A DNA stretch of 64,000 bases from Verrucomicrobiia bacterium (lineage in GTDB: Bacteria > Verrucomicrobiota > Verrucomicrobiia > Opitutales > Cerasicoccaceae). The notes beneath the pieces were generated by a model. That model did not search any database. It saw only the letters and a program-made list of their open reading frames with translations, and was not told the origin of the DNA. Position numbers and translations under genes: made by a program. The stretch spans positions 248,001-312,000 of the forward strand of contig JAUIHT010000006.1 in assembly GCA_030432235.1 (NCBI GenBank). Reading direction: 5' to 3'. Positions 1-64,000 of the stretch are shown here, piece by piece (within the stretch, counting starts at the first letter, position 1; the number at the start of each line of letters is the position of its first letter).

Positions 1-1119
1 GATCAAGCTCCCGGCTTCTATTGAGGTCGTTCCGTTGTAGCTGACCCCAGAGGAACGGTTCACGCGCACAACGCCATCCCCGGACTTCGTGATCGACGTA
101 CTCGATGAAGAGAAGAGATTTCCATTGAAATCCACCACCCCGCCACTAGCCGATGTCAGAACCAGATCCGAGGCCGAGAAGCTGACGTTACCTGTAAAGG
201 TCGACACGCCGCTGGTGTGCTCACCTCCGACGGTATTGATGGTCGTGGCAGAGCCCATAGCAACTTCGTTGCCGATGGTCAGGCCGCTCGTACCCGTGAC
301 CAGCTTGGCATCGACGCCGCTTCCGCCGCCACCCAAGACGGCCTTCGCCGAGCCCAAGGCATTGTCCGAGTTGAGCACCACGGTTCCGTTCCAAATGCGA
401 CTTTCGGCAGTCACTGCGGTATTGTTACCACTAAGGTTATACACGCCCACACCGGTCGCCCCCGATGAGCCAAACTGCATCGCCAGGGTTGCCGTACCTC
501 CGGGAGCGTCCGTCGTTGAACCAGAATAGGTCATCGTGCCGGAGCCACTTCCCACATCAAAGATCAGGCTTTTCGCCCCGGAGCTCGAGCCCGTCACATT
601 GAGGTCACCGGCAATACTGAGGTCGCCTCCCCAGGAACTGCCAAAAACCTTGAAGGTCGTCGCGGATGTGGTCGAGTAATCGGTGATATCCATATCCACA
701 TTAAAATGGATAGTGTTGCTGGAGCCTAGAGTACCGCTCAGAAAAACCAGTGAGCTGTTCGTCGGCGTCGCGTTGATTGAAAAACCTGTTCCAGGGTCAA
801 TCGTGATCGTTCCGTTGGTGTTACTGCTAACGGTTGCAAAAACAAAGGTATCTACATTGATAGCGGAGCCCAGAGTGAGCGTCGTCACCTGGTCATCGGA
901 ACTGTTACGAATGTTGGCCACATTTCCGGCACCGGGCCAGGTTGTGGTGGTATACGTGGCCGAACTGTCGAGGCTCCAGTTTGGGGTCGTTGTATCCCAA
1001 ACGCCAATACCGCCCTCAGCCGACGAGCTTCCAGCCGTCCAGTAGACATTGGCTCCGAGGCCGAGGCCGGAAGATAAGATAAACAGGGTCACAATCGAGA
1101 TATAGTATTTCTTGTTCAT
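1..1119 (-). CDS. Autotransporter-associated beta-strand repeat protein, 5' part only
   Basis: Open frame of 373 codons running off the left edge, so the C-terminus is not visible. It starts with MNKKYYISIVTLFILSSG, a signal peptide ending near Gly-Ala. The mature start (VYWTAG, then GVWDTTTPNWS) is the usual opening of verrucomicrobial surface proteins built from autotransporter-associated beta-strand repeats. The rest is Ser/Thr/Gly-rich with alternating short strands, and the last visible stretch (SITKSGDGVVRVN...YNGTTSIEAGSL) matches the repeat consensus 'ITKxGxGTLTLsGxNtYtGgTtxxaGtL'. A secreted or surface parallel-beta protein is inferred; a PEP-CTERM or autotransporter domain could lie beyond the edge. 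No function can be assigned. Confidence 0.8.
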   Translation of the reverse strand, partial: MNKKYYISIVTLFILSSGLGLGANVYWTAGSSSAEGGIGVWDTTTPNWSLDSSATYTTTTWPGAGNVANIRNSSDDQVTTLTLGSAINVDTFVFATVSSNTNGTITIDPGTGFSINATPTNSSLVFLSGTLGSSNTIHFNVDMDITDYSTTSATTFKVFGSSWGGDLSIAGDLNVTGSSSGAKSLIFDVGSGSGTMTYSGSTTDAPGGTATLAMQFGSSGATGVGVYNLSGNNTAVTAESRIWNGTVVLNSDNALGSAKAVLGGGGSGVDAKLVTGTSGLTIGNEVAMGSATTINTVGGEHTSGVSTFTGNVSFSASDLVLTSASGGVVDFNGNLFSSSSTSITKSGDGVVRVNRSSGVSYNGTTSIEAGSLI

Positions 1120-1538
1120 AGGGTATGGATGTTGTGGTTTCATTGGATTAGGGCAGGAGAATGCGCATCTTGCAACGAACACGCTATGCACACTGGTGCG
1201 GAGCTGGTGAATGTGGACGAGTTGATCCGCTTAAAGGTACGGTTGCAGTAACATCCCTGCTATCGAAATTACCTGCCACACCCTTTGACTCCCCGGAATT
1301 AGACGACTTCCTTGCTGTGACCTTCTCCCCGAAAACTGAACCACGCTAGAGTGATGATTTTCCTGGCCAAAGCGGGTTCAACCGAAAGGAATCCGAATCA
1401 AGAACCATGTGGGTTCTGCAGCGGAATGTGAACAAGCAATACCTGAAAGTAGTTTTCCATAAAAGAAAACGACCCCCACCCAAACTGGCTTGACTTACGG
1501 GCACGCCAACCCTTTGGGTCTGCTGCCTTAAAATCTCG
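1120..1538. other. Divergent intergenic region, 419 bp
   Basis: Lies between the divergent beta-strand-repeat gene and the GH1 gene. I found no RNA gene, repeat or convincing palindrome. A TTGACT hexamer near 1489 could be a -35 box for the GH1 gene but has no good -10 partner. The short open frames here have no recognisable protein features. Confidence 0.5.
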
Positions 1539-2918
1539 ATGCCTATGACTAATGAATCTCCATTTATGTGGGGGGTGGCAACCGCCGCTTACCAAATTGA
1601 GGGTGCCTGGCTGGAAGGTGGCAAAGGACTGAGCATCTGGGATGCTCATGCTCACACACCAGGCGTCATCCATAACAATGAAAACGGGGACATCGCCTGT
1701 GACCACTACCACCGCTTCGAACAGGATGTAGAGTTGATGGCCCGTCTGGGCGTTCAGGCCTACCGATTTTCCATTGCTTGGAGCCGCATTCTCCCCGATG
1801 GCGAGACGGAGGTGAATCCCGAGGGCGTGGCTTTCTACAATCGGCTTATCGACACGCTCCTTGCTAACGGGATTACGCCTTTCGTAACACTGTATCACTG
1901 GGATCTCCCACTGGCGCTTCAGATGCGCTACGACGGTTGGTTGGGATACCGTACGGTCGAGTGTTTCGCACACTACGCCGAAACGTGCTTTCGTGCCTTT
2001 GGTGATCGGGTCAAGCACTGGATCACGTTTAACGAAAACTGGTGCACCGCCGTGCTAGGCAACGGCGTCGGCTATTTTGCTCCGGGGCGCAAATCGCCAG
2101 ACGAGCCCTACCAGGTGGGACATCACCTTCTTTTGGCACATGGGCTGGCCGTCGAACGCTTTCACGATTTGGGCACGGGCGGGATTATCGGCATCGCCAA
2201 CAATTGCGACTGGCGTGAACCTCTGACCGACAGCGAGGAAGACCGCGCAGCGGCGCAGGAAAGCCTCGAGTTTTTTTACGGCTGGTTCACAGACCCTGTC
2301 GTGTTCGGCGATTATCCTGCTATTATGCGTAAGCGTTTGGGCCAACGTCTGCCCACGTTTACGGAAACACAAAAAAAGCTACTGAAAGGTTCCGCGGATT
2401 TCCTCGGACTTAACCACTATACAACCCATTATGCCTCTCGTCAGCCAGCCGCGCAGCATTCGGTAGCAGCTGAGGACGGCAACGGCGGTATGGCCGACGA
2501 CCAGAAGGTGCATCTGAGCTACGATCCTTCCTGGGAGCGTACTAGCATGGGCTGGTTTATCGTCCCCTCGGGCTTTCGCAGCTTACTTAATTGGATACAT
2601 CATCGCTATGGCGGACTGCCCATCTACGTCACCGAGAACGGCTGCTCGCAGGCAGCGGAGAATCGTGAGATGGCGGTAAAGGACGAGGTTCGCTCCACCT
2701 TCATCACCGCTTACACGACCGCAATGCTTGAGGCCGTCAAAACCGACGGTGTTGATGTACGCGGGTACTGCCTGTGGACCATGCTTGACAACTTCGAATG
2801 GTGCCGCGGTTACGACATGCGATTCGGCCTGGTCTTCACAGATTTCCAAACGCTGGATCGTACCCCGAAAGATTCGTTCTATACCTACCAGATAATCATT
2901 CGCGAAAACACAGCCTAG
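1539..2918 (+). CDS. GH1 family beta-glucosidase
   Basis: 459 aa, the usual size for a single-domain GH1 retaining beta-glucosidase/beta-galactosidase. Family landmarks are all present: the N-terminal FMWGVATAAYQIEG, YRFSIAWSRILP (about 75-86), the acid/base Glu166 in ITFNEN, and the nucleophile Glu366 in YVTENG, followed by the C-terminal LWTMLDNFEW substrate-binding stretch. There is no signal peptide, so it should act in the cytoplasm on imported beta-linked disaccharides or short glycosides. An in-frame ATG two codons downstream (1545) is an alternative start. It stands alone on this strand with no visible operon partner; the exact substrate cannot be read from the sequence. Confidence 0.93.
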   Translation: MPMTNESPFMWGVATAAYQIEGAWLEGGKGLSIWDAHAHTPGVIHNNENGDIACDHYHRFEQDVELMARLGVQAYRFSIAWSRILPDGETEVNPEGVAFYNRLIDTLLANGITPFVTLYHWDLPLALQMRYDGWLGYRTVECFAHYAETCFRAFGDRVKHWITFNENWCTAVLGNGVGYFAPGRKSPDEPYQVGHHLLLAHGLAVERFHDLGTGGIIGIANNCDWREPLTDSEEDRAAAQESLEFFYGWFTDPVVFGDYPAIMRKRLGQRLPTFTETQKKLLKGSADFLGLNHYTTHYASRQPAAQHSVAAEDGNGGMADDQKVHLSYDPSWERTSMGWFIVPSGFRSLLNWIHHRYGGLPIYVTENGCSQAAENREMAVKDEVRSTFITAYTTAMLEAVKTDGVDVRGYCLWTMLDNFEWCRGYDMRFGLVFTDFQTLDRTPKDSFYTYQIIIRENTA

Positions 2919-2937
2919 ACTATGTTGTTAGCACCGG

Positions 2938-3411
2938 TCATGTCCCGCATTTCATCCCATGAACCTGAAAGTAGACAGCGGTCTGATTCTGAAGGCCACG
3001 TAATTTAAAGAACAAACGGGGAGTAACATAGGTACTCCCATTATCGACAGGAACAAACAGCAGCCGCATCAAACCGATGGCCAAGTTTGCCGTTGTCACG
3101 CTTTCACTCGTCACCGTGACGCAGGTAATCGACGTCACGTTACGATCTTCCAGCCGCAGGGCGTGCTCACCGTGCAAGTATGAGCCAAAGGCATCCGTCA
3201 CCTCGACCAAGGTTGGTACGTCATCACCACTGATGGAAAGGATTTCCGGTACCGCTCCCAGCGAAGTCGATTGAAAGTCCTCGTAAACGAGCAACGTATT
3301 CTGCGCCCAGACGCTTACGGTCAACCCCAGCAAAACGACCAATTATAAGAAAGCCGACTGCATGATTTCCGTAAAAAACTTCTCCGAGGAACGTGGCGGA
3401 TTGTTGTTCAT
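2938..3411 (-). pseudogene. Decayed secreted protein gene with nonsense codon in signal peptide
   Basis: From an ATG at 3411 the frame reads MNNNPPRSSEKFFTEIMQSAFL, then a TAA (3343-3345), then continues in the same frame as LVVLLGLTVSVWAQ and a further 120 residues to a stop at 2938. Read through the stop, this is one typical signal peptide (charged n-region, hydrophobic core, A-Q cleavage) followed by a beta-rich mature part (YEDFQSTSLGAVPEILSISGDD). The remaining protein is short (about 155 codons) and its last 15 residues look unrelated, so the 3' end is probably also lost. Translation from the TTG just after the stop is possible but would lack the charged n-region. The mature part resembles the C-terminal domains of the nearby sialidase-type proteins only vaguely. 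Confidence 0.6.
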
Positions 3412-3785
3412 GATATGTTGTGGAGATGGATGCGCAGGTAAGATTTTGTAGGTCGAGGGCATATTATTGAAAGTGCTGAAGAGACGATTTCCTTCACTAC
3501 ACAGAATACACTTATTGTTTACATTAACCTACTTCAAACAATCTGAGAACGGGCATTACATGTGCCCTCAGTGCATTCCGTGCATTACATATACCGCAGC
3601 GTTACCCTTCCGGCATGAATCGATGTATTTCCATACTACAAAAAGAAAAGCCGGCCCGCGATAAACCGGGCCGGCCTTCTTTGGAGCAACAACGATGAGC
3701 TGCACCCAACTTGAAGGTGCGACGAGAAAACGATCAACTATGGCAAGGACGCCCCTTGCAGAGGCGCCTTACAGCACAATTTAAA
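3412..3785. other. Intergenic region, 374 bp
   Basis: Between the decayed secreted-protein gene and the PEP-CTERM gene. Apart from the terminator at 3641-3675 I see nothing in it; a 65-codon open frame on the + strand begins with TTG and has no protein-like features. Confidence 0.5.
3641..3675 (-). terminator. Rho-independent terminator of the PEP-CTERM gene
   Basis: Read on the minus strand, a perfect 9-bp stem (GCCGGCCCG at 3667-3675 pairing with CGGGCCGGC at 3650-3658) with an 8-nt loop is followed by TTTTCTTTTT. It lies 110 bp downstream of the stop codon at 3786. Confidence 0.85.
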
Positions 3786-4664
3786 TCAGGCTTTCCGGAC
3801 AAAGCGCGTTCTGTACTTTGCGCCGAAAAGCAGGCACAGGGACACCAGACCGAGACATAGCGTGGTGCTTGACGATTCAGGAATCGTGCCCAGCGAAAGA
3901 TTGTCGAAAGCATAGCCCGATGAGTACGTGTTAAACTGATCAACGCCAAAATAGAGGGGATCCGTATCCGTAATGCCAGCAACCGTAAAGGTACCAGTGT
4001 CGCTTGCGAAATACCCCGCGAAGGACCAAGTAATGACGTTCTGATCGACTCCGATTCCACGGGTGAGTTGCAATGTGACAAAGTCAGCACTGGCATCCTC
4101 GGGCGCTTCCCCTTGAGTTAGTTTGACCGCATTCGGAGAGTCATATTTATTCGGAATAAAATCCAGGCCTCCGGGAGCACCGCTATTCGTCGAGAAATAA
4201 AAGCCGGGAGCCGCCGCATCGGTCTCGTAGTAATAATAAGCAAAGTAACTGTCAGCAGGAACGCTTGCCGCCGCAATCTGAGCCGTATTGTGGTTGCCTT
4301 CCGTCAGTGCCGTACCGAACAAGGTGGGCGAAAGCCTTATTCCCATTGCAACCGAATTTGAGAACGAAGTGTAATTCGTACCCAGACGAATGCCCACACT
4401 TACGGTTTCACCCGGGTCCAACGTATCGCCGGCATTCCACTGAAACCCACCATAGCGATAGCCAATTGTCGCTGGACCGTAGGTTTCCAAAGCGCCGCCG
4501 GTCGCAGTCCAGGTCAGGGTCGTGTTGGAACTGGTTGTGTAACCATTATAATTGGTAACCGTCGCATCGCTGGAGAAATCATCCAGCACTGTCATTTCGG
4601 CCGAGAGATTGGCCAGCATGCAAGAGGCGAGTAGAATAACCGAGTATAGTGTCTTGTTCTTCAT
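3786..4664 (-). CDS. PEP-CTERM sorting-domain protein
   Basis: 292 aa. Signal peptide at 1-22 (MKNKTLYSVILLASCMLANLSA), a Ser/Thr/Gly-rich beta-sandwich-like body (VLDDFSSDATVTNYNGY..., ending in AFDNLSLGT), then a C-terminal sorting signal: IPESSSTT, a short hydrophobic helix (LCLGLVSLCLLFGA) and a basic tail (KYRTRFVRK). The PES instead of PEP is a common variant. PEP-CTERM proteins are processed by an exosortase and linked to exopolysaccharide or the cell surface; no exosortase is encoded in this window. The body resembles carbohydrate-binding or lectin-like domains only in general pattern, so function is unknown. A strong terminator follows. Confidence 0.85.
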   Translation of the reverse strand: MKNKTLYSVILLASCMLANLSAEMTVLDDFSSDATVTNYNGYTTSSNTTLTWTATGGALETYGPATIGYRYGGFQWNAGDTLDPGETVSVGIRLGTNYTSFSNSVAMGIRLSPTLFGTALTEGNHNTAQIAAASVPADSYFAYYYYETDAAAPGFYFSTNSGAPGGLDFIPNKYDSPNAVKLTQGEAPEDASADFVTLQLTRGIGVDQNVITWSFAGYFASDTGTFTVAGITDTDPLYFGVDQFNTYSSGYAFDNLSLGTIPESSSTTLCLGLVSLCLLFGAKYRTRFVRKA

Positions 4665-4931
4665 AATGTTGAATCGTTGCTATGGTTTACATCACTGTTT
4701 TTCCGAACTGAGAAACAGTCGGCTTGCTTCGTCTAATATGAATCCACAAGGAGCCTAATGACTCAATCCGCATAATCATGTAATGCTATATTACACGTTT
4801 GCCATGGCTGACCTCCCCTCCTCCGCGACCAGAATAGCGAGTATTATCTCGGGCAAGGATTTCACTAACCTTGGTTCCCCTTTGCTCCCGCAAGAATCAT
4901 TAACGACTGCACGTCGATTCAAACCACTATC

Positions 4932-6623
4932 ATGAAGTTTTACTTATCCATTTGGTGCCTGCTAACTGTGACATGCTCGCTTGCTGGTACACCCCATGAA
5001 CCTGACTTCGGTGTCATCATCAATGATGATAGCGACTTAGCGTTCATCTGCCCGGACCCGGTCAAGTCAGAGGCGCTGCTCCGGACCAATGTCTCCGGGT
5101 TGGCCGGAAGTGCCGTCGGCACATTGGTCTACTGCGTAGGCAGCGGCAGTGACACGCTGAACTACCCGACCAAGGTCGCGAGCACCGTGGGCTGGCGTCA
5201 CACCAAGTATGAAGAGGAAAACGCCACCTGGCGCAAACGTATGGAAAACGCACGCGCCTGCATGGCGGCGGGCATGGACCCAATACGCATCGTGGGCAAG
5301 CAAGCGAAGGAAATCGGCCTGTATTTTTTACCCAGCCTGAGGATGAACGACGCTCACTTCATTTTCGATCCGTTCAACTATCCCCTCACGGGAGAGTTCT
5401 GGATAAAAAACCACGCGACGCTCACCATCGGGGACTCGCCGCTGACTTTCCGCAAAGGGTATGAAAACCTCCTGGATTACTCCAAGTCGGAGGTGAGCGA
5501 GTACCGGCTCAAAGTGATCGCGGAGGTCATCGAGCGTTACGAAGATCTTATCGACGGCTTCGAGTTGGACTTCAATCGTGTGCAGGTATTTTTTCCAAAA
5601 GGAAAGGCACAAGAGCGCGCGCATCTCATCACCGACATGCTTCGCGAGGTACGCAAGATGCTTGAGGAGGCCTCCCAACGCCAAGGCCGGCCGATGTACC
5701 TCTTTGCGCGGATACCACCATCGCTGCCGGACTGCCAGTGGGCCGGACTGGATGTAGAAACCTGGATGAACGAAGGATTGGTGGACCTGGTTTCTCCGGC
5801 TCAATTGATGACGCTGGCCCAGGATATGCCAATCGAAGACATGATCGAGTATGCGCACCAAAACAACGTGCTCGTGTACCCATCGTTGTACCCAAGGACC
5901 GCGTGGCGGACTCCACTGGATCCGGAATCGCCCACCCAAGAAACGACGACAATACTTGAGCGCGAGGCAACCCTTGCCGAAATCCTCGGAGCAGCCTCCG
6001 CATACTACGCACAAGGCGCTGAAGGATTCTATCTGTTCAATTTCTACAACGTGGAAGAGGCCCGGCGTCCCTACCCGGATTGGTTCTACGCCATGACCCG
6101 GGCCTTGGCCACTCCCAGCGCCCTGGACGGCGCATCCATGGTCTACTTTGTCACCCAAACTTTTTATAACGATGACAAAGACCCAACCTACGCCTACCAC
6201 AAGCAAATCCCGGCATCCCTCGGCAAGGAGGCGGCCGAATTTACTCTCAGCCTAGGAAAGGCCCCAGCGGACAGTGCATTCCCGGTGAAAAACTGTGTCT
6301 TGCGCATCGGCGGACAAGGAACCGGCAGCAAGGTGATGCCTATCGTCGAAATCAATAATCACCAACTCGACGCTTCAGGGGAAAACGCCACGAGCTTCAA
6401 TCTCGAAGACGCCAAGGACAGAAAGCGCAAACAGGCCGCCGAGACCTATTGGGTGCTACCCATCAACAAGCCGTCCATCCTGCTTGCAGGTGAAAATCAA
6501 ATCTCCGTGACTTGGCCCGATACGACGGTTACCGATATCGAAATAGGGCTAAGCTACCATCGCCATTTGAGCAGACTCTGGCTGCGGGAAGAAACACCTC
6601 TGAATGCCACGCCGGAGGAGTAA
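4932..6623 (+). CDS. Secreted TIM-barrel glycoside hydrolase-like protein
   Basis: 563 aa. Signal peptide 1-18 (MKFYLSIWCLLTVTCSLA). The body has the order of a (beta/alpha)8 barrel, with a likely active-site strand DGFELDFNRV (about 211-220), then LFARIPPSLPDCQWAGLD, LVDLVSPAQL, and a strand-8-like GAEGFYLFNFYN. The C-terminal 130 residues look like a beta-sandwich (LRIGGQGTGSKVMPIVEINN...). This resembles putative glycosyl hydrolases of planctomycetes, verrucomicrobia and bacteroidetes related to the GH10-like/GHL families, but I cannot assign a CAZy family. It is convergent with the sialidase gene downstream, and likely acts in the periplasm or outside the cell on the same glycan. Confidence 0.6.
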   Translation: MKFYLSIWCLLTVTCSLAGTPHEPDFGVIINDDSDLAFICPDPVKSEALLRTNVSGLAGSAVGTLVYCVGSGSDTLNYPTKVASTVGWRHTKYEEENATWRKRMENARACMAAGMDPIRIVGKQAKEIGLYFLPSLRMNDAHFIFDPFNYPLTGEFWIKNHATLTIGDSPLTFRKGYENLLDYSKSEVSEYRLKVIAEVIERYEDLIDGFELDFNRVQVFFPKGKAQERAHLITDMLREVRKMLEEASQRQGRPMYLFARIPPSLPDCQWAGLDVETWMNEGLVDLVSPAQLMTLAQDMPIEDMIEYAHQNNVLVYPSLYPRTAWRTPLDPESPTQETTTILEREATLAEILGAASAYYAQGAEGFYLFNFYNVEEARRPYPDWFYAMTRALATPSALDGASMVYFVTQTFYNDDKDPTYAYHKQIPASLGKEAAEFTLSLGKAPADSAFPVKNCVLRIGGQGTGSKVMPIVEINNHQLDASGENATSFNLEDAKDRKRKQAAETYWVLPINKPSILLAGENQISVTWPDTTVTDIEIGLSYHRHLSRLWLREETPLNATPEE

Positions 6624-6662
6624 TCCGCCACGACTACAATACTTCACAAGGTCGGTTCGCAG

Positions 6663-8360
6663 CTAGTCCTTGCTGCTCACAACAACAAGCTGCGGCTTCT
6701 CGGTCACTTCCATCTGAAGGCCCCGCAGTTTGATGGCTCCCGTGCCCGCTGCCTGAAAGGCCAGATAATTGATCCCAAACTGAGCGGACCGTTGAGCGTC
6801 GATCGACGGCTGCAATTCGCCCGAAGCGACGCTCAATTTGCTCTCGTCCCAACTGAGTTCAATCCGGCTCCATTGGTTTTGGGGCAACGCGGAGAGAAAC
6901 GATGCCGGCACCGCAAAGACCGCGTGCGCCATCGCTTCGGTGTCGTCCACACGCGTGAAGTGATCGTTCAGGCACAAGTTGAAGTCCTTGATGCCATCGG
7001 GCATGTAGAGCTCCATCTGCAAGGTGCCCGACTCCGCCATGGGGAAGTTAATCTGGGCACCGTTCATCACTTCCGCCTGGAGCGGGATATTTAAGAACGG
7101 CACCTTGCCGGCGTCCTTCTCCACCGCAAGCCCGGTCCCGCCGTATTGAGTCCAGTTGACAGGTCCCTGCTCGAACGAATCGATAAACGTCGTCTCGCAA
7201 AGCCAGTCCGGGTCAAAGCCAACAATCACCCGGTTCTCTTCTCCCTGCCCACTCGCGACAATGACGGCGCCCTCGGAACTTTCGGCCATAGTCGGGATGG
7301 ATGTGCCACGGTCGCGCTTGGAACCGGTTACGTGCTCGTGTTGTATTTCACGAAAGCCTTCCCACGTTTGACCGCCGTCCGGGCTAAGGGCCGCCAGCAA
7401 TGCATTACGCCCCCCCATGGCATAGCTCCGGGGATTATCCCAAATCTGGGAACTGTTCAGCAACAGCACCCATCTGCCATCGGCCAGCTCCAGGATATCG
7501 GCGGGTGAATCCGAAGAAATGAACGGCGTCTCCTGGGGCTCGCTCCACCGCTCGCCGGTGGCGGATTCCGACTGCATTACGAAGCCCTGCCGATCCCGGA
7601 TAAGCATCCAGAGCGTGCCATCCTTCTTTTCCATAAAAGCGGGCTCGATGGCGCCATAACGGGTATTATTCGGGGTTCGCAGCTCAAACTTCAGCTCATC
7701 CGGGGAACGCGTCCAGGTCTCGCCATAGTCGTCCGAGTAGCAGACCACGAGATCGTTCCACCCATAGTCCGGTCCGCTCTTGGGCGGCTCCAGACGATCG
7801 GGGTTAGCCAGCCCTACGCCGACGAGGATCCGTCCCGAATCCATCTGATACCAGCCACGCAGGGAGCCGACATAACCGGGAATAATTTTCCTGGGTTCGG
7901 ACCAGCCACCACCCTCCAACGCCTTCTGATAATAGATGTCATAAACCCTGCCCCGATAGCCGTTGCCCTTACCAAAGATATGATAGATAAAATGCAGGTT
8001 GCCTTTGTCATCCTCCAGAGCGCGCACGCCGTAGTGGGCCTTCCCCGGCAGAGTCAGCACGAACTCGGGGTCGCTCCAGATGCGCCCACCATCCGTGGAC
8101 TTAATCACCGAAATGGAGGTGCTCTCGGGTTTGGTGACGAAATATAGTTCGAGCGTTCCATCGTCGCGGGTAATCATGCTCGGTTCATTTACCGGGAACT
8201 CCCCGAGCACCACCGGCGCATAAAAATCCTGTTGAGCAGATTCATGGTGACGCAAACGCATCCCCCATTCCGGACTGCCGCCTGTATCTTCTGCCAAGGC
8301 TGTTGAGCACAGAAGGCAGCCGATAAAAAAGCATGAGGACTTTATAGATTTGATAAGCAT
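6663..8360 (-). CDS. Secreted sialidase-superfamily (BNR repeat) protein
   Basis: 565 aa from the ATG at 8360, chosen because it opens a good signal peptide (MLIKSIKSSCFFIGCLLCSTALA, cleaved before EDTGG); the frame is open 41 codons further upstream without secretion features. The first 380 residues form a six-bladed propeller with Asp-box (S-x-D-x-G-x-x-W) motifs: KSTDGGRIW, YSDDYGETW, LSPDGGQTW. An Arg-rich active site is likely, but the full Arg triad cannot be proven by eye. The last 160 residues (from about TFIDSFEQGPVNW) form a beta-sandwich domain ending INYLAFQAAGTGAIKLRGLQ. It faces the tandem sialidase gene across a 160-bp divergent promoter region. Confidence 0.82.
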   Translation of the reverse strand: MLIKSIKSSCFFIGCLLCSTALAEDTGGSPEWGMRLRHHESAQQDFYAPVVLGEFPVNEPSMITRDDGTLELYFVTKPESTSISVIKSTDGGRIWSDPEFVLTLPGKAHYGVRALEDDKGNLHFIYHIFGKGNGYRGRVYDIYYQKALEGGGWSEPRKIIPGYVGSLRGWYQMDSGRILVGVGLANPDRLEPPKSGPDYGWNDLVVCYSDDYGETWTRSPDELKFELRTPNNTRYGAIEPAFMEKKDGTLWMLIRDRQGFVMQSESATGERWSEPQETPFISSDSPADILELADGRWVLLLNSSQIWDNPRSYAMGGRNALLAALSPDGGQTWEGFREIQHEHVTGSKRDRGTSIPTMAESSEGAVIVASGQGEENRVIVGFDPDWLCETTFIDSFEQGPVNWTQYGGTGLAVEKDAGKVPFLNIPLQAEVMNGAQINFPMAESGTLQMELYMPDGIKDFNLCLNDHFTRVDDTEAMAHAVFAVPASFLSALPQNQWSRIELSWDESKLSVASGELQPSIDAQRSAQFGINYLAFQAAGTGAIKLRGLQMEVTEKPQLVVVSSKD

Positions 8361-8522
8361 AATAGGGGGCTTCAGGTTTCTGGATTGGAATCGTACTTTG
8401 CTATAATCTTCATTTACTGTTCCAATATCGGCTCGAGAGTACAATGCGGCATGTCCTGTAAAGTTTAGTAACATGTCATCCAACTTTGTCGATGCCGGAA
8501 GGTATGCTTACCGTAAGTGCTC
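8361..8522. promoter_or_regulatory. Divergent promoter region between two sialidase genes
   Basis: Contains a consensus TATAAT on the + strand at 8402-8407, about 115 bp upstream of the tandem sialidase gene, without a clear -35 at the normal distance. TTGGAA (8384-8389) and TTCCAA (8419-8424) form widely spaced inverted arms around it. Whether they bind a regulator is unknown. Confidence 0.35.
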
Positions 8523-10832
8523 ATGGATAAGATGCCCTCGATGAGAAAGAGCTCCAATAGCCCCACGACATCCCGACGGCTGCTCGCCACCGTAGCGCTC
8601 TGTGTACTATCCGCCTCCCCGGTCTTTGGCGTGGAGCCGATTCCCGCGCCACGCTCAGTAGAAAAACCCATCGCCGCCAGCGATGCACTCAAGCCGCGCA
8701 ACGTGCAAGCGCTGGACCCCCGGCTTCGGCAGTTCGAGGGATTGCCCGGCCCCGGTTCTTATGTGCGCGCAGCGGACGGGGCCATCGTCACCGTGCAGGA
8801 TGCGTATTGCTATCGGAGCGAAGATGAGGGCCGCACTTGGGCGCAAATTGAAATTCCAGAATTTCAAACGAAAGGGCTGAAGCCCCGGCCAGAAAACGTC
8901 ATCGTCCGCACGAAGGAGGGCACGTTGATATTTATTTTCCTCGATGCCAATAGCCAGCAGTGGACGTGGGACAAGGAACACAACAGACTGGAGGGCGAGG
9001 CCGTGCTGAACACCTGGGCGGCGCGTAGTGAAGACAACGGCAAAACCTGGCAGGACCTTCAGTTGATTCAGGAGGGCTACAACGGTGCGGTGCGCGATGC
9101 CATCGTCACCCGAGAAGGAGCCATCGTGGCTGCCTTGCAGCAGTTCCTCCCCGACAAGCACCGGCATGCTACCGTGCCGGTGATTTCCACCGACGACGGT
9201 TTGACCTGGCAAACCTCGGCCGTGCTCGACATCGAAGGGCGCGGGCATCACGACGGCGCGTTTGAGTCCACCCTGACTGAACTGAGCAACGGGCGCCTCT
9301 GGCTGCTCATGCGCACCACCCGGGATTGCTTTTGGCAATCCTACTCGGCGAACGGCGGACGCACCTGGACCGAACCAACGCCCACCCGTATCGACGCCAG
9401 CAGCGCCCCGGGCATGCTTCAACGGCTGGACAGCGGCCGCCTGGCCCTGGTCTGGAACCGCGTTCTCCCGGAAGGACAGACCAGCGTCCGGCGCATCGGC
9501 GGCCAGTATAGTGAACTGGAAGCGAGCTGGCAGCGGCAGGAGATCTCGCTGGCATTTTCAGATAACGACGGCGAGAGCTGGACCGAGCCGGTGATCATCG
9601 CCCGGGGCAAAGCGTTGGCCTACCCCACCCTGTTCGAGCCCCGGCCCGGAATCCTTTGGGTCATTGTGCCCAAGGCTCCGCTATACGCGGAATTGCAGGA
9701 GGCGGACTTTGTACAGGCCACAACCCCGATGAGCTGGCCTGCGGAACAAACCTCCGTGTACCCTGAGTTTCAAAAAGACACCTTGAAGTTCGTCGACCCC
9801 CGCCTGCGTCCGTTCAACGGACTTCGCTGGCCCGGGCCCTATGTACACTGCCCTGACGGTTCAATCGCATGCTTCATCGGAACCATTTTTTGTCGTAGCG
9901 AAGACGGAGGTGAAACCTGGACGCGCACCCCGCGGCCCGAGTTTGAAGCCGCCGGTGTCAAGCCCGCCTCCGGCAATGCCCTGGTCTGCACACCGAATGG
10001 AGTGCTCGTACTCCTCTTTGTGGACGAAAACAGCCGGCAGTGGAACTGGAACAAGGAGAAGGGAGTACTCGAGGGCGAAGCAAGGCGTCACGTCTGGGTC
10101 GCCCGCAGCGAGGACAATGGCAAGACCTGGCAGGACCTCCAAAAGATTCAGGACGGGTACAGCGGCGCCATGCGCGATGCCATCGTGACGAGCGACGGAA
10201 ATGTTGTCGCAGCCATGCAGTTATACCTGCCCGATGAGGTGCGCCACGTCACCGTGCCCATGATCTCGACCGACGACGGTCTGACCTGGCGGGCAACTGC
10301 TCAACTCGACACCGGCGGGCGGGGCCACCACGACGGCGCCTTCGAAGGGACCCTCACTGAGCTGAGCGATGGGCGTCTCTGGATACTCATGCGCACGGGG
10401 CTGGACGCATTTTGGGAATCCTATTCGCAGGACGGCGGCCTGGCCTGGTCCGACCCAACGCCGACACGCATCGACGCCAGCAGCTCCCCCGCGATGCTCA
10501 AGCGCCTGGACAGTGGCCGCCTGGCCTTGGTCTGGAACCGGCTTTACCCTGAAGGGAAAACCACCGTGCGCCGTGCCAGCGGCCAGTTTAACCGGGTCGC
10601 GGCGAGCTACCAGCGCCAGGAGCTATCCCTGGCCTTCTCGGACGACGATGGCACCCACTGGACCGAGCCGGTGGTCATCGCCAAAGGCCGCTCTCTGGCT
10701 TACCCGAATATGTTCGAGCCTCGGCCCGGTGTCCTGTGGGTATTCGCGCCCCGGGGTCCGCTTTTCGCCGAGCTGGATGTGGACGATTATATCCAGGAAA
10801 CCACGCCGATGAATTGGCCTCCGGCAGAATGA
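8523..10832 (+). CDS. Secreted tandem-duplicated sialidase-superfamily protein
   Basis: 769 aa from the ATG at 8523 (alternatives GTG 8517, ATG 8532, ATG 8541). A Tat-like or long Sec signal peptide (SRRLLATVALCVLSASPVFG) is followed by two complete copies of one sialidase propeller with a 360-residue period. Each copy opens with (L/V)DPRLR.F.GL..PG and contains the Asp-box series RSED.G.TW, RSEDNGKTWQDL, STDDGLTW, then GRGHHDGAFE.TLTELS(N/D)GRLW, TPTRIDASS.P.ML.RLDSGRLALVWNR and FSD.DG..WTEP, and closes with TTPM.WP. Single-copy relatives are common among verrucomicrobial exo-alpha-sialidase/BNR proteins; a head-to-tail fusion of two is unusual. It heads a + strand series with the SGNH esterase and Kelch mutarotase. 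Confidence 0.82.
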   Translation: MDKMPSMRKSSNSPTTSRRLLATVALCVLSASPVFGVEPIPAPRSVEKPIAASDALKPRNVQALDPRLRQFEGLPGPGSYVRAADGAIVTVQDAYCYRSEDEGRTWAQIEIPEFQTKGLKPRPENVIVRTKEGTLIFIFLDANSQQWTWDKEHNRLEGEAVLNTWAARSEDNGKTWQDLQLIQEGYNGAVRDAIVTREGAIVAALQQFLPDKHRHATVPVISTDDGLTWQTSAVLDIEGRGHHDGAFESTLTELSNGRLWLLMRTTRDCFWQSYSANGGRTWTEPTPTRIDASSAPGMLQRLDSGRLALVWNRVLPEGQTSVRRIGGQYSELEASWQRQEISLAFSDNDGESWTEPVIIARGKALAYPTLFEPRPGILWVIVPKAPLYAELQEADFVQATTPMSWPAEQTSVYPEFQKDTLKFVDPRLRPFNGLRWPGPYVHCPDGSIACFIGTIFCRSEDGGETWTRTPRPEFEAAGVKPASGNALVCTPNGVLVLLFVDENSRQWNWNKEKGVLEGEARRHVWVARSEDNGKTWQDLQKIQDGYSGAMRDAIVTSDGNVVAAMQLYLPDEVRHVTVPMISTDDGLTWRATAQLDTGGRGHHDGAFEGTLTELSDGRLWILMRTGLDAFWESYSQDGGLAWSDPTPTRIDASSSPAMLKRLDSGRLALVWNRLYPEGKTTVRRASGQFNRVAASYQRQELSLAFSDDDGTHWTEPVVIAKGRSLAYPNMFEPRPGVLWVFAPRGPLFAELDVDDYIQETTPMNWPPAE
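8715..10829 (+). repeat. In-gene tandem duplication, 1080-bp period
   Basis: Bases 8715-9794 and 9795-10829 encode paralogous sialidase domains in perfect register (360 codons). Shared protein blocks are long (GRGHHDGAFE, LDSGRLALVWNR, LAYP..FEPRPG), while the DNA is clearly diverged, so the duplication is old and both halves have been maintained. Confidence 0.85.
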
Positions 10833-10856
10833 CTTTAAAAATATGAGAGGTAAATC

Positions 10857-11627
10857 ATGAGATTGTCGAAGCTATCACGAATGTACAGCCTGATGGGATT
10901 GCTGGGCGTCATCACGCCATTAGCCACAAGCGGAGCCACTGAAGCGCCAAGCCCGAATGGACCGGAAGTGACCGTTGTCGCGCTCGGCGACTCCATCACC
11001 AAAGGCGCGCGTCCGGCCAAGGGGACAAAGCCGGAAGTGCGCGTCGAAGATACCTTTGTCTATTTGCTGCAAGAACGCCTGAAGCCGGACTATCCCACGA
11101 TTCGTATCGTCAACGCGGGGGTGAGTAGCAATCGCACCGACCAGGCAGTGACCAGGCTCGAGTCGGATGTCCTCACCTATCAGCCGGCTGCCGTGCTCAT
11201 CATGTTCGGCACCAATGATTCTTGCTGGGACAAGGACAAGCCGGGGCCACGTCTGCCGGTTGATGACTACGAAGCGAATCTGCGTACCATCATCGAGCGT
11301 ATCGAAGAACAAGGCGGCATTCCCGTGATCATGACGCCAACGAAGCTCGGCACTAAATGGGGATACGCACGAAATCGCGCTTACATCGAGCAGGGAGCAA
11401 ACGGCCCGATCACACCCTACGTCGAGGTCTGCCGCGAGCTTGCGGAGGAATATCAAGTACCCTTGGTGGGCAACTTCGCCATCTGGCAGGCCATGCCGGA
11501 AGGAAGCACCGACAAGCTCACCACGGATTTGACCCACCCGAATGCCGACGGGCATCAGGTACTGGCCGATTCAATCGAGCCCGTACTCCGCAAAGCACTC
11601 TCCTCAAAAAGTTCCCCCACGGAATGA
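10857..11627 (+). CDS. Secreted SGNH/GDSL esterase
   Basis: 256 aa with a signal peptide (about 1-27, MRLSKLSRMYSLMGLLGVITPLATSGA). SGNH blocks are clear: block I VVALGDSIT with the nucleophile Ser, block II NAGVSSNRT, block III IMFGTNDS, block V DLTHPNADGH with catalytic Asp and His. Such enzymes deacylate carbohydrates; next to sialidases and a NanM-like protein a sialate or other sugar O-acetylesterase role is likely but unproven. An AGAGG sequence about 7 nt before the ATG gives a good ribosome-binding site. Its stop overlaps the start of the next gene (ATGA), indicating translational coupling. Confidence 0.88.
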   Translation: MRLSKLSRMYSLMGLLGVITPLATSGATEAPSPNGPEVTVVALGDSITKGARPAKGTKPEVRVEDTFVYLLQERLKPDYPTIRIVNAGVSSNRTDQAVTRLESDVLTYQPAAVLIMFGTNDSCWDKDKPGPRLPVDDYEANLRTIIERIEEQGGIPVIMTPTKLGTKWGYARNRAYIEQGANGPITPYVEVCRELAEEYQVPLVGNFAIWQAMPEGSTDKLTTDLTHPNADGHQVLADSIEPVLRKALSSKSSPTE

Positions 11628-12751
11628 CACGTCTCACCTTCACGAAACTATTGAAAATGAAAACACTACTTGGTCTCGGCGCCACAACGGGAATCCAGGC
11701 ATTGTCCAGCACAGGTCAGTGCGAGGAAAGCCCCTGGCAAACAATCGCACCCTTACCTGATAAAACAGGTTTCAGCGGTCATTTTGGCGCTACGCTGGAG
11801 GGGCACATCCTGATCGGTGGCGGCAGCAACTTTGATCGGCCACTTTGGCTGGAAGGCAAGAAAAGCTACAGCGATCATCTCTATCTTTTGACGTCACTGG
11901 AGGATGAATGGCAGATGCTGAATGCGCGGCTACCCTACCCGATTGCTCACGCTGCATTTGCCAGCGATGGCAATTCGCTCTATCTGGCCGGGGGCACCAA
12001 TCACGAAGGGGTGCAGAGCCGCGTATTCAAAATCACTCTCGACGGCAACGAGTCCACTATCGAGGAATTGCCACCGATGCCCCAGGCCAATTGCTACGGA
12101 GCCGGCGCAGTAGCCGGTGGCTATTTTTACGTCATCGGCGGCGACCAAAACGAAGCGGCCACCGCATGCTGGCGGCTGCCAATCGACGGCGAGAACTGGG
12201 AGCGCCTGCCGGACCTGCCGGGGCCACCTGCTATGTTATCCGCGGCAAGCGCAGCCCATGGGCAGATCTATTTCTTCGGCGGCATCAGCTACCCCAAGAA
12301 TGACGCTGGCGAGAAGGTACCAACACCCCTCAACCAGGCGTACTGCTTCAACCCGGAAACGAATACTTGGGCAAAGCTTTCCGACATGCCCGCCCCACGC
12401 GTGGCTGCGTGCGCTTCTCCGGCATTGTTTTCGGAAACGCAAATCATGCTCGCGGGTGGGTTCGCTATTTCCCATCCAGGCAGCCCCGAAACCCATCCTG
12501 GCTTTGATGACGAAACGCTCATTTACGACATCACTCGTGACCACTGGACCCAGGGTCCGCCCTTACCGGTCAGCGAGCTGGAAACGCGTGATTCCGCCAT
12601 CGTTTCCGAACCACAGGTCCCGCTGGCAGCCCCATTGCTGCTCATGGATGACCACCTGGTTCTGATTAGCGGTGAGGTACTGCCGTCGGTCCGTATGGAT
12701 TGCGTCCTGGTGCTGCCCCTGGACAGCTTGTCCGTCAACGACGACGAGTAG
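11624..12751 (+). CDS. Kelch-repeat NanM-like mutarotase, exported
   Basis: 375 aa. The start is set by the ATGA overlap with the SGNH gene; the frame is open upstream only as antisense-like sequence inside that gene. An N-terminal signal-like segment (MTRLTFTKLLKMKTLLGLGATTGIQALSS) precedes a six-bladed Kelch propeller: GHFGATLEGHILIGGGSNF, SLYLAGGTN, YFYVIGGDQ, QIYFFGGIS, IMLAGGFA. The opening 'GxxGATLEG...GGGSNF' and 'KSYSDHLYLL' fit the cyclically permuted mutarotase/N-acetylneuraminate epimerase (NanM/YjhT) family, which converts alpha- to beta-sialic acid in the periplasm before uptake. It supports a sialic-acid-like route together with the aldolase at 17551. Confidence 0.75.
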   Translation: MTRLTFTKLLKMKTLLGLGATTGIQALSSTGQCEESPWQTIAPLPDKTGFSGHFGATLEGHILIGGGSNFDRPLWLEGKKSYSDHLYLLTSLEDEWQMLNARLPYPIAHAAFASDGNSLYLAGGTNHEGVQSRVFKITLDGNESTIEELPPMPQANCYGAGAVAGGYFYVIGGDQNEAATACWRLPIDGENWERLPDLPGPPAMLSAASAAHGQIYFFGGISYPKNDAGEKVPTPLNQAYCFNPETNTWAKLSDMPAPRVAACASPALFSETQIMLAGGFAISHPGSPETHPGFDDETLIYDITRDHWTQGPPLPVSELETRDSAIVSEPQVPLAAPLLLMDDHLVLISGEVLPSVRMDCVLVLPLDSLSVNDDE

Positions 12752-12780
12752 ACCTGACAGCGCGGTCAGTTGGCCAGCAT

Positions 12781-15228
12781 TTACTCGTCGCTGTCGATCA
12801 CGGAACCTTCGACGTAGCCGTTGTTCCGAATGAACGAACGCTCGATCCAAGCGGAGCCCATCTTGCTCGGGGAGAAGATATCCAAATCGCCGTCGCCGTT
12901 CAGGTCAACAAGCAGCAGCCTGGGCTGTTGCAGGGGAGGTAGCTCCAGGCTCTCCCCATTGAGGAACGGATTTTCTACATCCTTGCCCCTGTTCAAAAAG
13001 ACAAGGGTCCGGTTATTCGCCGAGCCCGCGACCACGTCCAATCTGCCATCGCCATCCCAATCGCCGGAATCGAGCATCATTCTGGTTCCGATATCACCGA
13101 TTTGCACCAACGGGGCATAGGAAGGCTGCTCGTTCGAGGTTATGTTTTTCGCATAGTAGATGTCGCCGTAGTTGTCACCGACGACGATATCGGTCAGGCC
13201 GTCCTCGTTGAAATCGCCGGCCACCAGAACCGTGCGGGCTCCCTGCAGTTTGTTAAAATCATCACCCTTGCGGCTGGCGCGCAGAGGGCCGACCTGGATC
13301 AGGCTGCCGTCCTCCTGGGCAAGCTGCACGCCGGTCTCATCATAGCCATCCGGATTATTGCGGTGGAGCCATACCGTGCCGTTCCAGTCGCCGAAGAGGA
13401 TGTCGAAGTCGCCGTCGCCATCGAAGTCGTACAGCCGTGGCCAGAACCAGTCGTCACCTTTTCCACTGTCGTGCCGAATTTTCGCTCCACCCAGAGCGAT
13501 ATTGGTTCGCTTGAAGCCAAAGGGCGACTCGGCCCCGCTATTCAAATAAACCGTGTAGCCTTTAACCCCATCCGGCAGGCCGTCTCGATTGTAGTCAATG
13601 AAATAGTCGAAGGGCAAAATCGATGGGCCCCAGGAACGGCTAATCGGACCCGGCGGCTGCACGAAGAGCGGTTCGGTACGGGTGCCGGTATTCTCGTAGT
13701 ACCAAACGTTGAAGCCCGTACCGACGACTAAATCCAGATCACCGTCAGAGTCCATATCCGCCATGCGTGGTGTGCCCAGAGCATACGCCTTGAGCGGATT
13801 ACTCATCGGCATTTTTCGCTTGGAAAACTGCCACTCCCGCGCGGTCCCGGTATTCACATAGTAGTTCAAGGGTTCCACGTTCTTGCGGGACTCCGCCGTC
13901 ATGGGCATCGATCCGGTAACCAAATCGGGGAGACCGTCGCCGTTCAAATCGCCGAGCCCGGGAGCCGCGGCCCAATCGCCAACATTGATGGGCTCATTGT
14001 CCTCGTCAACCAGGTTGCCCGCCAACTGAAGCTCCGGGGTGCCATCGCTGGTCGCCCCCACGTTCTCATACACATAAAAGCGGCCGGTCACGTACCCGCC
14101 GGCAATGAGGTCGTCGTCGCCATCCTGATCGTAGTCAATCACTTCAAGCACCGGATAATAGTCCATCTTGAACGCCTCTTCATTGCGACCAATGATGGGA
14201 CGGATGGGCAGTTCAATGGGATCTCCGTCGATGCGAAGCACCTCGACAAAGGCAAAACGAGGCTCCTGACGAGTGCCGACATTTTTATAAAAGGAGATAC
14301 GGTTGACGTAATTGCCGACCAGCATGTCGGCAAGGCCGTCGCCGTCCCAATCCGTCATCACGGGCGACGAATGCATCCCGGCATCGATGGGGAGGCCGTT
14401 CTCGTCGAGTACATACCGGGCGGAATCGAAATGCGGCTCCTCGGCGGTGCCCATGTTCGGCATCCATAGCAATTGGCCATAGTGCTCCCCGACGATGATG
14501 TCCGTGAGCCCGTCCCCGTTATAGTCATAGACATCGTTGCGGACATGGCTGGACGAAAACGTAATCGTGCTGCTTTCCATCGAGCGTATCTGGCCATCCC
14601 CCAACCAGCCGCGAGGTTCGATGCCCGATTTTCCCGCATCGAGCAGGTCAAAGCTGACAATGTAGTAGCTGGGCCGATCTCCGCTTTGTTTATGCAGAAG
14701 CCCCAGACTGCCACGCTTGCCATCGCCATCGATCATATAGTGGTACCCCAAACCGTAAGTCTCGCTCGACCGCGGCTGATTGCCGGTACGACTAATCGGC
14801 AGGGGCACCTCCGGCATCATCCAGGGGATCTCGGCGTCGTACCATCGCCAGGGAACGGGTTTGCCGCTGCCAAACTCCTGCACGGTCAAGGTCGAAAAAT
14901 CCGGCGAGCGTCCGTACCGAGAAAAGAAATCCAAAGGGACAAGTGCGGGCATTTGGTCAGAAGCGCGCCCCTCAAGGTCCAGCGGAGGTATCTCCACCAG
15001 GAGCCGATGTGCCTGGCCGGAGCTCCCGGGCGCGTCTTGCAGCGTCGGCGCGGCAGACGTAGCCGGGGTCTTCGCCGGTACCAGTTCATGCCGCCAAGGC
15101 AAGGTCGATGCCGAACAGCACATCTGCGTACATCCCCAAAATATTGTCGACAGCAGCACTTGAGAAAAGCCGCTATTGACCGATACTTTTATTTTGAGGC
15201 GTTGACGTTTTATAGTTCCTGTTTTCAT
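12781..15228 (-). CDS. Secreted FG-GAP/VCBS repeat protein
   Basis: 815 aa, with an N-terminal hydrophobic segment at about 15-40 acting as signal peptide. From residue 230 on there are at least eight integrin-alpha-like blades, each with a calcium-binding D-x-(D/N)-x-D-G loop followed by a hydrophobic strand: DYNGDGLTDIIVG, DWDGDGLADMLVG, DYDQDGDDDLIAG, DLNGDGLPDLVTG, DMDSDGDLDLVVG, DFDGDGDFDILFG, DFNEDGLTDIVVG, DWDGDGRLDVVAG, DLNGDGDLDIF. This builds a calcium-bound beta-propeller, typical of extracellular binding proteins. No catalytic site is visible. It converges on the Kelch gene; only 29 bp separate the stop codons. Confidence 0.85.
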   Translation of the reverse strand: MKTGTIKRQRLKIKVSVNSGFSQVLLSTIFWGCTQMCCSASTLPWRHELVPAKTPATSAAPTLQDAPGSSGQAHRLLVEIPPLDLEGRASDQMPALVPLDFFSRYGRSPDFSTLTVQEFGSGKPVPWRWYDAEIPWMMPEVPLPISRTGNQPRSSETYGLGYHYMIDGDGKRGSLGLLHKQSGDRPSYYIVSFDLLDAGKSGIEPRGWLGDGQIRSMESSTITFSSSHVRNDVYDYNGDGLTDIIVGEHYGQLLWMPNMGTAEEPHFDSARYVLDENGLPIDAGMHSSPVMTDWDGDGLADMLVGNYVNRISFYKNVGTRQEPRFAFVEVLRIDGDPIELPIRPIIGRNEEAFKMDYYPVLEVIDYDQDGDDDLIAGGYVTGRFYVYENVGATSDGTPELQLAGNLVDEDNEPINVGDWAAAPGLGDLNGDGLPDLVTGSMPMTAESRKNVEPLNYYVNTGTAREWQFSKRKMPMSNPLKAYALGTPRMADMDSDGDLDLVVGTGFNVWYYENTGTRTEPLFVQPPGPISRSWGPSILPFDYFIDYNRDGLPDGVKGYTVYLNSGAESPFGFKRTNIALGGAKIRHDSGKGDDWFWPRLYDFDGDGDFDILFGDWNGTVWLHRNNPDGYDETGVQLAQEDGSLIQVGPLRASRKGDDFNKLQGARTVLVAGDFNEDGLTDIVVGDNYGDIYYAKNITSNEQPSYAPLVQIGDIGTRMMLDSGDWDGDGRLDVVAGSANNRTLVFLNRGKDVENPFLNGESLELPPLQQPRLLLVDLNGDGDLDIFSPSKMGSAWIERSFIRNNGYVEGSVIDSDE

Positions 15229-15416
15229 CCGGTAGAGGTCTGACAGTTATATGATTTGTCCTGCTGGAGTGCAATCTGAATGGCTCCATATGGATAGCCC
15301 GTGTATGACTGAACATGGCCGTTCAACCCAAAGATGCGACCACACTGAACCTGTAAGAATCACTCACAGGCTTGAGCACATTGATTCTCGCCCGGAATTT
15401 GCTTTATGTCATACCC

Positions 15417-16181
15417 ATGTATCAGCACCGACATAGCAACAGGTTTCAGCGGAAATGCGGTTTTACGCTAGTGGAGCTGCTGACGGTGATCACCATTGTG
15501 GCGATACTGGCCGCGATACTGATTCCGGTTGTATCCTCGATGCTAGACTCAGCTCGAGCTACTCAAGCCACATCAAGAATGCGCAATTTTGGCAACGCCT
15601 CCTTTTTATTTAAAGCGGAAACGGGCTATTTAGCACCACATCGCATTGGCCGTGGGGGAAGTCAGCAATTATTCTTTTTACAGTACTTTGTCATGGACTA
15701 TCTTGGGTCAGATCCTCAAACCGCGAAAAGTCCTCTTGATGATTGGGAGCAGCAAGCTTTTGCCGGACTTCCGTTATACGATGAAGATGGAAGGAAAACA
15801 GACCAAGTGGTTAAGATTTCCTACGCACGAAATCGTGATTATCCTATTCTAAGCACTAAAATATTTATGCCAGGCAGCGTCAGCAGTAATGAGAACGCAA
15901 CTGATGCTGTAAAAGAAAACTTCTACCCGCCTAACGAGCAGTTGATAATAAACCCAGGAGATACAGCATACTTCCTTGAAGGCTATCCTTCAGCATTGGT
16001 TAAGAGAAGCGTAGCAGCCAATGGCAATTTTTATTATCAGAATGAAACAGCGATGCCAGTCTTCTTCTTTGACGGGCATGTGGAAATGGTGAAACGCGCT
16101 GAATTGTTGGGAGAAAATGGAGCGGAACCTTTGTGGTCCGAAGAACGGATCAATACTTTTTGGTTCGGGAAACCTGAGTGA
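15417..16181 (+). CDS. Type II-secretion-like pseudopilin with H-X9-DG end
   Basis: 254 aa from the ATG at 15417; a longer frame from 15372 adds residues ahead of the leader with no value. A short basic leader (MYQHRHSNRFQRKCG) ends at the prepilin peptidase site G|FTLVELL, with the conserved Glu at +5, and a hydrophobic helix follows (TVITIVAILAAILIPVV). The C-terminal part contains MPVFFFDGHVEMVKRAEL, the 'DG' motif common in planctomycete/verrucomicrobial pseudopilins. Such proteins occur in large numbers in these phyla as solitary genes beside saccharide loci. The role is unknown; a surface or periplasmic pseudopilus with glycan-related function is only a guess. Confidence 0.85.
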   Translation: MYQHRHSNRFQRKCGFTLVELLTVITIVAILAAILIPVVSSMLDSARATQATSRMRNFGNASFLFKAETGYLAPHRIGRGGSQQLFFLQYFVMDYLGSDPQTAKSPLDDWEQQAFAGLPLYDEDGRKTDQVVKISYARNRDYPILSTKIFMPGSVSSNENATDAVKENFYPPNEQLIINPGDTAYFLEGYPSALVKRSVAANGNFYYQNETAMPVFFFDGHVEMVKRAELLGENGAEPLWSEERINTFWFGKPE

Positions 16182-16215
16182 ATACTAGGATAGATACTTT
16201 TTATTCTCACTCAAT

Positions 16216-17304
16216 CTAGCAGGTTGCCTGGGCCAGTGTTTCTCCCTGGACCAGCTCAGGGATGAGGAAGTCCGTTTTCGGCTGGAGCTTCTGGCCGTTG
16301 AGCAAAGTATGAATGAGGTGGAGCGCGCCATTGACGTGCTTCTGGTAGCTGATGGCGTAATGCGTTATTTCGGGATACACTCTTTCGAGCAGCTGATGGT
16401 TGTCACGAGAAATCAAACTGATGTCCGACGGTATTTTCAGGCCCAAACTGTGCACCAGTGATAGAGCCACGATGGACAATTCACTTCTCAAGGTGACAAT
16501 CGCGGTGGGATGCTTTGTTCGACCCATTAAGCGCTCGAAGGCGATCTTCATTTCTTCTCTCGAGGCCGAAACGCTCAATCGCTGAATATCGATATCGCGG
16601 GATCTTTCCTTGCTGAATACTTCTTCGACTCCCTGCAAGGTCATCACGTCCCCCGCTAACAAAGTCTCCGGCTGAAAAAGCACGATGCGCCGATGACCAT
16701 AGCGCAACAAGAGAGCTCCCAGATGCCTGCCAAGGGCGAGGTAATGGCTGTCAATGGCGGGCAATTTAATACCCGAGTAGCAAGACCCAACCACCAGTGT
16801 CTGTTTACCCGATTCCTCAAAAAGCTTTTGAATGGGGCGCGAGGAACCCAACAGTACCCAGCAGGCCCCCGGCCGGGATTGGATAAATTGTTCCAGGCGC
16901 AGAAGCGAGTTTGTGCTGCGTAGATTCCGCTCATAGTAATCCTCCCAGATAACCCCCTCTTCGCTCAGTTTCAGGCGAATCTGATGAACCACATACTGTT
17001 GTTCCAGGGAAGACGCCTCCCGTGTGATGGCATTGATGGCACAGACAATCTTCTGTGCCTTGGGAGAACCTGAGCTTTTAGTTCTAACGACCTTGGTGCG
17101 TTTGCCTTTTCTGATTTCCAGATAGCCTTCCGAAGCCAGAATGGAGAGGGCCTGACGGACAGTCGGCCGACTAACGCCCAGCTGATTGGCAATATGATCC
17201 TCCCCCGGCAACTGATGCAAAATTTCGCCATCCTCTATGGATTTACGGATAGCGGAGGCGCATTTCTCCACCAAGCTTCGCTTTTGAACTACAGATAAAG
17301 GCAT
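16216..17304 (-). CDS. GntR-type HTH / LacI-type sensor chimeric transcriptional regulator
   Basis: 362 aa. Residues 8-75 are a GntR winged helix (IRKSIEDGEILHQLPGEDHIANQLGVSRPTVRQALSILASEGYLEIRKGKRTKV). Residues 85-355 form a periplasmic-binding-protein-like sugar sensor as in LacI/AraR proteins (HLGALLLRYGHRRIVLFQ, ITHYAISYQKHVNGALHLIHTLLNGQK). This HTH swap is known from AraR-type regulators. It diverges from the aldolase gene across 246 bp that hold two candidate operators, so it probably controls the aldolase/Cys-protein/symporter operon and itself, with a sugar or its derivative as inducer. Confidence 0.88.
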   Translation of the reverse strand: MPLSVVQKRSLVEKCASAIRKSIEDGEILHQLPGEDHIANQLGVSRPTVRQALSILASEGYLEIRKGKRTKVVRTKSSGSPKAQKIVCAINAITREASSLEQQYVVHQIRLKLSEEGVIWEDYYERNLRSTNSLLRLEQFIQSRPGACWVLLGSSRPIQKLFEESGKQTLVVGSCYSGIKLPAIDSHYLALGRHLGALLLRYGHRRIVLFQPETLLAGDVMTLQGVEEVFSKERSRDIDIQRLSVSASREEMKIAFERLMGRTKHPTAIVTLRSELSIVALSLVHSLGLKIPSDISLISRDNHQLLERVYPEITHYAISYQKHVNGALHLIHTLLNGQKLQPKTDFLIPELVQGETLAQATC

Positions 17305-17372
17305 TTTGTAAATCCAGGCGTTATCAACACTTCAAAAATTGGAGTCTCCGTGGGTTTTTCAGCCAGCTATGT

Positions 17373-17399
17373 CGCTTATGAGGTAAGCGTAACGCATAC
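17373..17399. promoter_or_regulatory. Overlapping inverted repeats, candidate GntR/LacI operator
   Basis: CGCTTA (17373-17378) and TAAGCG (17384-17389) are perfect inverted arms. They overlap a near-perfect 17-bp palindrome GTAAGCGTAACGCATAC (17383-17399) with only one mismatched pair outside the centre. The position, about 75 bp upstream of the regulator's start, fits autoregulation. Assignment to the adjacent regulator is inference. Confidence 0.5.
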
Positions 17400-17482
17400 G
17401 TAGCCCAAATAATACGGCGTTCCTTACCTGGAAAGCAAGTTTACATGTACGAAACTCTAGCAAATTTCAATCAGATTTCATC

Positions 17483-17522
17483 TATAATCAGCCACGGTTA
17501 GACGTAATACCAAACCATTACG
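17483..17522 (+). promoter_or_regulatory. -10 box and inverted repeat upstream of the aldolase gene
   Basis: A consensus TATAAT at 17483-17488 is followed, around the expected transcription start, by perfect inverted arms CGTAAT (17503-17508) and ATTACG (17517-17522). A repressor bound here would block the promoter of the operon starting at 17551. No good -35 is visible. Confidence 0.5.
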
Positions 17523-17550
17523 GCAGGCCATCATTCTCTAAGCCTGATTA

Positions 17551-18525
17551 ATGAGCAGCAGCACTATACCCGAAAAAACAACCGCCTCGGAAAGGGCCTT
17601 CCAGCTCTGGTCCGCCACCCCGACTCCGTTTCTGGAAGACTTCAGCATCGACGAGGAATCCGTGGAGCGGACGGTCGCGCATCACATCGCACTGGGTGTG
17701 GATGGCATGATGCTGGGAGGAAGTTGCGGCGAAGGCCCCTGGGTCACTATCGAAGACCTCGCACTACTGGTTCGTTATGCACGAAAGTACGACAGGCAAC
17801 AGCTTCGCATCGCCGTGCAGGTCACTGATAACTCGCCCTCACGCATGCTTCGGCACTCGGAGATGATGGCGGAGTCTGGAGCGGACGCCATCGTGATTGC
17901 CGCGCCCTACTTCCTGATGAACTCAACGGCGCAGCGCATCTTCAATGTCTATCGGGAAACCATCGAAAACAGCCCGATCCCGGTGATTTATTACGATAGG
18001 GGTGTCAATGACCGCTACCGGGTCGATGACGAGCATCTGCCCGAACTGCTCTCGATGGAAAATCTCATTATGGTCAAAGATAGCTCCGTCGATGCGAATC
18101 GTGCCAGGATAGGTCAAACGATTCGCAAGCAACGTCCCGAGCTTACTTTGCTGTCCGGTGATGAATTCACCTTGGACAACGCCACGGCCAGCGGTTTTCA
18201 AGGCGGCTTTTTGGGCGGAGCCATTTTCAATGCCCTGCATGCCTTCGACATCTTCGAAGCCGTTTCGAAAGGCGATATGGAGAAGGCCACCGAAATCCAG
18301 GCCCGGATGAACGAGCTCATGCTTAGCATCTACGGGGGACCGGAAATCACCGCCTGGCTGACCGGCTTGAAGTACTTCCTCTTCCGCCTCGGTATTTTCT
18401 CCACCACACAGTCCCATCTGGAATATCCGCTCTCGGACGAAGCCCGCGCCAGCATCGACCGCCTCTTCGATACCGAGGAACGTGAAGACTTGGTAGAGAG
18501 ACTACTGGCGGTTTCAAAAGCATAG
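17551..18525 (+). CDS. DapA/NanA-family (dihydrodipicolinate synthase-like) aldolase
   Basis: 324 aa, a class I aldolase barrel of the N-acetylneuraminate lyase/dihydrodipicolinate synthase superfamily. Visible landmarks are the N-terminal SATPTPF, the carboxylate-binding loop GGSCGEG (56-62, where the family usually has G-T/S-T-G-E), a Tyr pair in PVIYYDR (147-148) and the Schiff-base Lys176 in IMVKDSS. The altered loop and the YYD instead of YN argue against true DapA. With sialidases, a NanM-like mutarotase and a sodium symporter nearby, cleavage of sialic acid or another 2-keto-3-deoxy acid is likely. It is the first gene of an operon with the two Cys-motif proteins and the symporter. Confidence 0.85.
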   Translation: MSSSTIPEKTTASERAFQLWSATPTPFLEDFSIDEESVERTVAHHIALGVDGMMLGGSCGEGPWVTIEDLALLVRYARKYDRQQLRIAVQVTDNSPSRMLRHSEMMAESGADAIVIAAPYFLMNSTAQRIFNVYRETIENSPIPVIYYDRGVNDRYRVDDEHLPELLSMENLIMVKDSSVDANRARIGQTIRKQRPELTLLSGDEFTLDNATASGFQGGFLGGAIFNALHAFDIFEAVSKGDMEKATEIQARMNELMLSIYGGPEITAWLTGLKYFLFRLGIFSTTQSHLEYPLSDEARASIDRLFDTEEREDLVERLLAVSKA

Positions 18526-18591
18526 ACCGTACTCATTGGCAGTGAAGGTCTGGGAATTCGACGCAAGCTCCCCTTCGTCTCCTGAAAATCC

Positions 18592-19107
18592 ATGGAAGCA
18601 GCTAAAATCCAGTCAGCCCTGCCCTACCGGGACACCAAGGCCCAAGGAGCGGCTGACTTCTATTTTGCCATTAATGCGACCTTCCGGTTCATCATCGAAA
18701 AATTTGGCATCGACTCCTGGAAGCAGTATCTGGAAACGATGGGCCGCTCCTATTTCGAGCCGGTGAATCGCGGTTGGAAAAGCGGTGGTCTGGAGGCCGT
18801 CGCTGCGTACTGGAAAGAGTTCTTCGCCGCTGAGCCGAACGTAGTGGTAGACATATGCCGCGATGAGAACGAAGTGGTCCTCAATGTTGTATCCTGCCCA
18901 GCCCTAAACCATCTAAGGGCCCATGGGCGCACACCCGTCAAACAGTACTGTCAGCATTGCTACTACCTCGGACAGGCCAGAGCACAGGAAGCGGATATGG
19001 AGATGCGGCTCACCGGCGGAAATGGCGTCTGCCAACACCGCTACATCGCAAAGACGCGAGGCCTTGCCCCGCAGTCAATGGATGCCATCAAGAAAGTGAC
19101 GCCCTGA
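18592..19107 (+). CDS. Small Cys-motif protein, ATC hydrolase-like (copy 1)
   Basis: 171 aa, no signal peptide. The N-terminal half is helical (FRFIIEKFGIDSWKQYLETMG, AVAAYWKEFFAAEPNV). The C-terminal half holds Cys102-Pro, Cys120, Cys123 and Cys147 (SCPALNHL, QYCQHC, VCQHRY). This layout resembles the L-2-amino-thiazoline-4-carboxylate hydrolase-like family, whose Cys residues lie in a 'CP...C' fold core, but the match is by eye and the substrate is unknown. Its stop overlaps the ATG of its paralogue (TGATG). The place between an aldolase and a symporter suggests action on the imported compound or its breakdown product. Confidence 0.6.
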   Translation: MEAAKIQSALPYRDTKAQGAADFYFAINATFRFIIEKFGIDSWKQYLETMGRSYFEPVNRGWKSGGLEAVAAYWKEFFAAEPNVVVDICRDENEVVLNVVSCPALNHLRAHGRTPVKQYCQHCYYLGQARAQEADMEMRLTGGNGVCQHRYIAKTRGLAPQSMDAIKKVTP

Positions 19108-19667
19108 TGCTTGGCTCTTACGATTTCTGTGGTCACTACGAGTGGACCTTCGCCTGGCTCAAGTCCCAGGGGCAGCCTGGCTTGCTTGAAGCTTACTGGG
19201 AAGATGCCATCGGGCGCGACAGCCAAGCCCACGCCAGAGACGCTATTGTCCAGCATGGTCTCGAGGGGATGAAGGCCTATTGGGGGCATACCATGAACGA
19301 GGAATCTCCCGACCAGGGCTACACTATCAGTAGTGAGGGGAACCGCTTCCGGATGGATATCCACGACTGCCCTTCCAAGGGATTTCTGCTCAGAAATAAC
19401 CTGGAGCAATTTCCTGACTACTGCGACCACTGCATCGGCTGGATCGGACCGGTCATGCGGGAAGCAGGCTACGCGGTCAACCACGAGCATAATCATCGCG
19501 GACAGTGTTGGTGGGAGATGTTCCCCGAAAATGACGGCCATGCCAAAGCGGGCACGGAAACGATAGGGGCTAGGTATGACTCGAAGCGTCTGGCGCAATG
19601 GGACACCGGAGAGACGCCCATTGACCGGTTTGTTCATGCCCATGGAGTTCAGGATAAAAAGCACTAG
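19107..19667 (+). CDS. Small Cys-motif protein, ATC hydrolase-like (copy 2)
   Basis: 186 aa from the ATG at 19107, fixed by overlap with the previous stop; the frame is open upstream only inside the previous gene. It shares with copy 1 the helical front (YEWTFAWLKSQG, LEGMKAYWGHTM) and the cysteine spacing: Cys88-Pro, Cys106, Cys109, Cys134. The 18- and 3-residue distances are identical in the two proteins. It adds a His-rich stretch (NHEHNHRGQCWW) next to the last Cys, so a metal site is plausible. Overlapping genes for two diverged paralogues suggest a heterodimer. The symporter gene follows after 21 bp. Confidence 0.6.
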   Translation: MLGSYDFCGHYEWTFAWLKSQGQPGLLEAYWEDAIGRDSQAHARDAIVQHGLEGMKAYWGHTMNEESPDQGYTISSEGNRFRMDIHDCPSKGFLLRNNLEQFPDYCDHCIGWIGPVMREAGYAVNHEHNHRGQCWWEMFPENDGHAKAGTETIGARYDSKRLAQWDTGETPIDRFVHAHGVQDKKH

Positions 19668-19688
19668 CCCAGACGAAACACGTTCACC

Positions 19689-21170
19689 ATGGAACCTGTA
19701 CCTGACAACGTCAGCCTGATTGATATCCTGATCATTACCGTCTACATGATCGCGACGGTTGCCATCGGTATAAGCGCCAAAGGCCGGCAGTCCGGAGCCA
19801 ACGACTACTTTACCGCCGCCGGCGGCATGTCTGGAGCATTTGCTTCGATTTTAGTCGGGCTGAGCATCGCCTCCACGTTTTTCAGCGGAATCAGCTTTAT
19901 CGCGGTACCGGGCATCGTGTACCGCGAGGGCATTGGGCTGGTCTTCGCCCTTCTCTGCCTGCCGGTGTGCTGGCTGGTTCTGCGCCTGTGGTTCCTGCCT
20001 CGTTATTTGAGCATGGCCGAAGGAGAACCGTATGCATTCCTCGCCAAGAGGCTTGCGCCGGGCGTGCGCACGCAGGTTGCCATTCTGTATATTCTTCTGC
20101 GCCTGGGCTGGATGGCTACCCTCATTTACGCACCCACTCTGGCCATCCTTGAGCTCATGCACTTGGACGCGGCCTGGCTACCGCTTCTGATCGTGCTGCT
20201 CGGCGCCGTGAGTACGCTCTATACCGTCTTCGGTGGTTTGCGCGGAGTCATCGTCACGGACGCGCTGCAGTTTGTCGTCATCGCAGTGGGCATTCTTATC
20301 ACTATTATCGTGATACTCTACAAACTGCCCGTGTCGCTTTCTGAAGGGATGGGGGTGCTGCAAGAGTCGGCCATCGTCCAATGGCCAACCGCAAGCCTAA
20401 ACCCGACCCAGTTTTACACCTGGTGGAGCATCGCCTTCGGTTTTGGAGCCAGCTACCTGGCGACGTACATCGCCGACCAGATGTCCCTGCAGCGCTACTT
20501 GGCAGCGAAAACCCCTGAGGCGGCCAACCGGTCATTCGCCTTTAATATCGTCGGCGTGATTCTCGTCCTGCTCCTGCTCATCGCGGTAGGCCTTTGCCTG
20601 CGCGTTTGGTATCACTACAATCCGGTCGAGGAGCTGGCTTCGAATACCGACCGGGTCTTCCCGTATTTTGTAACCCATGAACTGCCTGTGGGCTTGAGCG
20701 GCCTGATCATTGCCGTGCTCCTGGCCGCAACCATGAGCAGCATCACCAGTGGCATCAACGCACTCGCGTCGGTCATCACCATCGACATCTGGCACGGGGT
20801 TCTGCGCACCCGCGAAGCCGATGGCGCTCAACTCCTGAAGACCAGCCGCCGGTGCAGCCTGGCCCTGGGAATCTTTTGCACCTTCCTTGCCCTTTTTGTG
20901 GAGCGCCTCGGCGCCCTCTTCGACGTCACACAAGCCCTGCTGGGGCTTTTTCTGGGCCCGATCCTGGCCGCCGTCTGCCTGGCAATTTGGGGCTACCGAA
21001 TCAGCGCAAAGAGCTTTCTCCTGGCCGTCATCTGCGCCGTGCTGTTGGGAAGCCTCGCACTCACCTATGTGGCCAGCGTATGGACCACCTTCATCACCAC
21101 AACGCTCTGTCTGCTTGTATGCTGTATACTTGGACCCCATGGAGGTCGCCACCGTATGGCTGGCCCTTAA
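19689..21170 (+). CDS. Sodium:solute symporter (SSS family)
   Basis: 493 aa with about 13 hydrophobic segments, beginning LIDILIITVYMIATVAIGI. SSS landmarks: DYFTAAGGMSG, the conserved GLSIASTFFSGISF in TM2-3, YTVFGGLRGVIVTDALQF, YIADQMSLQRYLAAKTPEAANRS, and LLAATMSSITSGINALASV. Proteins of this family import sugars, sialic acid, amino acids or myo-inositol with Na+. The operon position after the aldolase suggests it imports the compound that the aldolase cleaves. The extreme C-terminus (CCILGPHGGRHRMAGP) is short and cytoplasmic. Confidence 0.9.
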   Translation: MEPVPDNVSLIDILIITVYMIATVAIGISAKGRQSGANDYFTAAGGMSGAFASILVGLSIASTFFSGISFIAVPGIVYREGIGLVFALLCLPVCWLVLRLWFLPRYLSMAEGEPYAFLAKRLAPGVRTQVAILYILLRLGWMATLIYAPTLAILELMHLDAAWLPLLIVLLGAVSTLYTVFGGLRGVIVTDALQFVVIAVGILITIIVILYKLPVSLSEGMGVLQESAIVQWPTASLNPTQFYTWWSIAFGFGASYLATYIADQMSLQRYLAAKTPEAANRSFAFNIVGVILVLLLLIAVGLCLRVWYHYNPVEELASNTDRVFPYFVTHELPVGLSGLIIAVLLAATMSSITSGINALASVITIDIWHGVLRTREADGAQLLKTSRRCSLALGIFCTFLALFVERLGALFDVTQALLGLFLGPILAAVCLAIWGYRISAKSFLLAVICAVLLGSLALTYVASVWTTFITTTLCLLVCCILGPHGGRHRMAGP

Positions 21171-21275
21171 CCCATCCATGCAGAAGGCTGCTTGTATGTC
21201 ATGCGGAAATCAATCTACACGCTAGCCATGGTGTAGCCGATGTTGTTCTGCTTACTTTTTGCAGAAAAGAGCCTC

Positions 21276-21377
21276 TCAATGCGCAAAAATACTAGCATCC
21301 TTCATGCACTGGTTGGCCCGTAGGTTGATATTCTCCTCAAGCAGATAATCAATGAATTGCTGCTGTTTTCTATTCAT
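21276..21377 (-). pseudogene. Transposase N-terminal remnant beside tRNA-tail module A
   Basis: A 33-codon frame opening MNRKQQQFIDYLLEENINLR resembles the first 20 residues of rve/IS481-type transposases (usually '...VIEYLxEENRVLREQ'), then degenerates and stops. About 30 bp of it (AAGCAGATAATC...TTG.TGCTGTTTTC) recur at 51883-51916. No rest of an insertion sequence is present. The surrounding 21171-21653 holds only this fragment and the adjacent module. Confidence 0.5.
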
Positions 21378-21379
21378 CC

Positions 21380-21540
21380 TGGTCGGGCTTCAGGGATTCG
21401 AACCCAAACAGCATGTTCATCTGATTTCATTCGGTTTCACTTAGTACTCACTATCTGCACCTTAGAAATTTACCATGACACATCCAAATGACCCTGGATG
21501 CATCTAAATGAAAAGAATATGGCAAATATTTGGCAAATCC
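21380..21540 (-). repeat. tRNA 3'-end module A (att-like direct repeat)
   Basis: On the minus strand the end reads GGGTTCGAATCCCTGAAG then CCCGACCA: the T-arm loop, acceptor 3' strand, discriminator A and CCA of a tRNA, without the other half of the gene (21380-21406). It matches module B (51606-51632) at 25 of 27 positions. Two further blocks lie at the same offsets in both: ATGTTCA.CT.ATTTCAT (offset 33) and the paired boxes ATGGCAAAT.(2).TGGCAAAT (offset 139, 21519-21540). The T-stem here carries one mismatch, so it is not a functional tRNA. Such tails are typical of integration sites. Confidence 0.7.
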
Positions 21541-21653
21541 TGTGCTCTGTAAACAAGTACTTTGAAGCTATTCCAAGACCAGAAATTTTACAACTCGACG
21601 AGAGCGCCATTTAGACCATTCGGTCTTTGGTTCACCCTAGCCCAGCCAGTCAC

Positions 21654-22523
21654 TCATAAAGCTTTCAGACGGCCTTTCTCACCTGAGTCCTGCAAATCAC
21701 CATTAAGCCAGCGCCGGTACGCGAGCGGGTTTGTCTCGTAGTGCCTCCGAAAGGCACGATAGAATTGTGCCGTTGTGGAGTATCCGCAGGAGTAAGCAAT
21801 CTCGATGACCGTGTCCGAGGTCAAACGCAGCAGACGCTCGGCATGCTCCATGCGATAGCGTTCAATGATCTGCCGCGGCGTCTGCCCGAGGTACTTCTGG
21901 CAGGAGCGGGTCAGGTGTTCCGGCGAACGATGCGACTCCCTGGCCATGCCCGCCACGCCTTGAGTGAAGATTTCCTGCTCCTTGGATTTAAGCAACGCAT
22001 TGCGCAACCAATCCGGGCAACTGCCCAGGCCGGGCAATGAGAGCGGAGGCGGCTCAATGCCACGCACAATATCGAGTAAAAATGCTTCCGTATGAAGCAT
22101 GTCCGGGGAGCAGGCTGCATAGTCCAGAGCCGAGCGCTGAAGCTGATTGAGCCTGCCGCCTTCCAGATGCATTTTTAGCGGCATTTCCTGCTTCGTCGAA
22201 AACCAATGACCAAAAGGCTCCGGATAACGGCTCTGCAATTGACGCAAGATATCCGGGTGGCATTCCAAATTGGTCATCGTGAAGCGTTGACGCCCGATGG
22301 CCGACAGTTGATGGCGGTCCTTATTCATTCGGATAAAGACGAGATCGCCCCGCTCAAGCCGTTCGTCGATACCGTTTATCCGGTGCAGACAAACGCCCTC
22401 CTCGAGCCAGAATATTTCAGAGTAATCGTGCGAATGCTCAGCCAGCAGCGCACCGCGCTCACAGGACACCTTAACCAACTGCCCGTATTGACCAGCTTTA
22501 TAGCGCCAGGTAAGCTTCAACAT
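21654..22523 (-). CDS. AraC family transcriptional regulator
   Basis: 289 aa from the ATG at 22523 (MLKLTWRYKAGQYG); a longer frame begins only with TTG at 22565 and adds 14 unlikely residues. An N-terminal cupin-like sensor (LLAEHSHDYSEIFWLEEGVCLHRINGIDERLERGDLVFI, with the His/Glu pattern of sugar-sensing AraC proteins) is followed by a C-terminal double HTH (VAGMARESHRSPEHLTRSCQKYLGQTP; VIEIAYSCGYSTTAQFYRAFRRHYETNPLAYRR). It diverges from the epimerase/oxidoreductase pair 76 bp away and probably activates it. First gene inside the repeat-bounded segment. Confidence 0.9.
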   Translation of the reverse strand: MLKLTWRYKAGQYGQLVKVSCERGALLAEHSHDYSEIFWLEEGVCLHRINGIDERLERGDLVFIRMNKDRHQLSAIGRQRFTMTNLECHPDILRQLQSRYPEPFGHWFSTKQEMPLKMHLEGGRLNQLQRSALDYAACSPDMLHTEAFLLDIVRGIEPPPLSLPGLGSCPDWLRNALLKSKEQEIFTQGVAGMARESHRSPEHLTRSCQKYLGQTPRQIIERYRMEHAERLLRLTSDTVIEIAYSCGYSTTAQFYRAFRRHYETNPLAYRRWLNGDLQDSGEKGRLKAL

Positions 22524-22599
22524 ACTAATATCAAATAAAGATACAGATTTGTCATAATACAGCAATGATAAATCAATTTTAAATCGCTAGAATCCTACT

Positions 22600-23622
22600 A
22601 TGAAAATTCTCTTTATCGGTGGCACCGGCCTCATCAGCAGCGCCAGCACACAATTGGCAATCGACCAGGGCCATGACCTGTACCTCCTTCATCGCGGCAA
22701 CAGCAAGCCACCTGCGGGGGCACAGTCGCTGATCGGAGATATCAACAAAGATCCCGACGGCGTGGCCAAACTGCTCGAATCTCACCAATTCGATGTCGTC
22801 GTCAACTGGATCGTGTTTAACCCCAAACAGCTTCAGCGGGACATCGATATTTTCAGCGGAAAAACCTCCCAGTACTTCTTCATCAGCTCGGCCAGCGCCT
22901 ACCAGAAGCCATGCCACGATTACCTCATTCGTGAGGACACTCCGCTGTGCAATCCCTATTGGGAGTACTCGCGCAACAAGATCGCCTGCGAGGAACTGCT
23001 GATGCGGGCGTACCGCGAAAACGAATTCCCCGGCGTCATCGTTCGTCCTTCCCTGACCTACGGCGACACGCAAATTCCGCTCGTCGTGAATAGCTGGAAC
23101 AAACCCTACACCATTATCAGCCGGATGAAGGCCGGAAAGCCCATCATCGTGCCTGGCGACGGCAGCTCACTCTGGACCATTACACACAACACCGACTTCG
23201 CCAAAGGCTTGGTCGGCCTGCTCGGCCACGCCCAGGCCGTCGGCCAGGCATTCCACATCACCTCCGACGAAGTGCTCACCTGGAACCAGTTCTACCAAAT
23301 CGTCGGCGACGCGCTCGGTGTCGAACTGAATCTCGTTCACATCGCCTCTGATTTCATTGCGGCCTGCCTCCCCGGCACAGGCGATGGACTACTCGGGGAC
23401 AAGGCCGTCAGCTCCGTTTTTGATAACAGCAAAATCAAACGTTACGTGCCCGGTTTTGTCGCGACCACTTCCTTCCGCCAGGGCATCCGGCAAACGCTCG
23501 ACTGGTTCGAGGCCGACCCGAGCCGTCAGGAAATCGACGAAGCTCTCGATGCGAATTGGGACAAGCTGGTCGAGGCGTACGAAGACGGACTCAACAGCGC
23601 ACAAAAAGCATTTAACCAATAA
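22600..23622 (+). CDS. NAD-dependent epimerase/dehydratase (extended SDR)
   Basis: 340 aa. Rossmann start MKILFIGGTGLISSAST, the cofactor-region SSASAYQK and the catalytic Y-x-x-x-K in EYSRNK (about 127-132) identify an extended short-chain dehydrogenase. The glycine motif GGTGLIS is of the type seen in bacterial paralogues of nucleotide-sugar epimerases found in catabolic loci. Further family blocks are VIVRPSLTYGD and FHITSDEVLTWNQFY. It is followed after 5 bp by an oxidoreductase, so the two probably perform consecutive redox/epimerisation steps on one sugar. Regulated by the divergent AraC gene, by inference. Confidence 0.85.
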   Translation: MKILFIGGTGLISSASTQLAIDQGHDLYLLHRGNSKPPAGAQSLIGDINKDPDGVAKLLESHQFDVVVNWIVFNPKQLQRDIDIFSGKTSQYFFISSASAYQKPCHDYLIREDTPLCNPYWEYSRNKIACEELLMRAYRENEFPGVIVRPSLTYGDTQIPLVVNSWNKPYTIISRMKAGKPIIVPGDGSSLWTITHNTDFAKGLVGLLGHAQAVGQAFHITSDEVLTWNQFYQIVGDALGVELNLVHIASDFIAACLPGTGDGLLGDKAVSSVFDNSKIKRYVPGFVATTSFRQGIRQTLDWFEADPSRQEIDEALDANWDKLVEAYEDGLNSAQKAFNQ

Positions 23623-23627
23623 CTTCA

Positions 23628-24644
23628 ATGAAATCGTTGCAACTAGGCATAGTGGGCTGCGGGGACTTCCTCCGCCTTCAAAAACCATCCATCGACAAGA
23701 CCACGGCCGTGAAGGTTGCCGGTCTCTACGACCCCATGCAGGAGCGCAGCCAAGCCTATACCAAGGACTGGTCTGACGCACGCATCTACGAAAGTGCGGA
23801 AGCACTGATCGACGATCCCGTGATCGATGCGGTGGCCATTTTTGTACCGCCGTGGCTGCGTAAGCCTTTGCTCGTCCGCGCAGCTCAAAACGGAAAGCAC
23901 ATCATCACCACCAAACCGCTGGCTCCCAGCATCGCCGACTGCGAAGCGATGGTTGAGGCCGTCGACAGCGCGGGGGTCACCGCCGCTGTGATTTATAACC
24001 GCACCGACAGCGCACTCGTCCAGACACTCAAAACGATACTCGAATCGGGCGAATTTGGCAGGCTGGCTCTTTACAAGCAGGACTGGCTTCACCACTACCC
24101 ACACTGGAACACCTGGGCCCTGGACCCCGAAAAGAACGGAGGCCCGTTCATGGATGCGATGATCCATAATCTCAACATCGCCCGTTATCTCATGGGCCGG
24201 GAGGCAACACAGGGGACCTTCTTTTCGGACCGCCACGCGCACCCGGACCTCCCTTGCGCCGATACGGAGTCTCTCAAGCTGGATTTCCCCGGCAACAGCT
24301 CGGCCCACCTGTTCATTACCTGGGCAGCGGACCTCCATCTCCTCGAAGAAGGAGGGAACTACCGCGAGCATTTCGATATCTGGTACGCCATCACCGATCA
24401 GGGATGGCGCCTGACTTCGGGGAAAACCAATGAGGGCACGTGCATCGCAGCCAGCCGCATGGGTGAAAACAAACGCTTCCCCTTGAACCCGGCAGACGAG
24501 ACGCACTTCGAGGAGTTCATCGGTCGCATCCATGGAAAAACAGACTGCTGGCGCAATCTCGCCTCCATCCCGGAAGCCGCCCAGGACATACGCATCATCC
24601 GGGAATCCAGCGCCCGCCCAGGCACCCGCGTGGACTTTTCCTGA
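23628..24644 (+). CDS. Gfo/Idh/MocA family oxidoreductase
   Basis: 338 aa. N-terminal Rossmann fold (LQLGIVGCGDFLRLQKP), then DAVAIFVPPWLRKPLLVRAAQNGKHIITTKPLAPS, the variant of the usual E-K-P loop with TTKP, and a C-terminal alpha/beta domain with NGGPFMDAMIHNLNIARYLMG, which carries the usual D...H pair of the active site. The family oxidises or reduces sugars and cyclitols with NAD(P)H. No signal peptide, so cytoplasmic. Start 5 bp after the epimerase stop indicates an operon. The substrate cannot be told. Confidence 0.88.
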   Translation: MKSLQLGIVGCGDFLRLQKPSIDKTTAVKVAGLYDPMQERSQAYTKDWSDARIYESAEALIDDPVIDAVAIFVPPWLRKPLLVRAAQNGKHIITTKPLAPSIADCEAMVEAVDSAGVTAAVIYNRTDSALVQTLKTILESGEFGRLALYKQDWLHHYPHWNTWALDPEKNGGPFMDAMIHNLNIARYLMGREATQGTFFSDRHAHPDLPCADTESLKLDFPGNSSAHLFITWAADLHLLEEGGNYREHFDIWYAITDQGWRLTSGKTNEGTCIAASRMGENKRFPLNPADETHFEEFIGRIHGKTDCWRNLASIPEAAQDIRIIRESSARPGTRVDFS

Positions 24645-24709
24645 ATGATGCAATAATAGCGTAAGCGTAGAACAGTCAGCAATCTGCCTACGCATACCGA
24701 GCGCCGTAA

Positions 24710-24751
24710 GCATCCGATGGATGCCGCCTTTGGGCCGCTCGGACGGTTTTT
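24710..24751 (+). terminator. Possible terminator after the oxidoreductase gene
   Basis: A perfect hairpin GCATCC-GAT-GGATGC (24710-24724) is followed by a second weak stem and a run of five T at 24747-24751. The rest of the 315-bp gap 24645-24959 holds the palindrome described next and nothing else recognisable. Confidence 0.4.
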
Positions 24752-24886
24752 ATACCCTAAAAATTAGTTCGTAACTGAGAAGCGATTTATGGCTTTCTCG
24801 GAAAGAACAAACTTTGGCACGGCGACAAAGCCTGGCTTTTGATTGGGTAGTGCAACGCTACTTCTGATACCGCCATGATCCATGAA

Positions 24887-24916
24887 GGGACCGTTCCCAA
24901 AAGTGGTACGTTGTTA
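24887..24916 (+). promoter_or_regulatory. GGGAC-palindrome operator with -35-like box, site 1
   Basis: GGGACCGTTCCC (24887-24898; one mismatch from the perfect palindrome) is followed after exactly 12 nt by TTGTTA (24911-24916). It lies 61 bp before the GPH symporter ATG. The same arrangement recurs at six other places in the segment. Confidence 0.7.
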
Positions 24917-24959
24917 GGGGGCGCTTATCTCATGAAGAGTGTCGGTATTTACCTAGTTC

Positions 24960-26618
24960 ATGGCCTCTCAATTCAGCCCCAATAAAGCGCCAACCGACCC
25001 CGAGCAAGACGCCCCCCTGAAGGAAATCATCCTTTACGCAGTAGGCAACATAGAGGCTTCACTGGCCAACCAGTTCTACAGCCTCATGCAGATCCTGATG
25101 GTTGTCGCCTTGAGCATGAACCCTATATTACTGGGTTTAATTATAGCGATCAAAACGGCCTGGGACGGAATCACAGATCCTATAATGGCACAGATAACGG
25201 ACCATTCCCGGACCCGTTGGGGCAGAAGACGCCCATATATATTGGTCGGAGGTGTAGGTCGTGTCCTGTTGCTAATCGCAGTGTTCGCGTTTTTCCCGCA
25301 AGATGGTCAAATAAAGTCCAACAAAGAGTATGCCGTTGAAAAAGCGGCCCAGGAAGCTGCCCATTCCAGCGTCGAGGCTAACGTACCTCAGGAAAGCCAG
25401 GGCACTGACCAAGCCAGCTCCCAGCATACCGATGAAAAACCAAAGCCTTTGCCTAGCATAAAAAAGCAGAAGCCTAAGCTTCTGGATCAAATCAAGAACG
25501 GTTTGCATGCACTGGTATCTTCAGAAAATAGCTACCATCAGAAAGTCACTCTCTATCTGCTAGTTGCCTGCATACTAATCACTACATTCACCACCATAAA
25601 TTCGGTGCCCTACTATGCACTCGGCATAGAGCTTTGTCCCTCCTATGATGGACGCACCCGTGTTGTCACCTATCGAGCTTTCGTTGACAAGCTAATGGGA
25701 TTGCTCGGCCCTTGGATTCTCCCTTTCTGCCTGCTCCCCGTATTCACCAATGTCATCGACGGCATGCTTTGGTATGCCATCCTGATCGCGGTCATCGGCA
25801 TCCCTTCCACGGTACTAATGGTGACCTATACTCGTGAACGTCTGGCAAAAACGATGGACAAAAAAAACCGGGGACCCGGTTTGTTCAAATCTATATGGCT
25901 CACCGCCAGCAATATTCATTTCTTAAAAATCCTGTTCCTCTATCAGTTCATCGGTGCCACTAACGGGATTTTCATCCAGATAGGCACTTTCTTAACCATC
26001 TATTGGGTATTCAAGGGAGACGCATTGGCCGGGGGAGTACTAAGCGGTTACGCAGGAACTCTTGGGATGGCATTGGCACTTATGTCCCTACCTTTGATTA
26101 ATTGGGCCTGCCGCAAGTTACAAAAGCATCGCGCACTACGCTATGGCATCATTTGGATGACGATTGGCACTGCGCTCAAATGGTTCCTGGTCAGCCCGGA
26201 TCACCCCTATACCCAGCTGCTACTCCCTTTCTTTTTCTCCATTGGTATCAGTAGTGTTTATACGATCCTGCCTACCATGATGGCTGATGTGACCGACATT
26301 GATGAGCTAAACACTGGCTTCCGTCGAGAAGGCATGTTTGGCGCGGTAATGGCATTCCTCGGCAAGATTATCAGTACGATCCAGCCACTGCTAGCGGGAG
26401 TGGTCCTGGTTGCCGCCGGCTTCGATGCGTCTCTGGGAGCCGACCAGGCACCGGAAACGATCTTCAGGATGCGGCTGATGTTTTCAATCATACCCGCTTC
26501 CTTGCTTCTATTGGCCTTGCTCGCTCTGTGGCGCTATCCCCTCACGCGTGAGCGCATGGCAGAAGTAAAAGCGATGCTGCAGGAGCGCCGGATTCGTAAC
26601 ACCGAGGCCGAGTCCTGA
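24960..26618 (+). CDS. GPH family (MFS_2) sugar:cation symporter
   Basis: 552 aa, about 12 transmembrane segments. The GPH signature is clear: AIKTAWDGITDPIMAQITDH then SRTRWGRRRPYILVGG (about 62-99), as in melibiose and glucuronide carriers, with a second conserved part VPYYALGIELCPSYDGRTRVVTYR. Between TM3 and TM4 it carries an 80-residue hydrophilic insertion (about 118-200) rich in Glu, Gln, Lys and Ser that most family members lack. It is the first gene of the rhamnosidase operon, under palindrome site 1, and should import the oligosaccharide or sugar that the cytoplasmic enzymes downstream process. Confidence 0.88.
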   Translation: MASQFSPNKAPTDPEQDAPLKEIILYAVGNIEASLANQFYSLMQILMVVALSMNPILLGLIIAIKTAWDGITDPIMAQITDHSRTRWGRRRPYILVGGVGRVLLLIAVFAFFPQDGQIKSNKEYAVEKAAQEAAHSSVEANVPQESQGTDQASSQHTDEKPKPLPSIKKQKPKLLDQIKNGLHALVSSENSYHQKVTLYLLVACILITTFTTINSVPYYALGIELCPSYDGRTRVVTYRAFVDKLMGLLGPWILPFCLLPVFTNVIDGMLWYAILIAVIGIPSTVLMVTYTRERLAKTMDKKNRGPGLFKSIWLTASNIHFLKILFLYQFIGATNGIFIQIGTFLTIYWVFKGDALAGGVLSGYAGTLGMALALMSLPLINWACRKLQKHRALRYGIIWMTIGTALKWFLVSPDHPYTQLLLPFFFSIGISSVYTILPTMMADVTDIDELNTGFRREGMFGAVMAFLGKIISTIQPLLAGVVLVAAGFDASLGADQAPETIFRMRLMFSIIPASLLLLALLALWRYPLTRERMAEVKAMLQERRIRNTEAES

Positions 26619-26634
26619 GTGCTCAATCCGCTTC

Positions 26635-26664
26635 GGGACCGCTCCCGTAGCAGCCATCTTGCCG
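26635..26664 (+). promoter_or_regulatory. GGGAC-palindrome operator with -35-like box, site 2
   Basis: GGGACCGCTCCC (26635-26646; one mismatch) is followed after exactly 12 nt by TTGCCG (26659-26664), with an AT-rich ATAAAAAT about 15-17 nt further on as possible -10. It stands in the 112-bp gap before the GH78 gene, 84 bp from its ATG, so the rhamnosidase may have its own regulated promoter inside the operon. Confidence 0.62.
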
Positions 26665-26730
26665 GAATTGTTGTAGGCATAAAAATGAGGGTTTTCGCCA
26701 ACAAGCAATGCCCAAGTGATTCATTACCAA

Positions 26731-29535
26731 ATGCCGAGCACTCAACAGAGTATACTGGAAGAGACGGAAGCCGCCTTTACTCACTCGCACTATTGTTGGG
26801 TGGCTGGCCTTACTCCAGCGCGCAACCAGTTTGTAAGTTTTGAATTACGATTCCATCTTAAGAGAAACTTGGAGGCCCTTATCCATGTCTTCGCCGACAG
26901 TCGCTATCGTCTGTTTGTTAACGAAGAATTCGTCGCTTATGGCCCTGGCCGTTTTGTTACTCAAAACCCAGAGTACGATACCTACCAGCTCTCTCCTTGG
27001 CTCCAACCTGGAGAAAACTTGATTCGCGTGGAGGTCAACTACTATGGGTGCCCGAGTTTCCAGACCATGCCCGATGGGAGACCTGGCTTTATCGCTGACG
27101 GTGGAGACTCCGACGGGACGATATCCTTCAGCACCCCTGGGCGTTGGGTTGCTCGCATACATCATGCCTGGAAAAAAAACTCCCCTCCTTTCAGCTTCGC
27201 TCAAAATTCGATAGAAAATTGTGATACGCGGATTTTGGAATCCGAGCTTCGCAACGGAGAAGCGGTTCCCATCAATGTCATTACTGAAGACAGCACACCC
27301 TGGAGTATGCCCACCCCGAGGAGTGTCCCCTATCCTGACTATGCTATCCGACGCCCACTGCTTCTCACTACATCCGGACCGGTAGTCTCCCGGCACTACT
27401 GGGGAGTGCAGCTCCATCATCCTAATTTCCAACCGAGTAAAAAGCACTCAAATCCACTCTACGTTTCCTACGCTTGCTGGATTCGCTCTCCGCGGAAACA
27501 ATCGGTAAAAATGGATTGTTTCTGGTCCGAACCCGCCCTGAATGGACACACACTTGAAATTCAATACCCAGGCAACCTTGGCAATCACAGTGAAACGATC
27601 CTCTGCTTACGCAAAGGCTGGAATTTACTTAGCGGCAATATACAGCTATTACAGGAAGAGTGGCCTTTGCTGTTTGGTTTTCCGTCGGACGCAGGCCTCT
27701 CGCTGCATGCCATGCCTTCTTTTTCCTGCGCGGATGCTTTTGCTCTTTCTTCACCTCAATCCTGTCGCCCAAAGGAACAGTTCCTACAGTCGGCATCGAC
27801 ATTTAGTTTGCCTTTAGGATGGGACACTTATCCCAACAATATTGAGTCAGTAACCCCAGCACGCCTATCCGCATGGGCACAACTACAGCCGGGAACAACG
27901 GCTGAGCCTGTAGCGCTCGATAGAAAATCCAAATCATCGACACTCACTGCGGAAACCGCGCTCTGGTGTTATAATTTTGGCACAGAATACTTCGGTCACT
28001 TCATTATCGATGTAGAGGCCCCAGAGGGCACGACGCTTGACATTTCTTATGACGATTGGCAGCGGGAAGACGGATGTGTCTATCTTTATCACACCAACCC
28101 CTACATCAACGCTACTGATAGATTCATCCTGCGCGGGGGGCGTCAGCGCATCGAAGTACTCAACCCTCGCGGCGGTATATTCTTGCAGATTATTCTAAGG
28201 GTTCGCTCTTGTTCCGGTCCTGCCGAACTCACCATTCATGATGTTGCGATTCGTCAACGTACAACCATTCGGGATATCGAAGGTTCCTTCTCATCAGAGA
28301 GCAATGTGCTGAATTGGACTTGGCAAACGTCAATCCGTACTCTGCAAACCTCCACAGATGAATCCTACAACGACTGCCCATGGCGAGAACGCAGTTGTTA
28401 TATTGGCGATTCCTTGGTCAATTTACATTTGCACCGCCTTATCTCAAGCGATCTAAGCCTGGCCCGTCACAGCTTACAGCTATTTAGCGAAGCCCAATTC
28501 CCCAATGGCCATCTGCCTGCTTGTGCACCCTCTTGGATCGGCCATCACCATGGCGATTTCACCCTGTTGTGGATTCAGGCCATCCGCGACTACTGGGCAT
28601 ATACAGGCGATTCTGAGTTCCTAGACTCTCAGTGGTCGAGTATAGAGCGCATTCTTACAAAGATCACCTGGAAATGCGATGAGAGTACCCTCTGGAACAG
28701 CACTGGGGAAAACCTGTTCCTGGATTGGGGAGTTCGAGGCAGTGAGCGTGAAGGGGCCGGCAACAGTGCATTAAATATCCTCCGTGTTGCGGCCTTGCGT
28801 GCTGCCTCCGAAGTCGCAGACATTCTCGGCAAAACTGCGGCGGCAAAGCGCTTTGCCTACGAGGCTGACATAACAGCTCATACCGTTGTTGGCAGACTGT
28901 GGAATTCTCAGGAAAACTGCTTTAATATCAGCATCCTCAACCCTAAGCCAGGCCTACATGCGAGCATTCTGGCCCTGCGCTACAATATTGGCCCGGCCCA
29001 CTTGCTCCTCAAGTACCTGGAACCAGAATTACAAGCAAACTTCCAAACCGCCCGAAGTCTTGATTCAGCAGATCGCAGTTATGTGGAACTATATTTTTTC
29101 CACTACCTTCTTCCGGCCTTAGCACTTCATAACCGTCATCAACTTGCAGAAGCACTTATCCAAGAGACTTACGGCTTTCTAAAATCTTTGGGGCATTGCA
29201 CACTGGTTGAGCGATTCAGGCGAGCCGATTACTCCGAGTCCAGTTGCTGCCATAGTTGGAGCGGGGCTCCCGCGCATTATATTACGCACTATTTACTAGG
29301 GCTGCGTCAGGCACGCCCCGGCCGACTAGACGAATATGTTTTAGACCCAGCCAACTCCTCTCATATGTCGATGCAAGGCACTTTCCCTCATTCGAAAGGC
29401 CGCATTCAAATTCGCTGGCAGCGCATTGGGGAGCGCATAAGTGCTGAGGCATACCTGCCAAAGTGCATCACCCTTATTCCGAGCTCACAGGTAGATCTAG
29501 TCTGCAAATACCGCCCGGAGGAAATGCTCGCATGA
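26731..29535 (+). CDS. GH78-like alpha-L-rhamnosidase, cytoplasmic
   Basis: 934 aa from the ATG at 26731 (a GTG at 26716 is also possible); no signal peptide. Domain order fits GH78: an N-terminal jelly-roll (residues 30-150, FADSRYRLFVNEEFVAYGPGR, the usual 'R-x-x-x-x-G-P'), a beta-sandwich around 380-510, and an (alpha/alpha)6 catalytic barrel with the hallmark TDESYNDCPWRERSCYIGDS (about 543-562), whose Glu in R-E-R is the general acid, and a late CCHSWSGAPA region expected near the base. The usual 'DCPQRER' is changed to DCPWRER. It should release L-rhamnose or a related sugar from imported oligosaccharides. The downstream SGNH gene overlaps its stop. Confidence 0.85.
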   Translation: MPSTQQSILEETEAAFTHSHYCWVAGLTPARNQFVSFELRFHLKRNLEALIHVFADSRYRLFVNEEFVAYGPGRFVTQNPEYDTYQLSPWLQPGENLIRVEVNYYGCPSFQTMPDGRPGFIADGGDSDGTISFSTPGRWVARIHHAWKKNSPPFSFAQNSIENCDTRILESELRNGEAVPINVITEDSTPWSMPTPRSVPYPDYAIRRPLLLTTSGPVVSRHYWGVQLHHPNFQPSKKHSNPLYVSYACWIRSPRKQSVKMDCFWSEPALNGHTLEIQYPGNLGNHSETILCLRKGWNLLSGNIQLLQEEWPLLFGFPSDAGLSLHAMPSFSCADAFALSSPQSCRPKEQFLQSASTFSLPLGWDTYPNNIESVTPARLSAWAQLQPGTTAEPVALDRKSKSSTLTAETALWCYNFGTEYFGHFIIDVEAPEGTTLDISYDDWQREDGCVYLYHTNPYINATDRFILRGGRQRIEVLNPRGGIFLQIILRVRSCSGPAELTIHDVAIRQRTTIRDIEGSFSSESNVLNWTWQTSIRTLQTSTDESYNDCPWRERSCYIGDSLVNLHLHRLISSDLSLARHSLQLFSEAQFPNGHLPACAPSWIGHHHGDFTLLWIQAIRDYWAYTGDSEFLDSQWSSIERILTKITWKCDESTLWNSTGENLFLDWGVRGSEREGAGNSALNILRVAALRAASEVADILGKTAAAKRFAYEADITAHTVVGRLWNSQENCFNISILNPKPGLHASILALRYNIGPAHLLLKYLEPELQANFQTARSLDSADRSYVELYFFHYLLPALALHNRHQLAEALIQETYGFLKSLGHCTLVERFRRADYSESSCCHSWSGAPAHYITHYLLGLRQARPGRLDEYVLDPANSSHMSMQGTFPHSKGRIQIRWQRIGERISAEAYLPKCITLIPSSQVDLVCKYRPEEMLA

Positions 29536-30569
29536 ATGCGCAGCCGCAATCACATCCGAATGAGCGTGACTACCTCTGGTACGCCCCCACCAGTGACCCC
29601 TTCATTCTCGAAGGCATGCCATATTACGAGCAGAATCGAAATTTCTGCAGGCTCCCAAAAGGAATTATGCAACGACAAAGAGATGCGCTCCAGTGGACAG
29701 CATGGCAGCCCTCTGGAGCAGTGATTCGCTTTGCATCCAATACCTCCGGGATAGCCGTCCGCGTTCGCCTGGGTCGGACAGAGCATTCCTCCAATGGAAC
29801 GATCGTTCAGGAAAGCGGATTTGATGTCTATCTAGACCATGGCAACAAAAGTGAATTTCACCTAACGCTTGGCCCCAAACAAGTGAGTGAATATTTTACC
29901 GCAACGGGTGAGTTGCCCGGAGACTGGCAGGAAATATCAATTTACTTCCCGATTCTCAATCCGGTCGTGACGATTGAAATCGGATTATCTGCTGACGCTC
30001 AAATCAGAATAGCACAACCCCACAAAAGAGGAGCCATTTGTTTTTATGGCTCATCTATAACACAGGGTTTTCATTGTTCCCGTCCGGGTCTTACATATCC
30101 AGCTCAAATCTGTAGACGACTGGATGCCGAACTTATAAACTTGGGGTTCGGGGGCAACGCCCGAGGCGACATAGATGTAGCCAAGGCAATTGGTTCACTG
30201 AAGCTCACCGCCCTTGTCCTGGACTACGACCATAACTCTCCCACAGAGGAGTTAGCTCAACGCCATGGACCGTTTTTTAGATGTGTGCGAGCACTCCAGC
30301 CGGACTTGCCAATCATCATTACAAGTTCACCCAATTGGTGGAAAGACCCGACTGGTTTTTCACAACGATTCGAGATCATTCAACAAACTTTTGCTCAGGC
30401 CCGCACAAGCGGGGATAAGAACGTATTTCTTTATCCCGGGAAAAGATTCTTCTCCAAACGCAAATACGCGGACTTCACCGTAGATAGACTCCATCCCAAT
30501 GACGCTGGGTTCCACCGCATGGCTGAGCGAATCGGGTACGAATTGGAAGAAGCATTAAAGGCCGCATAA
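29532..30569 (+). CDS. SGNH hydrolase with N-terminal beta-sandwich domain (copy 1)
   Basis: 345 aa. The start is the ATGA overlap with the GH78 stop; an earlier in-frame ATG at 29463 lies inside the GH78 gene. Residues 1-165 form an N-terminal beta domain (AVIRFASNTSGIAVRVRLG). The SGNH part has FYGSSITQG (nucleophile Ser, block I), LGFGGNARGD (block II), VLDYDHNSP at the place of block III, and DRLHPNDAG (block V Asp/His). No signal peptide. A cytoplasmic carbohydrate deacylase, removing acyl groups before or after rhamnosidase action, is the best guess. A paralogue closes the operon at 32438. Confidence 0.82.
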   Translation: MNAQPQSHPNERDYLWYAPTSDPFILEGMPYYEQNRNFCRLPKGIMQRQRDALQWTAWQPSGAVIRFASNTSGIAVRVRLGRTEHSSNGTIVQESGFDVYLDHGNKSEFHLTLGPKQVSEYFTATGELPGDWQEISIYFPILNPVVTIEIGLSADAQIRIAQPHKRGAICFYGSSITQGFHCSRPGLTYPAQICRRLDAELINLGFGGNARGDIDVAKAIGSLKLTALVLDYDHNSPTEELAQRHGPFFRCVRALQPDLPIIITSSPNWWKDPTGFSQRFEIIQQTFAQARTSGDKNVFLYPGKRFFSKRKYADFTVDRLHPNDAGFHRMAERIGYELEEALKAA

Positions 30570-30611
30570 CCATCCACCTTCCACGATGGCTGAACTTCAA
30601 CCGTAAAGAGA

Positions 30612-31334
30612 ATGATGAGCGCTCCACTTCGCCAGATAATAAGCATCAGCTCCGGGTTCAACTATGAGCCAGGCCAACCGAGCTTCCTGCCTTACATGCT
30701 GGCGGCTACCGGCAAAGAAAACCCTAGCATACTTTTTATCCCAACAGCGACTGCAGACAGCGACGGAAGCATCGTAAGCTTCTATGAGAATTCGCTCCGA
30801 CTCGACTGCCGCCCATCCTATTTATCGCTCTTTCGTCAGCCAAAAGACATGGCCAACCTGGTTGCCTCCGCGGACATCATCTATGTCAACGGCGGCAACA
30901 CCCGCAACATGCTAGCGCTCTGGCGTGCCTCCGGGCTTGACGTACTATTGCTCAAGGCGTGGGAAAACGGCACCGTCCTTTCCGGTATGAGTGCAGGGGG
31001 AATCTGCTGGTTCGAAGATGCACAGACCACATCCGGCGGTCAGCCGGGGCCCATCTCATGTCTCGGTTTTCTGTCTGGGTCATGCTCGACACATTTTGAC
31101 AGCAATAAAGACCGCCCTCCTCATTTACGCCAGGCTATCGGTGAAGGTTCCATATCCCCTGGATACGCGCTTTCAGATAATACAGGATTACACTTTCATG
31201 GCACGGAACTCCACGCGGCCATCGCTTGCGAAGCCGGGCGCAAGGTTTACCAATTCGCTCAAAATCCTGATGGAACTGTAGCCGAAACCGAGCTGCAAAC
31301 TCAACTCGTAGGACCAGCAGCAATTAACGCCTGA
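30612..31334 (+). CDS. Peptidase family S51 (dipeptidase E/cyanophycinase-like) protein
   Basis: 240 aa. S51 landmarks: SILFIPTATAD, the IIYVNGGNTRNML loop (90-101) and the nucleophile elbow VLSGMSAGGICWF with Ser127; a later STHFDSN and the His in HFHGTE could supply the rest of the triad. Members cleave alpha-aspartyl dipeptides or cyanophycin, or act as esterases of unknown specificity. In a rhamnosidase operon a peptide substrate is unexpected; hydrolysis of an amino-acid or acyl adduct of a sugar is possible. Starts at the first of two consecutive ATGs, 42 bp after the SGNH gene. Confidence 0.85.
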   Translation: MMSAPLRQIISISSGFNYEPGQPSFLPYMLAATGKENPSILFIPTATADSDGSIVSFYENSLRLDCRPSYLSLFRQPKDMANLVASADIIYVNGGNTRNMLALWRASGLDVLLLKAWENGTVLSGMSAGGICWFEDAQTTSGGQPGPISCLGFLSGSCSTHFDSNKDRPPHLRQAIGEGSISPGYALSDNTGLHFHGTELHAAIACEAGRKVYQFAQNPDGTVAETELQTQLVGPAAINA

Positions 31335-31367
31335 ATCTGGATTCACATCGAAAAACTTAAATTCAAT

Positions 31368-32420
31368 ATGAGCATTAACAAAAAAATCGCGCTCTATCCC
31401 GGTGACGGGATTGGCCAAGAAGTGACTGCTGCCACCGTAGAAATGCTCGATGCACTAGCTGCAAAAGGCGGACAAGCCCAACTGGAATTTACCCATCTGG
31501 ACTGGGGTGTTGATTATTATGACATCCATGGCGAGGTGATGCCAGAGGATTTCCTGAACATACTTCGCCCATTTGACGCCATATTCCTGGGAGCAGTCGG
31601 TTTCCCCTCTCGCCTGCCCGACCACATAACTTTGACGCCTCTTATTCGCATGCGCCAAGCCTTCGATCAGTATGCCTGTGTCCGTCCCGCACGCACTTTC
31701 CAGGGCGTTTCCCAGCCCTTGCGGGGCAATCAAGAGATAGACATGATTGTCCTTCGAGAGAACTCCGAAGGTGAGTACATAGACAATGGAGGGCGCTTTC
31801 GCAAAGGAACCGCGGATGAAGTAGCTGTCCAAACAGCTGTCCACTCCCGTCGCGGCATAGAGCGCATTCTGCGCTTTGGTTACGAGCTTGCCAGTACTCG
31901 CCGTAAGCATCTAACCATGATCACCAAGTCCAATGCACAGAAATACTCCTACGTGCTTTGGGATGAAGTGCTCGCGCAACTCGCAGCCGAATACCCGGAC
32001 GTCACAACCGATAAGGAGCACATAGACGCTGCTTCAATGAATTTTGTCCGTCGTCCGGAGTTCTACGATATCGTGGTCGCATCCAATCTTTTCGGAGATA
32101 TTCTCAGTGACCTCTCCGGAGGCATAACCGGGGGGCTCGGGCTCAACCCGTCAGCAAACCTTAATCCAGAGCGCACATTTCCTTCACTTTTCGAGCCTGT
32201 GCATGGCTCCGCACCCGATATCGCAGGGCGCGGTATCGCCAACCCTGTCGGTGCCATTCTTTCTGGTGCCATGATGTTGGATTGGCTCGGTGCCCCAAAG
32301 GATGCCGACCGCATCCGTGATGCCGTGGATAATGCCCTGGCCGCAAAAGAGACAACCCCGGACCTCGGAGGTTCTCTCACCACCAATCAAGCGGCCCAAG
32401 CGATCATCAAACGACTTTAA
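31368..32420 (+). CDS. Tartrate/D-malate dehydrogenase-like (isopropylmalate dehydrogenase family)
   Basis: 350 aa beta-decarboxylating dehydrogenase. YPGDGIGQEVT at the start, HLDWGVDYYDIHGEVMPED (typical for the TtuC/DmlA branch rather than LeuB), substrate loop ACVRPARTF, VLRENSEGEYIDNGGR, metal-binding Asp residues in SNLFGDILSDLSGG, and the cofactor loop EPVHGSAPDIAGRGIANPVG. It would oxidise tartrate, D-malate or a related 2-hydroxy acid with NAD and Mn/Mg. No other leucine-synthesis gene is near, so a catabolic role in the rhamnosidase operon is likely; it could process an acid from acylated sugars or from rhamnose breakdown. Confidence 0.87.
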   Translation: MSINKKIALYPGDGIGQEVTAATVEMLDALAAKGGQAQLEFTHLDWGVDYYDIHGEVMPEDFLNILRPFDAIFLGAVGFPSRLPDHITLTPLIRMRQAFDQYACVRPARTFQGVSQPLRGNQEIDMIVLRENSEGEYIDNGGRFRKGTADEVAVQTAVHSRRGIERILRFGYELASTRRKHLTMITKSNAQKYSYVLWDEVLAQLAAEYPDVTTDKEHIDAASMNFVRRPEFYDIVVASNLFGDILSDLSGGITGGLGLNPSANLNPERTFPSLFEPVHGSAPDIAGRGIANPVGAILSGAMMLDWLGAPKDADRIRDAVDNALAAKETTPDLGGSLTTNQAAQAIIKRL

Positions 32421-32437
32421 TTCAACATCGTTTTACA

Positions 32438-33454
32438 GTGATTACCCACGACAACCTCGCTTTCCACAATGTTGCCGAATTAGTGCAGGCGCCAGGCGGC
32501 GGCTTGCATCTTGCCCGCTTTCCCGCCTCTGTGTGGCCAAGCGTCGAGGCTTCACTGGGCGATATTGCTGTACGCAATTCCAACGGCTGCGAAATTCGTT
32601 TTGTGACCGACTCCCGGAGAGTACGCCTTTATCTTCGCTCTCTCCACCAAAGCCATGTCGACACACAGCATCTGCGAGGCAACCAACTAGTTCTTCGTGA
32701 AAGCCGCATCCCGGCGGGAAGCATTTTTTGCGTCGATGTGGACCTGCCGCAACTCGAACCCAATCGCACGGAGACATGCCGCGCCGACGGTGGTTTCGAT
32801 CCGCAAGTCTATCGTATCAATTCCTTCGGAATGCCATTGGCGTATCACGGGGTCGACGCCATGGGAGGCAATATTCGACCACCCACACCAGATGAACTCC
32901 CCAAGCTCCGCTGGCTCGCTTACGGCTCCTCGATTACCCAAGGGTCCTCCTACAACAACTATGTCAATGCGGCGGCATCTATGCTGGAGGCCGATGTCTA
33001 CAATTTGGGAATGGCTGGCTCATGCCATATCGAAAAGGATATTGTGGATTTCATCGTAGAACGGAACGACTGGGACTTCGCGACCTTCGAGCTAGGCATT
33101 AACATGCGTCAGTCCGATGGGGACAACAGCGTCTTTGCACAAAAGGTCAAATACCTGTTGGAACAGGTAACCAGCCGTCATGGCGACAAACCACTCTTCG
33201 TCATTACTATTTTCGATAATGGGATACTCCACGAAAAGAACCCCAGCGGCTTTCAACGTGACCTTAAGGAAAAGAATGCCCTACTGCGTGAAATCACCCA
33301 GCGCTATACACAGGTCACCCTAATTCACGGAGAAAAACTGGTGCCTGACTTCCGTGGTTTTCTCGTAGACCTGCTTCATCCAGAAGCCTTTGCGGCAACT
33401 CGCATGGGGATTGCCCTTGCCGACACCATACGTCCTGTGCTTGAGGCACGCTGA
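32438..33454 (+). CDS. SGNH hydrolase with N-terminal beta-sandwich domain (copy 2)
   Basis: 338 aa, GTG start 18 bp after the dehydrogenase stop. The domain plan is as in the copy at 29532: N-terminal beta domain (about 1-160, GDIAVRNSNGCEIRFVTDSRRVRLYLRS) and SGNH domain with WLAYGSSITQGS, YNLGMAGSCH (block II), FATFELGINMRQ (block III) and VDLLHPEAFAATRMG (block V). No signal peptide. The low identity to copy 1 suggests different acyl or sugar specificity. Last gene of the 24.9-33.5 kb operon. Confidence 0.82.
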   Translation: MITHDNLAFHNVAELVQAPGGGLHLARFPASVWPSVEASLGDIAVRNSNGCEIRFVTDSRRVRLYLRSLHQSHVDTQHLRGNQLVLRESRIPAGSIFCVDVDLPQLEPNRTETCRADGGFDPQVYRINSFGMPLAYHGVDAMGGNIRPPTPDELPKLRWLAYGSSITQGSSYNNYVNAAASMLEADVYNLGMAGSCHIEKDIVDFIVERNDWDFATFELGINMRQSDGDNSVFAQKVKYLLEQVTSRHGDKPLFVITIFDNGILHEKNPSGFQRDLKEKNALLREITQRYTQVTLIHGEKLVPDFRGFLVDLLHPEAFAATRMGIALADTIRPVLEAR

Positions 33455-33581
33455 CCCAGCGTTCGCATTCACCTCTTCGCTGTCCATATACTGAAAAGCA
33501 TATGCCTCTTCTTTTACTCTCAAGTCGCGTCGATTCGCTTGAGCTTCCTTCGAGGTCAATGTAAATTCTAATGCTCTCAAA

Positions 33582-33625
33582 GAGAAGGCGCCCAAGCTGG
33601 TGAATTTCCCAACTGGACGCCTCTC
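33582..33625. terminator. Possible bidirectional terminator between convergent genes
   Basis: GAGA(A)GGCG at 33582-33590 can pair with CGCCTCTC at 33618-33625 across one bulge, and inner bases extend the stem (CCCA...TGG). It lies in the 225-bp gap between two convergent genes; no strong T-run follows, so the call is weak. The rest of the gap shows nothing. Confidence 0.35.
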
Positions 33626-33679
33626 CTTAGCAACTCAACTCACATCGAAGCACCTATGTGCCCGGTGAGCTTAACTCGC

Positions 33680-36439
33680 TTACTTTACCCCTTCAAAAAC
33701 ATATAAGTAAATGGCCGCAGGGGGGAGGCCACGCTGATCGCCACCAGTCTTTTCGTTGACCTGCCAGGCACCATATTGGTTAAGCAATTGCTGGTTCGGA
33801 TTGATGGACTCGGACTCGATCTTGATCTCCTCTTCGTCTATATTGCTGGCTCCAGGAGCAGCCTCCAGCTTATACAACGTCACCTCTTTCGCTGAAGTAA
33901 AAGGCAATTTCAAAGAGACCTTGGAGTATCCATCTCCAAAATCCATACCATTGGCTTCTCCCTCAATTTTGCGTGAGATCACAAACACTGACCAACGGTC
34001 ACCTTCTTCCATCGCATAGACACCGACCAGCGGCAGCTCCTTGCTACCCTTTTTCTCGGTTTCATAGCTTGCCGTCGGCATCTGCACGGACTCCACCTGC
34101 ATGAGGTCGCCTCGCGCATAAAGATTGCGTAAAGTCATAGCCAACCAGGGGGCGTGCGCCCGGAACCCATCACTCTGCATGGTGTGGCTGGACCAGTATT
34201 CTCCCTGTTGATAGCCAAGATAGTCCTGATAGGTCCATCCTTGCAGGTAACTGCCGAGCCAGGCATCCAGCGCGGCGACTGCCATGGCCTGCGACTTTCC
34301 GTAGCGTTCGCCGGATTCTACAACACCGGGCATATCCCGAAATTTCCGGTCAGCGGTATAGCCACTCGGGCCGCCTTCATAAGCGATGATTTCATAGTTC
34401 ACTCCTTCTTCAGCCAGCTTTTGTTGAGCTTCATACATTAGCTGTTGATTGTCCTTAATGTCCATTTGGTAGCCCATTATAGTGGAAAAGAGCCCTTCGT
34501 TATTAAATTCGGTCAACGGATCCTGACGCGTCTCCCACTTGGGACCCACGTAATTGGCATGGCCGATGGACTGTGCCTGTGGAGACCGCTGAATCGCCTC
34601 TTCTGCGTAACCCTTGACGGCCCCATTGGGCAGAACGCGACCGGAATAGTTTCCTCCCAGGTTAAAGTGGACTTTCTGGTCCAGCTGTTCGCTGTTCCAA
34701 TAAGGGCTGCTTTTCATTTGGTCTATCAGGTAATCACTGAATAGACCATACTCCGCTCCGCCTTGATGAATAGCGCCGTATATAGCAAAACCAATCCAGT
34801 CCTCGACCTTGGCATTATGCCAAGTCTCGTTACCCAGCTCTACGATTATCTCTCGAAACTCATCGGTCCATGGCGTACCGTTTTCACCCCGTTGCACATA
34901 GCGCATGTATGCCCAAGGCTTCGTCTCCGGAGTATCCTCGGCCGGGTCATAGGGAGCCCCCATATACTCGATAAAGTCTCTCCAGTCTTGCTCATCATGC
35001 ATCATGTGCTGAATCACGATGTGGGGCACCATCCGCGTCTCAGGAGAGTCCCCAGTCGCCAAATCAAACATTAACGCCTTCGGCAGGGTCATCTCCTGGT
35101 TTTGGCTGCGAATAGCGGTGCGCCAAGCCGGCCGTATCTGACTGCTCCCATAGAGGCTAAGTAAAGAATCCATGGTCAAATCGCGGTCGAGTACCCATAT
35201 GCGATGTGAGCCTTTGATGCCTGTCTCGGGTTGGGTATCCAGCAGCCCTTGCAGCATAACCGGATCCGCGGTATAAGTGACCTCAAGCTCTTCCTCTGAA
35301 TCATAGCGGAACAGGCGAGCATTATCCATCCAGAGTTTTCCGGGGCCGGTAAAAGAAAATGCCGGGCCGTAGTGCATCGCATCTATAGGGCGCTCTGGAG
35401 CAATGAAATCATAGGCATATTTGGCCCATTCATTTTTTACCGAAAAAGTGGAATGGATATCCTGGTGGCCCGGTGTTTTTTGAGGTGAAATGAAAAACGT
35501 CACCTGTCCCCCATCTCCCAGGTCCTCCTGTTTCATCCAGGCCTCAATACGGTATTTTTTACCGGGCTCCAGCTGAGTATAATAGAGGCTTTCTTTGCCC
35601 TTATCCGTTCCGATAAAGCACCTTTGCTCGATAGTGACGGGTCCGGCAGGCACGTCGATAAGCATACACGAGTTACCTGGATCAATCATGCCCGAGGGAG
35701 CATCACCCTCATAATCATAAAAGGAAAAACGAACATCATCATTATTGGTTTTCCAGTACCATATGGGACGGTCCTTGGGCCCCTGAATCGCACGCACACG
35801 TTCATGAACCCAATTCATATCGAATTCGCTCAAATCCTTTTCCAATGCAATGTAATCAAACTCCTTCAATTCCGGGGAATCAGAGGAAAGATATACGCGA
35901 AGAGGCTTTTTACCTGCGGGCGGCTCATCAACGACCCAACCCCCGTTGGGGAAGCCTTCTTCGCCCGCCGGGATGACGGTAGTTTCTCCGACCAAGATGA
36001 CATGATCCGCATCATCAATATTAGCAAATCGAGGACGGCCTTCCATGACATCAAGCGGATTCCCGTTCTTATCTACGATGCGATAAATACGCACCTTGGC
36101 TCCACTCAAAAAGCCATCATTCCAAAGCTTATACCATGAGGTATCCGCCAGGCCATCCAACTCAAAGGAGCGCCCTTCGACATTCACTGCATGATGCATG
36201 TTCTGCCAGATCGGATGCTCATTTCCGGCATTTTGAATAAAATTGCCAGCCGCAGACTGAACGCCACGCCCACCGAAATGATTCGCCCCTAGTGGCGGGA
36301 CCTTGGCGGATGGCCGCACCACCTCCGACGTCACCACAACCTTGGCTTCGGCATTGGGGTCGGATTGGGCATTAAGCCCCGAAACAAGGGACAGAGCCAA
36401 GGTAATGGCTAAAGCGTGGAAACGAGTTGTATTCTTCAT
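33680..36439 (-). CDS. Secreted clan GH-A-like glycoside hydrolase with carbohydrate-binding module
   Basis: 919 aa. Signal peptide 1-24 (MKNTTRFHALAITLALSLVSGLNA). Region 235-380 reads like a CBM4/9-type jelly roll (GNSCMLIDVPAGPVTIEQRCF...KYRIEAWMKQEDLG...GKLWMDNARL). The catalytic part has the clan-A acid/base motif VELGNETW (Glu538) and a probable nucleophile in IIAYEGGPSG (Glu688), spaced about 150 residues as in GH39/GH51-like barrels; a C-terminal beta domain follows. The CAZy family cannot be fixed by eye; an arabinofuranosidase-like or related exo-enzyme is possible. It diverges from the esterase at 36783, with palindromes serving both directions. Confidence 0.7.
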   Translation of the reverse strand: MKNTTRFHALAITLALSLVSGLNAQSDPNAEAKVVVTSEVVRPSAKVPPLGANHFGGRGVQSAAGNFIQNAGNEHPIWQNMHHAVNVEGRSFELDGLADTSWYKLWNDGFLSGAKVRIYRIVDKNGNPLDVMEGRPRFANIDDADHVILVGETTVIPAGEEGFPNGGWVVDEPPAGKKPLRVYLSSDSPELKEFDYIALEKDLSEFDMNWVHERVRAIQGPKDRPIWYWKTNNDDVRFSFYDYEGDAPSGMIDPGNSCMLIDVPAGPVTIEQRCFIGTDKGKESLYYTQLEPGKKYRIEAWMKQEDLGDGGQVTFFISPQKTPGHQDIHSTFSVKNEWAKYAYDFIAPERPIDAMHYGPAFSFTGPGKLWMDNARLFRYDSEEELEVTYTADPVMLQGLLDTQPETGIKGSHRIWVLDRDLTMDSLLSLYGSSQIRPAWRTAIRSQNQEMTLPKALMFDLATGDSPETRMVPHIVIQHMMHDEQDWRDFIEYMGAPYDPAEDTPETKPWAYMRYVQRGENGTPWTDEFREIIVELGNETWHNAKVEDWIGFAIYGAIHQGGAEYGLFSDYLIDQMKSSPYWNSEQLDQKVHFNLGGNYSGRVLPNGAVKGYAEEAIQRSPQAQSIGHANYVGPKWETRQDPLTEFNNEGLFSTIMGYQMDIKDNQQLMYEAQQKLAEEGVNYEIIAYEGGPSGYTADRKFRDMPGVVESGERYGKSQAMAVAALDAWLGSYLQGWTYQDYLGYQQGEYWSSHTMQSDGFRAHAPWLAMTLRNLYARGDLMQVESVQMPTASYETEKKGSKELPLVGVYAMEEGDRWSVFVISRKIEGEANGMDFGDGYSKVSLKLPFTSAKEVTLYKLEAAPGASNIDEEEIKIESESINPNQQLLNQYGAWQVNEKTGGDQRGLPPAAIYLYVFEGVK

Positions 36440-36517
36440 TAATAACTAGTGGGGGTGAGTAAATGACAGGGGAATATCCCGCAATAGGGGCTGAATATTC
36501 ATCAGACCGGGGCGAAG

Positions 36518-36546
36518 ACGCAATTCAAGCTTTCCGGGACCGTCCC
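36518..36546 (-). promoter_or_regulatory. GGGAC-palindrome operator, site 3 (toward the GH-A gene)
   Basis: GGGACGGTCCC on the minus strand (36536-36546, a perfect 11-bp palindrome with one central base fewer) is followed after 7 nt (GGAAAGC) by TTGAAT (36523-36528); at 12 nt there is only TTGCGT (36518-36523). It lies 97 bp before the start at 36439. The 343-bp divergent gap 36440-36782 holds this site and site 4 and nothing else clear. Confidence 0.55.
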
Positions 36547-36636
36547 TATGGGGCAACCACCATACATCCGACATTCGTTATCATATATAAATGCTGGTTT
36601 ATCTATAGGCATAGTTAGGTGTTTCAGCCTCATAAG

Positions 36637-36666
36637 GGGACAGGTCCCAATATGCCTTCTTTGACC
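36637..36666 (+). promoter_or_regulatory. GGGAC-palindrome operator with -35 box, site 4
   Basis: GGGACAGGTCCC (36637-36648) is followed after exactly 12 nt by TTGACC (36661-36666); TTCATT 17 nt further on is a weak -10. The ATG of the esterase is 134 bp after the palindrome. Confidence 0.75.
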
Positions 36667-36782
36667 TTTTCAAAGGCGATCAATTCATTCCAACAACCAT
36701 ACCGAAGGAATGCGGACATGAAACAAAAAGCATAATCTTCAGTATCCAATACACTAACCAGGCCCCTCCTCAAAACTTTCCG

Positions 36783-37574
36783 ATGCCACAATTTGCCCCA
36801 TTTAAGGCCACACTTCCAAGTGGGAGCACTAAAGCCAATCCGATCATCACTCCTTATTTACCCGACACACCCGGATACGATGGTCTTGCCCTGATAGTAT
36901 TCCCCGGTGGAGGTTACAACATTCACGCAGAACATGAGGGAAAAGGTTATGCCGATTTTTTTGCCGGCGAAGGAATTGCCAGCTTTGTTGTCGAATACCG
37001 CCTAGGGCGTCAAGGAGCAAGACACCCTGAAATGATTGAGGATGCTTTTGCTGCCATTACTACCATACGCAATCGCGCTAAGGAATTTGCAATTAACCCG
37101 CAAAAGATAGGTGTTATCGGCTCCTCAGCCGGCGGCCACCTGGCGGCCCATGCTTGTGTTGCCTGGCGAGAGTATGAGGAACCGGTGGCCCTACGTCCTG
37201 ATTTTGGAATCCTGTGCTATCCGGCTATTCAATTGAAAGGCCCCTATGCAAGCAAGGGTTGTGCAAGAAATCTTTTAGGCGAAAATCCCAGTGAGGAAGC
37301 TTTAGCGAGCGTTTCCATCATGGAGCGAATAGACGCGGAAACCCCTCCATGCTTCCTCTGGCACACCCAAGCTGACCATGCCGTATCCGTACAACACAGC
37401 TTGGGGCTTGCCTCGCAACTGCAGAAAAATCAGGTGCCTTTCGAGCTGCACGTATACACCAGAGGCGGGCACGGACTGGGAAGAAACACCGCCCTGGCCT
37501 GGGATGATGACTGCCTGAGATGGCTGCGCGAATTTACCGACGGGCGCATGCATCGATCAGCCACCTCAGGATAA
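36783..37574 (+). CDS. Alpha/beta hydrolase, acetyl-xylan-esterase/BD-FAE-like
   Basis: 263 aa, no signal peptide. HSL-type oxyanion motif VFPGGGYNIHA (about 38-48), nucleophile elbow VIGSSAGGHLAAH, catalytic Asp in LWHTQADHAVSV and His in TRGGHGLG complete the triad. Such cytoplasmic esterases deacetylate xylo-oligosaccharides or other acylated sugars. It is divergent from the secreted GH-A enzyme and preceded by palindrome site 4, so it probably works on products of that enzyme. Monocistronic as far as visible: 239 bp separate it from the next gene. Confidence 0.87.
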   Translation: MPQFAPFKATLPSGSTKANPIITPYLPDTPGYDGLALIVFPGGGYNIHAEHEGKGYADFFAGEGIASFVVEYRLGRQGARHPEMIEDAFAAITTIRNRAKEFAINPQKIGVIGSSAGGHLAAHACVAWREYEEPVALRPDFGILCYPAIQLKGPYASKGCARNLLGENPSEEALASVSIMERIDAETPPCFLWHTQADHAVSVQHSLGLASQLQKNQVPFELHVYTRGGHGLGRNTALAWDDDCLRWLREFTDGRMHRSATSG

Positions 37575-37712
37575 TCAATAATTTCAAGCCCAGACCCAAT
37601 CAACAGCCCACCCAATGTGCCCACTTGTTTTTTCGCAACCCTAGGCAATATCCATCTGAAGCACGAAGAAACTAGTTCCGCAAAAACATCCAAGATAACA
37701 AACGGAGGCCAC

Positions 37713-37765
37713 GGGACAGGTCCCGCCGAGGGCCTTTTGACAACCCAGGTCCGTTTCGAGTTAAT
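37713..37765 (+). promoter_or_regulatory. GGGAC-palindrome operator and sigma-70 promoter, site 5
   Basis: CGGGACAGGTCCCG (37712-37725) has the core at 37713-37724; exactly 12 nt later comes a perfect TTGACA (37737-37742), then 17 nt, then GTTAAT (37760-37765), the best complete promoter of the set. The PEP-CTERM start is 48 bp after the -10. The geometry places the palindrome centre near -53, an activator-like position. Confidence 0.8.
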
Positions 37766-37813
37766 CCCCAGCTAAATCAAATCAGAACTAAAAAACACCC
37801 CAACATAGTACTC

Positions 37814-38932
37814 ATGAAATATATACCACTTATCTCAGCCAGCCTCATGGCCCTCTGTACTGCTTCACAGGCTCAAGTCTTGTCGAATGGCACTGGGGGC
37901 GGAGACTTCTCCTCTGGAAGCACTTGGGTAGGAGGCTCAGTGCCGATCTACAATTTTGAAGTAGTTGCAGGCGATACAGTCACCGCAAATTCTGGAACGA
38001 CTTATTCTTATGAAAATGGCTTTATCAATGTAATTGGTACATTAACCTTGAATAGCGGCTCATCCATTACTGCCAATCGGTTGAATAATGGCGTCACCTC
38101 AACTACAGGCGTTGTGAATGTTAATGGAGGCAACCTTCGGCTTAGTCGAATCTTCAACGGAACCGGGGGGCTCACTACAGTCAACCAAACAGCCGGATTG
38201 GTGGAGCTTCTAGATTTATCTGCAGGTAGAGAGCAATTTAATCTTTCTGGCGGAACCACCACTCAAGGCTCGACCGGTAGCATCAGTACTATTTATCACC
38301 TGACTGCAGGGGCCAATCTGATTTACGAAAATGGCTTTAAGCTATTCGGCAGCAGCAGCAATGGCACCACGTGGAATGGCGGAAGCGTCACAGTAAACAA
38401 TAGTATAAACATAGGAAATGTCACTGCGACGACAGATTTCTTTAGCCTACTGAGCAGCAACTCCGCAAATGTCCTCAACATCTCGTCAAAAACGAGCAAG
38501 CAAACCTTCTCGACCTCCCTTGCCAATGTTTTGTCAATAGACCAAGCGACGATACAGTTTGATATCTATTCAGCTGCCCTCAATGATAGCGATCAATTGG
38601 GCTCCGCTGGCTCCTTTAATATTAGCTCCGATGTCCAATTCGCCATAAACGGCGTAAATCTCTCCGGAACTGCGGAGGACTATATCGGCGCAACCTATCA
38701 ACTGCTGGATTTTGGCAATGAAAACTACTCCGCCGTAGCTGCGACACTGGATGGTGGCACTTGGACCATTGGCGGGGCGGACTATACCGTTGATTTCACC
38801 AATAATCTCGCGACCGACGGCACTATCGCCATCTCCTCACTTACGCCGGTTCCCGAGCCTGCCACTATCGGCTTACTAACGGGTATGACCGCACTCGCTG
38901 TTGCGGGTTTGCGTCGACGTTACCGGTCGTAG
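37814..38932 (+). CDS. PEP-CTERM protein with beta-helix-like body
   Basis: 372 aa. Signal peptide 1-20 (MKYIPLISASLMALCTASQA). The body opens GTGGGDFSSGSTWVGGSVP and continues in short repeated strands with Asn/Gly turns (GDTVTANSGTTYSYENG, TLTLNSGSSITANRLNNG, GVVNVNGGNLRLSRIFNG), as in right-handed parallel beta-helices. The C-terminus is a canonical sorting signal: PVPEPATIG, hydrophobic helix, then GLRRRYRS. It stands between palindrome site 5 and the LacI gene, and is probably a regulated surface or exopolysaccharide-associated protein. The role is unknown. Confidence 0.88.
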   Translation: MKYIPLISASLMALCTASQAQVLSNGTGGGDFSSGSTWVGGSVPIYNFEVVAGDTVTANSGTTYSYENGFINVIGTLTLNSGSSITANRLNNGVTSTTGVVNVNGGNLRLSRIFNGTGGLTTVNQTAGLVELLDLSAGREQFNLSGGTTTQGSTGSISTIYHLTAGANLIYENGFKLFGSSSNGTTWNGGSVTVNNSINIGNVTATTDFFSLLSSNSANVLNISSKTSKQTFSTSLANVLSIDQATIQFDIYSAALNDSDQLGSAGSFNISSDVQFAINGVNLSGTAEDYIGATYQLLDFGNENYSAVAATLDGGTWTIGGADYTVDFTNNLATDGTIAISSLTPVPEPATIGLLTGMTALAVAGLRRRYRS

Positions 38933-38956
38933 ATCCAGTTTCCACGATCACTCTCT

Positions 38957-38991
38957 CAAGCCTTTCGGGACCTGTCCCGAAAGGCTTGACT
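38957..38991 (+). promoter_or_regulatory. Extended GGGAC palindrome (site 6): operator and/or terminator
   Basis: Perfect 15-bp inverted arms CAAGCCTTTCGGGAC (38957-38971) and GTCCCGAAAGGCTTG (38974-38988) separated by CT, with the core GGGACCTGTCCC at 38967-38978. TTGACT starts 7 nt after the core (38986-38991), 31 bp before the LacI start; GTTAAT lies at 39007-39012. It could terminate the PEP-CTERM transcript (a weak T-rich tail TCTTTAT follows) and serve as the autoregulatory operator of the LacI gene. Confidence 0.65.
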
Positions 38992-39021
38992 CTTTATAGG
39001 GCCAGTGTTAATTGAATTCTT

Positions 39022-40053
39022 ATGTCTTCAACCCCTACAATACGGGATTTGGCCAAAACGCTGGGCCTGGGAAAATCAACCGTACAACGCGCCTTAGCGG
39101 GGCGACCGGGAATATCAAAAGCGACCAGCGAGCGGGTCAATCACGCCGCAACCAAACTCGGCTATCGCCCGGATCCCTTATTTTCATCGCTTGCCATGCA
39201 GCGATCACGCTCGCGCAAACAACCGTTGCCGGTGGCATATCTGATGAGCAAAGAAGTCCGTGGCGGACTAAACCCCATCAAGGAAATTAAGGATGCCGCA
39301 TCATTGCTTGGCTACAAGGTGGACTTCATTGATCCAGATGAGTTCGGCGCCGGTAAACGACTCATGCATGTGCTTTACCATCGTGGCTATGTCGGTGTTA
39401 TCGTTGGAGCGGTCGACCCCTCATGCCACGACTCTATACTGCATAACCCCCAGTTTCCCATCGTATGTTGCGGGCGTATGGACCCACTACCGTTGCATAC
39501 CGTGCAGCCCGATATCACCAACCACGTCCGGGTGGTCTGGAGGCATATTCGCGAGGCCGGCTGGAACCGCATCGGCCCTGCCATCGCTCAACACGATCCC
39601 CCCATTGAGGACGATTTTGACCGGTTGGGGGCCGTTTTGGCCTGCCAACAGAATCTACGCGTAAAGGACCGCGTCCCCCCGCTACTCAGTACCCACCGTG
39701 ACTATGCCTCACTCAATGCCTGGTTCAAAAAATATGAGCCCGAGGCAGTCCTTGGTTTTTCGCCTGGCCAATACTACGCCCTCGCCCAAGCGGGGATAGA
39801 CATGTCCCGCATTGGCTTTGCCTCATTACACGCCTTTCATAATAATCTCGATCCTGATGTGGCCGGCACGGAAGAATTAAACGATTCCGTTGCGCGCGAA
39901 GCGATCCACTTACTCGACCATTTTATCCGCAGACGGGAAATCGGCATTCCCAAGGAACCGTTGCACCTGCTGATCCCCGGACGGTGGAAACCAGGCGCTA
40001 CCCTTCCCGAGAAATCTTCGCTCGGGACAGGCAGCAAAGCACCCCTTGCATAA
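39022..40053 (+). CDS. LacI family transcriptional regulator (candidate master of the palindrome regulon)
   Basis: 343 aa. LacI HTH at 6-27 (TIRDLAKTLGLGKSTVQRALAG) with hinge helix ATSERVNHAATKLGYRPDP, then a periplasmic-binding-like sensor (PVAYLMSKEV, YVGVIVGAVDP, IGFASLHAFHNNLDPDVAGTEELNDSVAREAIHLL). The recognition helix is KSTVQRAL instead of the usual TVSRVL, so unusual operator choice is plausible. It is flanked by palindromes at 38967 and 40076 and sits centrally among all copies, which makes it the best candidate for the factor binding them. Ligand unknown; probably a sugar from the enzymes encoded nearby. Confidence 0.9.
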   Translation: MSSTPTIRDLAKTLGLGKSTVQRALAGRPGISKATSERVNHAATKLGYRPDPLFSSLAMQRSRSRKQPLPVAYLMSKEVRGGLNPIKEIKDAASLLGYKVDFIDPDEFGAGKRLMHVLYHRGYVGVIVGAVDPSCHDSILHNPQFPIVCCGRMDPLPLHTVQPDITNHVRVVWRHIREAGWNRIGPAIAQHDPPIEDDFDRLGAVLACQQNLRVKDRVPPLLSTHRDYASLNAWFKKYEPEAVLGFSPGQYYALAQAGIDMSRIGFASLHAFHNNLDPDVAGTEELNDSVAREAIHLLDHFIRRREIGIPKEPLHLLIPGRWKPGATLPEKSSLGTGSKAPLA

Positions 40054-40075
40054 GTCTTTCAGTTGGCTATAGAGG

Positions 40076-40105
40076 GGGACCGGTCCCCTTCTGGATGGGT
40101 TGATG
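40076..40105 (+). promoter_or_regulatory. GGGAC-palindrome operator with -35 box, site 7
   Basis: GGGGACCGGTCCCC (40075-40088), a perfect 14-bp palindrome with core 40076-40087, is followed after exactly 12 nt by TTGATG (40100-40105). No good -10 is seen. It lies about 138 bp before the giant pseudopilin gene, in the 170-bp gap behind the LacI gene. Confidence 0.72.
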
Positions 40106-40225
40106 ACTGCCAGGATAAAAGCGACTGTATCTTTACGGTTGTTACCCATGCAACGCTTTATCCCTTTCCCTAACTGTCGATTACTAAGCGGCGGCCTCTG
40201 AAACCCTCAAAACCCCTAATCGTTG

Positions 40226-43200
40226 ATGTGCCAGATAGCCTCAATTCACGATTGCTATAGGAGCCAGTCAAAACTTAAAGCCAATTCAAAGCGAGGCTTT
40301 GCTTTGATCGTCACCCTTGGCTTGCTCGCTTTTGTCGTCCTGCTGATTATGTCACTGGCGACCTTAACTCAAATTGAAATACAAACAGCCACCAAATCGG
40401 CTCAATTAGCAACCGCTCGCAATAATGCATTGCTAGGGCTCCAAATCGCGGTTGGCGAACTGCAAAAGTATGCAGGTCCCGACCAACGTGCAACGGTCCC
40501 TGCGACGACTGTATATCCCGAAAAGGATGTCACTACGGCAACCGGAGAGCTTTTTGACATGTATCGGGACAATGCCAAAACAGCCTTACGCAACACCTAC
40601 CTGACCCCTGCCGAAAGGGATCTCTGGGAAACGGACATACGCGATTGGTGGAATACCAGCAATCGCAACCCATATTGGACCGCCGTTTACGACAGCAGCT
40701 TACGGCGCGATCCACAAGTCGGCCCCCACCAATACGGAGAGCCAAAACGCAATCAGTTACCAGTTTGGTTGGTAAGCGGCAATGAAAGCCTCAATTTCGA
40801 TCCCAAGACGGATACGAGCTATCCTGACGGCTATTTCACGCCGGATATCGATGTGGCCACACTGGCTACCAGTGCGGATGATGTCATCAATATTGTCGAT
40901 GGTGCCGCACCGAAGGCAGAAGAATCGGTAGATGGGCTCCAAGGACAAGTCCAAGTCCTGCGCCAGCCCATACAATCAGCCTCACCGCATGGCGGAGGTC
41001 ACTATGCCTACTGGGTTGCCGATGAGAGCACAAAGGCAAACATCAGCGTAAACGACCCGTATTACAACAACTCGAATCCGACCTCCAATGAATACCGCAA
41101 TCGCCTCCAGGCACCCTTGCGCAGCGGATGGGAAGGCATTGAGGGGCTTGATGACGCAAGCGACGCCATAGCCATTAATAGTCCGTTATTCGAACAGGCA
41201 ATTTCCAAAGGACAGCTTTCCCTTATCGACCCTACATTGGAAGAGCCGATTAAAAGTAACTTTCATCATCTGACCACTCACTCGAAAGGCCTTTTTACGG
41301 ATACCGCCTTGGGTGGGTTAAAAAAAGATCTGACAACTTTTCTTGAAGGCGCCGGCAACAGCTTTTCCCTCAATGACACCATTGCCGATCGCAATCTCTA
41401 CGCCACCAACGACCCACGATTTGGCGCAAATAATTCTGGTTTCCCGGTCATAAGCTCCGGCACAAACCTGGCGACTTGGAAACAGGTAAAAGACTGGTAC
41501 GACACCACCGGTTCTTCTGGCTCAATGTCCGTCGCACCTGGACACGCCCCCATACTCGCAAACTATCGCGTTTTCTATGCCTATACCCATGAAAACGGCA
41601 TCATTCAGGTGCATTTTCTTCCCTGCGTCAGCCTATGGAACCCTTACGACGTGGCTCTCGACAATACCACCTATGAACTCAAGTGGAGGCACAACTTTGC
41701 CGTACAACAATTCGGTGTTGTTACCGAAGGGATGGCGGACCCGACCCCAGCCAACTACAGTGATGGTACGATTGTTCCAAATTCAGGCGATGGACCCCAA
41801 TACCTGCTGCATCAGCTCACCGGCTTGGATTGGTACAATCAGAATTCTTCAGGGTTCAAAGAATTTTACACGAACTGGCAGTCAAATGAACTCTGGACTC
41901 CGGAAAAAGATGCCAAGCACCCCGCCCACCCTAGTTATACGTTTGCTCCTTTCGACCGAGGAAAATCATTGCCTGACCCATCCTCTCCAGAAGCCACTTG
42001 GGTGACCTACAAGTTCACCACCGCTTTTGAGCCTGGACAGGTCAAAGTCTTCACCATCGGCAAAACCCAGAAAGTAAGTGCTTCGGCCCTCCACGAAGGT
42101 ACTGATGTCGTGCAGCTCGCCAACGGCTTTGACCCCGATTTCCCAGCCTCATACTATTTTGACATTGCGCAAATAGTCGACCCATCGGGGACTGGAGCGG
42201 CCACCCCAGATGCCACGCACACGATGCGAATTTTCGCATTACTGCATAGTGTCTCTACTCCCAATACCATGTCGATGGAACTCTTCGCCAATGGCAATAG
42301 TCTTTGGCGAAATGAATTCAACGGCCAACCCGGAAATCCAGTCAATGGCTCTGTCATGAAGAACACAGATATGGAGGCGGTGAGTGATGACCCTTCTACC
42401 TGGAGGATTATTAGTGATCGTCTCAATTGGGAAGGTCTGCCCAAGGGGGAAACCACCGGCAACCGTTCCTCACCTCTCAACTTTCTCTTTCACGGCATAC
42501 TTCAGCCTTTTGCGCTGAAACAACAATATATTTACCGAAGTAATCTGGGTTTCCGAATGGACAATACTTCAAACTATGTGCGCGCCTTTGCTCTCTACAA
42601 TATTTCCGCGCCCAGTATGGATTTAAATAAGAATCTTGAGGGTTCACGTGCTGACTATGCCGGGAGCAACACTGACAAATATATGGTCAACCAACTCATG
42701 AAAGCGGAGAGCTTATTGACAGGTACCGCTTCAGTCTACCCGCGATGGGACAACAATCAGGCCGAAGCTGCTGGCTCCGATACCGAAGGTTTCGCACTTA
42801 TTTCATGGACCAAGATGGATGATCTCAATAATGCAGGGCTTACCCGTATCCCCTTTCGCAAGGCCCACCGCACCGATGCTGATTTACTCTCCCTTGGCCA
42901 GCTTCAACAGGCAAATCTGTCACTGCTGGCTTGGGAACCGACCTACCCGGTAGGCAACAGTGAAGCATCACCCTATGTAGATCGTGCCAGCATAGCGGGT
43001 ATTGAATCCTATCCCGTAGGGTCAGCAAAATCGGATAGCTTCGGCGCCTTGCCCTCCTATTACCGCGAAGCTGGAGAGATGCCCAACGACTCCCAGAATC
43101 GTCAAATGGATGTTTCCTATCTTCTGAATGAGAACCTATGGGACCGATACTTCCTTTCCAGCATTCCACAATCAGGACCCCTCGTGCTCGATAATACACA

Positions 43201-44302
43201 GCGTCTGCCCAATTCACGCTATCGCTTCAGTGAAAGCCAAGACATCAGCACGGAGGATGTTCGGGATTTCGATATGAGTGCGGCCTATCTTGAAAACGCC
43301 GGCTCCTTTAATGTAAACTCAACATCGGTGGAAGCATGGAAGGCACTTCTCACCGCCTTCCGTGGTTTGCGCTTTCCCAATGATGACCGGACCGGTGACG
43401 CTATTACCAATGCCATGCCGGTTGCTTTCACTTTAGATCCAGTCGACGGTAATATCGAATTCACGTTCGAAGATAAGGACGATCAGGCCATAGGGGCCGC
43501 TCCCTCAGGCGTAGGTCGCGATTATACTAAGCTATTCACTGGTTTCCGCTATCTTACGGATGACATGATTGAAATGTTGGCAAAACGGATTGTGGATGAA
43601 ATCCGCCTGCGTGGCCCATTCTATTCGATGAGCGACTTTGCCAATCGGCGCTTGGTGTCACCAGACCGCTCCAACAACGAATGGTATACAGCTCGCACCA
43701 GTAACCAGTCTCCCGATGCCGGCTCCACCATCACTCACACCTACGGACTCAGTGCTTCTGGCTATGATCCCTTTGTTGGCATGGCCGGCATTAATGGTGC
43801 TTTGCAGCGAGCAATTAATCTTTCCGGTATCAACGGAGGCGTTAACTATCCCCACTCCTCCACGGACACTAATGATCGTACCTTCCGGCTCGAGCTCGAC
43901 GAAACAAAGTTTAATAACAAAACCAATATTCCCATGGAAATCCTGCCTCAAGTCGGCCATTATCTGGACACTGAGCATCTGGCAGGTGTGCCAATCGGAG
44001 AGGCTGGCTCCCTGCTTTCTCATGCCCCAGGCTTTGTCACCCAAGCCGATATCCTTTCCATGATTGGACCCGCGTTGACTGCCCGTGGGGACACCTTTCT
44101 AGTCCGCAGTTACGGCGATGCGGTAAACCCCCTCACCGGTGAAACCACCAGCCGAGCCTGGCTTGAGGCAGTTGTGCAACGCACTACCACGCCTGTTGAG
44201 CCCAGCGGAAGCACGGGGATTGACCGCTTTACACCCGCCGACGAGTTTGGCCGACGCTTCGTCATCGTTTCCATGCGCTGGTTATCCGAGGAAGAAATTT
44301 GA
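40226..44302 (+). CDS. Verru_Chthon cassette protein A-like giant pseudopilin
   Basis: 1358 aa from the ATG at 40226. A 23-residue basic leader ends SKRG|FALIVTLGLLAFVVLLIMSL, a prepilin-like transmembrane helix lacking the +5 Glu; it continues ATLTQIEIQTA...ARNNALLGLQIAVGELQKYAGPDQR, which matches the start of Verru_Chthon cassette protein A, a 1200-1500 aa family confined to Verrucomicrobia. The body has motifs met in that family (HYAYWVADESTKANI, VSLWNPYDVAL, RGPFYSMSDFANRR). The function is not known experimentally; assembly into a pseudopilus-like export machine is supposed. In complete cassettes it stands with pilin-like proteins B-D, which are missing here; only a small secreted partner follows. 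Confidence 0.78.
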   Translation: MCQIASIHDCYRSQSKLKANSKRGFALIVTLGLLAFVVLLIMSLATLTQIEIQTATKSAQLATARNNALLGLQIAVGELQKYAGPDQRATVPATTVYPEKDVTTATGELFDMYRDNAKTALRNTYLTPAERDLWETDIRDWWNTSNRNPYWTAVYDSSLRRDPQVGPHQYGEPKRNQLPVWLVSGNESLNFDPKTDTSYPDGYFTPDIDVATLATSADDVINIVDGAAPKAEESVDGLQGQVQVLRQPIQSASPHGGGHYAYWVADESTKANISVNDPYYNNSNPTSNEYRNRLQAPLRSGWEGIEGLDDASDAIAINSPLFEQAISKGQLSLIDPTLEEPIKSNFHHLTTHSKGLFTDTALGGLKKDLTTFLEGAGNSFSLNDTIADRNLYATNDPRFGANNSGFPVISSGTNLATWKQVKDWYDTTGSSGSMSVAPGHAPILANYRVFYAYTHENGIIQVHFLPCVSLWNPYDVALDNTTYELKWRHNFAVQQFGVVTEGMADPTPANYSDGTIVPNSGDGPQYLLHQLTGLDWYNQNSSGFKEFYTNWQSNELWTPEKDAKHPAHPSYTFAPFDRGKSLPDPSSPEATWVTYKFTTAFEPGQVKVFTIGKTQKVSASALHEGTDVVQLANGFDPDFPASYYFDIAQIVDPSGTGAATPDATHTMRIFALLHSVSTPNTMSMELFANGNSLWRNEFNGQPGNPVNGSVMKNTDMEAVSDDPSTWRIISDRLNWEGLPKGETTGNRSSPLNFLFHGILQPFALKQQYIYRSNLGFRMDNTSNYVRAFALYNISAPSMDLNKNLEGSRADYAGSNTDKYMVNQLMKAESLLTGTASVYPRWDNNQAEAAGSDTEGFALISWTKMDDLNNAGLTRIPFRKAHRTDADLLSLGQLQQANLSLLAWEPTYPVGNSEASPYVDRASIAGIESYPVGSAKSDSFGALPSYYREAGEMPNDSQNRQMDVSYLLNENLWDRYFLSSIPQSGPLVLDNTQRLPNSRYRFSESQDISTEDVRDFDMSAAYLENAGSFNVNSTSVEAWKALLTAFRGLRFPNDDRTGDAITNAMPVAFTLDPVDGNIEFTFEDKDDQAIGAAPSGVGRDYTKLFTGFRYLTDDMIEMLAKRIVDEIRLRGPFYSMSDFANRRLVSPDRSNNEWYTARTSNQSPDAGSTITHTYGLSASGYDPFVGMAGINGALQRAINLSGINGGVNYPHSSTDTNDRTFRLELDETKFNNKTNIPMEILPQVGHYLDTEHLAGVPIGEAGSLLSHAPGFVTQADILSMIGPALTARGDTFLVRSYGDAVNPLTGETTSRAWLEAVVQRTTTPVEPSGSTGIDRFTPADEFGRRFVIVSMRWLSEEEI

Positions 44303-44310
44303 GATATAGA

Positions 44311-45012
44311 ATGAAGTTAATCGCATATTCTCTATTTGCCTGTGCGCTGCTCGGTTATCTGTCAGCTGGTGCCGCCGAAATACCCGTGCGGAAAATCCAT
44401 GCCCTGACTTTGACCGACCAAAATCCAGAATTGTATTACCGTGACAGCAACGGCGAATACCAACGTTTTCATATAGGCAATATCCAACGAGGTCCGGAAT
44501 ACCTAGTACCAGCACTGAAGACATTACGTCTGTATATTCCGGGAGTCGACCAAGCTGGTAATTCCCTAATGAAGCCCGTGCTGGAGATTCCGATACCCAA
44601 AAGCGAAGGCATGCTGTTGCTGGTATTTTACTATGACGAATCCGGCCAAACACGCTATGAGCTTATACAGGACAATATCATCCGCTACCCCGCAGGCACT
44701 GTACGCTTCGTAAACCTTTCACCTGAAACAATATATTGCATCTTGGGAGAGGAACAAATCAAAGTGCCACCAGGCGAAGCTACTGATAAAGGCATTCTCA
44801 TCGACAATCCCCAGAGCTTTACCTTCACCTACGGATCCGTCCAGCTTGATGGTTCATTATACAAAGCACCGCTCAAAAAACTTCGGCTCCCCCACTCGGA
44901 CATGCGTCTGATGATACTTTTTTCCAGCCGGTATGAGCCCAACGGCGACCAAGCTCCAATTCTCAAGATCCGAGATGTTCGCATCTATGATCGCGTGACA
45001 CCGGAGTTCTAG
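44311..45012 (+). CDS. Small secreted protein partnered with the giant pseudopilin
   Basis: 233 aa from the ATG at 44311, 8 bp after the pseudopilin stop; a TTG 12 bp earlier overlaps that stop. Signal peptide about 1-22 (MKLIAYSLFACALLGYLSAGAA). The rest is beta-rich (HALTLTDQNPELYYRDSNGEYQRFHIGN, LLLVFYYDESGQTRYELIQDN, GTVRFVNLSPETIYCIL). No known catalytic motif. I cannot name the family; the operon position says it works with the pseudopilin, perhaps as a periplasmic partner. Confidence 0.75.
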   Translation: MKLIAYSLFACALLGYLSAGAAEIPVRKIHALTLTDQNPELYYRDSNGEYQRFHIGNIQRGPEYLVPALKTLRLYIPGVDQAGNSLMKPVLEIPIPKSEGMLLLVFYYDESGQTRYELIQDNIIRYPAGTVRFVNLSPETIYCILGEEQIKVPPGEATDKGILIDNPQSFTFTYGSVQLDGSLYKAPLKKLRLPHSDMRLMILFSSRYEPNGDQAPILKIRDVRIYDRVTPEF

Positions 45013-45107
45013 TTTTAGGTGAATCCAAGAGCATGGGCTCGCTGAATTTGTGCAACCTACAATATTAGCAATCTGAAACCCTTGAAAACGAAATACCGGG
45101 AAATACG

Positions 45108-46613
45108 TTAAGCGGGTGCGATTCGCGGCATAGGCAAAATATCTTTAGCCATCTCAGCTTGGATAAATGATTGTAGAAGCCGCATCTTTACCTGTGAAAA
45201 TGCCGGATCATTCCAACGATTATGCAGCTCGTTTGGATCCTCTTTTAAGTCGTATAGCTCACCGCAGTCGAAAGCCCGGTAAACAGTGACTTTGTACCGG
45301 TCATCTATGTAGGTTCTCAGTTCGGTCATTCCTGGTTCGTGGTTGTTCTCAACCAATGTGTGATGACGAATAGCCTCGCATTTCCCTACCCACACCGACG
45401 ACTGGTCTACCCCGCTCATAAAGCGCGGAACCTCGACACCTGCCAATTGAAGCATGGTAACTGGCAGATCGACCAAGCTCTGGAGCGCCGTAGTGCGTGC
45501 CCCAGCCTCCACATGACCTGGCCAGCGTACAATCATGGGAACTTTAACCCCATCCTCATAATGAAAAGGCCCCTTAGCAGTCAGACCATGCTGACCGAAA
45601 TAGTGACCGTGGTCAGAGGTAAAAACCACCAAAGTGTTATCTTCCAGACCAAGCGCTTTTAATTGGTCTAAAATTCGGCCTATGTGCTTATCAACACAAG
45701 AGACCATTCCATAATAAACGGCGATATCCTTCATCTGTTCAGTCTCATCATGGCAATGACTCCTCACGCCATGCATCCACTTGCCATGAATTCCATAAGC
45801 TTCTTGATCGGGATTGGGGTCTTCGGACATCCGGTGAAATGGCGACCCATCGATATGCTCTCCGGAACGTCGATGGGGAATCGATAGTTTCTCAGGATCG
45901 TACATGGTGTCCCAAGGCTCAGGCACAAGATAGGACGGGTGTGGATCGAAGAAGCTGGACCAGAGAAAGAATGGCTGCTCGCTGTCCCGATATTGCTTCA
46001 AATAATGATTCGTACGTTCCGCGATCCAAGTATTGTAGTGAAACTTTTCGGGTATATTCCAACGGTGACGCTGGGCTTGCTGTGTTCCTGTCGGCGTGCG
46101 AAAACAATCGCGCCAATCCGTGAAACCCTTTTCCTCCATCCACAAGGCGTAGTGTTGTCCGACTTGCGCCTCATCGGTGTGATTACGGGCGAGTTCAAAA
46201 TCATCAAATCCGTAGAACGGCCCTTCATATTTTTTCCAAAATTCCAGATCCTGTAGTATCGGATAGGCTTCTAGCGATGAATATTCTTCCGTGCTTTTAA
46301 TAGGCTGAAAGTGTGCCTTCCCAACCAACCCGGTTCGGTACCCCTGCTCATGCCACACACCGTTGATGTTCGGTCGATCCTCCATCAATTTTGTCCCCAG
46401 CGAATAGGCACCATGCTGGCTCGGCCATTGCCCCGTCAGAATACTCGCCCGAGTTGGGGTGCATGTCGGATTTGGGCAATAGGCACGCTCAAACACCATT
46501 CCCTCTCTCGCTAGTCGATCCAAGGTCGGCGTATGAATCTCAGGATTATCAACCCCCAGGGTGTTCCAATGCTGCTGATCTGTTGTAATGAGCAAGATAT
46601 TAGGACGATCTTC
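45108..46613 (-). CDS. Type I (formylglycine) sulfatase, no signal peptide (1)
   Basis: 501 aa from the ATG at 46613 (MEDRPNILLITTDQQ); the frame extends 12 codons upstream (MDMEIDAYSSI), where nothing suggests secretion. Metal ligands are in ITTDQQ; the modified Cys is Cys52 in CTPTRASILTG (Thr replaces the usual Ser, still a valid C-x-P-x-R). Other blocks are GLVGKAHF, SFFDPHPSY and VVFTSDHGHYFGQHGL. The end LYDLKEDPNELHN is typical of choline-sulfatase/iduronate-sulfatase-like enzymes. Cytoplasmic location is inferred. It would desulfate an imported sugar; it needs a formylglycine-generating enzyme encoded elsewhere. Lone minus-strand gene between the pseudopilin pair and the C25-like gene. 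Confidence 0.92.
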   Translation of the reverse strand, partial: EDRPNILLITTDQQHWNTLGVDNPEIHTPTLDRLAREGMVFERAYCPNPTCTPTRASILTGQWPSQHGAYSLGTKLMEDRPNINGVWHEQGYRTGLVGKAHFQPIKSTEEYSSLEAYPILQDLEFWKKYEGPFYGFDDFELARNHTDEAQVGQHYALWMEEKGFTDWRDCFRTPTGTQQAQRHRWNIPEKFHYNTWIAERTNHYLKQYRDSEQPFFLWSSFFDPHPSYLVPEPWDTMYDPEKLSIPHRRSGEHIDGSPFHRMSEDPNPDQEAYGIHGKWMHGVRSHCHDETEQMKDIAVYYGMVSCVDKHIGRILDQLKALGLEDNTLVVFTSDHGHYFGQHGLTAKGPFHYEDGVKVPMIVRWPGHVEAGARTTALQSLVDLPVTMLQLAGVEVPRFMSGVDQSSVWVGKCEAIRHHTLVENNHEPGMTELRTYIDDRYKVTVYRAFDCGELYDLKEDPNELHNRWNDPAFSQVKMRLLQSFIQAEMAKDILPMPRIAPA

Positions 46614-47061
46614 CATAATGCTTGAATAAGCATCTATTTCCATGTCCAAAAGTCTAATAAAATCTTATCCTTAGGCACATTTTTAATAGAATTATTAAAA
46701 ATAACATAAGCCTCTATAATTATCAAAAATCAAATTCTTATACAGCCATACTGGATGCTTCGCTTTTAAGCCTAAAACAAAAGTAATTCCTTAATCACCG
46801 ACTCCCCAAAAGCCCAAATTACCGAGCCATAAATATGCCAAATTGACGCATAACAGCTAGGATTCGGGCTCAATAAATGCATAAAACTCGACAATACCCA
46901 GAATGAATCCGGTCCCGAAAATGGCCAATTGCTAAAACCGGATGGCAAGCCAATCTATTAGCTCTATTGCCCCCAATACAGACCCCAGAAAGGGTTAATA
47001 ACATTTTCTACGAATAAACAGAAACATATCGCTTCATTGAGCGTATATCTTTGTTATAGTT
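46614..47061. other. AT-rich divergent intergenic region, 448 bp
   Basis: Between the sulfatase and the C25-like gene. It is notably A+T-rich with short A/T tracts near 46680-46740. Apart from the degenerate palindrome at 46905 it shows no repeat, RNA or coding signal. Confidence 0.5.
46905..46934 (+). promoter_or_regulatory. Degenerate GGGAC-palindrome operator, site 8
   Basis: GAATCCGGTCCC (46905-46916) keeps the right half and centre of the palindrome (9 of 12 positions) and is followed after exactly 12 nt by TTGCTA (46929-46934). It lies 145 bp before the C25-like gene. The sequence alone would be weak; the kept 12-nt spacing makes it worth listing. Confidence 0.4.
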
Positions 47062-50000
47062 ATGTCTTGTATAACCCTTATACGGAAACAACTTAAGCTT
47101 GCTTATGTAATATTAGCAGCGCATTTAGTTATCGTAAACTCATCCTCAGCCAAGGTAGAGCGCGCTCTCCGCGTTGAAGGCTCTATCGCAACGGATGGCA
47201 CCAGCGTTACGCTGCAATGGTGGCAAGAGGAACCCGATGGCCCGGGCAATGTCACAATCTCCAGGCGCCTACTTGGTCAAACAGGCTCCGACACTTGGCA
47301 GTTTTTGGCCGATGTTTCGGCCGGAACCTCAGTATATACCGATAGCTCTACGGCACCCGGGACGGCCTATGAATACCAAATACTTCGCCCCTACACACCC
47401 ATAAGCGGTGGAGATAACCTTGAAGGCGCCGGAGGCTATTGGGCAACTGGCGTTGAGGTTCCCGTAGTAGAAAACCGGGGAATTACTCTCCTTGTTGTCG
47501 ACGAGACCATGGCCCCTGGCCTGGATGCCGAACTAAAACGCCTACAGTCCGATTTAAGAGGCGATGGCTGGGAAGTGACCATGCACCTCGTCCCTCGACA
47601 TGGCTCCTATACCGATGGACAAGCGCTAGCCCTAAAGGAATGGATAAAAGCCGAGGTCGCTAAAAATCCATCGACCCAACACGCTCTACTCTTAATTGGT
47701 CGCGTACCGATTGTAAAATCGGGTGCCGACAACCCCGATGGCCATAATTTAGTCGCCCATCCCACGGACCTCTTTTATGCCGACATAGACGGCCACTGGA
47801 TCGATGACAACTATCGTAGCGGCAACGTGCCAGGCGATGGAATCTACGACCATACTTTCATACCATCCACCTCGCCCACTGCATACTACTGGATTCATGA
47901 CGGGACGAATCGCATAGAGTTGTGGGTTGGGCGTGTTGATTTTTCTACGATGACGGCAGATCCTCGAGACGAAGTAACTATGCTCCGAGATTACTTGAAT
48001 AAGGACCATGCCTATCGTCAGGTAACATTTCCACACCCAATTCGAGCGTACTGGGAAAAAATGGCCTTCGACGTAAGTGAGACTGAAAGATTTGGCGTGC
48101 TAAATATAAGTGGCCCGGAAAATACAACCCAAGGCGTCCATGAAGGTACCGGCCAGGAAGAGCCTGCATTATGGGGTGTCGATTTCGGACATGCCGACGG
48201 CAGCCTCTATCCAGATTACAACATCCAGGCAATCTTCACCATCAATTTCGGCAGCCATAAACAAGAATGGACCTTATATAATAATCCCATGAGAGCAATT
48301 ATCGCGCAGCGGTGGTATGTACTCACTTGCGGTTGGGGGGTGCGCCCCAATTGGTATATTCACCATATGGCCTTAGGGAACCCTATCGGATACAGCCATT
48401 TTCGTACGGTCAATAATGGGTACATCCCCGCTGCATCTGTCCCGGAATACACTGTCGTCGATGATTACGGAAATCAATATGCGAATGCAGTGTGGATAAG
48501 CCTAATGGGCGACCCCACCATACGCGCTTTCATACCTGAGCCTCCCACAGATTTTTATGCCATACAGAATGGCGGCTCCGTTGAATTGAGTTGGGTGCCC
48601 TCACCTGCCGATGGTATAACTGGCTACAGGCTTTATCGAGCAGACACGCCTTCATCTCCATTTATCGCCTTAAATTCCAATGAGCTCATCACTAGCACAA
48701 GCTATACGGATACCGACCCGACTAGCGAAGCCATCTATATGGTCCGGGCCCAGAGACTGGAAAACGTCCATGCCGGATCATTTTATAATCTAAGCCAGGC
48801 GGCCTTTGCAAAAGCGGGAAACACTCCTCCAGTACCAGGCAACCCATTGCTCGTCCTCCGCTCAGCCCGATCCTTGGAAATATCCCTGCCCGCAAACGAC
48901 GCCGATGGCGACCCGCTGCTTATCAGCCGTGCCTCCGAACCTTCACACGGCAAGGTGGAAGGTACAGGAGAACATGTTATCTATACTCCCGCACCAGACT
49001 TCCATGGCGAAGATTCTTTTCGATACAGTGTATGGGATGGGACGGCTTTGTCTATCGGGACAGTAACGATTACTGTACTCGAACCAAGCTTACCACCGGT
49101 TATAGAATCTTACCCCGACTATGTTTCAGGCCCTGGCGGCTCTACTTTGCGACTGAAAGTTGATTATCAGGGAGATTTCCCGATGTCCTTTCAATGGTTC
49201 AAAAACGGAACGCCATTGAGTGACGGCAATGGGACCCTGGGCGCAAATACGAACGAATTGACCCTGACCAGCCCCGACTCTGGCGATACCGGCTATTACT
49301 ACCTCAGCCTGGTGAATCCAGTCGGCGTAACCAATAATTCCAGTTCACCGATTGCTCTCGATGTCTATGATGAAACCCCCGCTCAAGCGCTGATTTTACA
49401 CTATAAATTCGATGAAGAAACGGGAACCCTTATCAATGATAGCTCTCCCTCGGGAAACAACCATGGCACCACGCTATCCAACGCCGTTTGGACAAGCGAT
49501 GGATACTATGAGGGAGCAATAGGCTCTGCAGACCTCAGCGGCTACTTTGCAGGGTTTTCCCCCGAAAACCAAGAAGACCTCAATTTTGACCCCCGGGGAG
49601 ACAGCTACACGTTTTCAATATGGGCCAGAACCACAACAACAAGTGGATTCCGCTCGATTTTCAACAAGACGCTCATCACTCCTCGTCATCGCCAATTCCA
49701 AATCTCGACAAACTCCAATCCCAATTCGCTCGAGTTTTACAATGGAAATGTTCGCGGCTACCTGGATACCACAACGATTGGGAATCCTCTAACTAATGGA
49801 GAATGGCACCATATCGCTGCCGTCAATGGCTACGACTTCGAAAGTCAAAGCTGGCTTAGCCAGCTCTATTACGATGGCGACCTTATCGCGGAATTTCAAA
49901 CCGGCGACGCCGGAAAAAATAACGAACCCATTCTCATCGGGAAAAGCGGTCCCTGGAATGGCCAGATGGATGATTTCCGTATTTATCGCAAAGCCTTAAG

Positions 50001-50460
50001 CTCACAAGAGATTGAGGAGCTATACCTCGGAACACAGCCGAAAAGTTACACCTACTCCGACTGGGCCGATGCCACAAACAACCATGGCTCCCCAAACGCA
50101 ATCGACCCCTTTACCGGCTTATCGAATCGTCTTCTCTATGCCCTGGACATCACAGCCCCTGATAATGGTGTAGCCTCCATGAAACCCCTATTAATGACCC
50201 ACTACGATGCAACGGGAGCACCATCCCTACATTACAATTTCAGGGCCAGAAAAAGGGCTGATGACCTTCGTGTGACTATCCAAACCAGTAATGACCTGGA
50301 ACAATGGATGCCTCTACTAATCGACGGAGAAACAGCACTGGAAAGCATTCTTGAAGCAGATCCAGACGGGGATGGTTCCGCTGTCCTCAAATCAGTCACC
50401 CTGCCCTTGGCGCCGAAAGACAGTCCCCAATTCCTGCGCCTCACTGCCGAACAACGCTGA
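47062..50460 (+). CDS. Secreted multidomain protein with C25 peptidase-like and LamG domains
   Basis: 1132 aa. Signal peptide about 1-30. Domains: FN3-like 33-110; a gingipain-like (C25) caspase-fold region about 140-490, with NFGSHKQEW (His399), YVLTCGWG (Cys423) and the family-typical SLMGDPTIR (480-488); FN3 495-585; a cadherin/Big_9-like domain about 595-685 (NDADGDPLLI...YTPAPDFHGEDSFRYSV); an Ig-like domain 690-775; LamG/concanavalin-like 785-1000 (LHYKFDEETGTLINDSS, GEWHHIAAVNG, GQMDDFRIYRKALSSQEIEELY). The His/Cys pair suits a cysteine peptidase, but the exact dyad is an inference. No C-terminal sorting signal is present. It may degrade or bind glycoprotein outside the cell. Preceded by degenerate palindrome site 8. 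Confidence 0.72.
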   Translation: MSCITLIRKQLKLAYVILAAHLVIVNSSSAKVERALRVEGSIATDGTSVTLQWWQEEPDGPGNVTISRRLLGQTGSDTWQFLADVSAGTSVYTDSSTAPGTAYEYQILRPYTPISGGDNLEGAGGYWATGVEVPVVENRGITLLVVDETMAPGLDAELKRLQSDLRGDGWEVTMHLVPRHGSYTDGQALALKEWIKAEVAKNPSTQHALLLIGRVPIVKSGADNPDGHNLVAHPTDLFYADIDGHWIDDNYRSGNVPGDGIYDHTFIPSTSPTAYYWIHDGTNRIELWVGRVDFSTMTADPRDEVTMLRDYLNKDHAYRQVTFPHPIRAYWEKMAFDVSETERFGVLNISGPENTTQGVHEGTGQEEPALWGVDFGHADGSLYPDYNIQAIFTINFGSHKQEWTLYNNPMRAIIAQRWYVLTCGWGVRPNWYIHHMALGNPIGYSHFRTVNNGYIPAASVPEYTVVDDYGNQYANAVWISLMGDPTIRAFIPEPPTDFYAIQNGGSVELSWVPSPADGITGYRLYRADTPSSPFIALNSNELITSTSYTDTDPTSEAIYMVRAQRLENVHAGSFYNLSQAAFAKAGNTPPVPGNPLLVLRSARSLEISLPANDADGDPLLISRASEPSHGKVEGTGEHVIYTPAPDFHGEDSFRYSVWDGTALSIGTVTITVLEPSLPPVIESYPDYVSGPGGSTLRLKVDYQGDFPMSFQWFKNGTPLSDGNGTLGANTNELTLTSPDSGDTGYYYLSLVNPVGVTNNSSSPIALDVYDETPAQALILHYKFDEETGTLINDSSPSGNNHGTTLSNAVWTSDGYYEGAIGSADLSGYFAGFSPENQEDLNFDPRGDSYTFSIWARTTTTSGFRSIFNKTLITPRHRQFQISTNSNPNSLEFYNGNVRGYLDTTTIGNPLTNGEWHHIAAVNGYDFESQSWLSQLYYDGDLIAEFQTGDAGKNNEPILIGKSGPWNGQMDDFRIYRKALSSQEIEELYLGTQPKSYTYSDWADATNNHGSPNAIDPFTGLSNRLLYALDITAPDNGVASMKPLLMTHYDATGAPSLHYNFRARKRADDLRVTIQTSNDLEQWMPLLIDGETALESILEADPDGDGSAVLKSVTLPLAPKDSPQFLRLTAEQR

Positions 50461-50582
50461 ATATAATAGATGCAGGACTTATTCTCATAAAATTATATTC
50501 GCCACATATATCCGTCTACCACCCTCCTGGAGTTGAACTGGAACTGAGCAAACAGCGGATTTGGTCAAAGAATCAAATACCT

Positions 50583-50612
50583 GGGACAGGTCCCAAATGC
50601 TCGTCTTTGACA
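50583..50612 (+). promoter_or_regulatory. GGGAC-palindrome operator with -35 box, site 9
   Basis: TGGGACAGGTCCCA (50582-50595), core 50583-50594, is followed after exactly 12 nt by a perfect TTGACA (50607-50612). The -10 is unclear (TGATGC at 17 nt). It lies 117 bp before the PEP-CTERM gene at 50712. Confidence 0.75.
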
Positions 50613-50711
50613 ATCTTTCTATATCTTCATGATGCTAATAAGCTATAACTGGCGTTAGGCAGTTCAAAACACCCCTAAAACATCGATTCAATAATCCCAA
50701 CATCTTCTAAT

Positions 50712-51512
50712 ATGTTAAAGTTCATTACACTATTAATATCTTTATCAGTGTCAGTTGCCTTAAATGCCCAGAATTTATTTACCGAAAATTGGGAATCAGA
50801 TTACTCTAACGGATCTCCCATCCAGGGAACCAATGATTGGACAGGCAACGCGAACGGCGGTAATATCGACGTAATTACAGTGCCATCCCAGCCGACCAAC
50901 GCCCCGGACCTCGGCTCATATTATGGGTACGGGGCGGGTTCCGGTGTCCAACCAGTTGTCATATCGAATCCGGCCAATCTCTCTGCAACAGGCAACTATA
51001 TATTGGAGTTCGATTACGGTGTTAATACGGAATGGGACTCCTTCTATGCTGGCTTCACCAGTAATCTTACCAATAATAATATTAATGGAAACATGATAGC
51101 CGGACTGCAAATATCCTCACCAAGTGGCGACATTTTCTTCGTTTCCAAATTGGGCGGTGGCGCAGGAGCAACGCTTGCAGTAGACGGCACAACATTGATA
51201 GGAGATTGGTATCGTTTCCGGGTAACCCTTGATAATGATGTTGATACCTACTCTGTGGCCTATAATGCATACGACAACTCCGGGCAACTGACGGAATGGA
51301 ACGATGCGGCCACAGATATTGCGGCGGGAAGTGCCAATATTTCCGGTATTGCTTTTGGTGGGCGTAGCACGGTCAACAATCAATTCATCGATAATATTAC
51401 CGTAGCAGCAATTCCTGAATCAGCTACGTTCGCCGTATGGCTTGCCCTCTCTACACTTGTCTACGTTGGCATGCGCCGGATCCGAAAGCCTGTGGCAGGG
51501 CTAATGGGATAG
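50712..51512 (+). CDS. PEP-CTERM protein, lectin-like body
   Basis: 266 aa. Signal peptide 1-19 (MLKFITLLISLSVSVALNA). The body reads NLFTENWESDYSNGSPIQGTNDWTGN and continues as a beta-sandwich (NYILEFDYGVNTEWDSFYAGF, DWYRFRVTLDNDVDTYSVAYNAYD, NQFIDNITVAA), similar in plan to concanavalin/LamG-type folds. The C-terminus is a sorting signal of the IPES type (IPESATFAVWLALSTLVYVG) with basic tail MRRIRK. Palindrome site 9 in front puts it in the same regulon as the PEP-CTERM protein at 37814. Last gene inside the repeat-bounded segment. Confidence 0.87.
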   Translation: MLKFITLLISLSVSVALNAQNLFTENWESDYSNGSPIQGTNDWTGNANGGNIDVITVPSQPTNAPDLGSYYGYGAGSGVQPVVISNPANLSATGNYILEFDYGVNTEWDSFYAGFTSNLTNNNINGNMIAGLQISSPSGDIFFVSKLGGGAGATLAVDGTTLIGDWYRFRVTLDNDVDTYSVAYNAYDNSGQLTEWNDAATDIAAGSANISGIAFGGRSTVNNQFIDNITVAAIPESATFAVWLALSTLVYVGMRRIRKPVAGLMG

Positions 51513-51605
51513 ATTTGCGAACCGATTCTCCGGGGACGATATCCACGCAGCTGTCCATTGGGGATGGCATTTCGAAGGTTGGATACCGTTAGATATTATT
51601 CACGG

Positions 51606-51767
51606 TGGTCGGGCTGCAGGGATTCGAACCCTATTTATATGTTCACCTCATTTCATCTGGCTACGCTTCGTGTTGCTTAACAGCATCTTGCGGAAATACA
51701 GCGAGGAAAGAATATGCAGTTAAATGCAGCAAAATAACTCCAGTATGGCAAATCATTGGCAAATTCC
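51606..51767 (-). repeat. tRNA 3'-end module B (att-like direct repeat)
   Basis: On the minus strand the end reads AGGGTTCGAATCCCTGCAG then CCCGACCA: T-arm with intact 5-bp stem, acceptor 3' strand, discriminator A and CCA (51606-51632). The remaining tRNA is absent. The same blocks as in module A follow at identical offsets: ATGTTCA.CT.ATTTCAT at +33 and ATGGCAAAT.(2).TGGCAAAT at +139 (51745-51767). In both copies a frame on the minus strand reads FA(N/K).LPY at the boxes and stops 28 codons later, which hints at the shared end of a lost coding sequence. The gap 51513-52001 holds only this module and the next remnant. Confidence 0.72.
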
Positions 51768-51976
51768 ATTGTGCCCAATCCAGTTTCCTTCTCCTTCTTA
51801 GACAAGCTGCGGCGATGCTTGCCGTTCAAAAGTAGCCTATTGCATGTGGCATCAATCTGCTCATTGAGAATCTCGTTCTCCCCAAGCAGATAATCGATGA
51901 CTTGTTGCTGTTTTCGCCTCCCAAAGTGGCCAAAATAAAATGAACTTGCGTCTTCAATGCCCGTTTTTCTAGACAT
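51677..51976 (-). pseudogene. Transposase N-terminal remnant fused to module B
   Basis: A 99-codon frame whose part FGRRKQQQVIDYLLGENEILNEQID...KHRRSLSKKEKETG resembles the N-terminus of rve/IS481-type transposases ('RKQ..VIEYL.EEN..LREQ....LRLTDEQRRRLA'). It then runs into the FANDLPYW reading of module B and stops; the catalytic DDE part is missing. In module A the corresponding fragment lies on the other side of the tRNA tail, so the two copies are arranged differently. Not a functional gene. Confidence 0.5.
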
Positions 51977-52001
51977 CTGTAAACAGCTGTCATCAGCTTA
52001 C

Positions 52002-53129
52002 TCATCGAACTTCTCCTAAGTTTGACCCCTCTAGGACTGATAAGGTTTTTCCGGGATCAAAGACAGTTTCAAACTGAATACTCACAGGAATCGCATCTGG
52101 AAAAGCGAGTCGTCGTTCGATCAATTCTGGGATAACCCGTCCAATAGTTTCAACTGGAATAGTAACGGAGGCCAAAGGCAAATCTGCTTTTAGCAATTCT
52201 TCCCCGCCCCCATAAGAAACTAAACTCATCTCTTCTGGTACCTTGATCCCATTTCTTTGGAGCTGTCGCAAAACTTCTATGGCGACTGGATCGCTTGCGG
52301 CCACGATTGTGGTGACAGGTGGATCAAGCTTCAGGATTCGTTCTATGCCTTCAGCGACTGTCTGCGCCAAGTCCTTTTTTCGCCAATCGCGTTCCACGAC
52401 AATCAGATGGGAATTGATTCCGGGTGGCGAAAAACTGCAGAGGTGCTCCCATGAGGCAAGTCGGGCGCCATGGGAAGTTGTATTTGCCAAGTGGTCTGTT
52501 ATCCCCAACTCTTCTCCTGAGGAAAAGACAACTTGATGGGGTGCATAGCTATCAAGAACGCCTAGCCACGCTATAGAGCGATGTCCATGTTCATAGACTT
52601 CTCTGAGGACATCTGCAGTGGAACGAAACTCATTCGAGTAAACGCAATCGACTCCAGCCTGCCAATCAAACTCCACGGCATAGACAACTGGTCCAATCTC
52701 TTGTAAACGGTGAATCCATGTCCGAGGCAACGGCTGACGGAGAACTAATCCTTGATAGCCATGTTTTTTCCATGTCCGAACCAAGTCGTCGACAGTATCA
52801 AAATGGCCCATTAGCACACAGCCATTGGAGGCCCTAAGCCGTTGATCAAGACCGGAAAACAACCGATTTAAAAACAATGAGCCGGATACGTCATAAATAT
52901 GACTCCCCACTGAAGGTGCTAGCAACTGAAGAGAATGGTCTGCCTTCCCTCGTTTAACTGGTGGCGGAATGATCACGTAATCGACAGACTGGTAGCCCAA
53001 TCGCGTTGCGGTCCCCCAAATCCGGCGGCGCGTTTCCTGTCCAATTCGCCCCACACCACGCAAGGCACGGGAAACGGTGATGGGGCTAACACCCGCTTCT
53101 TCTGCTATATCCTTGAGAGTAACCGACAT
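52002..53129 (-). CDS. LacI family transcriptional regulator
   Basis: 375 aa. HTH at 3-24 (VTLKDIAEEAGVSPITVSRAL) with hinge TRRRIWGTATRLGYQ; the sensor part reads HGYQGLVLRQPLP, GHRSIAWLGVLDSYAP, TTIVAASDPVAIEVLRQLQRNGIKVPEEMSLVSYGG and ends PVSIQFETVFDPGKTLSVLE. A conventional sugar-responsive repressor. It is placed downstream of the minus-strand sulfatase/symporter block and probably controls it. No copy of the GGGAC palindrome is present near it, so it is not the best candidate for that regulon. Confidence 0.92.
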   Translation of the reverse strand: MSVTLKDIAEEAGVSPITVSRALRGVGRIGQETRRRIWGTATRLGYQSVDYVIIPPPVKRGKADHSLQLLAPSVGSHIYDVSGSLFLNRLFSGLDQRLRASNGCVLMGHFDTVDDLVRTWKKHGYQGLVLRQPLPRTWIHRLQEIGPVVYAVEFDWQAGVDCVYSNEFRSTADVLREVYEHGHRSIAWLGVLDSYAPHQVVFSSGEELGITDHLANTTSHGARLASWEHLCSFSPPGINSHLIVVERDWRKKDLAQTVAEGIERILKLDPPVTTIVAASDPVAIEVLRQLQRNGIKVPEEMSLVSYGGGEELLKADLPLASVTIPVETIGRVIPELIERRLAFPDAIPVSIQFETVFDPGKTLSVLEGSNLGEVR

Positions 53130-53410
53130 AAGACCTTAACTACCAAATAAACTAATATCCAAGATAACGATATAACTACACACTCGATCCTAAAATGGGC
53201 TTAGCAATTTTGACTGCAAGTTTTTTCACAATTCAAGAGATAAAGTTTCTCTAGTGTGCTTTCATTGAATAGGCTCTGCATAGCGGGTATGCAATACAGG
53301 CAGCAAGTCACATGACCTGTTTTCCATTTAAAGACGGGCGTTTACGTCTTAGGGAAATACCCCTTTCGATAGGCTATCGTTTCGTCAAAGGCAGGTGATT
53401 TACTCCAATT

Positions 53411-54748
53411 TCAGAGGCTATCATGAGTTCTTTTCTGCCACTCCTTCAGACAGTATAGCAAGTGCTCTGAAATAGGTGCGTAATTCGTATCCGCCGCCAG
53501 ATCCTGCAGTTCATCCGGATCCTCTTGAAGATCGAAGAGTTGAAGCCGTTCCCTGTCGCCTACGATATAGCGAATAAGCTTCCAACGTCCGTCGAAGACG
53601 GATCGTTGACACTGTGCATAGGCGGAGTAGAAGACATCGCGAGCAGATTGCACTTGTCCCTTCAAAATAGGAACAAAACTGCGACTTTCCACGTTCTGTG
53701 GAACATCGATACCTGCCAATTCGCAGAGCGAGGCATAAAGGTCGAGGGAGTAAATGCGATGGGAACTAGAAAATCCCTTCGTTACTCCAGGGCCTCTGAG
53801 AATCAGGGGGACTCGCACGCTGTGTTCGTAAAGGTTCTGCTTACCCAGTAATCCATGGCTACCCATGGCTAGTCCGTGGTCGGAAACATACACAATGAGC
53901 GTGTTATCCTCATGGCCAGTTTCCCGCAAGCAGTCGAAGACGCGTCCAAGGCAGGCGTCGTGATGGCTGATCATCCCATAGTAGTCGGCCAATTCTTTCC
54001 GTATCCGGCCTGGATCACGTGGTCTGGGGGCAAGTTTTTCATCGCGAATATCCAATTCGCCGTTGTCAAAGGGATGCTCCGGGGAGAAATTAGCAGGCAG
54101 CGAGACGGTGACGGGTTCGTAAAGCGTGTCATAAGGTTTTGGCGGCGTACGCGGATCATGTGGTGAGGTCAAGGCCAGCCAGAGAAAGAAAGGTCGATCA
54201 TCTTCACGGGAACGAATATACTTGATAGCCGTGTCACAGAACACCTCGCTGGAGAAACCATCTGTGGTTTTCGGGGTCGCACCTTCAGCGAGTTCTTCCA
54301 AATCCTGAACAGGCACCGCCGTGTGCTCACACATCCCTCCGTGAAAAATGCTTTTGCCCGATTCGAAGGAACGTACAGCCGACGGGACATCATTATGCCA
54401 CTTGCCGGTGAGAAAGGTCTCATATCCTTGATCCCGAAATAACTGCGGGAGAGTTGGGCACTCCTTGCTGATAGGAACATCGTGGTTTGGCCTGGGTTTG
54501 CAATGCGCATAGGCATCTGCCTCAAATAAGCCCTGTCCGGTCAGAATACAAGCCCGTGAGGGAGCGCATACTGCGGGGATGAGGCTCCCCATGATGCGCG
54601 TATTGGTAAACAAGGCACCTCCTGCAATCAGGTTATCGAGGCATGGCGTCTGAACATCGGGATGACCCAATGCTCCGATGGCGTCCGCACGATGATCGTC
54701 AACAATGACGAAAAAAACGTTAGGTTTTTTTTTAAGCTTCATAGTCAT
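53411..54748 (-). CDS. Type I (formylglycine) sulfatase, no signal peptide (2)
   Basis: 445 aa. VFFVIVDDHRADAIG with the metal-binding Asp pair, formylglycine site Cys61 in CAPSRACILTG (canonical C-x-P-S-R), LTGKWHND, ALTSPHDPRTPP, VYVSDHGLAMGSHGLLGKQNLYEHSVRVPLI, and the end LFDLQEDPDELQDLA. Close in plan to choline-sulfatase/N-sulfoglucosamine sulfohydrolase-like enzymes. The N-terminus (MTMKLKKKPN) is charged and not a signal peptide, so cytoplasmic. A sulfated sugar imported by the symporter encoded upstream is the likely substrate. Confidence 0.92.
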   Translation of the reverse strand: MTMKLKKKPNVFFVIVDDHRADAIGALGHPDVQTPCLDNLIAGGALFTNTRIMGSLIPAVCAPSRACILTGQGLFEADAYAHCKPRPNHDVPISKECPTLPQLFRDQGYETFLTGKWHNDVPSAVRSFESGKSIFHGGMCEHTAVPVQDLEELAEGATPKTTDGFSSEVFCDTAIKYIRSREDDRPFFLWLALTSPHDPRTPPKPYDTLYEPVTVSLPANFSPEHPFDNGELDIRDEKLAPRPRDPGRIRKELADYYGMISHHDACLGRVFDCLRETGHEDNTLIVYVSDHGLAMGSHGLLGKQNLYEHSVRVPLILRGPGVTKGFSSSHRIYSLDLYASLCELAGIDVPQNVESRSFVPILKGQVQSARDVFYSAYAQCQRSVFDGRWKLIRYIVGDRERLQLFDLQEDPDELQDLAADTNYAPISEHLLYCLKEWQKRTHDSL

Positions 54749-54869
54749 ATAAACAAAGTATCCATCGTTCGAATCATTTGCGGCTTATGAAGGAGTATTT
54801 CGTTACGGGGGGATAATGAGAGCAATGGATTCGATTTTAATTTAGTATGTGCGTTAAAAAAGTTGCACG

Positions 54870-56927
54870 CTACTTTCCCTCAGTATCCTGGTTTTGACTC
54901 TGAACCTCATCAGACCAGTTACGATGCCCGTGGACCGTGCCGTCATCGCGCTCATTGCTCTTCGCGTATGTCAACAGCTTGAGCATTTCTTTCAGGTCGA
55001 TGATGCCGCCCCAGATGAACCAGACAGTGACCACGACGGAAAGAAGGACCAACGCTATCGTCTGGAATATCCACCAATTCAGCCAAAAGATGTCTCCGGG
55101 AGGCGCCACCAGGGTGGCGTATCCGGATACGGCCAGTACTATCCCGCCAAAAAAGAGAACCCATGCCAGACGTGTCAGGTAAATCACCTTGTCCCCAATG
55201 GTAAACTCTTTGCCGATGGCGAGTATTTTCCAAAGCCACCAGCGCGTTTCCGGTGTTTCAGCTTTCGCATTTTCCGCATAGCGACCGCGGTGAAGCATGC
55301 AATCCATTTTGAAGTCCGGGTCAGGCTTCGTGCATAAGGAAACGGCCACATAGGCAAAGACGGCACACAAGGCGGTCACCAGGGTCATCTCAACACCGTC
55401 CAGTGGGAAATTGTTCGGGAGCTTCTGTATCCAGACAATGTGCGCATAGGTATCTTGAAAGCCGGGGATCAGACGAGGCCACAGGACATTTCGGACCAGA
55501 ACCCCTAGCAGGGCCAGAATGGAGCCGATGCCCATGGCCGACCATGCTCCAGCTGTAGTGCCTCGTTTCCAGTACAAGCCACCGATGACAACTGCGCCGG
55601 CCCAGCTCATATAAACCGCCCCGGTGATCTGCCAGTACATCCGCACATAATCCACTACCGGAAAAAACAGGCTGAAGAGAAAGGCAAAGATGGCGGTCCC
55701 AATCACCGACCACCGGATCCAGCTAATGCGCTGTTCCGGGCTCAGGGGTTTCTTCTTAAAAGGAGCAACGACATCCTGAATAAAGATACTGCCGTAGGTC
55801 AGCAGCAGAGTGTCGTCGGTGGAGAGGGCCGCGACCAGAATAACAGTACACATCAGTCCGGTCAGCCCAATAGGCAGAAGTTGACTGAGGGCAGCGGGTA
55901 CGAGCATCTGCGAGGTCTGATACTGATCACCATCGACCAGCGTACTTTGACTGACCGACTCCGCGAACCCGGGATACTGCTCCGGGCTGTGCATGACGGC
56001 ATAGATCGCTATAGGTATCAACAAGTAGGCAAAAAAGGTAATCTGTGCGCGCCATCCGCCGAGAATCGTCGCCATTCTGGATTCGTGTGGGCTTTTGGCC
56101 GAACTATTGGTGCCCTGGCTGGTCCCCTGCCACAGCTTATGTTGATAGACCAGCAGCAGCCACGTAATCATGAAAAAGGAAAGGTCGAAGCCCTTGACCT
56201 GCGTCTGATCAAATGGATTCAGCATGGACTGCCCCGGCGGCGCCTCCAGCAGCGTATCAACGATCTGGCTGACACCGACTTTCCAGAACAGGAAAAAGCC
56301 GATAATCAAGAAAGTTATGTTGATGAGGGAGCCTTGTATGAAGTCCGTCACCAGAATCACCAGTTGGCCGCCTAGGTAGGTAAAGACGATGGCGAAGCTA
56401 AGCATGCCGATCATCACCAACGCCAAGGTCAGGTTCAACTGCCATCCGTATATACTGATGGTGTGTACTGGCAGACCGAAAAAATAGATGACAAAGCGGG
56501 CGGTTACTCCGGGGAAAATACCGTAATTCAGAATGCTGGACAGCCAGATAAGCCCGCCGGATGCTACTCGAAACCGGCGACTGTAGCGCAGTTCGAAAAA
56601 CTGGGCCAGGGTCAGCGCTTTGGTTTGTCGCAAGCGGTAGACAATCCATCCAGTAAGCCCCAGAATAGCGACCGTGGCCAGTTGCAGATTCGTCCACCAA
56701 AGTCCAGGAAAACCAGAATGGTAAAATTGTTCGTAAAAGGCAACCATAGTAATGGCTCCAACTCCCGCCGCGCCGTCACCAATGGTCAACAGGTAGCGAC
56801 CGGCGCAACGTCCACCCGCCATATAGTCAACCACACTCCTCGAGTAGCGCTTGAGGTAGACGGCGCAGGCTGTCAACCCAAGCAGGAAGCCGGCGACGAT
56901 GGTCCAGTCCAACCAATGAAGATTCAT
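54870..56927 (-). CDS. Sodium:solute symporter (SSS family), long form
   Basis: 685 aa with about 14-15 hydrophobic segments. SSS traits: VVDYMAGGRCAGRYLLTIGDGAAGVGAITMV, FTYLGGQLVILVTDFIQGSLINI (the FGG..AV.TD.IQ equivalent) and VAALSTDDTLLLTYGSIFIQDVV (usual 'AALMSTaDS.l...'). The C-terminal 150 residues carry extra helices and a hydrophilic tail (SNERDDGTVHGH...). This long form is common in planctomycetes and verrucomicrobia beside sulfatases and glycoside hydrolases. It probably imports the sugar released by the GH123-like enzyme; its start is 8 bp from the stop of the GPFPN protein gene. Confidence 0.88.
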   Translation of the reverse strand: MNLHWLDWTIVAGFLLGLTACAVYLKRYSRSVVDYMAGGRCAGRYLLTIGDGAAGVGAITMVAFYEQFYHSGFPGLWWTNLQLATVAILGLTGWIVYRLRQTKALTLAQFFELRYSRRFRVASGGLIWLSSILNYGIFPGVTARFVIYFFGLPVHTISIYGWQLNLTLALVMIGMLSFAIVFTYLGGQLVILVTDFIQGSLINITFLIIGFFLFWKVGVSQIVDTLLEAPPGQSMLNPFDQTQVKGFDLSFFMITWLLLVYQHKLWQGTSQGTNSSAKSPHESRMATILGGWRAQITFFAYLLIPIAIYAVMHSPEQYPGFAESVSQSTLVDGDQYQTSQMLVPAALSQLLPIGLTGLMCTVILVAALSTDDTLLLTYGSIFIQDVVAPFKKKPLSPEQRISWIRWSVIGTAIFAFLFSLFFPVVDYVRMYWQITGAVYMSWAGAVVIGGLYWKRGTTAGAWSAMGIGSILALLGVLVRNVLWPRLIPGFQDTYAHIVWIQKLPNNFPLDGVEMTLVTALCAVFAYVAVSLCTKPDPDFKMDCMLHRGRYAENAKAETPETRWWLWKILAIGKEFTIGDKVIYLTRLAWVLFFGGIVLAVSGYATLVAPPGDIFWLNWWIFQTIALVLLSVVVTVWFIWGGIIDLKEMLKLLTYAKSNERDDGTVHGHRNWSDEVQSQNQDTEGK

Positions 56928-56935
56928 GGGATATG

Positions 56936-57661
56936 TTAATCGCTATCGTTCAATCCAACTGGGACTAATTCCGAAGCGATCTCCGGCAGGCATACGGACA
57001 CGGAATTTGTCAGCGGCCTGCCGTCCAAATCCGTGACGCGGACCATGAACTGATAGCCACTTTCCCCGAGAGCGTACACCTGGGAGATGAGTGAACCTGA
57101 CTTAACCAGAAGGCTGTTTTTACCTTTTTTGAGAGTGACCTGAATCGACTCCTGATCGATGTCCATATCCCGTTCTCCCCGGGACTCGCCGATCTGCTTG
57201 CCGTTGAGCCATGCCTTGTATTCGTCGTCGTTGCTGATGTAGAGCAACGCCTCCTGCTCGACAGAAGAGTCCAGATAAACAAAGCCGTAAAGGACCAGGT
57301 AATCGCTCGAGCCCAAATTGAGTCTATCCATAATGGCAGTCCCCACATCCACTTGATAGACAAACAACCGGTTCTCATCGCTCAGTATCTGCGTGAACCA
57401 TTTCGCCGTCACTTTCGCATCGGGGATTTGCGCAATCGAGACTTCGTAGCTTTTTGAGAACTCGGGCTCCGTTGAGCTCTCACCGCCGGCGTTGGCAAGA
57501 TAATCTTTGTCCATGCCCGCGCCGTTTTCGTTGGGAAATGGTCCGCAAAGCAGCCAATCGCCAGCGTAGCCCTCGTGATTGAGTGGGTATTCGCTAACGT
57601 TTTTCGCGGAGGCGATCATGGCTCCCGCGCATAAACAAGTGGTGACGAGAATGTGTCGCAT
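56936..57661 (-). CDS. Secreted 'GPFPN' domain protein (copy 1)
   Basis: 241 aa from the ATG at 57661, which has GGAG at a good distance and starts a signal peptide (MRHILVTTCLCAGAMIASA); the longer frame overlaps the upstream gene. The mature part begins NVSEYPLNHEGYAGDWLLCGPFPNENGAG; a later block ALLYISNDDEYKAWLNGKQIGES is typical of PA14/galactose-binding-like sandwich domains appended to glycoside hydrolases. No catalytic site is visible. A paralogue lies on the other side of the GH123-like gene (60220). Probably a free-standing carbohydrate-binding protein. Confidence 0.78.
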   Translation of the reverse strand: MRHILVTTCLCAGAMIASAKNVSEYPLNHEGYAGDWLLCGPFPNENGAGMDKDYLANAGGESSTEPEFSKSYEVSIAQIPDAKVTAKWFTQILSDENRLFVYQVDVGTAIMDRLNLGSSDYLVLYGFVYLDSSVEQEALLYISNDDEYKAWLNGKQIGESRGERDMDIDQESIQVTLKKGKNSLLVKSGSLISQVYALGESGYQFMVRVTDLDGRPLTNSVSVCLPEIASELVPVGLNDSD

Positions 57662-57665
57662 CTGA

Positions 57666-60200
57666 TTACTCTCCAAGTTGCTGAATATACCAAGCGACTT
57701 TTTCGCGGCCCTCGTAAATAACATTGGGATCTTCCTCATAGTCCGATTCCTCAAAAATGACCCGAGGCGAAGTGTAAGCCCCGGTACGCGTGAAGTTGTA
57801 AACCGGCACCAGCGTATCGGAGAGATTATCGAGGTAGACCCGGGCTTCTTCCGCCAGAGCCCTTTGCTCCGCCGGGGCCGTCTCCGACGCCAGGGTCGCT
57901 TCGATTCTGTCGTTGAGCAGCTTGAAGTATTCATAGTCCTCATAACCATCGAGGACCATTTCCCATCGGATGCTCTCAACGAATCCATCCATTGTTTCAT
58001 TTATGTAGATGAGTTGCCCGTTGCCCCACATCTGGCGTCCCAGAAATACCCAGCCGGGCACATCCCATCCCTGCGCGTTGAATGAGCGGTCCATCCGGGT
58101 GTCGTAGTATTGCCCCTCTATCTGCTTGTTCCACATGATCCAGCCGTTGGCGCGCACGCGCATGGCATCGGAGTCGATGAAGTCGGAGCGGTTCCAGTAG
58201 AACCAAATTTCGTCCCCGGCGGCGCGACGTGCGTCGAGTGCCTCCGTGTCGAAAGCGTTTTCACGCCAGATCGAAATCTTGTCGTACAGCTTGTCGATTT
58301 CGGGCGGGCCGACGATGATTGCCATGTTGACGGAGACATTCAGGTCCGGACGAACCTCGTGGACCAAATCGCAGTAGTTCGCGATGATATCGTAGCGTCG
58401 GGGGACATCGGTCACGGCCGGTTCGTTCATCGAAAACAGGTGGTTAAATTCATCCAGCCAGCCGAGTTCCTCCAAGTATTCACTCATTTGGACGATGTAC
58501 TGCTGGAAGGCACTTTTAAATTCCGGGGTAAACGTCACTCCGTCGTCCTCGTACATAGGAACGCCAAGAAAGGTGACTTTTTTCCGCCTCTCGTGGTCAT
58601 ACTCCAAAAAGTGATGCACCGGAGAGACATAGGGGAAAAAAAAGTTGTTCACGCCCTTTTCCTCTATCAGCCAGCGCGCATTTTGCTCCCAGAGCTTACT
58701 GCCTTCCCGGTCAACCGTCACTTTTCCGTCGCGGAGTTCCACCTTCGGATAAGGCCAGACGGCGCTCGGCGAGCCACGATGGCGAATCAACGCATTGTAG
58801 TAACCCTTCACTACTTCTTCGTCCACGTGAGACGAGCCATAGTGCGGAAGAAAAGTATAGCTGACTTTGATGCTCGGCGATTCAGGAATCTCGAAGTCGT
58901 AGACGGTAGCTGTGATGTCGATGGTTCGCGCTTCCATGTCGTCCGCCGCAAGCGTCATCGTACCGTGATAAACTCCGGGCGGCGTTCCGAGCGGCGCCGT
59001 CAGTGATATCCAGATCGGGTAATTGATCGGATGCTCCGCGGTAAAGGTTTCCAACGGAAGCAGCGGATCCGGCCAGTACCCCTGCTTTCCGATCAAGACC
59101 CATTTCGAGTTAATCCGCGTCACCGTCGGAACCGGCATGACTTTGATATAGCCTACGGGATTGACCCGGTAGTTATCAGAGCCGATCGTCGCACCGTCAT
59201 CCGCGGTCAAATCACTGAACGACCAAGAGATGTTTTTCAGCGGAACCTCCTTCGGGCGAAGAATGAGCTGCGTAGATTCCTGTTCGTTTGCCGCCAGGGA
59301 GAAATCCAGCTCCAGGGCCGTTGTTGCTCCGACGGGGACATCTTCGCGGAAAATCTTGATTCCTGATTTTTGAGTCCAAATCGTGACCTGCTCGTCATCG
59401 AAGAACACGGGCGCATCGACCTCGCCACCGATTTGCGGCGTTTCGACATCCCAGCCGTTCAGCTTTTCCTCAATCCTTCTTGTGATGCCCACATTTTTAG
59501 GTATGTCGATTTTAGTGCCTATCATACTGCCGGAAAAACTGTCCGGTGTCCCGTCGGGCGCGAAGGCCCCCTCGGTGCAAATGGACACCTGCTTGAAGAC
59601 TCCACGGGAGTCTTGCCTGGGCAAGCCGGCCCCCACCGTGACCGTTCGGTAGCTATTATCGTTAAAAAGGTCGTAGACCGGCAACTCGTGACGACCTCCC
59701 AGATACATTCCCGGTCCGTTGATGACCATCTTGCCGTCCACATAGACCCGGAAATTATCGTCTTTTGCCGTCAGGCGATAGGTGTGGAATTTTCCGTCGT
59801 TGGGAACAGGAGCCTTCAGTAGAGCCTGTCTTGCCATCACGGACCCCGGACGGATCAACAAATTTTCCGCGCTATGATCATCGATCAGAAAGACGCTAAG
59901 CCCCGGCCAGGCATAGAAGTGCCCGGACGATTTCTCCGGCTTGGCCACCACCTCGACGGTAACCCCGTCGCGGTTGTACATCTGCAGGGGTATTCGAAAA
60001 GCAACGGTCTTTCTGTCCCCGGCTTGAACTTTGACGGCATCCCCGTCCGTTAGCTCGACATTTTCCTTATCGCCCACCAACACGACCGGGGAAACCTGCT
60101 CAAAGAGATCTTTTCCCGTAAACTGAGCGGTCCATTCAAAAGCACTTACCGGCAACGCAGAGGCACCGGCTAGCAGGGTAACAAGCATCCATTTCATCAT
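57666..60200 (-). CDS. Secreted GH123/DUF4091-like glycoside hydrolase
   Basis: 844 aa from the ATG-ATG at 60200, preceded by AAGGA; the frame is open another 35 codons upstream without value. Signal peptide MMKWMLVTLLAGASALPVSA. An N-terminal concanavalin-like domain (about 30-215, HTYRLTAKDDNFRVYVDGKMVINGP) and a beta-sandwich domain precede a barrel with LFSMNEPAVTDVPRRYD (carboxylate candidates), DEIWFYWNRSDFI and GWDVPGWVFLGRQMWGNG. The end ESIRWEMVLDGYEDYEYFKLLNDRI is the hallmark closing element of DUF4091/GH123-like enzymes. GH123 proper is beta-N-acetylgalactosaminidase acting by substrate assistance; transfer of that specificity here is a guess. Confidence 0.78.
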   Translation of the reverse strand: MMKWMLVTLLAGASALPVSAFEWTAQFTGKDLFEQVSPVVLVGDKENVELTDGDAVKVQAGDRKTVAFRIPLQMYNRDGVTVEVVAKPEKSSGHFYAWPGLSVFLIDDHSAENLLIRPGSVMARQALLKAPVPNDGKFHTYRLTAKDDNFRVYVDGKMVINGPGMYLGGRHELPVYDLFNDNSYRTVTVGAGLPRQDSRGVFKQVSICTEGAFAPDGTPDSFSGSMIGTKIDIPKNVGITRRIEEKLNGWDVETPQIGGEVDAPVFFDDEQVTIWTQKSGIKIFREDVPVGATTALELDFSLAANEQESTQLILRPKEVPLKNISWSFSDLTADDGATIGSDNYRVNPVGYIKVMPVPTVTRINSKWVLIGKQGYWPDPLLPLETFTAEHPINYPIWISLTAPLGTPPGVYHGTMTLAADDMEARTIDITATVYDFEIPESPSIKVSYTFLPHYGSSHVDEEVVKGYYNALIRHRGSPSAVWPYPKVELRDGKVTVDREGSKLWEQNARWLIEEKGVNNFFFPYVSPVHHFLEYDHERRKKVTFLGVPMYEDDGVTFTPEFKSAFQQYIVQMSEYLEELGWLDEFNHLFSMNEPAVTDVPRRYDIIANYCDLVHEVRPDLNVSVNMAIIVGPPEIDKLYDKISIWRENAFDTEALDARRAAGDEIWFYWNRSDFIDSDAMRVRANGWIMWNKQIEGQYYDTRMDRSFNAQGWDVPGWVFLGRQMWGNGQLIYINETMDGFVESIRWEMVLDGYEDYEYFKLLNDRIEATLASETAPAEQRALAEEARVYLDNLSDTLVPVYNFTRTGAYTSPRVIFEESDYEEDPNVIYEGREKVAWYIQQLGE

Positions 60201-60219
60201 ATTCCTTTCAATAATTTCG

Positions 60220-60918
60220 TTAAAACGATACCTCGACGCCCTTGGCGGGCTGTTCATTCGCATCCAGCACTTTGACCTGAAAGGCGTGCATGCCTTTTCC
60301 GCCATCTTCCACTTTGAGGAGCAGACGGTTCGCTCCCTGATGCAAACGCCCCGAAATCTTCCAGGTTGTCGCCTCCAGATTGCTGAACTCGCGATTCGCG
60401 GCTAGTTGCTTGCCGTTGAGCCAAAGCTTCACGCCGTCATCGCCGTTTACTTCAAGAACCACATCCATGGCTTGGTCGGCATTGAGCTGGCAAAAGGCAT
60501 AGGAAATACAGGGTATCCCTTGGATTTCACGACTATCGGTTCTGAAAAACTCGTGTAAATCGACGATATAATCAAAGATGCGATATTCTTCTGACTCCAA
60601 AAGGCGAGGTTTCCACCGTAACTCCTTGTAGGGCGCATCCTCAGGTGAAGTCCATTCGACTAGCTGTTCTGGTTTTGGGTTCGCGGTAGATTCTCCTCCG
60701 GATTCTACTAACCAATCAGTGTCCCAACCGGCAAATTCGGGGAACTTGCCGTCATTGGGAAAGGGACCGGCAATAAGCCACTCACAGATGAATCCCTGTT
60801 GATTCAGCGGGTAAGCCCCGTAGCTGCTGTCATCCTCCGCACGGCACTGACTAGCTAGACATAGGTAAAACAAGATGAGTAAGAGCAAGCTTTCCATGCA
60901 CCTCAAGGGGCTCTTCAT
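60220..60918 (-). CDS. Secreted 'GPFPN' domain protein (copy 2)
   Basis: 232 aa from the ATG at 60918 (an ATG at 60897 is also possible; the frame is open to 60996). Signal peptide MKSPLRCMESLLLLILFYLCLASQCRA. The mature start SYGAYPLNQQGFICEWLIAGPFPNDGKF and the block LEVNGDDGVKLWLNGKQLAAN mirror copy 1 at 56936. Between them lies the GH123-like gene, only 19 bp away. A carbohydrate-binding role is inferred. The duplication with the enzyme in the middle suggests the three act together outside the cell. Confidence 0.78.
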   Translation of the reverse strand: MKSPLRCMESLLLLILFYLCLASQCRAEDDSSYGAYPLNQQGFICEWLIAGPFPNDGKFPEFAGWDTDWLVESGGESTANPKPEQLVEWTSPEDAPYKELRWKPRLLESEEYRIFDYIVDLHEFFRTDSREIQGIPCISYAFCQLNADQAMDVVLEVNGDDGVKLWLNGKQLAANREFSNLEATTWKISGRLHQGANRLLLKVEDGGKGMHAFQVKVLDANEQPAKGVEVSF

Positions 60919-61053
60919 CAATGTAGTTGCCGTATCTCTTAGGGGGTGACGGGTGTTTTTGTCGGGTAACGGGGGTGTGGGTGGGCTTATGGTCATAAAA
61001 TTTTTATAAAAGGTAACACTAATTGTGGCTACAATCTTGACGGCGCGGGGGTG

Positions 61054-62148
61054 TTAAACGGGGACTTGCGTCTCCATTGACTTCTTACAAGTATTCTCGC
61101 TCCAGCAAAAGACCACACCGTCGACTTGATTAGGCGTTTCCGTCAGGCCGTGATAGGCAACCGGGGCCAGTTCGGCGGGTGTCGCCTCACTCACAAAATC
61201 ATCGGTAAGGATATTTCCCAGGCGAATCTGCCGTACGACCGCCAGGCGATCCGCATAAGTGCGATCCTTGGGCGCCGCGATGAGAGCCCTCTCTGTGTGA
61301 ACTAGCTGACCGGGAATCTGGGACAACTCCTGCGTATAAGTCGCCAGAAAAACCAAACGGGGAATGCGCCTCTCCCAGCTATTGCCCCCTCGGTATTCTG
61401 TCCTGAAGGTAGACTCATCGTTGGAGCGCAGGATGTCCCGCGCCAGCTTAACCCCCGACAGGCTGGAGGATGCTTCAACGACAATATCCGCTCCGCCAGC
61501 CGTTATTTCCCGAATGCGATCCTCAATACCGTGTTCTTTGCCATTCATGACTTCCAAGCCCCATCGCCTGCTGCGCTCCAGTCGGCTTTCGAGCAAGTCC
61601 ACAACGATCACCCGGGCTCCCAGAATTTGCAGAAAGCGGGCGGCAAGCGCCCCAATCATCCCCTGGCCAATCACGACGGCGACATCTCTTGAGTCCGGCT
61701 CGGCAATGGTCACGCCACGCCAACTGATGGCTCCGACCTCGGTTAGGACATAGTCCCAGGGGTCGCAGCCCTCAGGCAGATGTACTGGACGGGCATCTCC
61801 AGTGACGGTGAGCCGATGATGGCTAACATGGCCTCCCCACAGAGAGTCCACCTCCGGCGACCCCACCGAATTACGGGCGGAGCACAAGTCTCCCTTTCGC
61901 CAGCCTGCGACACTGTCTCCAACCTCCAATACTTGCCCAATAAACGCGTATCCCGGTATAAAAGGGAACTTAACTCGGTCGTGGGGCAGGACGCCACTTA
62001 ATACCCGCATTTCAGTGCCGGGTGAAACACAGGAATAAATAGTAGCCACCAAGATCTCGTCAGATTCACAGCGAAGCGGTGCCAAATTGCGCAAATCAAT
62101 ACGATTCGGTCCTTCAAAAACAATTGCCTTGGTATGCATGGTATCCAT
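61054..62148 (-). CDS. Zinc-type alcohol dehydrogenase-like (MDR) protein
   Basis: 364 aa. N-terminal GroES-like fold (CVSPGTEMRVLSG, FPFIPGYAFIGQVLEVGDSVAGWRKGDLC) and Rossmann domain (VAVVIGQGMIGALAARFLQILGARVIVVDL). The usual Cys/His catalytic zinc set is not obvious (SCVSPGTE instead of 'GICGSDxH'), as in the 'SPGTE' branch of zinc-binding-dehydrogenase proteins seen in sugar and cyclitol loci. NAD(P)-dependent oxidation of a sugar or polyol is likely. Cytoplasmic; first gene of the minus-strand block, divergent from sulfatase 3. Confidence 0.85.
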   Translation of the reverse strand: MDTMHTKAIVFEGPNRIDLRNLAPLRCESDEILVATIYSCVSPGTEMRVLSGVLPHDRVKFPFIPGYAFIGQVLEVGDSVAGWRKGDLCSARNSVGSPEVDSLWGGHVSHHRLTVTGDARPVHLPEGCDPWDYVLTEVGAISWRGVTIAEPDSRDVAVVIGQGMIGALAARFLQILGARVIVVDLLESRLERSRRWGLEVMNGKEHGIEDRIREITAGGADIVVEASSSLSGVKLARDILRSNDESTFRTEYRGGNSWERRIPRLVFLATYTQELSQIPGQLVHTERALIAAPKDRTYADRLAVVRQIRLGNILTDDFVSEATPAELAPVAYHGLTETPNQVDGVVFCWSENTCKKSMETQVPV

Positions 62149-62459
62149 TATATTCCATATGAGATATAATAACTCAATAAGAGAGCAAGCTTTTCTGTGG
62201 ATTTTTTAAACGAGGATATATTGGGCCCTATTCTTACCGCTGAGGCGGCGCTAAGGGTCATTTTGCTTTAGGCTAAATGTGCCTGTCGGGCTAATCGCAT
62301 ATGTATAGTAGTACGCATGAAGGCGACTAAGGTATGCTTGTCAATGTGCGTTCCCTGTGCCCGCTTGACCGTGAAAGAAGCAAAAATCCAAAAAAAGAAT
62401 TGCACGGTCGAAACAAATGAGATAATTTATCTCTAAATTAAAGCGCAACTGCCCCTAAT
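62149..62459. other. Divergent intergenic region, 311 bp
   Basis: Between the MDR gene and sulfatase 3. Holds inverted arms ATTATAT (62147-62153) and ATATAAT (62164-62170) at the MDR start and the palindrome listed next. Both contain GAGATA nearby. Nothing else is recognised. Confidence 0.45.
62419..62433. promoter_or_regulatory. Perfect palindrome GAGATAATTTATCTC, candidate operator
   Basis: Seven-bp inverted arms around a single T, ending 26 bp before the sulfatase 3 start. It could bind a repressor or sit in the 5' leader. The binding protein is unknown; the LacI gene at 52002 is a candidate only by proximity. Confidence 0.45.
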
Positions 62460-63938
62460 ATGAGTCAATCTGCCGATAGGCCATCTCCCAATATCCTGAT
62501 TCTCATGTCAGATCAGCATTCCTGTCGTTTCCTTGGCAGTGATGAGCGTGCGGAGATTGCGACACCTCACTTGGACGCTCTGGCGGCGGGTGGCGTGCGC
62601 TTTCAGAACTGTTATTGCGGATCGCCTTTATGCGTGCCTTCGCGTATGTCCTGGCTGACCGCTCGCAACTGCCATGAGACGGGTGTCTGGAACAACGACC
62701 ATTCACTATCCTCCACAATTCCTACCTTCGCCCATGGCCTGGGGCGGGCCGGCTATCGAACTGTTCTGGCGGGACGCATGCATTTTGTAGGCGGCGATCA
62801 ATATCACGGCTTTCAAGAGCGAACCGTCGGCGACGTCAGCTCTCAACACTTGGGCCTGAACCAGGCCCTGGAGCGTGACAAAGGTTACTTCTTTCCGACC
62901 GAGGCCGTGCCTACGGCGGGTCCCGGGCGTTCCAATTTTCTCGATTACGACAGGGCCGTCGCTGCAGATGCCTGCCGCATCATCGCGGAGCATGAAGCTG
63001 CCAGAGCCTCTGGCCGGGAAGTACGGCCTCTCGCCCTGGTTGTCTCTTTTATGTGCCCGCACGACCCGTATCGGGTGACTGAAGAGTACTATGGCCGCCA
63101 TGAAGGGCGCATCGGCCATCCCGTCAATGCCTCAGCTCGCGAGCCAGAGCTGCATCCGTGGCTTTCAGCGTGGCGGAAGTTATGGGAGTATGAAACCTTC
63201 ACCGAGGAGATGACGATTCGCGCCAGGACCGCCTATGCCGGAGTCGTTAGCTTTGTTGATGATCTTTGCGGCCAGGTGCTTACCCGCTGGAAAGACAGCA
63301 GCCTGTCCAATGACAATATTATCACTTATTTGTCCGATCACGGTGAGGCTGCCGGAGCACACGGTCTTTGGGCCAAGACAACTTTCTATGAAGACTCCGT
63401 TCGTGTTCCACTCATCTGGAATGCCTCCGGTCGCATCCGGGAGGGTGCTGTCGTCCCCGCTCCCGTAAGCCTTCTGGACTTCGGACCCACTTTGCTGGAT
63501 TTGATCGGAGCGCCCGCCCTGCCCAATACCTACGGGATGAGTTTGAAGAGCGAACTCGTAGACGGTACGCCAAGCGCCTCCGACCGCCCGATTTTCTCAG
63601 AGCTGGCATTGCCCAAAAACAAGCAGAAGTTCGAGAAGTTTCCGGTTAAACGCATGGTACGGCGTGGGCCCTGGAAACTGAATTACTACGAGGGCATGCC
63701 ATCCGCGCTTTACAATCTGGATGACGACCCGGACGAACTGAATGATAGAGCCGCGGATCCGGCCTGCGCTCCCTTGGTCGACGATTTACTCCAGGTCCTT
63801 ATTTCCGACGGCTGGAGCGCCCGAAAGGTCGAGGAAGCCATCGAACAAAGAAAATCCGATATACAGTATCTTTTTAATTGGACTGTGGAAACAGGCCCCA
63901 TTGACCCAATCCAGTGGGGCCCGGCAGCCAAACATTAA
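62460..63938 (+). CDS. Type I (formylglycine) sulfatase, no signal peptide (3)
   Basis: 492 aa. NILILMSDQHSCRFLG with metal ligands, formylglycine site Cys58 in LCVPSRMSWLTA (canonical C-x-P-S-R), VLAGRMHFVGGDQYHG, SFMCPHDPYRVTEEYYG, TYLSDHGEAAGAHGLWAKTTFYEDSVRVPLIW, and the end LYNLDDDPDELNDRA. The 'CPHDPY' and 'GRMHF' elements are those of choline-sulfatase-like enzymes. No signal peptide; cytoplasmic. Divergent from the MDR gene and possibly co-expressed with the start of another gene downstream. Confidence 0.92.
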   Translation: MSQSADRPSPNILILMSDQHSCRFLGSDERAEIATPHLDALAAGGVRFQNCYCGSPLCVPSRMSWLTARNCHETGVWNNDHSLSSTIPTFAHGLGRAGYRTVLAGRMHFVGGDQYHGFQERTVGDVSSQHLGLNQALERDKGYFFPTEAVPTAGPGRSNFLDYDRAVAADACRIIAEHEAARASGREVRPLALVVSFMCPHDPYRVTEEYYGRHEGRIGHPVNASAREPELHPWLSAWRKLWEYETFTEEMTIRARTAYAGVVSFVDDLCGQVLTRWKDSSLSNDNIITYLSDHGEAAGAHGLWAKTTFYEDSVRVPLIWNASGRIREGAVVPAPVSLLDFGPTLLDLIGAPALPNTYGMSLKSELVDGTPSASDRPIFSELALPKNKQKFEKFPVKRMVRRGPWKLNYYEGMPSALYNLDDDPDELNDRAADPACAPLVDDLLQVLISDGWSARKVEEAIEQRKSDIQYLFNWTVETGPIDPIQWGPAAKH

Positions 63939-63970
63939 ATCAACGGTAACCCCAAAAATCCAAAGATAAT

Positions 63971-64000
63971 ATGAAAACGATACCTAAGCTCATACTGTCC
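63971..64000 (+). CDS. Start of a further gene, truncated by the window edge
   Basis: ATG at 63971 opens MKTIPKLILS, the beginning of a signal peptide, 32 bp after sulfatase 3. Only ten codons are visible; nothing more can be said. Confidence 0.5.
   Translation, partial: MKTIPKLILS

Follow-up and report, generated by a model that had tools for sequence, protein, structure and literature searches.

The window, a 64,000-nucleotide stretch (contig C11, positions 248001 to 312000) of a 5.72-Mb verrucomicrobial genome, carries a pair of genes, A and P, among genes for sugar degradation (Table 1). Both open reading frames lie where the original prediction had placed them. A begins with an ATG at 40226 and encodes a protein of 1358 amino acids, whose N-terminus is of the prepilin type (KR-GFALIVTLGLLAF): a leader of around 24 residues precedes the sequence GFALIVT, and the glutamate at position +5, which is present in most pilins, is lacking. 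The ATG of P follows 8 bp behind the stop codon of A, and the two genes therefore probably form one transcription unit. The 919-amino-acid secreted protein encoded at 33680-36439 contains an ELGNETW stretch, spotted by eye, which resembles clan GH-A glycosidases, and perhaps represents an undescribed glycosidase family.

Table 1. Genes and predicted regulatory sites around the A-P pair (positions within the window).
Feature	Position	Strand	Evidence and remarks
Weak operator-like site	24886..24899		Weight matrix, 13.3 bits; 73 bp before MFS sugar transporter gene 24960
Near-consensus predicted operator	26634..26647		Weight matrix, 18.0 bits; 81 bp before alpha-L-rhamnosidase gene 26716
Alpha-L-rhamnosidase-type enzyme	26716..29535	+	PF17389; orthologues (815, 843 bits) beside A in L100, L102
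Large secreted protein, probably glycosidase	33680..36439	-	Without a Pfam match; also found next to A in L099 and L102
Predicted operator palindrome	36636..36649		Between divergent genes 33680-36439 (-) and 36783-37574 (+)
Carbohydrate esterase-like alpha/beta hydrolase	36783..37574	+	BD-FAE, PaeX, AxeA1 matches
Predicted operator palindrome	37712..37725		Upstream of PEP-CTERM gene 37814
Predicted operator palindrome, putative autoregulation site	38966..38979		55 bp upstream of LacI gene
LacI-family regulator, likely operator owner	39022..40053	+	PF00356, E 2.2e-9; site 55 bp upstream
Predicted operator palindrome	40075..40088		Upstream of A-P
A, predicted giant GspK-type minor pseudopilin	40226..44302	+	ORF; NCBIfam sub-cut-off matches; 35 genomic copies; L144 fold
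P, secreted 233-aa partner, signal peptide and two Ig-like beta-sandwich domains	44311..45012	+	ORF; AlphaFold; VIA-align
Sulfatase	45108..46649	-	PF00884
Large secreted multidomain protein (Laminin_G_3, Ig, Big_9)	47062..50460	+	Relative in L103
Predicted operator palindrome	50582..50595		Upstream of PEP-CTERM-like gene 50712

The palindrome upstream of A, GGGGACCGGTCCCC at 40075-40088, belongs to a site type, GGGAC(C/A)(G/T)GTCCC, of which five copies are found inside 14 kb. Its core GGGACNNGTCCC occurs ten times in the 5.72-Mb genome, five of these occurrences being located in the window at 36637, 37713, 38967, 40076 and 50583, and none of 200,000 simulated sets of ten random positions contained five that were clustered so tightly. 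Outside the window, exact palindrome sites are found at the level expected by chance genome-wide; a match at C34:24185 (21.7 bits) sits within a coding region and was rejected as fortuitous. One and the same palindrome precedes several genes as well as the regulator's own gene, the arrangement of a LacI regulon. The palindromes are predicted to be local LacI operators, with the product of the adjoining LacI gene as the likely regulator, and A and P are very probably switched on together with the neighbouring sugar-degradation genes. The proposal that A and the saccharide genes are under common control is thus borne out by palindromes upstream of both; a sigma-70 promoter was not found at the operator. 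Such operators are not a general feature of A genes, as perfect 14-bp palindromes are present upstream of 2 of the 31 A genes tested, compared to 4 of 230 other genes, so that the other copies, if they are controlled in common at all, have to rely on different signals.

A had been described as a protein of the Verru_Chthon cassette A type. This holds for N-terminal residues 24 to 82 (59 residues), the only part that matches TIGR02600, but the score of 25.1 bits is far under the cut-off of 332.3. The GspK model NF037980 matches the N-terminal 90 residues only (22.3 bits, cut-off 130), and the GspK-like proteins of the type II secretion systems (T2SS) encoded in the same genome reach 67 to 89 bits with this model, likewise under the cut-off. 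When profiles were compared, A resembled E. coli GspK and the GspK-like proteins of the same genome at the N-terminus only, and this weak link between the sequence profiles counts against a kinship with GspK. No Pfam family matched A or P. A sequence search of the PDB yielded a match of A to the alpha subunit of DNA polymerase III around RGPFxSLxDF, which was dismissed as chance.

The structure of an A protein was modelled with AlphaFold for the relative L144 from Cerasicoccus maritimus NBRC 105382, in which P adjoins A (1059 residues, 42-row alignment; pTM 0.84, mean pLDDT 76). The model aligns with four XcpX/GspK chains with Z-scores of 12.0 to 12.4 over 227 to 262 residues (up to 262 of 295), spanning model residues 8 to 1059, and the next structural neighbour follows at a Z-score of 5.2; in a Foldseek search, GspK (3ci0_K) ranked first, with a weak match that was not significant. 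A long N-terminal helix, the pilin beta-sheet and the inserted alpha domain, all elements of the GspK fold, are found in the model. Since XcpX/GspK chains are its sole strong neighbours, A is predicted to be a GspK whose fold is split by a very large insertion, as modelled on the L144 relative rather than on the A protein of the window.

The AlphaFold model of P (pLDDT 83.3, pTM 0.78) shows two beta-sandwich domains besides a signal peptide, and it most closely resembles the tandem extracellular domain of PepT peptide transporters (PepT2; VIA-align Z-score 12.8, 182 residues, 3.5 Å). Such an arrangement of two domains is common and gives no hint of a ligand. Secreted-looking proteins of 223 to 272 amino acids are encoded directly after A in 28 of the 35 copies of A in this genome, often overlapping it, and 18 relatives of P were detectable in the same genome by single-sequence search; a single-protein scan for close relatives of P found none. 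In other genomes, P adjoins A in 49 of the 80 best relatives. The partner has indeed no family name, as had been noted, but its pairing with A is common and not specific to this locus. The GGGACNNGTCCC operator was not found in the loci of the close relatives L099 to L103. P is absent beside A in L100 to L103 and is therefore not obligatory for A, which counts against a role of the pair in export as proposed below. At L132 (7882-14296), a Verrucomicrobiia genome contains a full D-B-C-A-P cassette, in which D-, B- and C-like pilin genes are followed by A and then P. P therefore seems to extend the four-gene Verru_Chthon cassette by a fifth member, as yet without a name; the genome of the window keeps just the last two of the five.

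The genome encodes 35 full-length, intact A genes, and the other copies are 25-31% identical to that of the window; on plasmids, no A gene was found. All 35 possess a prepilin-like GF(A/S/V) motif without Glu5, and an alignment of the family contains around 40 invariant columns, with both ends and a central block conserved and the greatest variability around 500-850 and 1200-1250. None of the 35 loci encodes a pilin of the GFxxxE type (B to D) beside A, and the separation from B to D, which had been regarded as a peculiarity of this locus, is shared by every copy. LacI genes are located within 10 kb of 19 of the 35 A genes, compared to an expectation of 6.5 genome-wide and of 10.0 when only the same contigs are considered; sulfatase genes are less strongly associated with A than LacI genes are. 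Among the 103 genes nearest to A, 11 encode LacI regulators and 5 sulfatases, whereas random-region controls contained 2 LacI genes in 103, and GH1, GH2, GH4, GH42, GH78, GH94 and sulfatases are in the top list for the neighbours of A with none among the top 25 of the controls. The predicted co-occurrence with saccharide loci is thus reflected in the enrichment of LacI, sulfatase and glycoside hydrolase genes near A. That about half of the 35 copies lie near a sugar-type regulator suggests that A is a component of export or uptake which can be exchanged for different polysaccharides.

Across 53 genomes of the order, the relation between the copy number of A and the number of LacI genes is weak once genome size is allowed for, which counts against the reading of A as an export tip. 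A comparison of A copy number with both LacI and sulfatase numbers in these genomes was likewise weak and did not give concordant results inside families; the sulfatase counts are first-look candidates, with no more than 35 scored in each genome. The genome of the window also encodes 38 PulG-like pilins (frames of 213 to 300 amino acids), including one at 15372-16181 of the window, and 15 of these lie within 5 kb of a LacI gene, compared to 3.8 expected. With the same distance of 5 kb, 17 LacI genes have only A as a neighbour, 15 only a PulG-like pilin and one has both (Fisher p 0.02). LacI loci thus seem to carry either a PulG-like pilin or a giant A, and seldom both.

In a tree built on the C-terminal part of A, the 35 paralogues are scattered among A proteins of other families, forcing at least eight changes. 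Because of this scatter, the set is regarded as old and partly traded rather than as the product of recent duplication. The A protein of the window groups with L099 and with L100 to L103 (Kiritimatiellota and another PVC sequence). Proteins of the window locus have orthologues in 4 of these 5 loci, compared to 0 of 75 loci of other clades, none of which contains an orthologue above 100 bits (p = 3e-6). The orthologues include those of the 919-amino-acid secreted protein (242 and 248 bits in L099 and L102) and of the 1132-amino-acid protein encoded at 47062..50460 (312 bits in L103), and the alpha-L-rhamnosidase orthologue adjoins close A relatives in Kiritimatiellota, in line with the suggested link to a rhamnose-type locus. 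With 4 of 5 against 0 of 75 loci, one particular kind of A stays with one particular enzyme set across phyla, and a clade of A that is tied to a fixed set of enzymes shows the behaviour expected of a substrate- or cargo-specific part. L101 (4910-14605, Kiritimatiellaeota bacterium B1221) contains two adjacent A genes for proteins of 1575 and 1571 amino acids. Here a member of the A clade of the window has been duplicated in tandem in another phylum, and the genes around the pair are housekeeping rather than sugar genes.

Two complete T2SS operons with the gene order G-H-I-J-K-L-D-E-F are present in the genome, each with its own GspK-like gene, together with additional genes for GspE/PilB and PilT-size ATPases. 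The second operon (L204 7459-11676) encodes a giant secretin GspD of 1405 amino acids, compared to 837 amino acids in the first operon, which might be adapted to large tips. Since both operons have their own GspK, A would be an extra tip without filament genes of its own, and the A genes give the impression of orphans that encode exchangeable tips besides the ordinary GspKs. No pilin adjoins any of the 35 A loci, so a shared machine would be needed, and the simplest account would be that A borrows the resident one. Verrucomicrobiota consume sulfated methyl-pentose polysaccharides. We propose, tentatively, that A is a locus-specific, sugar-induced pseudopilus tip that exports the enzymes of its locus, a reading for which we would claim a reasonable chance but not yet an even one. 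A saccharide, probably rhamnose-containing and sulfated, would cause LacI to leave its operators, whereupon A and P would be made together with the enzymes of the locus. The prepilin peptidase would then cleave A behind the glycine in its KR-G-FAL motif, and A would cap the pseudopilus of the housekeeping T2SS machinery, thereby replacing the ordinary GspK. The large inserted domain of A, aided by the periplasmic Ig-like P, would serve its own locus only and would most likely select or dock the secreted enzymes of that locus for export across the outer membrane. That sugar derepresses the genes, that A assembles into a T2SS pseudopilus and that it acts in export are all inferred. Given the GspK fold and the two T2SS operons, export of the locus enzymes is at least as likely as the binding or uptake of polysaccharide. 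The T2SS export of alginate lyases proposed for Verruconatronum, where a PulG-like pseudopilin belongs to an alginate-induced operon (PMC13274419), is a precedent in favour of export, as is the topping of the T2SS tip by XcpX/GspK (PMC6211770). However, a tip of 145 kDa may be too large for normal passage through a secretin, and the PilT-size ATPases would allow a type IV pilus as an alternative host, which counts against the placement in a T2SS.

The same ATPases would fit an inward movement, which we consider possible but rather doubtful. In this reading, a selfish uptake, A would bind glycan at the end of a retractable pilus similar to type IV, and polysaccharide chains would be drawn up to the outer membrane or across it and so reach the periplasm, where P would act as a receptor. 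A precedent is given by MUL2, a conserved pilus-based glycan attachment system in Akkermansiaceae, which also take up labelled fucoidan (PMC13174399). Furthermore, Verrucomicrobiota loci lack SusCD, and how giant glycans or enzymes pass the outer membrane without it in this phylum is an open question (PMC8857213). The variability of A is greatest in the insertion, as would be expected of a substrate-binding part; however, a clear carbohydrate-binding fold is not seen in the insertion (best Z-score around 5), the fold of P is common to many beta-sandwich proteins with no sugar site seen, and GspK-type tips belong to secretion pseudopili.

An improbable alternative takes the lack of adjacent pilins at face value: A would join no pseudopilus, would be anchored in the inner membrane and would hold the periplasmic enzymes of the locus together with P, its GspK fold being merely inherited. 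The very large ectodomain of A and the nature of P as a separate secreted beta-sandwich protein would suit such a scaffold, but all 35 copies have kept the prepilin-type motif, and the L132 relative lies directly downstream of D-, B- and C-like pilins, which speaks for an assembly that includes pilins. That A is the functionless remnant of a decayed four-gene Verru_Chthon cassette, as the absence of B, C and D might suggest, is highly implausible and contradicted by 35 intact frames, around 40 invariant columns, the operator in front of A and the neighbours that it keeps in different phyla.

The idea could be extended, with considerable caution, to a general one: many polysaccharide loci of Verrucomicrobiota and Kiritimatiellota may each induce their own GspK-type tip (A, usually with P), all of which would be served by one shared secretion or pilus machine. 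If true, a single machine would be re-targeted for each glycan, an arrangement that would correspond to the SusCD pairs, one per locus, which are missing from these phyla. Now that a GspK fold, a partner and an operator can be named, along with a candidate for the shared machine, the hitherto nameless proteins of the cassette A type become a testable part of the answer to how the outer membrane is crossed. The T2SS uses one fixed tip for all cargo, and an exchangeable secretion tip would, to our knowledge, be new for this system. A search of mainly open-access literature found no mention of Verru_Chthon. Substrate-induced small pseudopilins in such loci are already known; what appears to be new are giant cassette A-like proteins as GspK-fold tips, which number in the dozens, form a pair with P and travel with specific enzymes.

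Among known systems, A shares with GspK/XcpX (3ci0_K, 6utu_C, 9a1f_T), the protein that tops the T2SS tip (PMC6211770), an N-terminus without Glu5 and, in the L144 model, the whole GspK fold. However, A is around four times longer owing to its large internal insertion, its sequence matches the profile at the N-terminus only, and A genes are orphans in sugar loci, many per genome, without an adjacent GspG-J operon. With Verru_Chthon A (TIGR02600), it shares the N-terminal 59 residues, its length and, in the L132 relative, the position behind D-, B- and C-like pilins, but members B to D of the cassette (TIGR02598, TIGR02599 and TIGR02596) are not found near A, which is followed by P. In Verruconatronum alginivorum, an alginate-induced operon contains a PulG-like pseudopilin with 67 homologues in the genome, and T2SS export of alginate lyases has been proposed (PMC13274419). 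Like A, these pseudopilins exist in many copies, lie in substrate-induced loci and have spread partly by gene transfer; however, they are small GspG-type pilins, whereas A is a giant GspK-type protein. Finally, MUL2 of Akkermansiaceae resembles what is proposed for A in being a pilus-type apparatus of the envelope that is connected with the use of glycans in Verrucomicrobiota (PMC13174399), but it is a single locus with PilM and an archaeal-type pilin, in contrast to the dispersed, multi-copy A-P pair.
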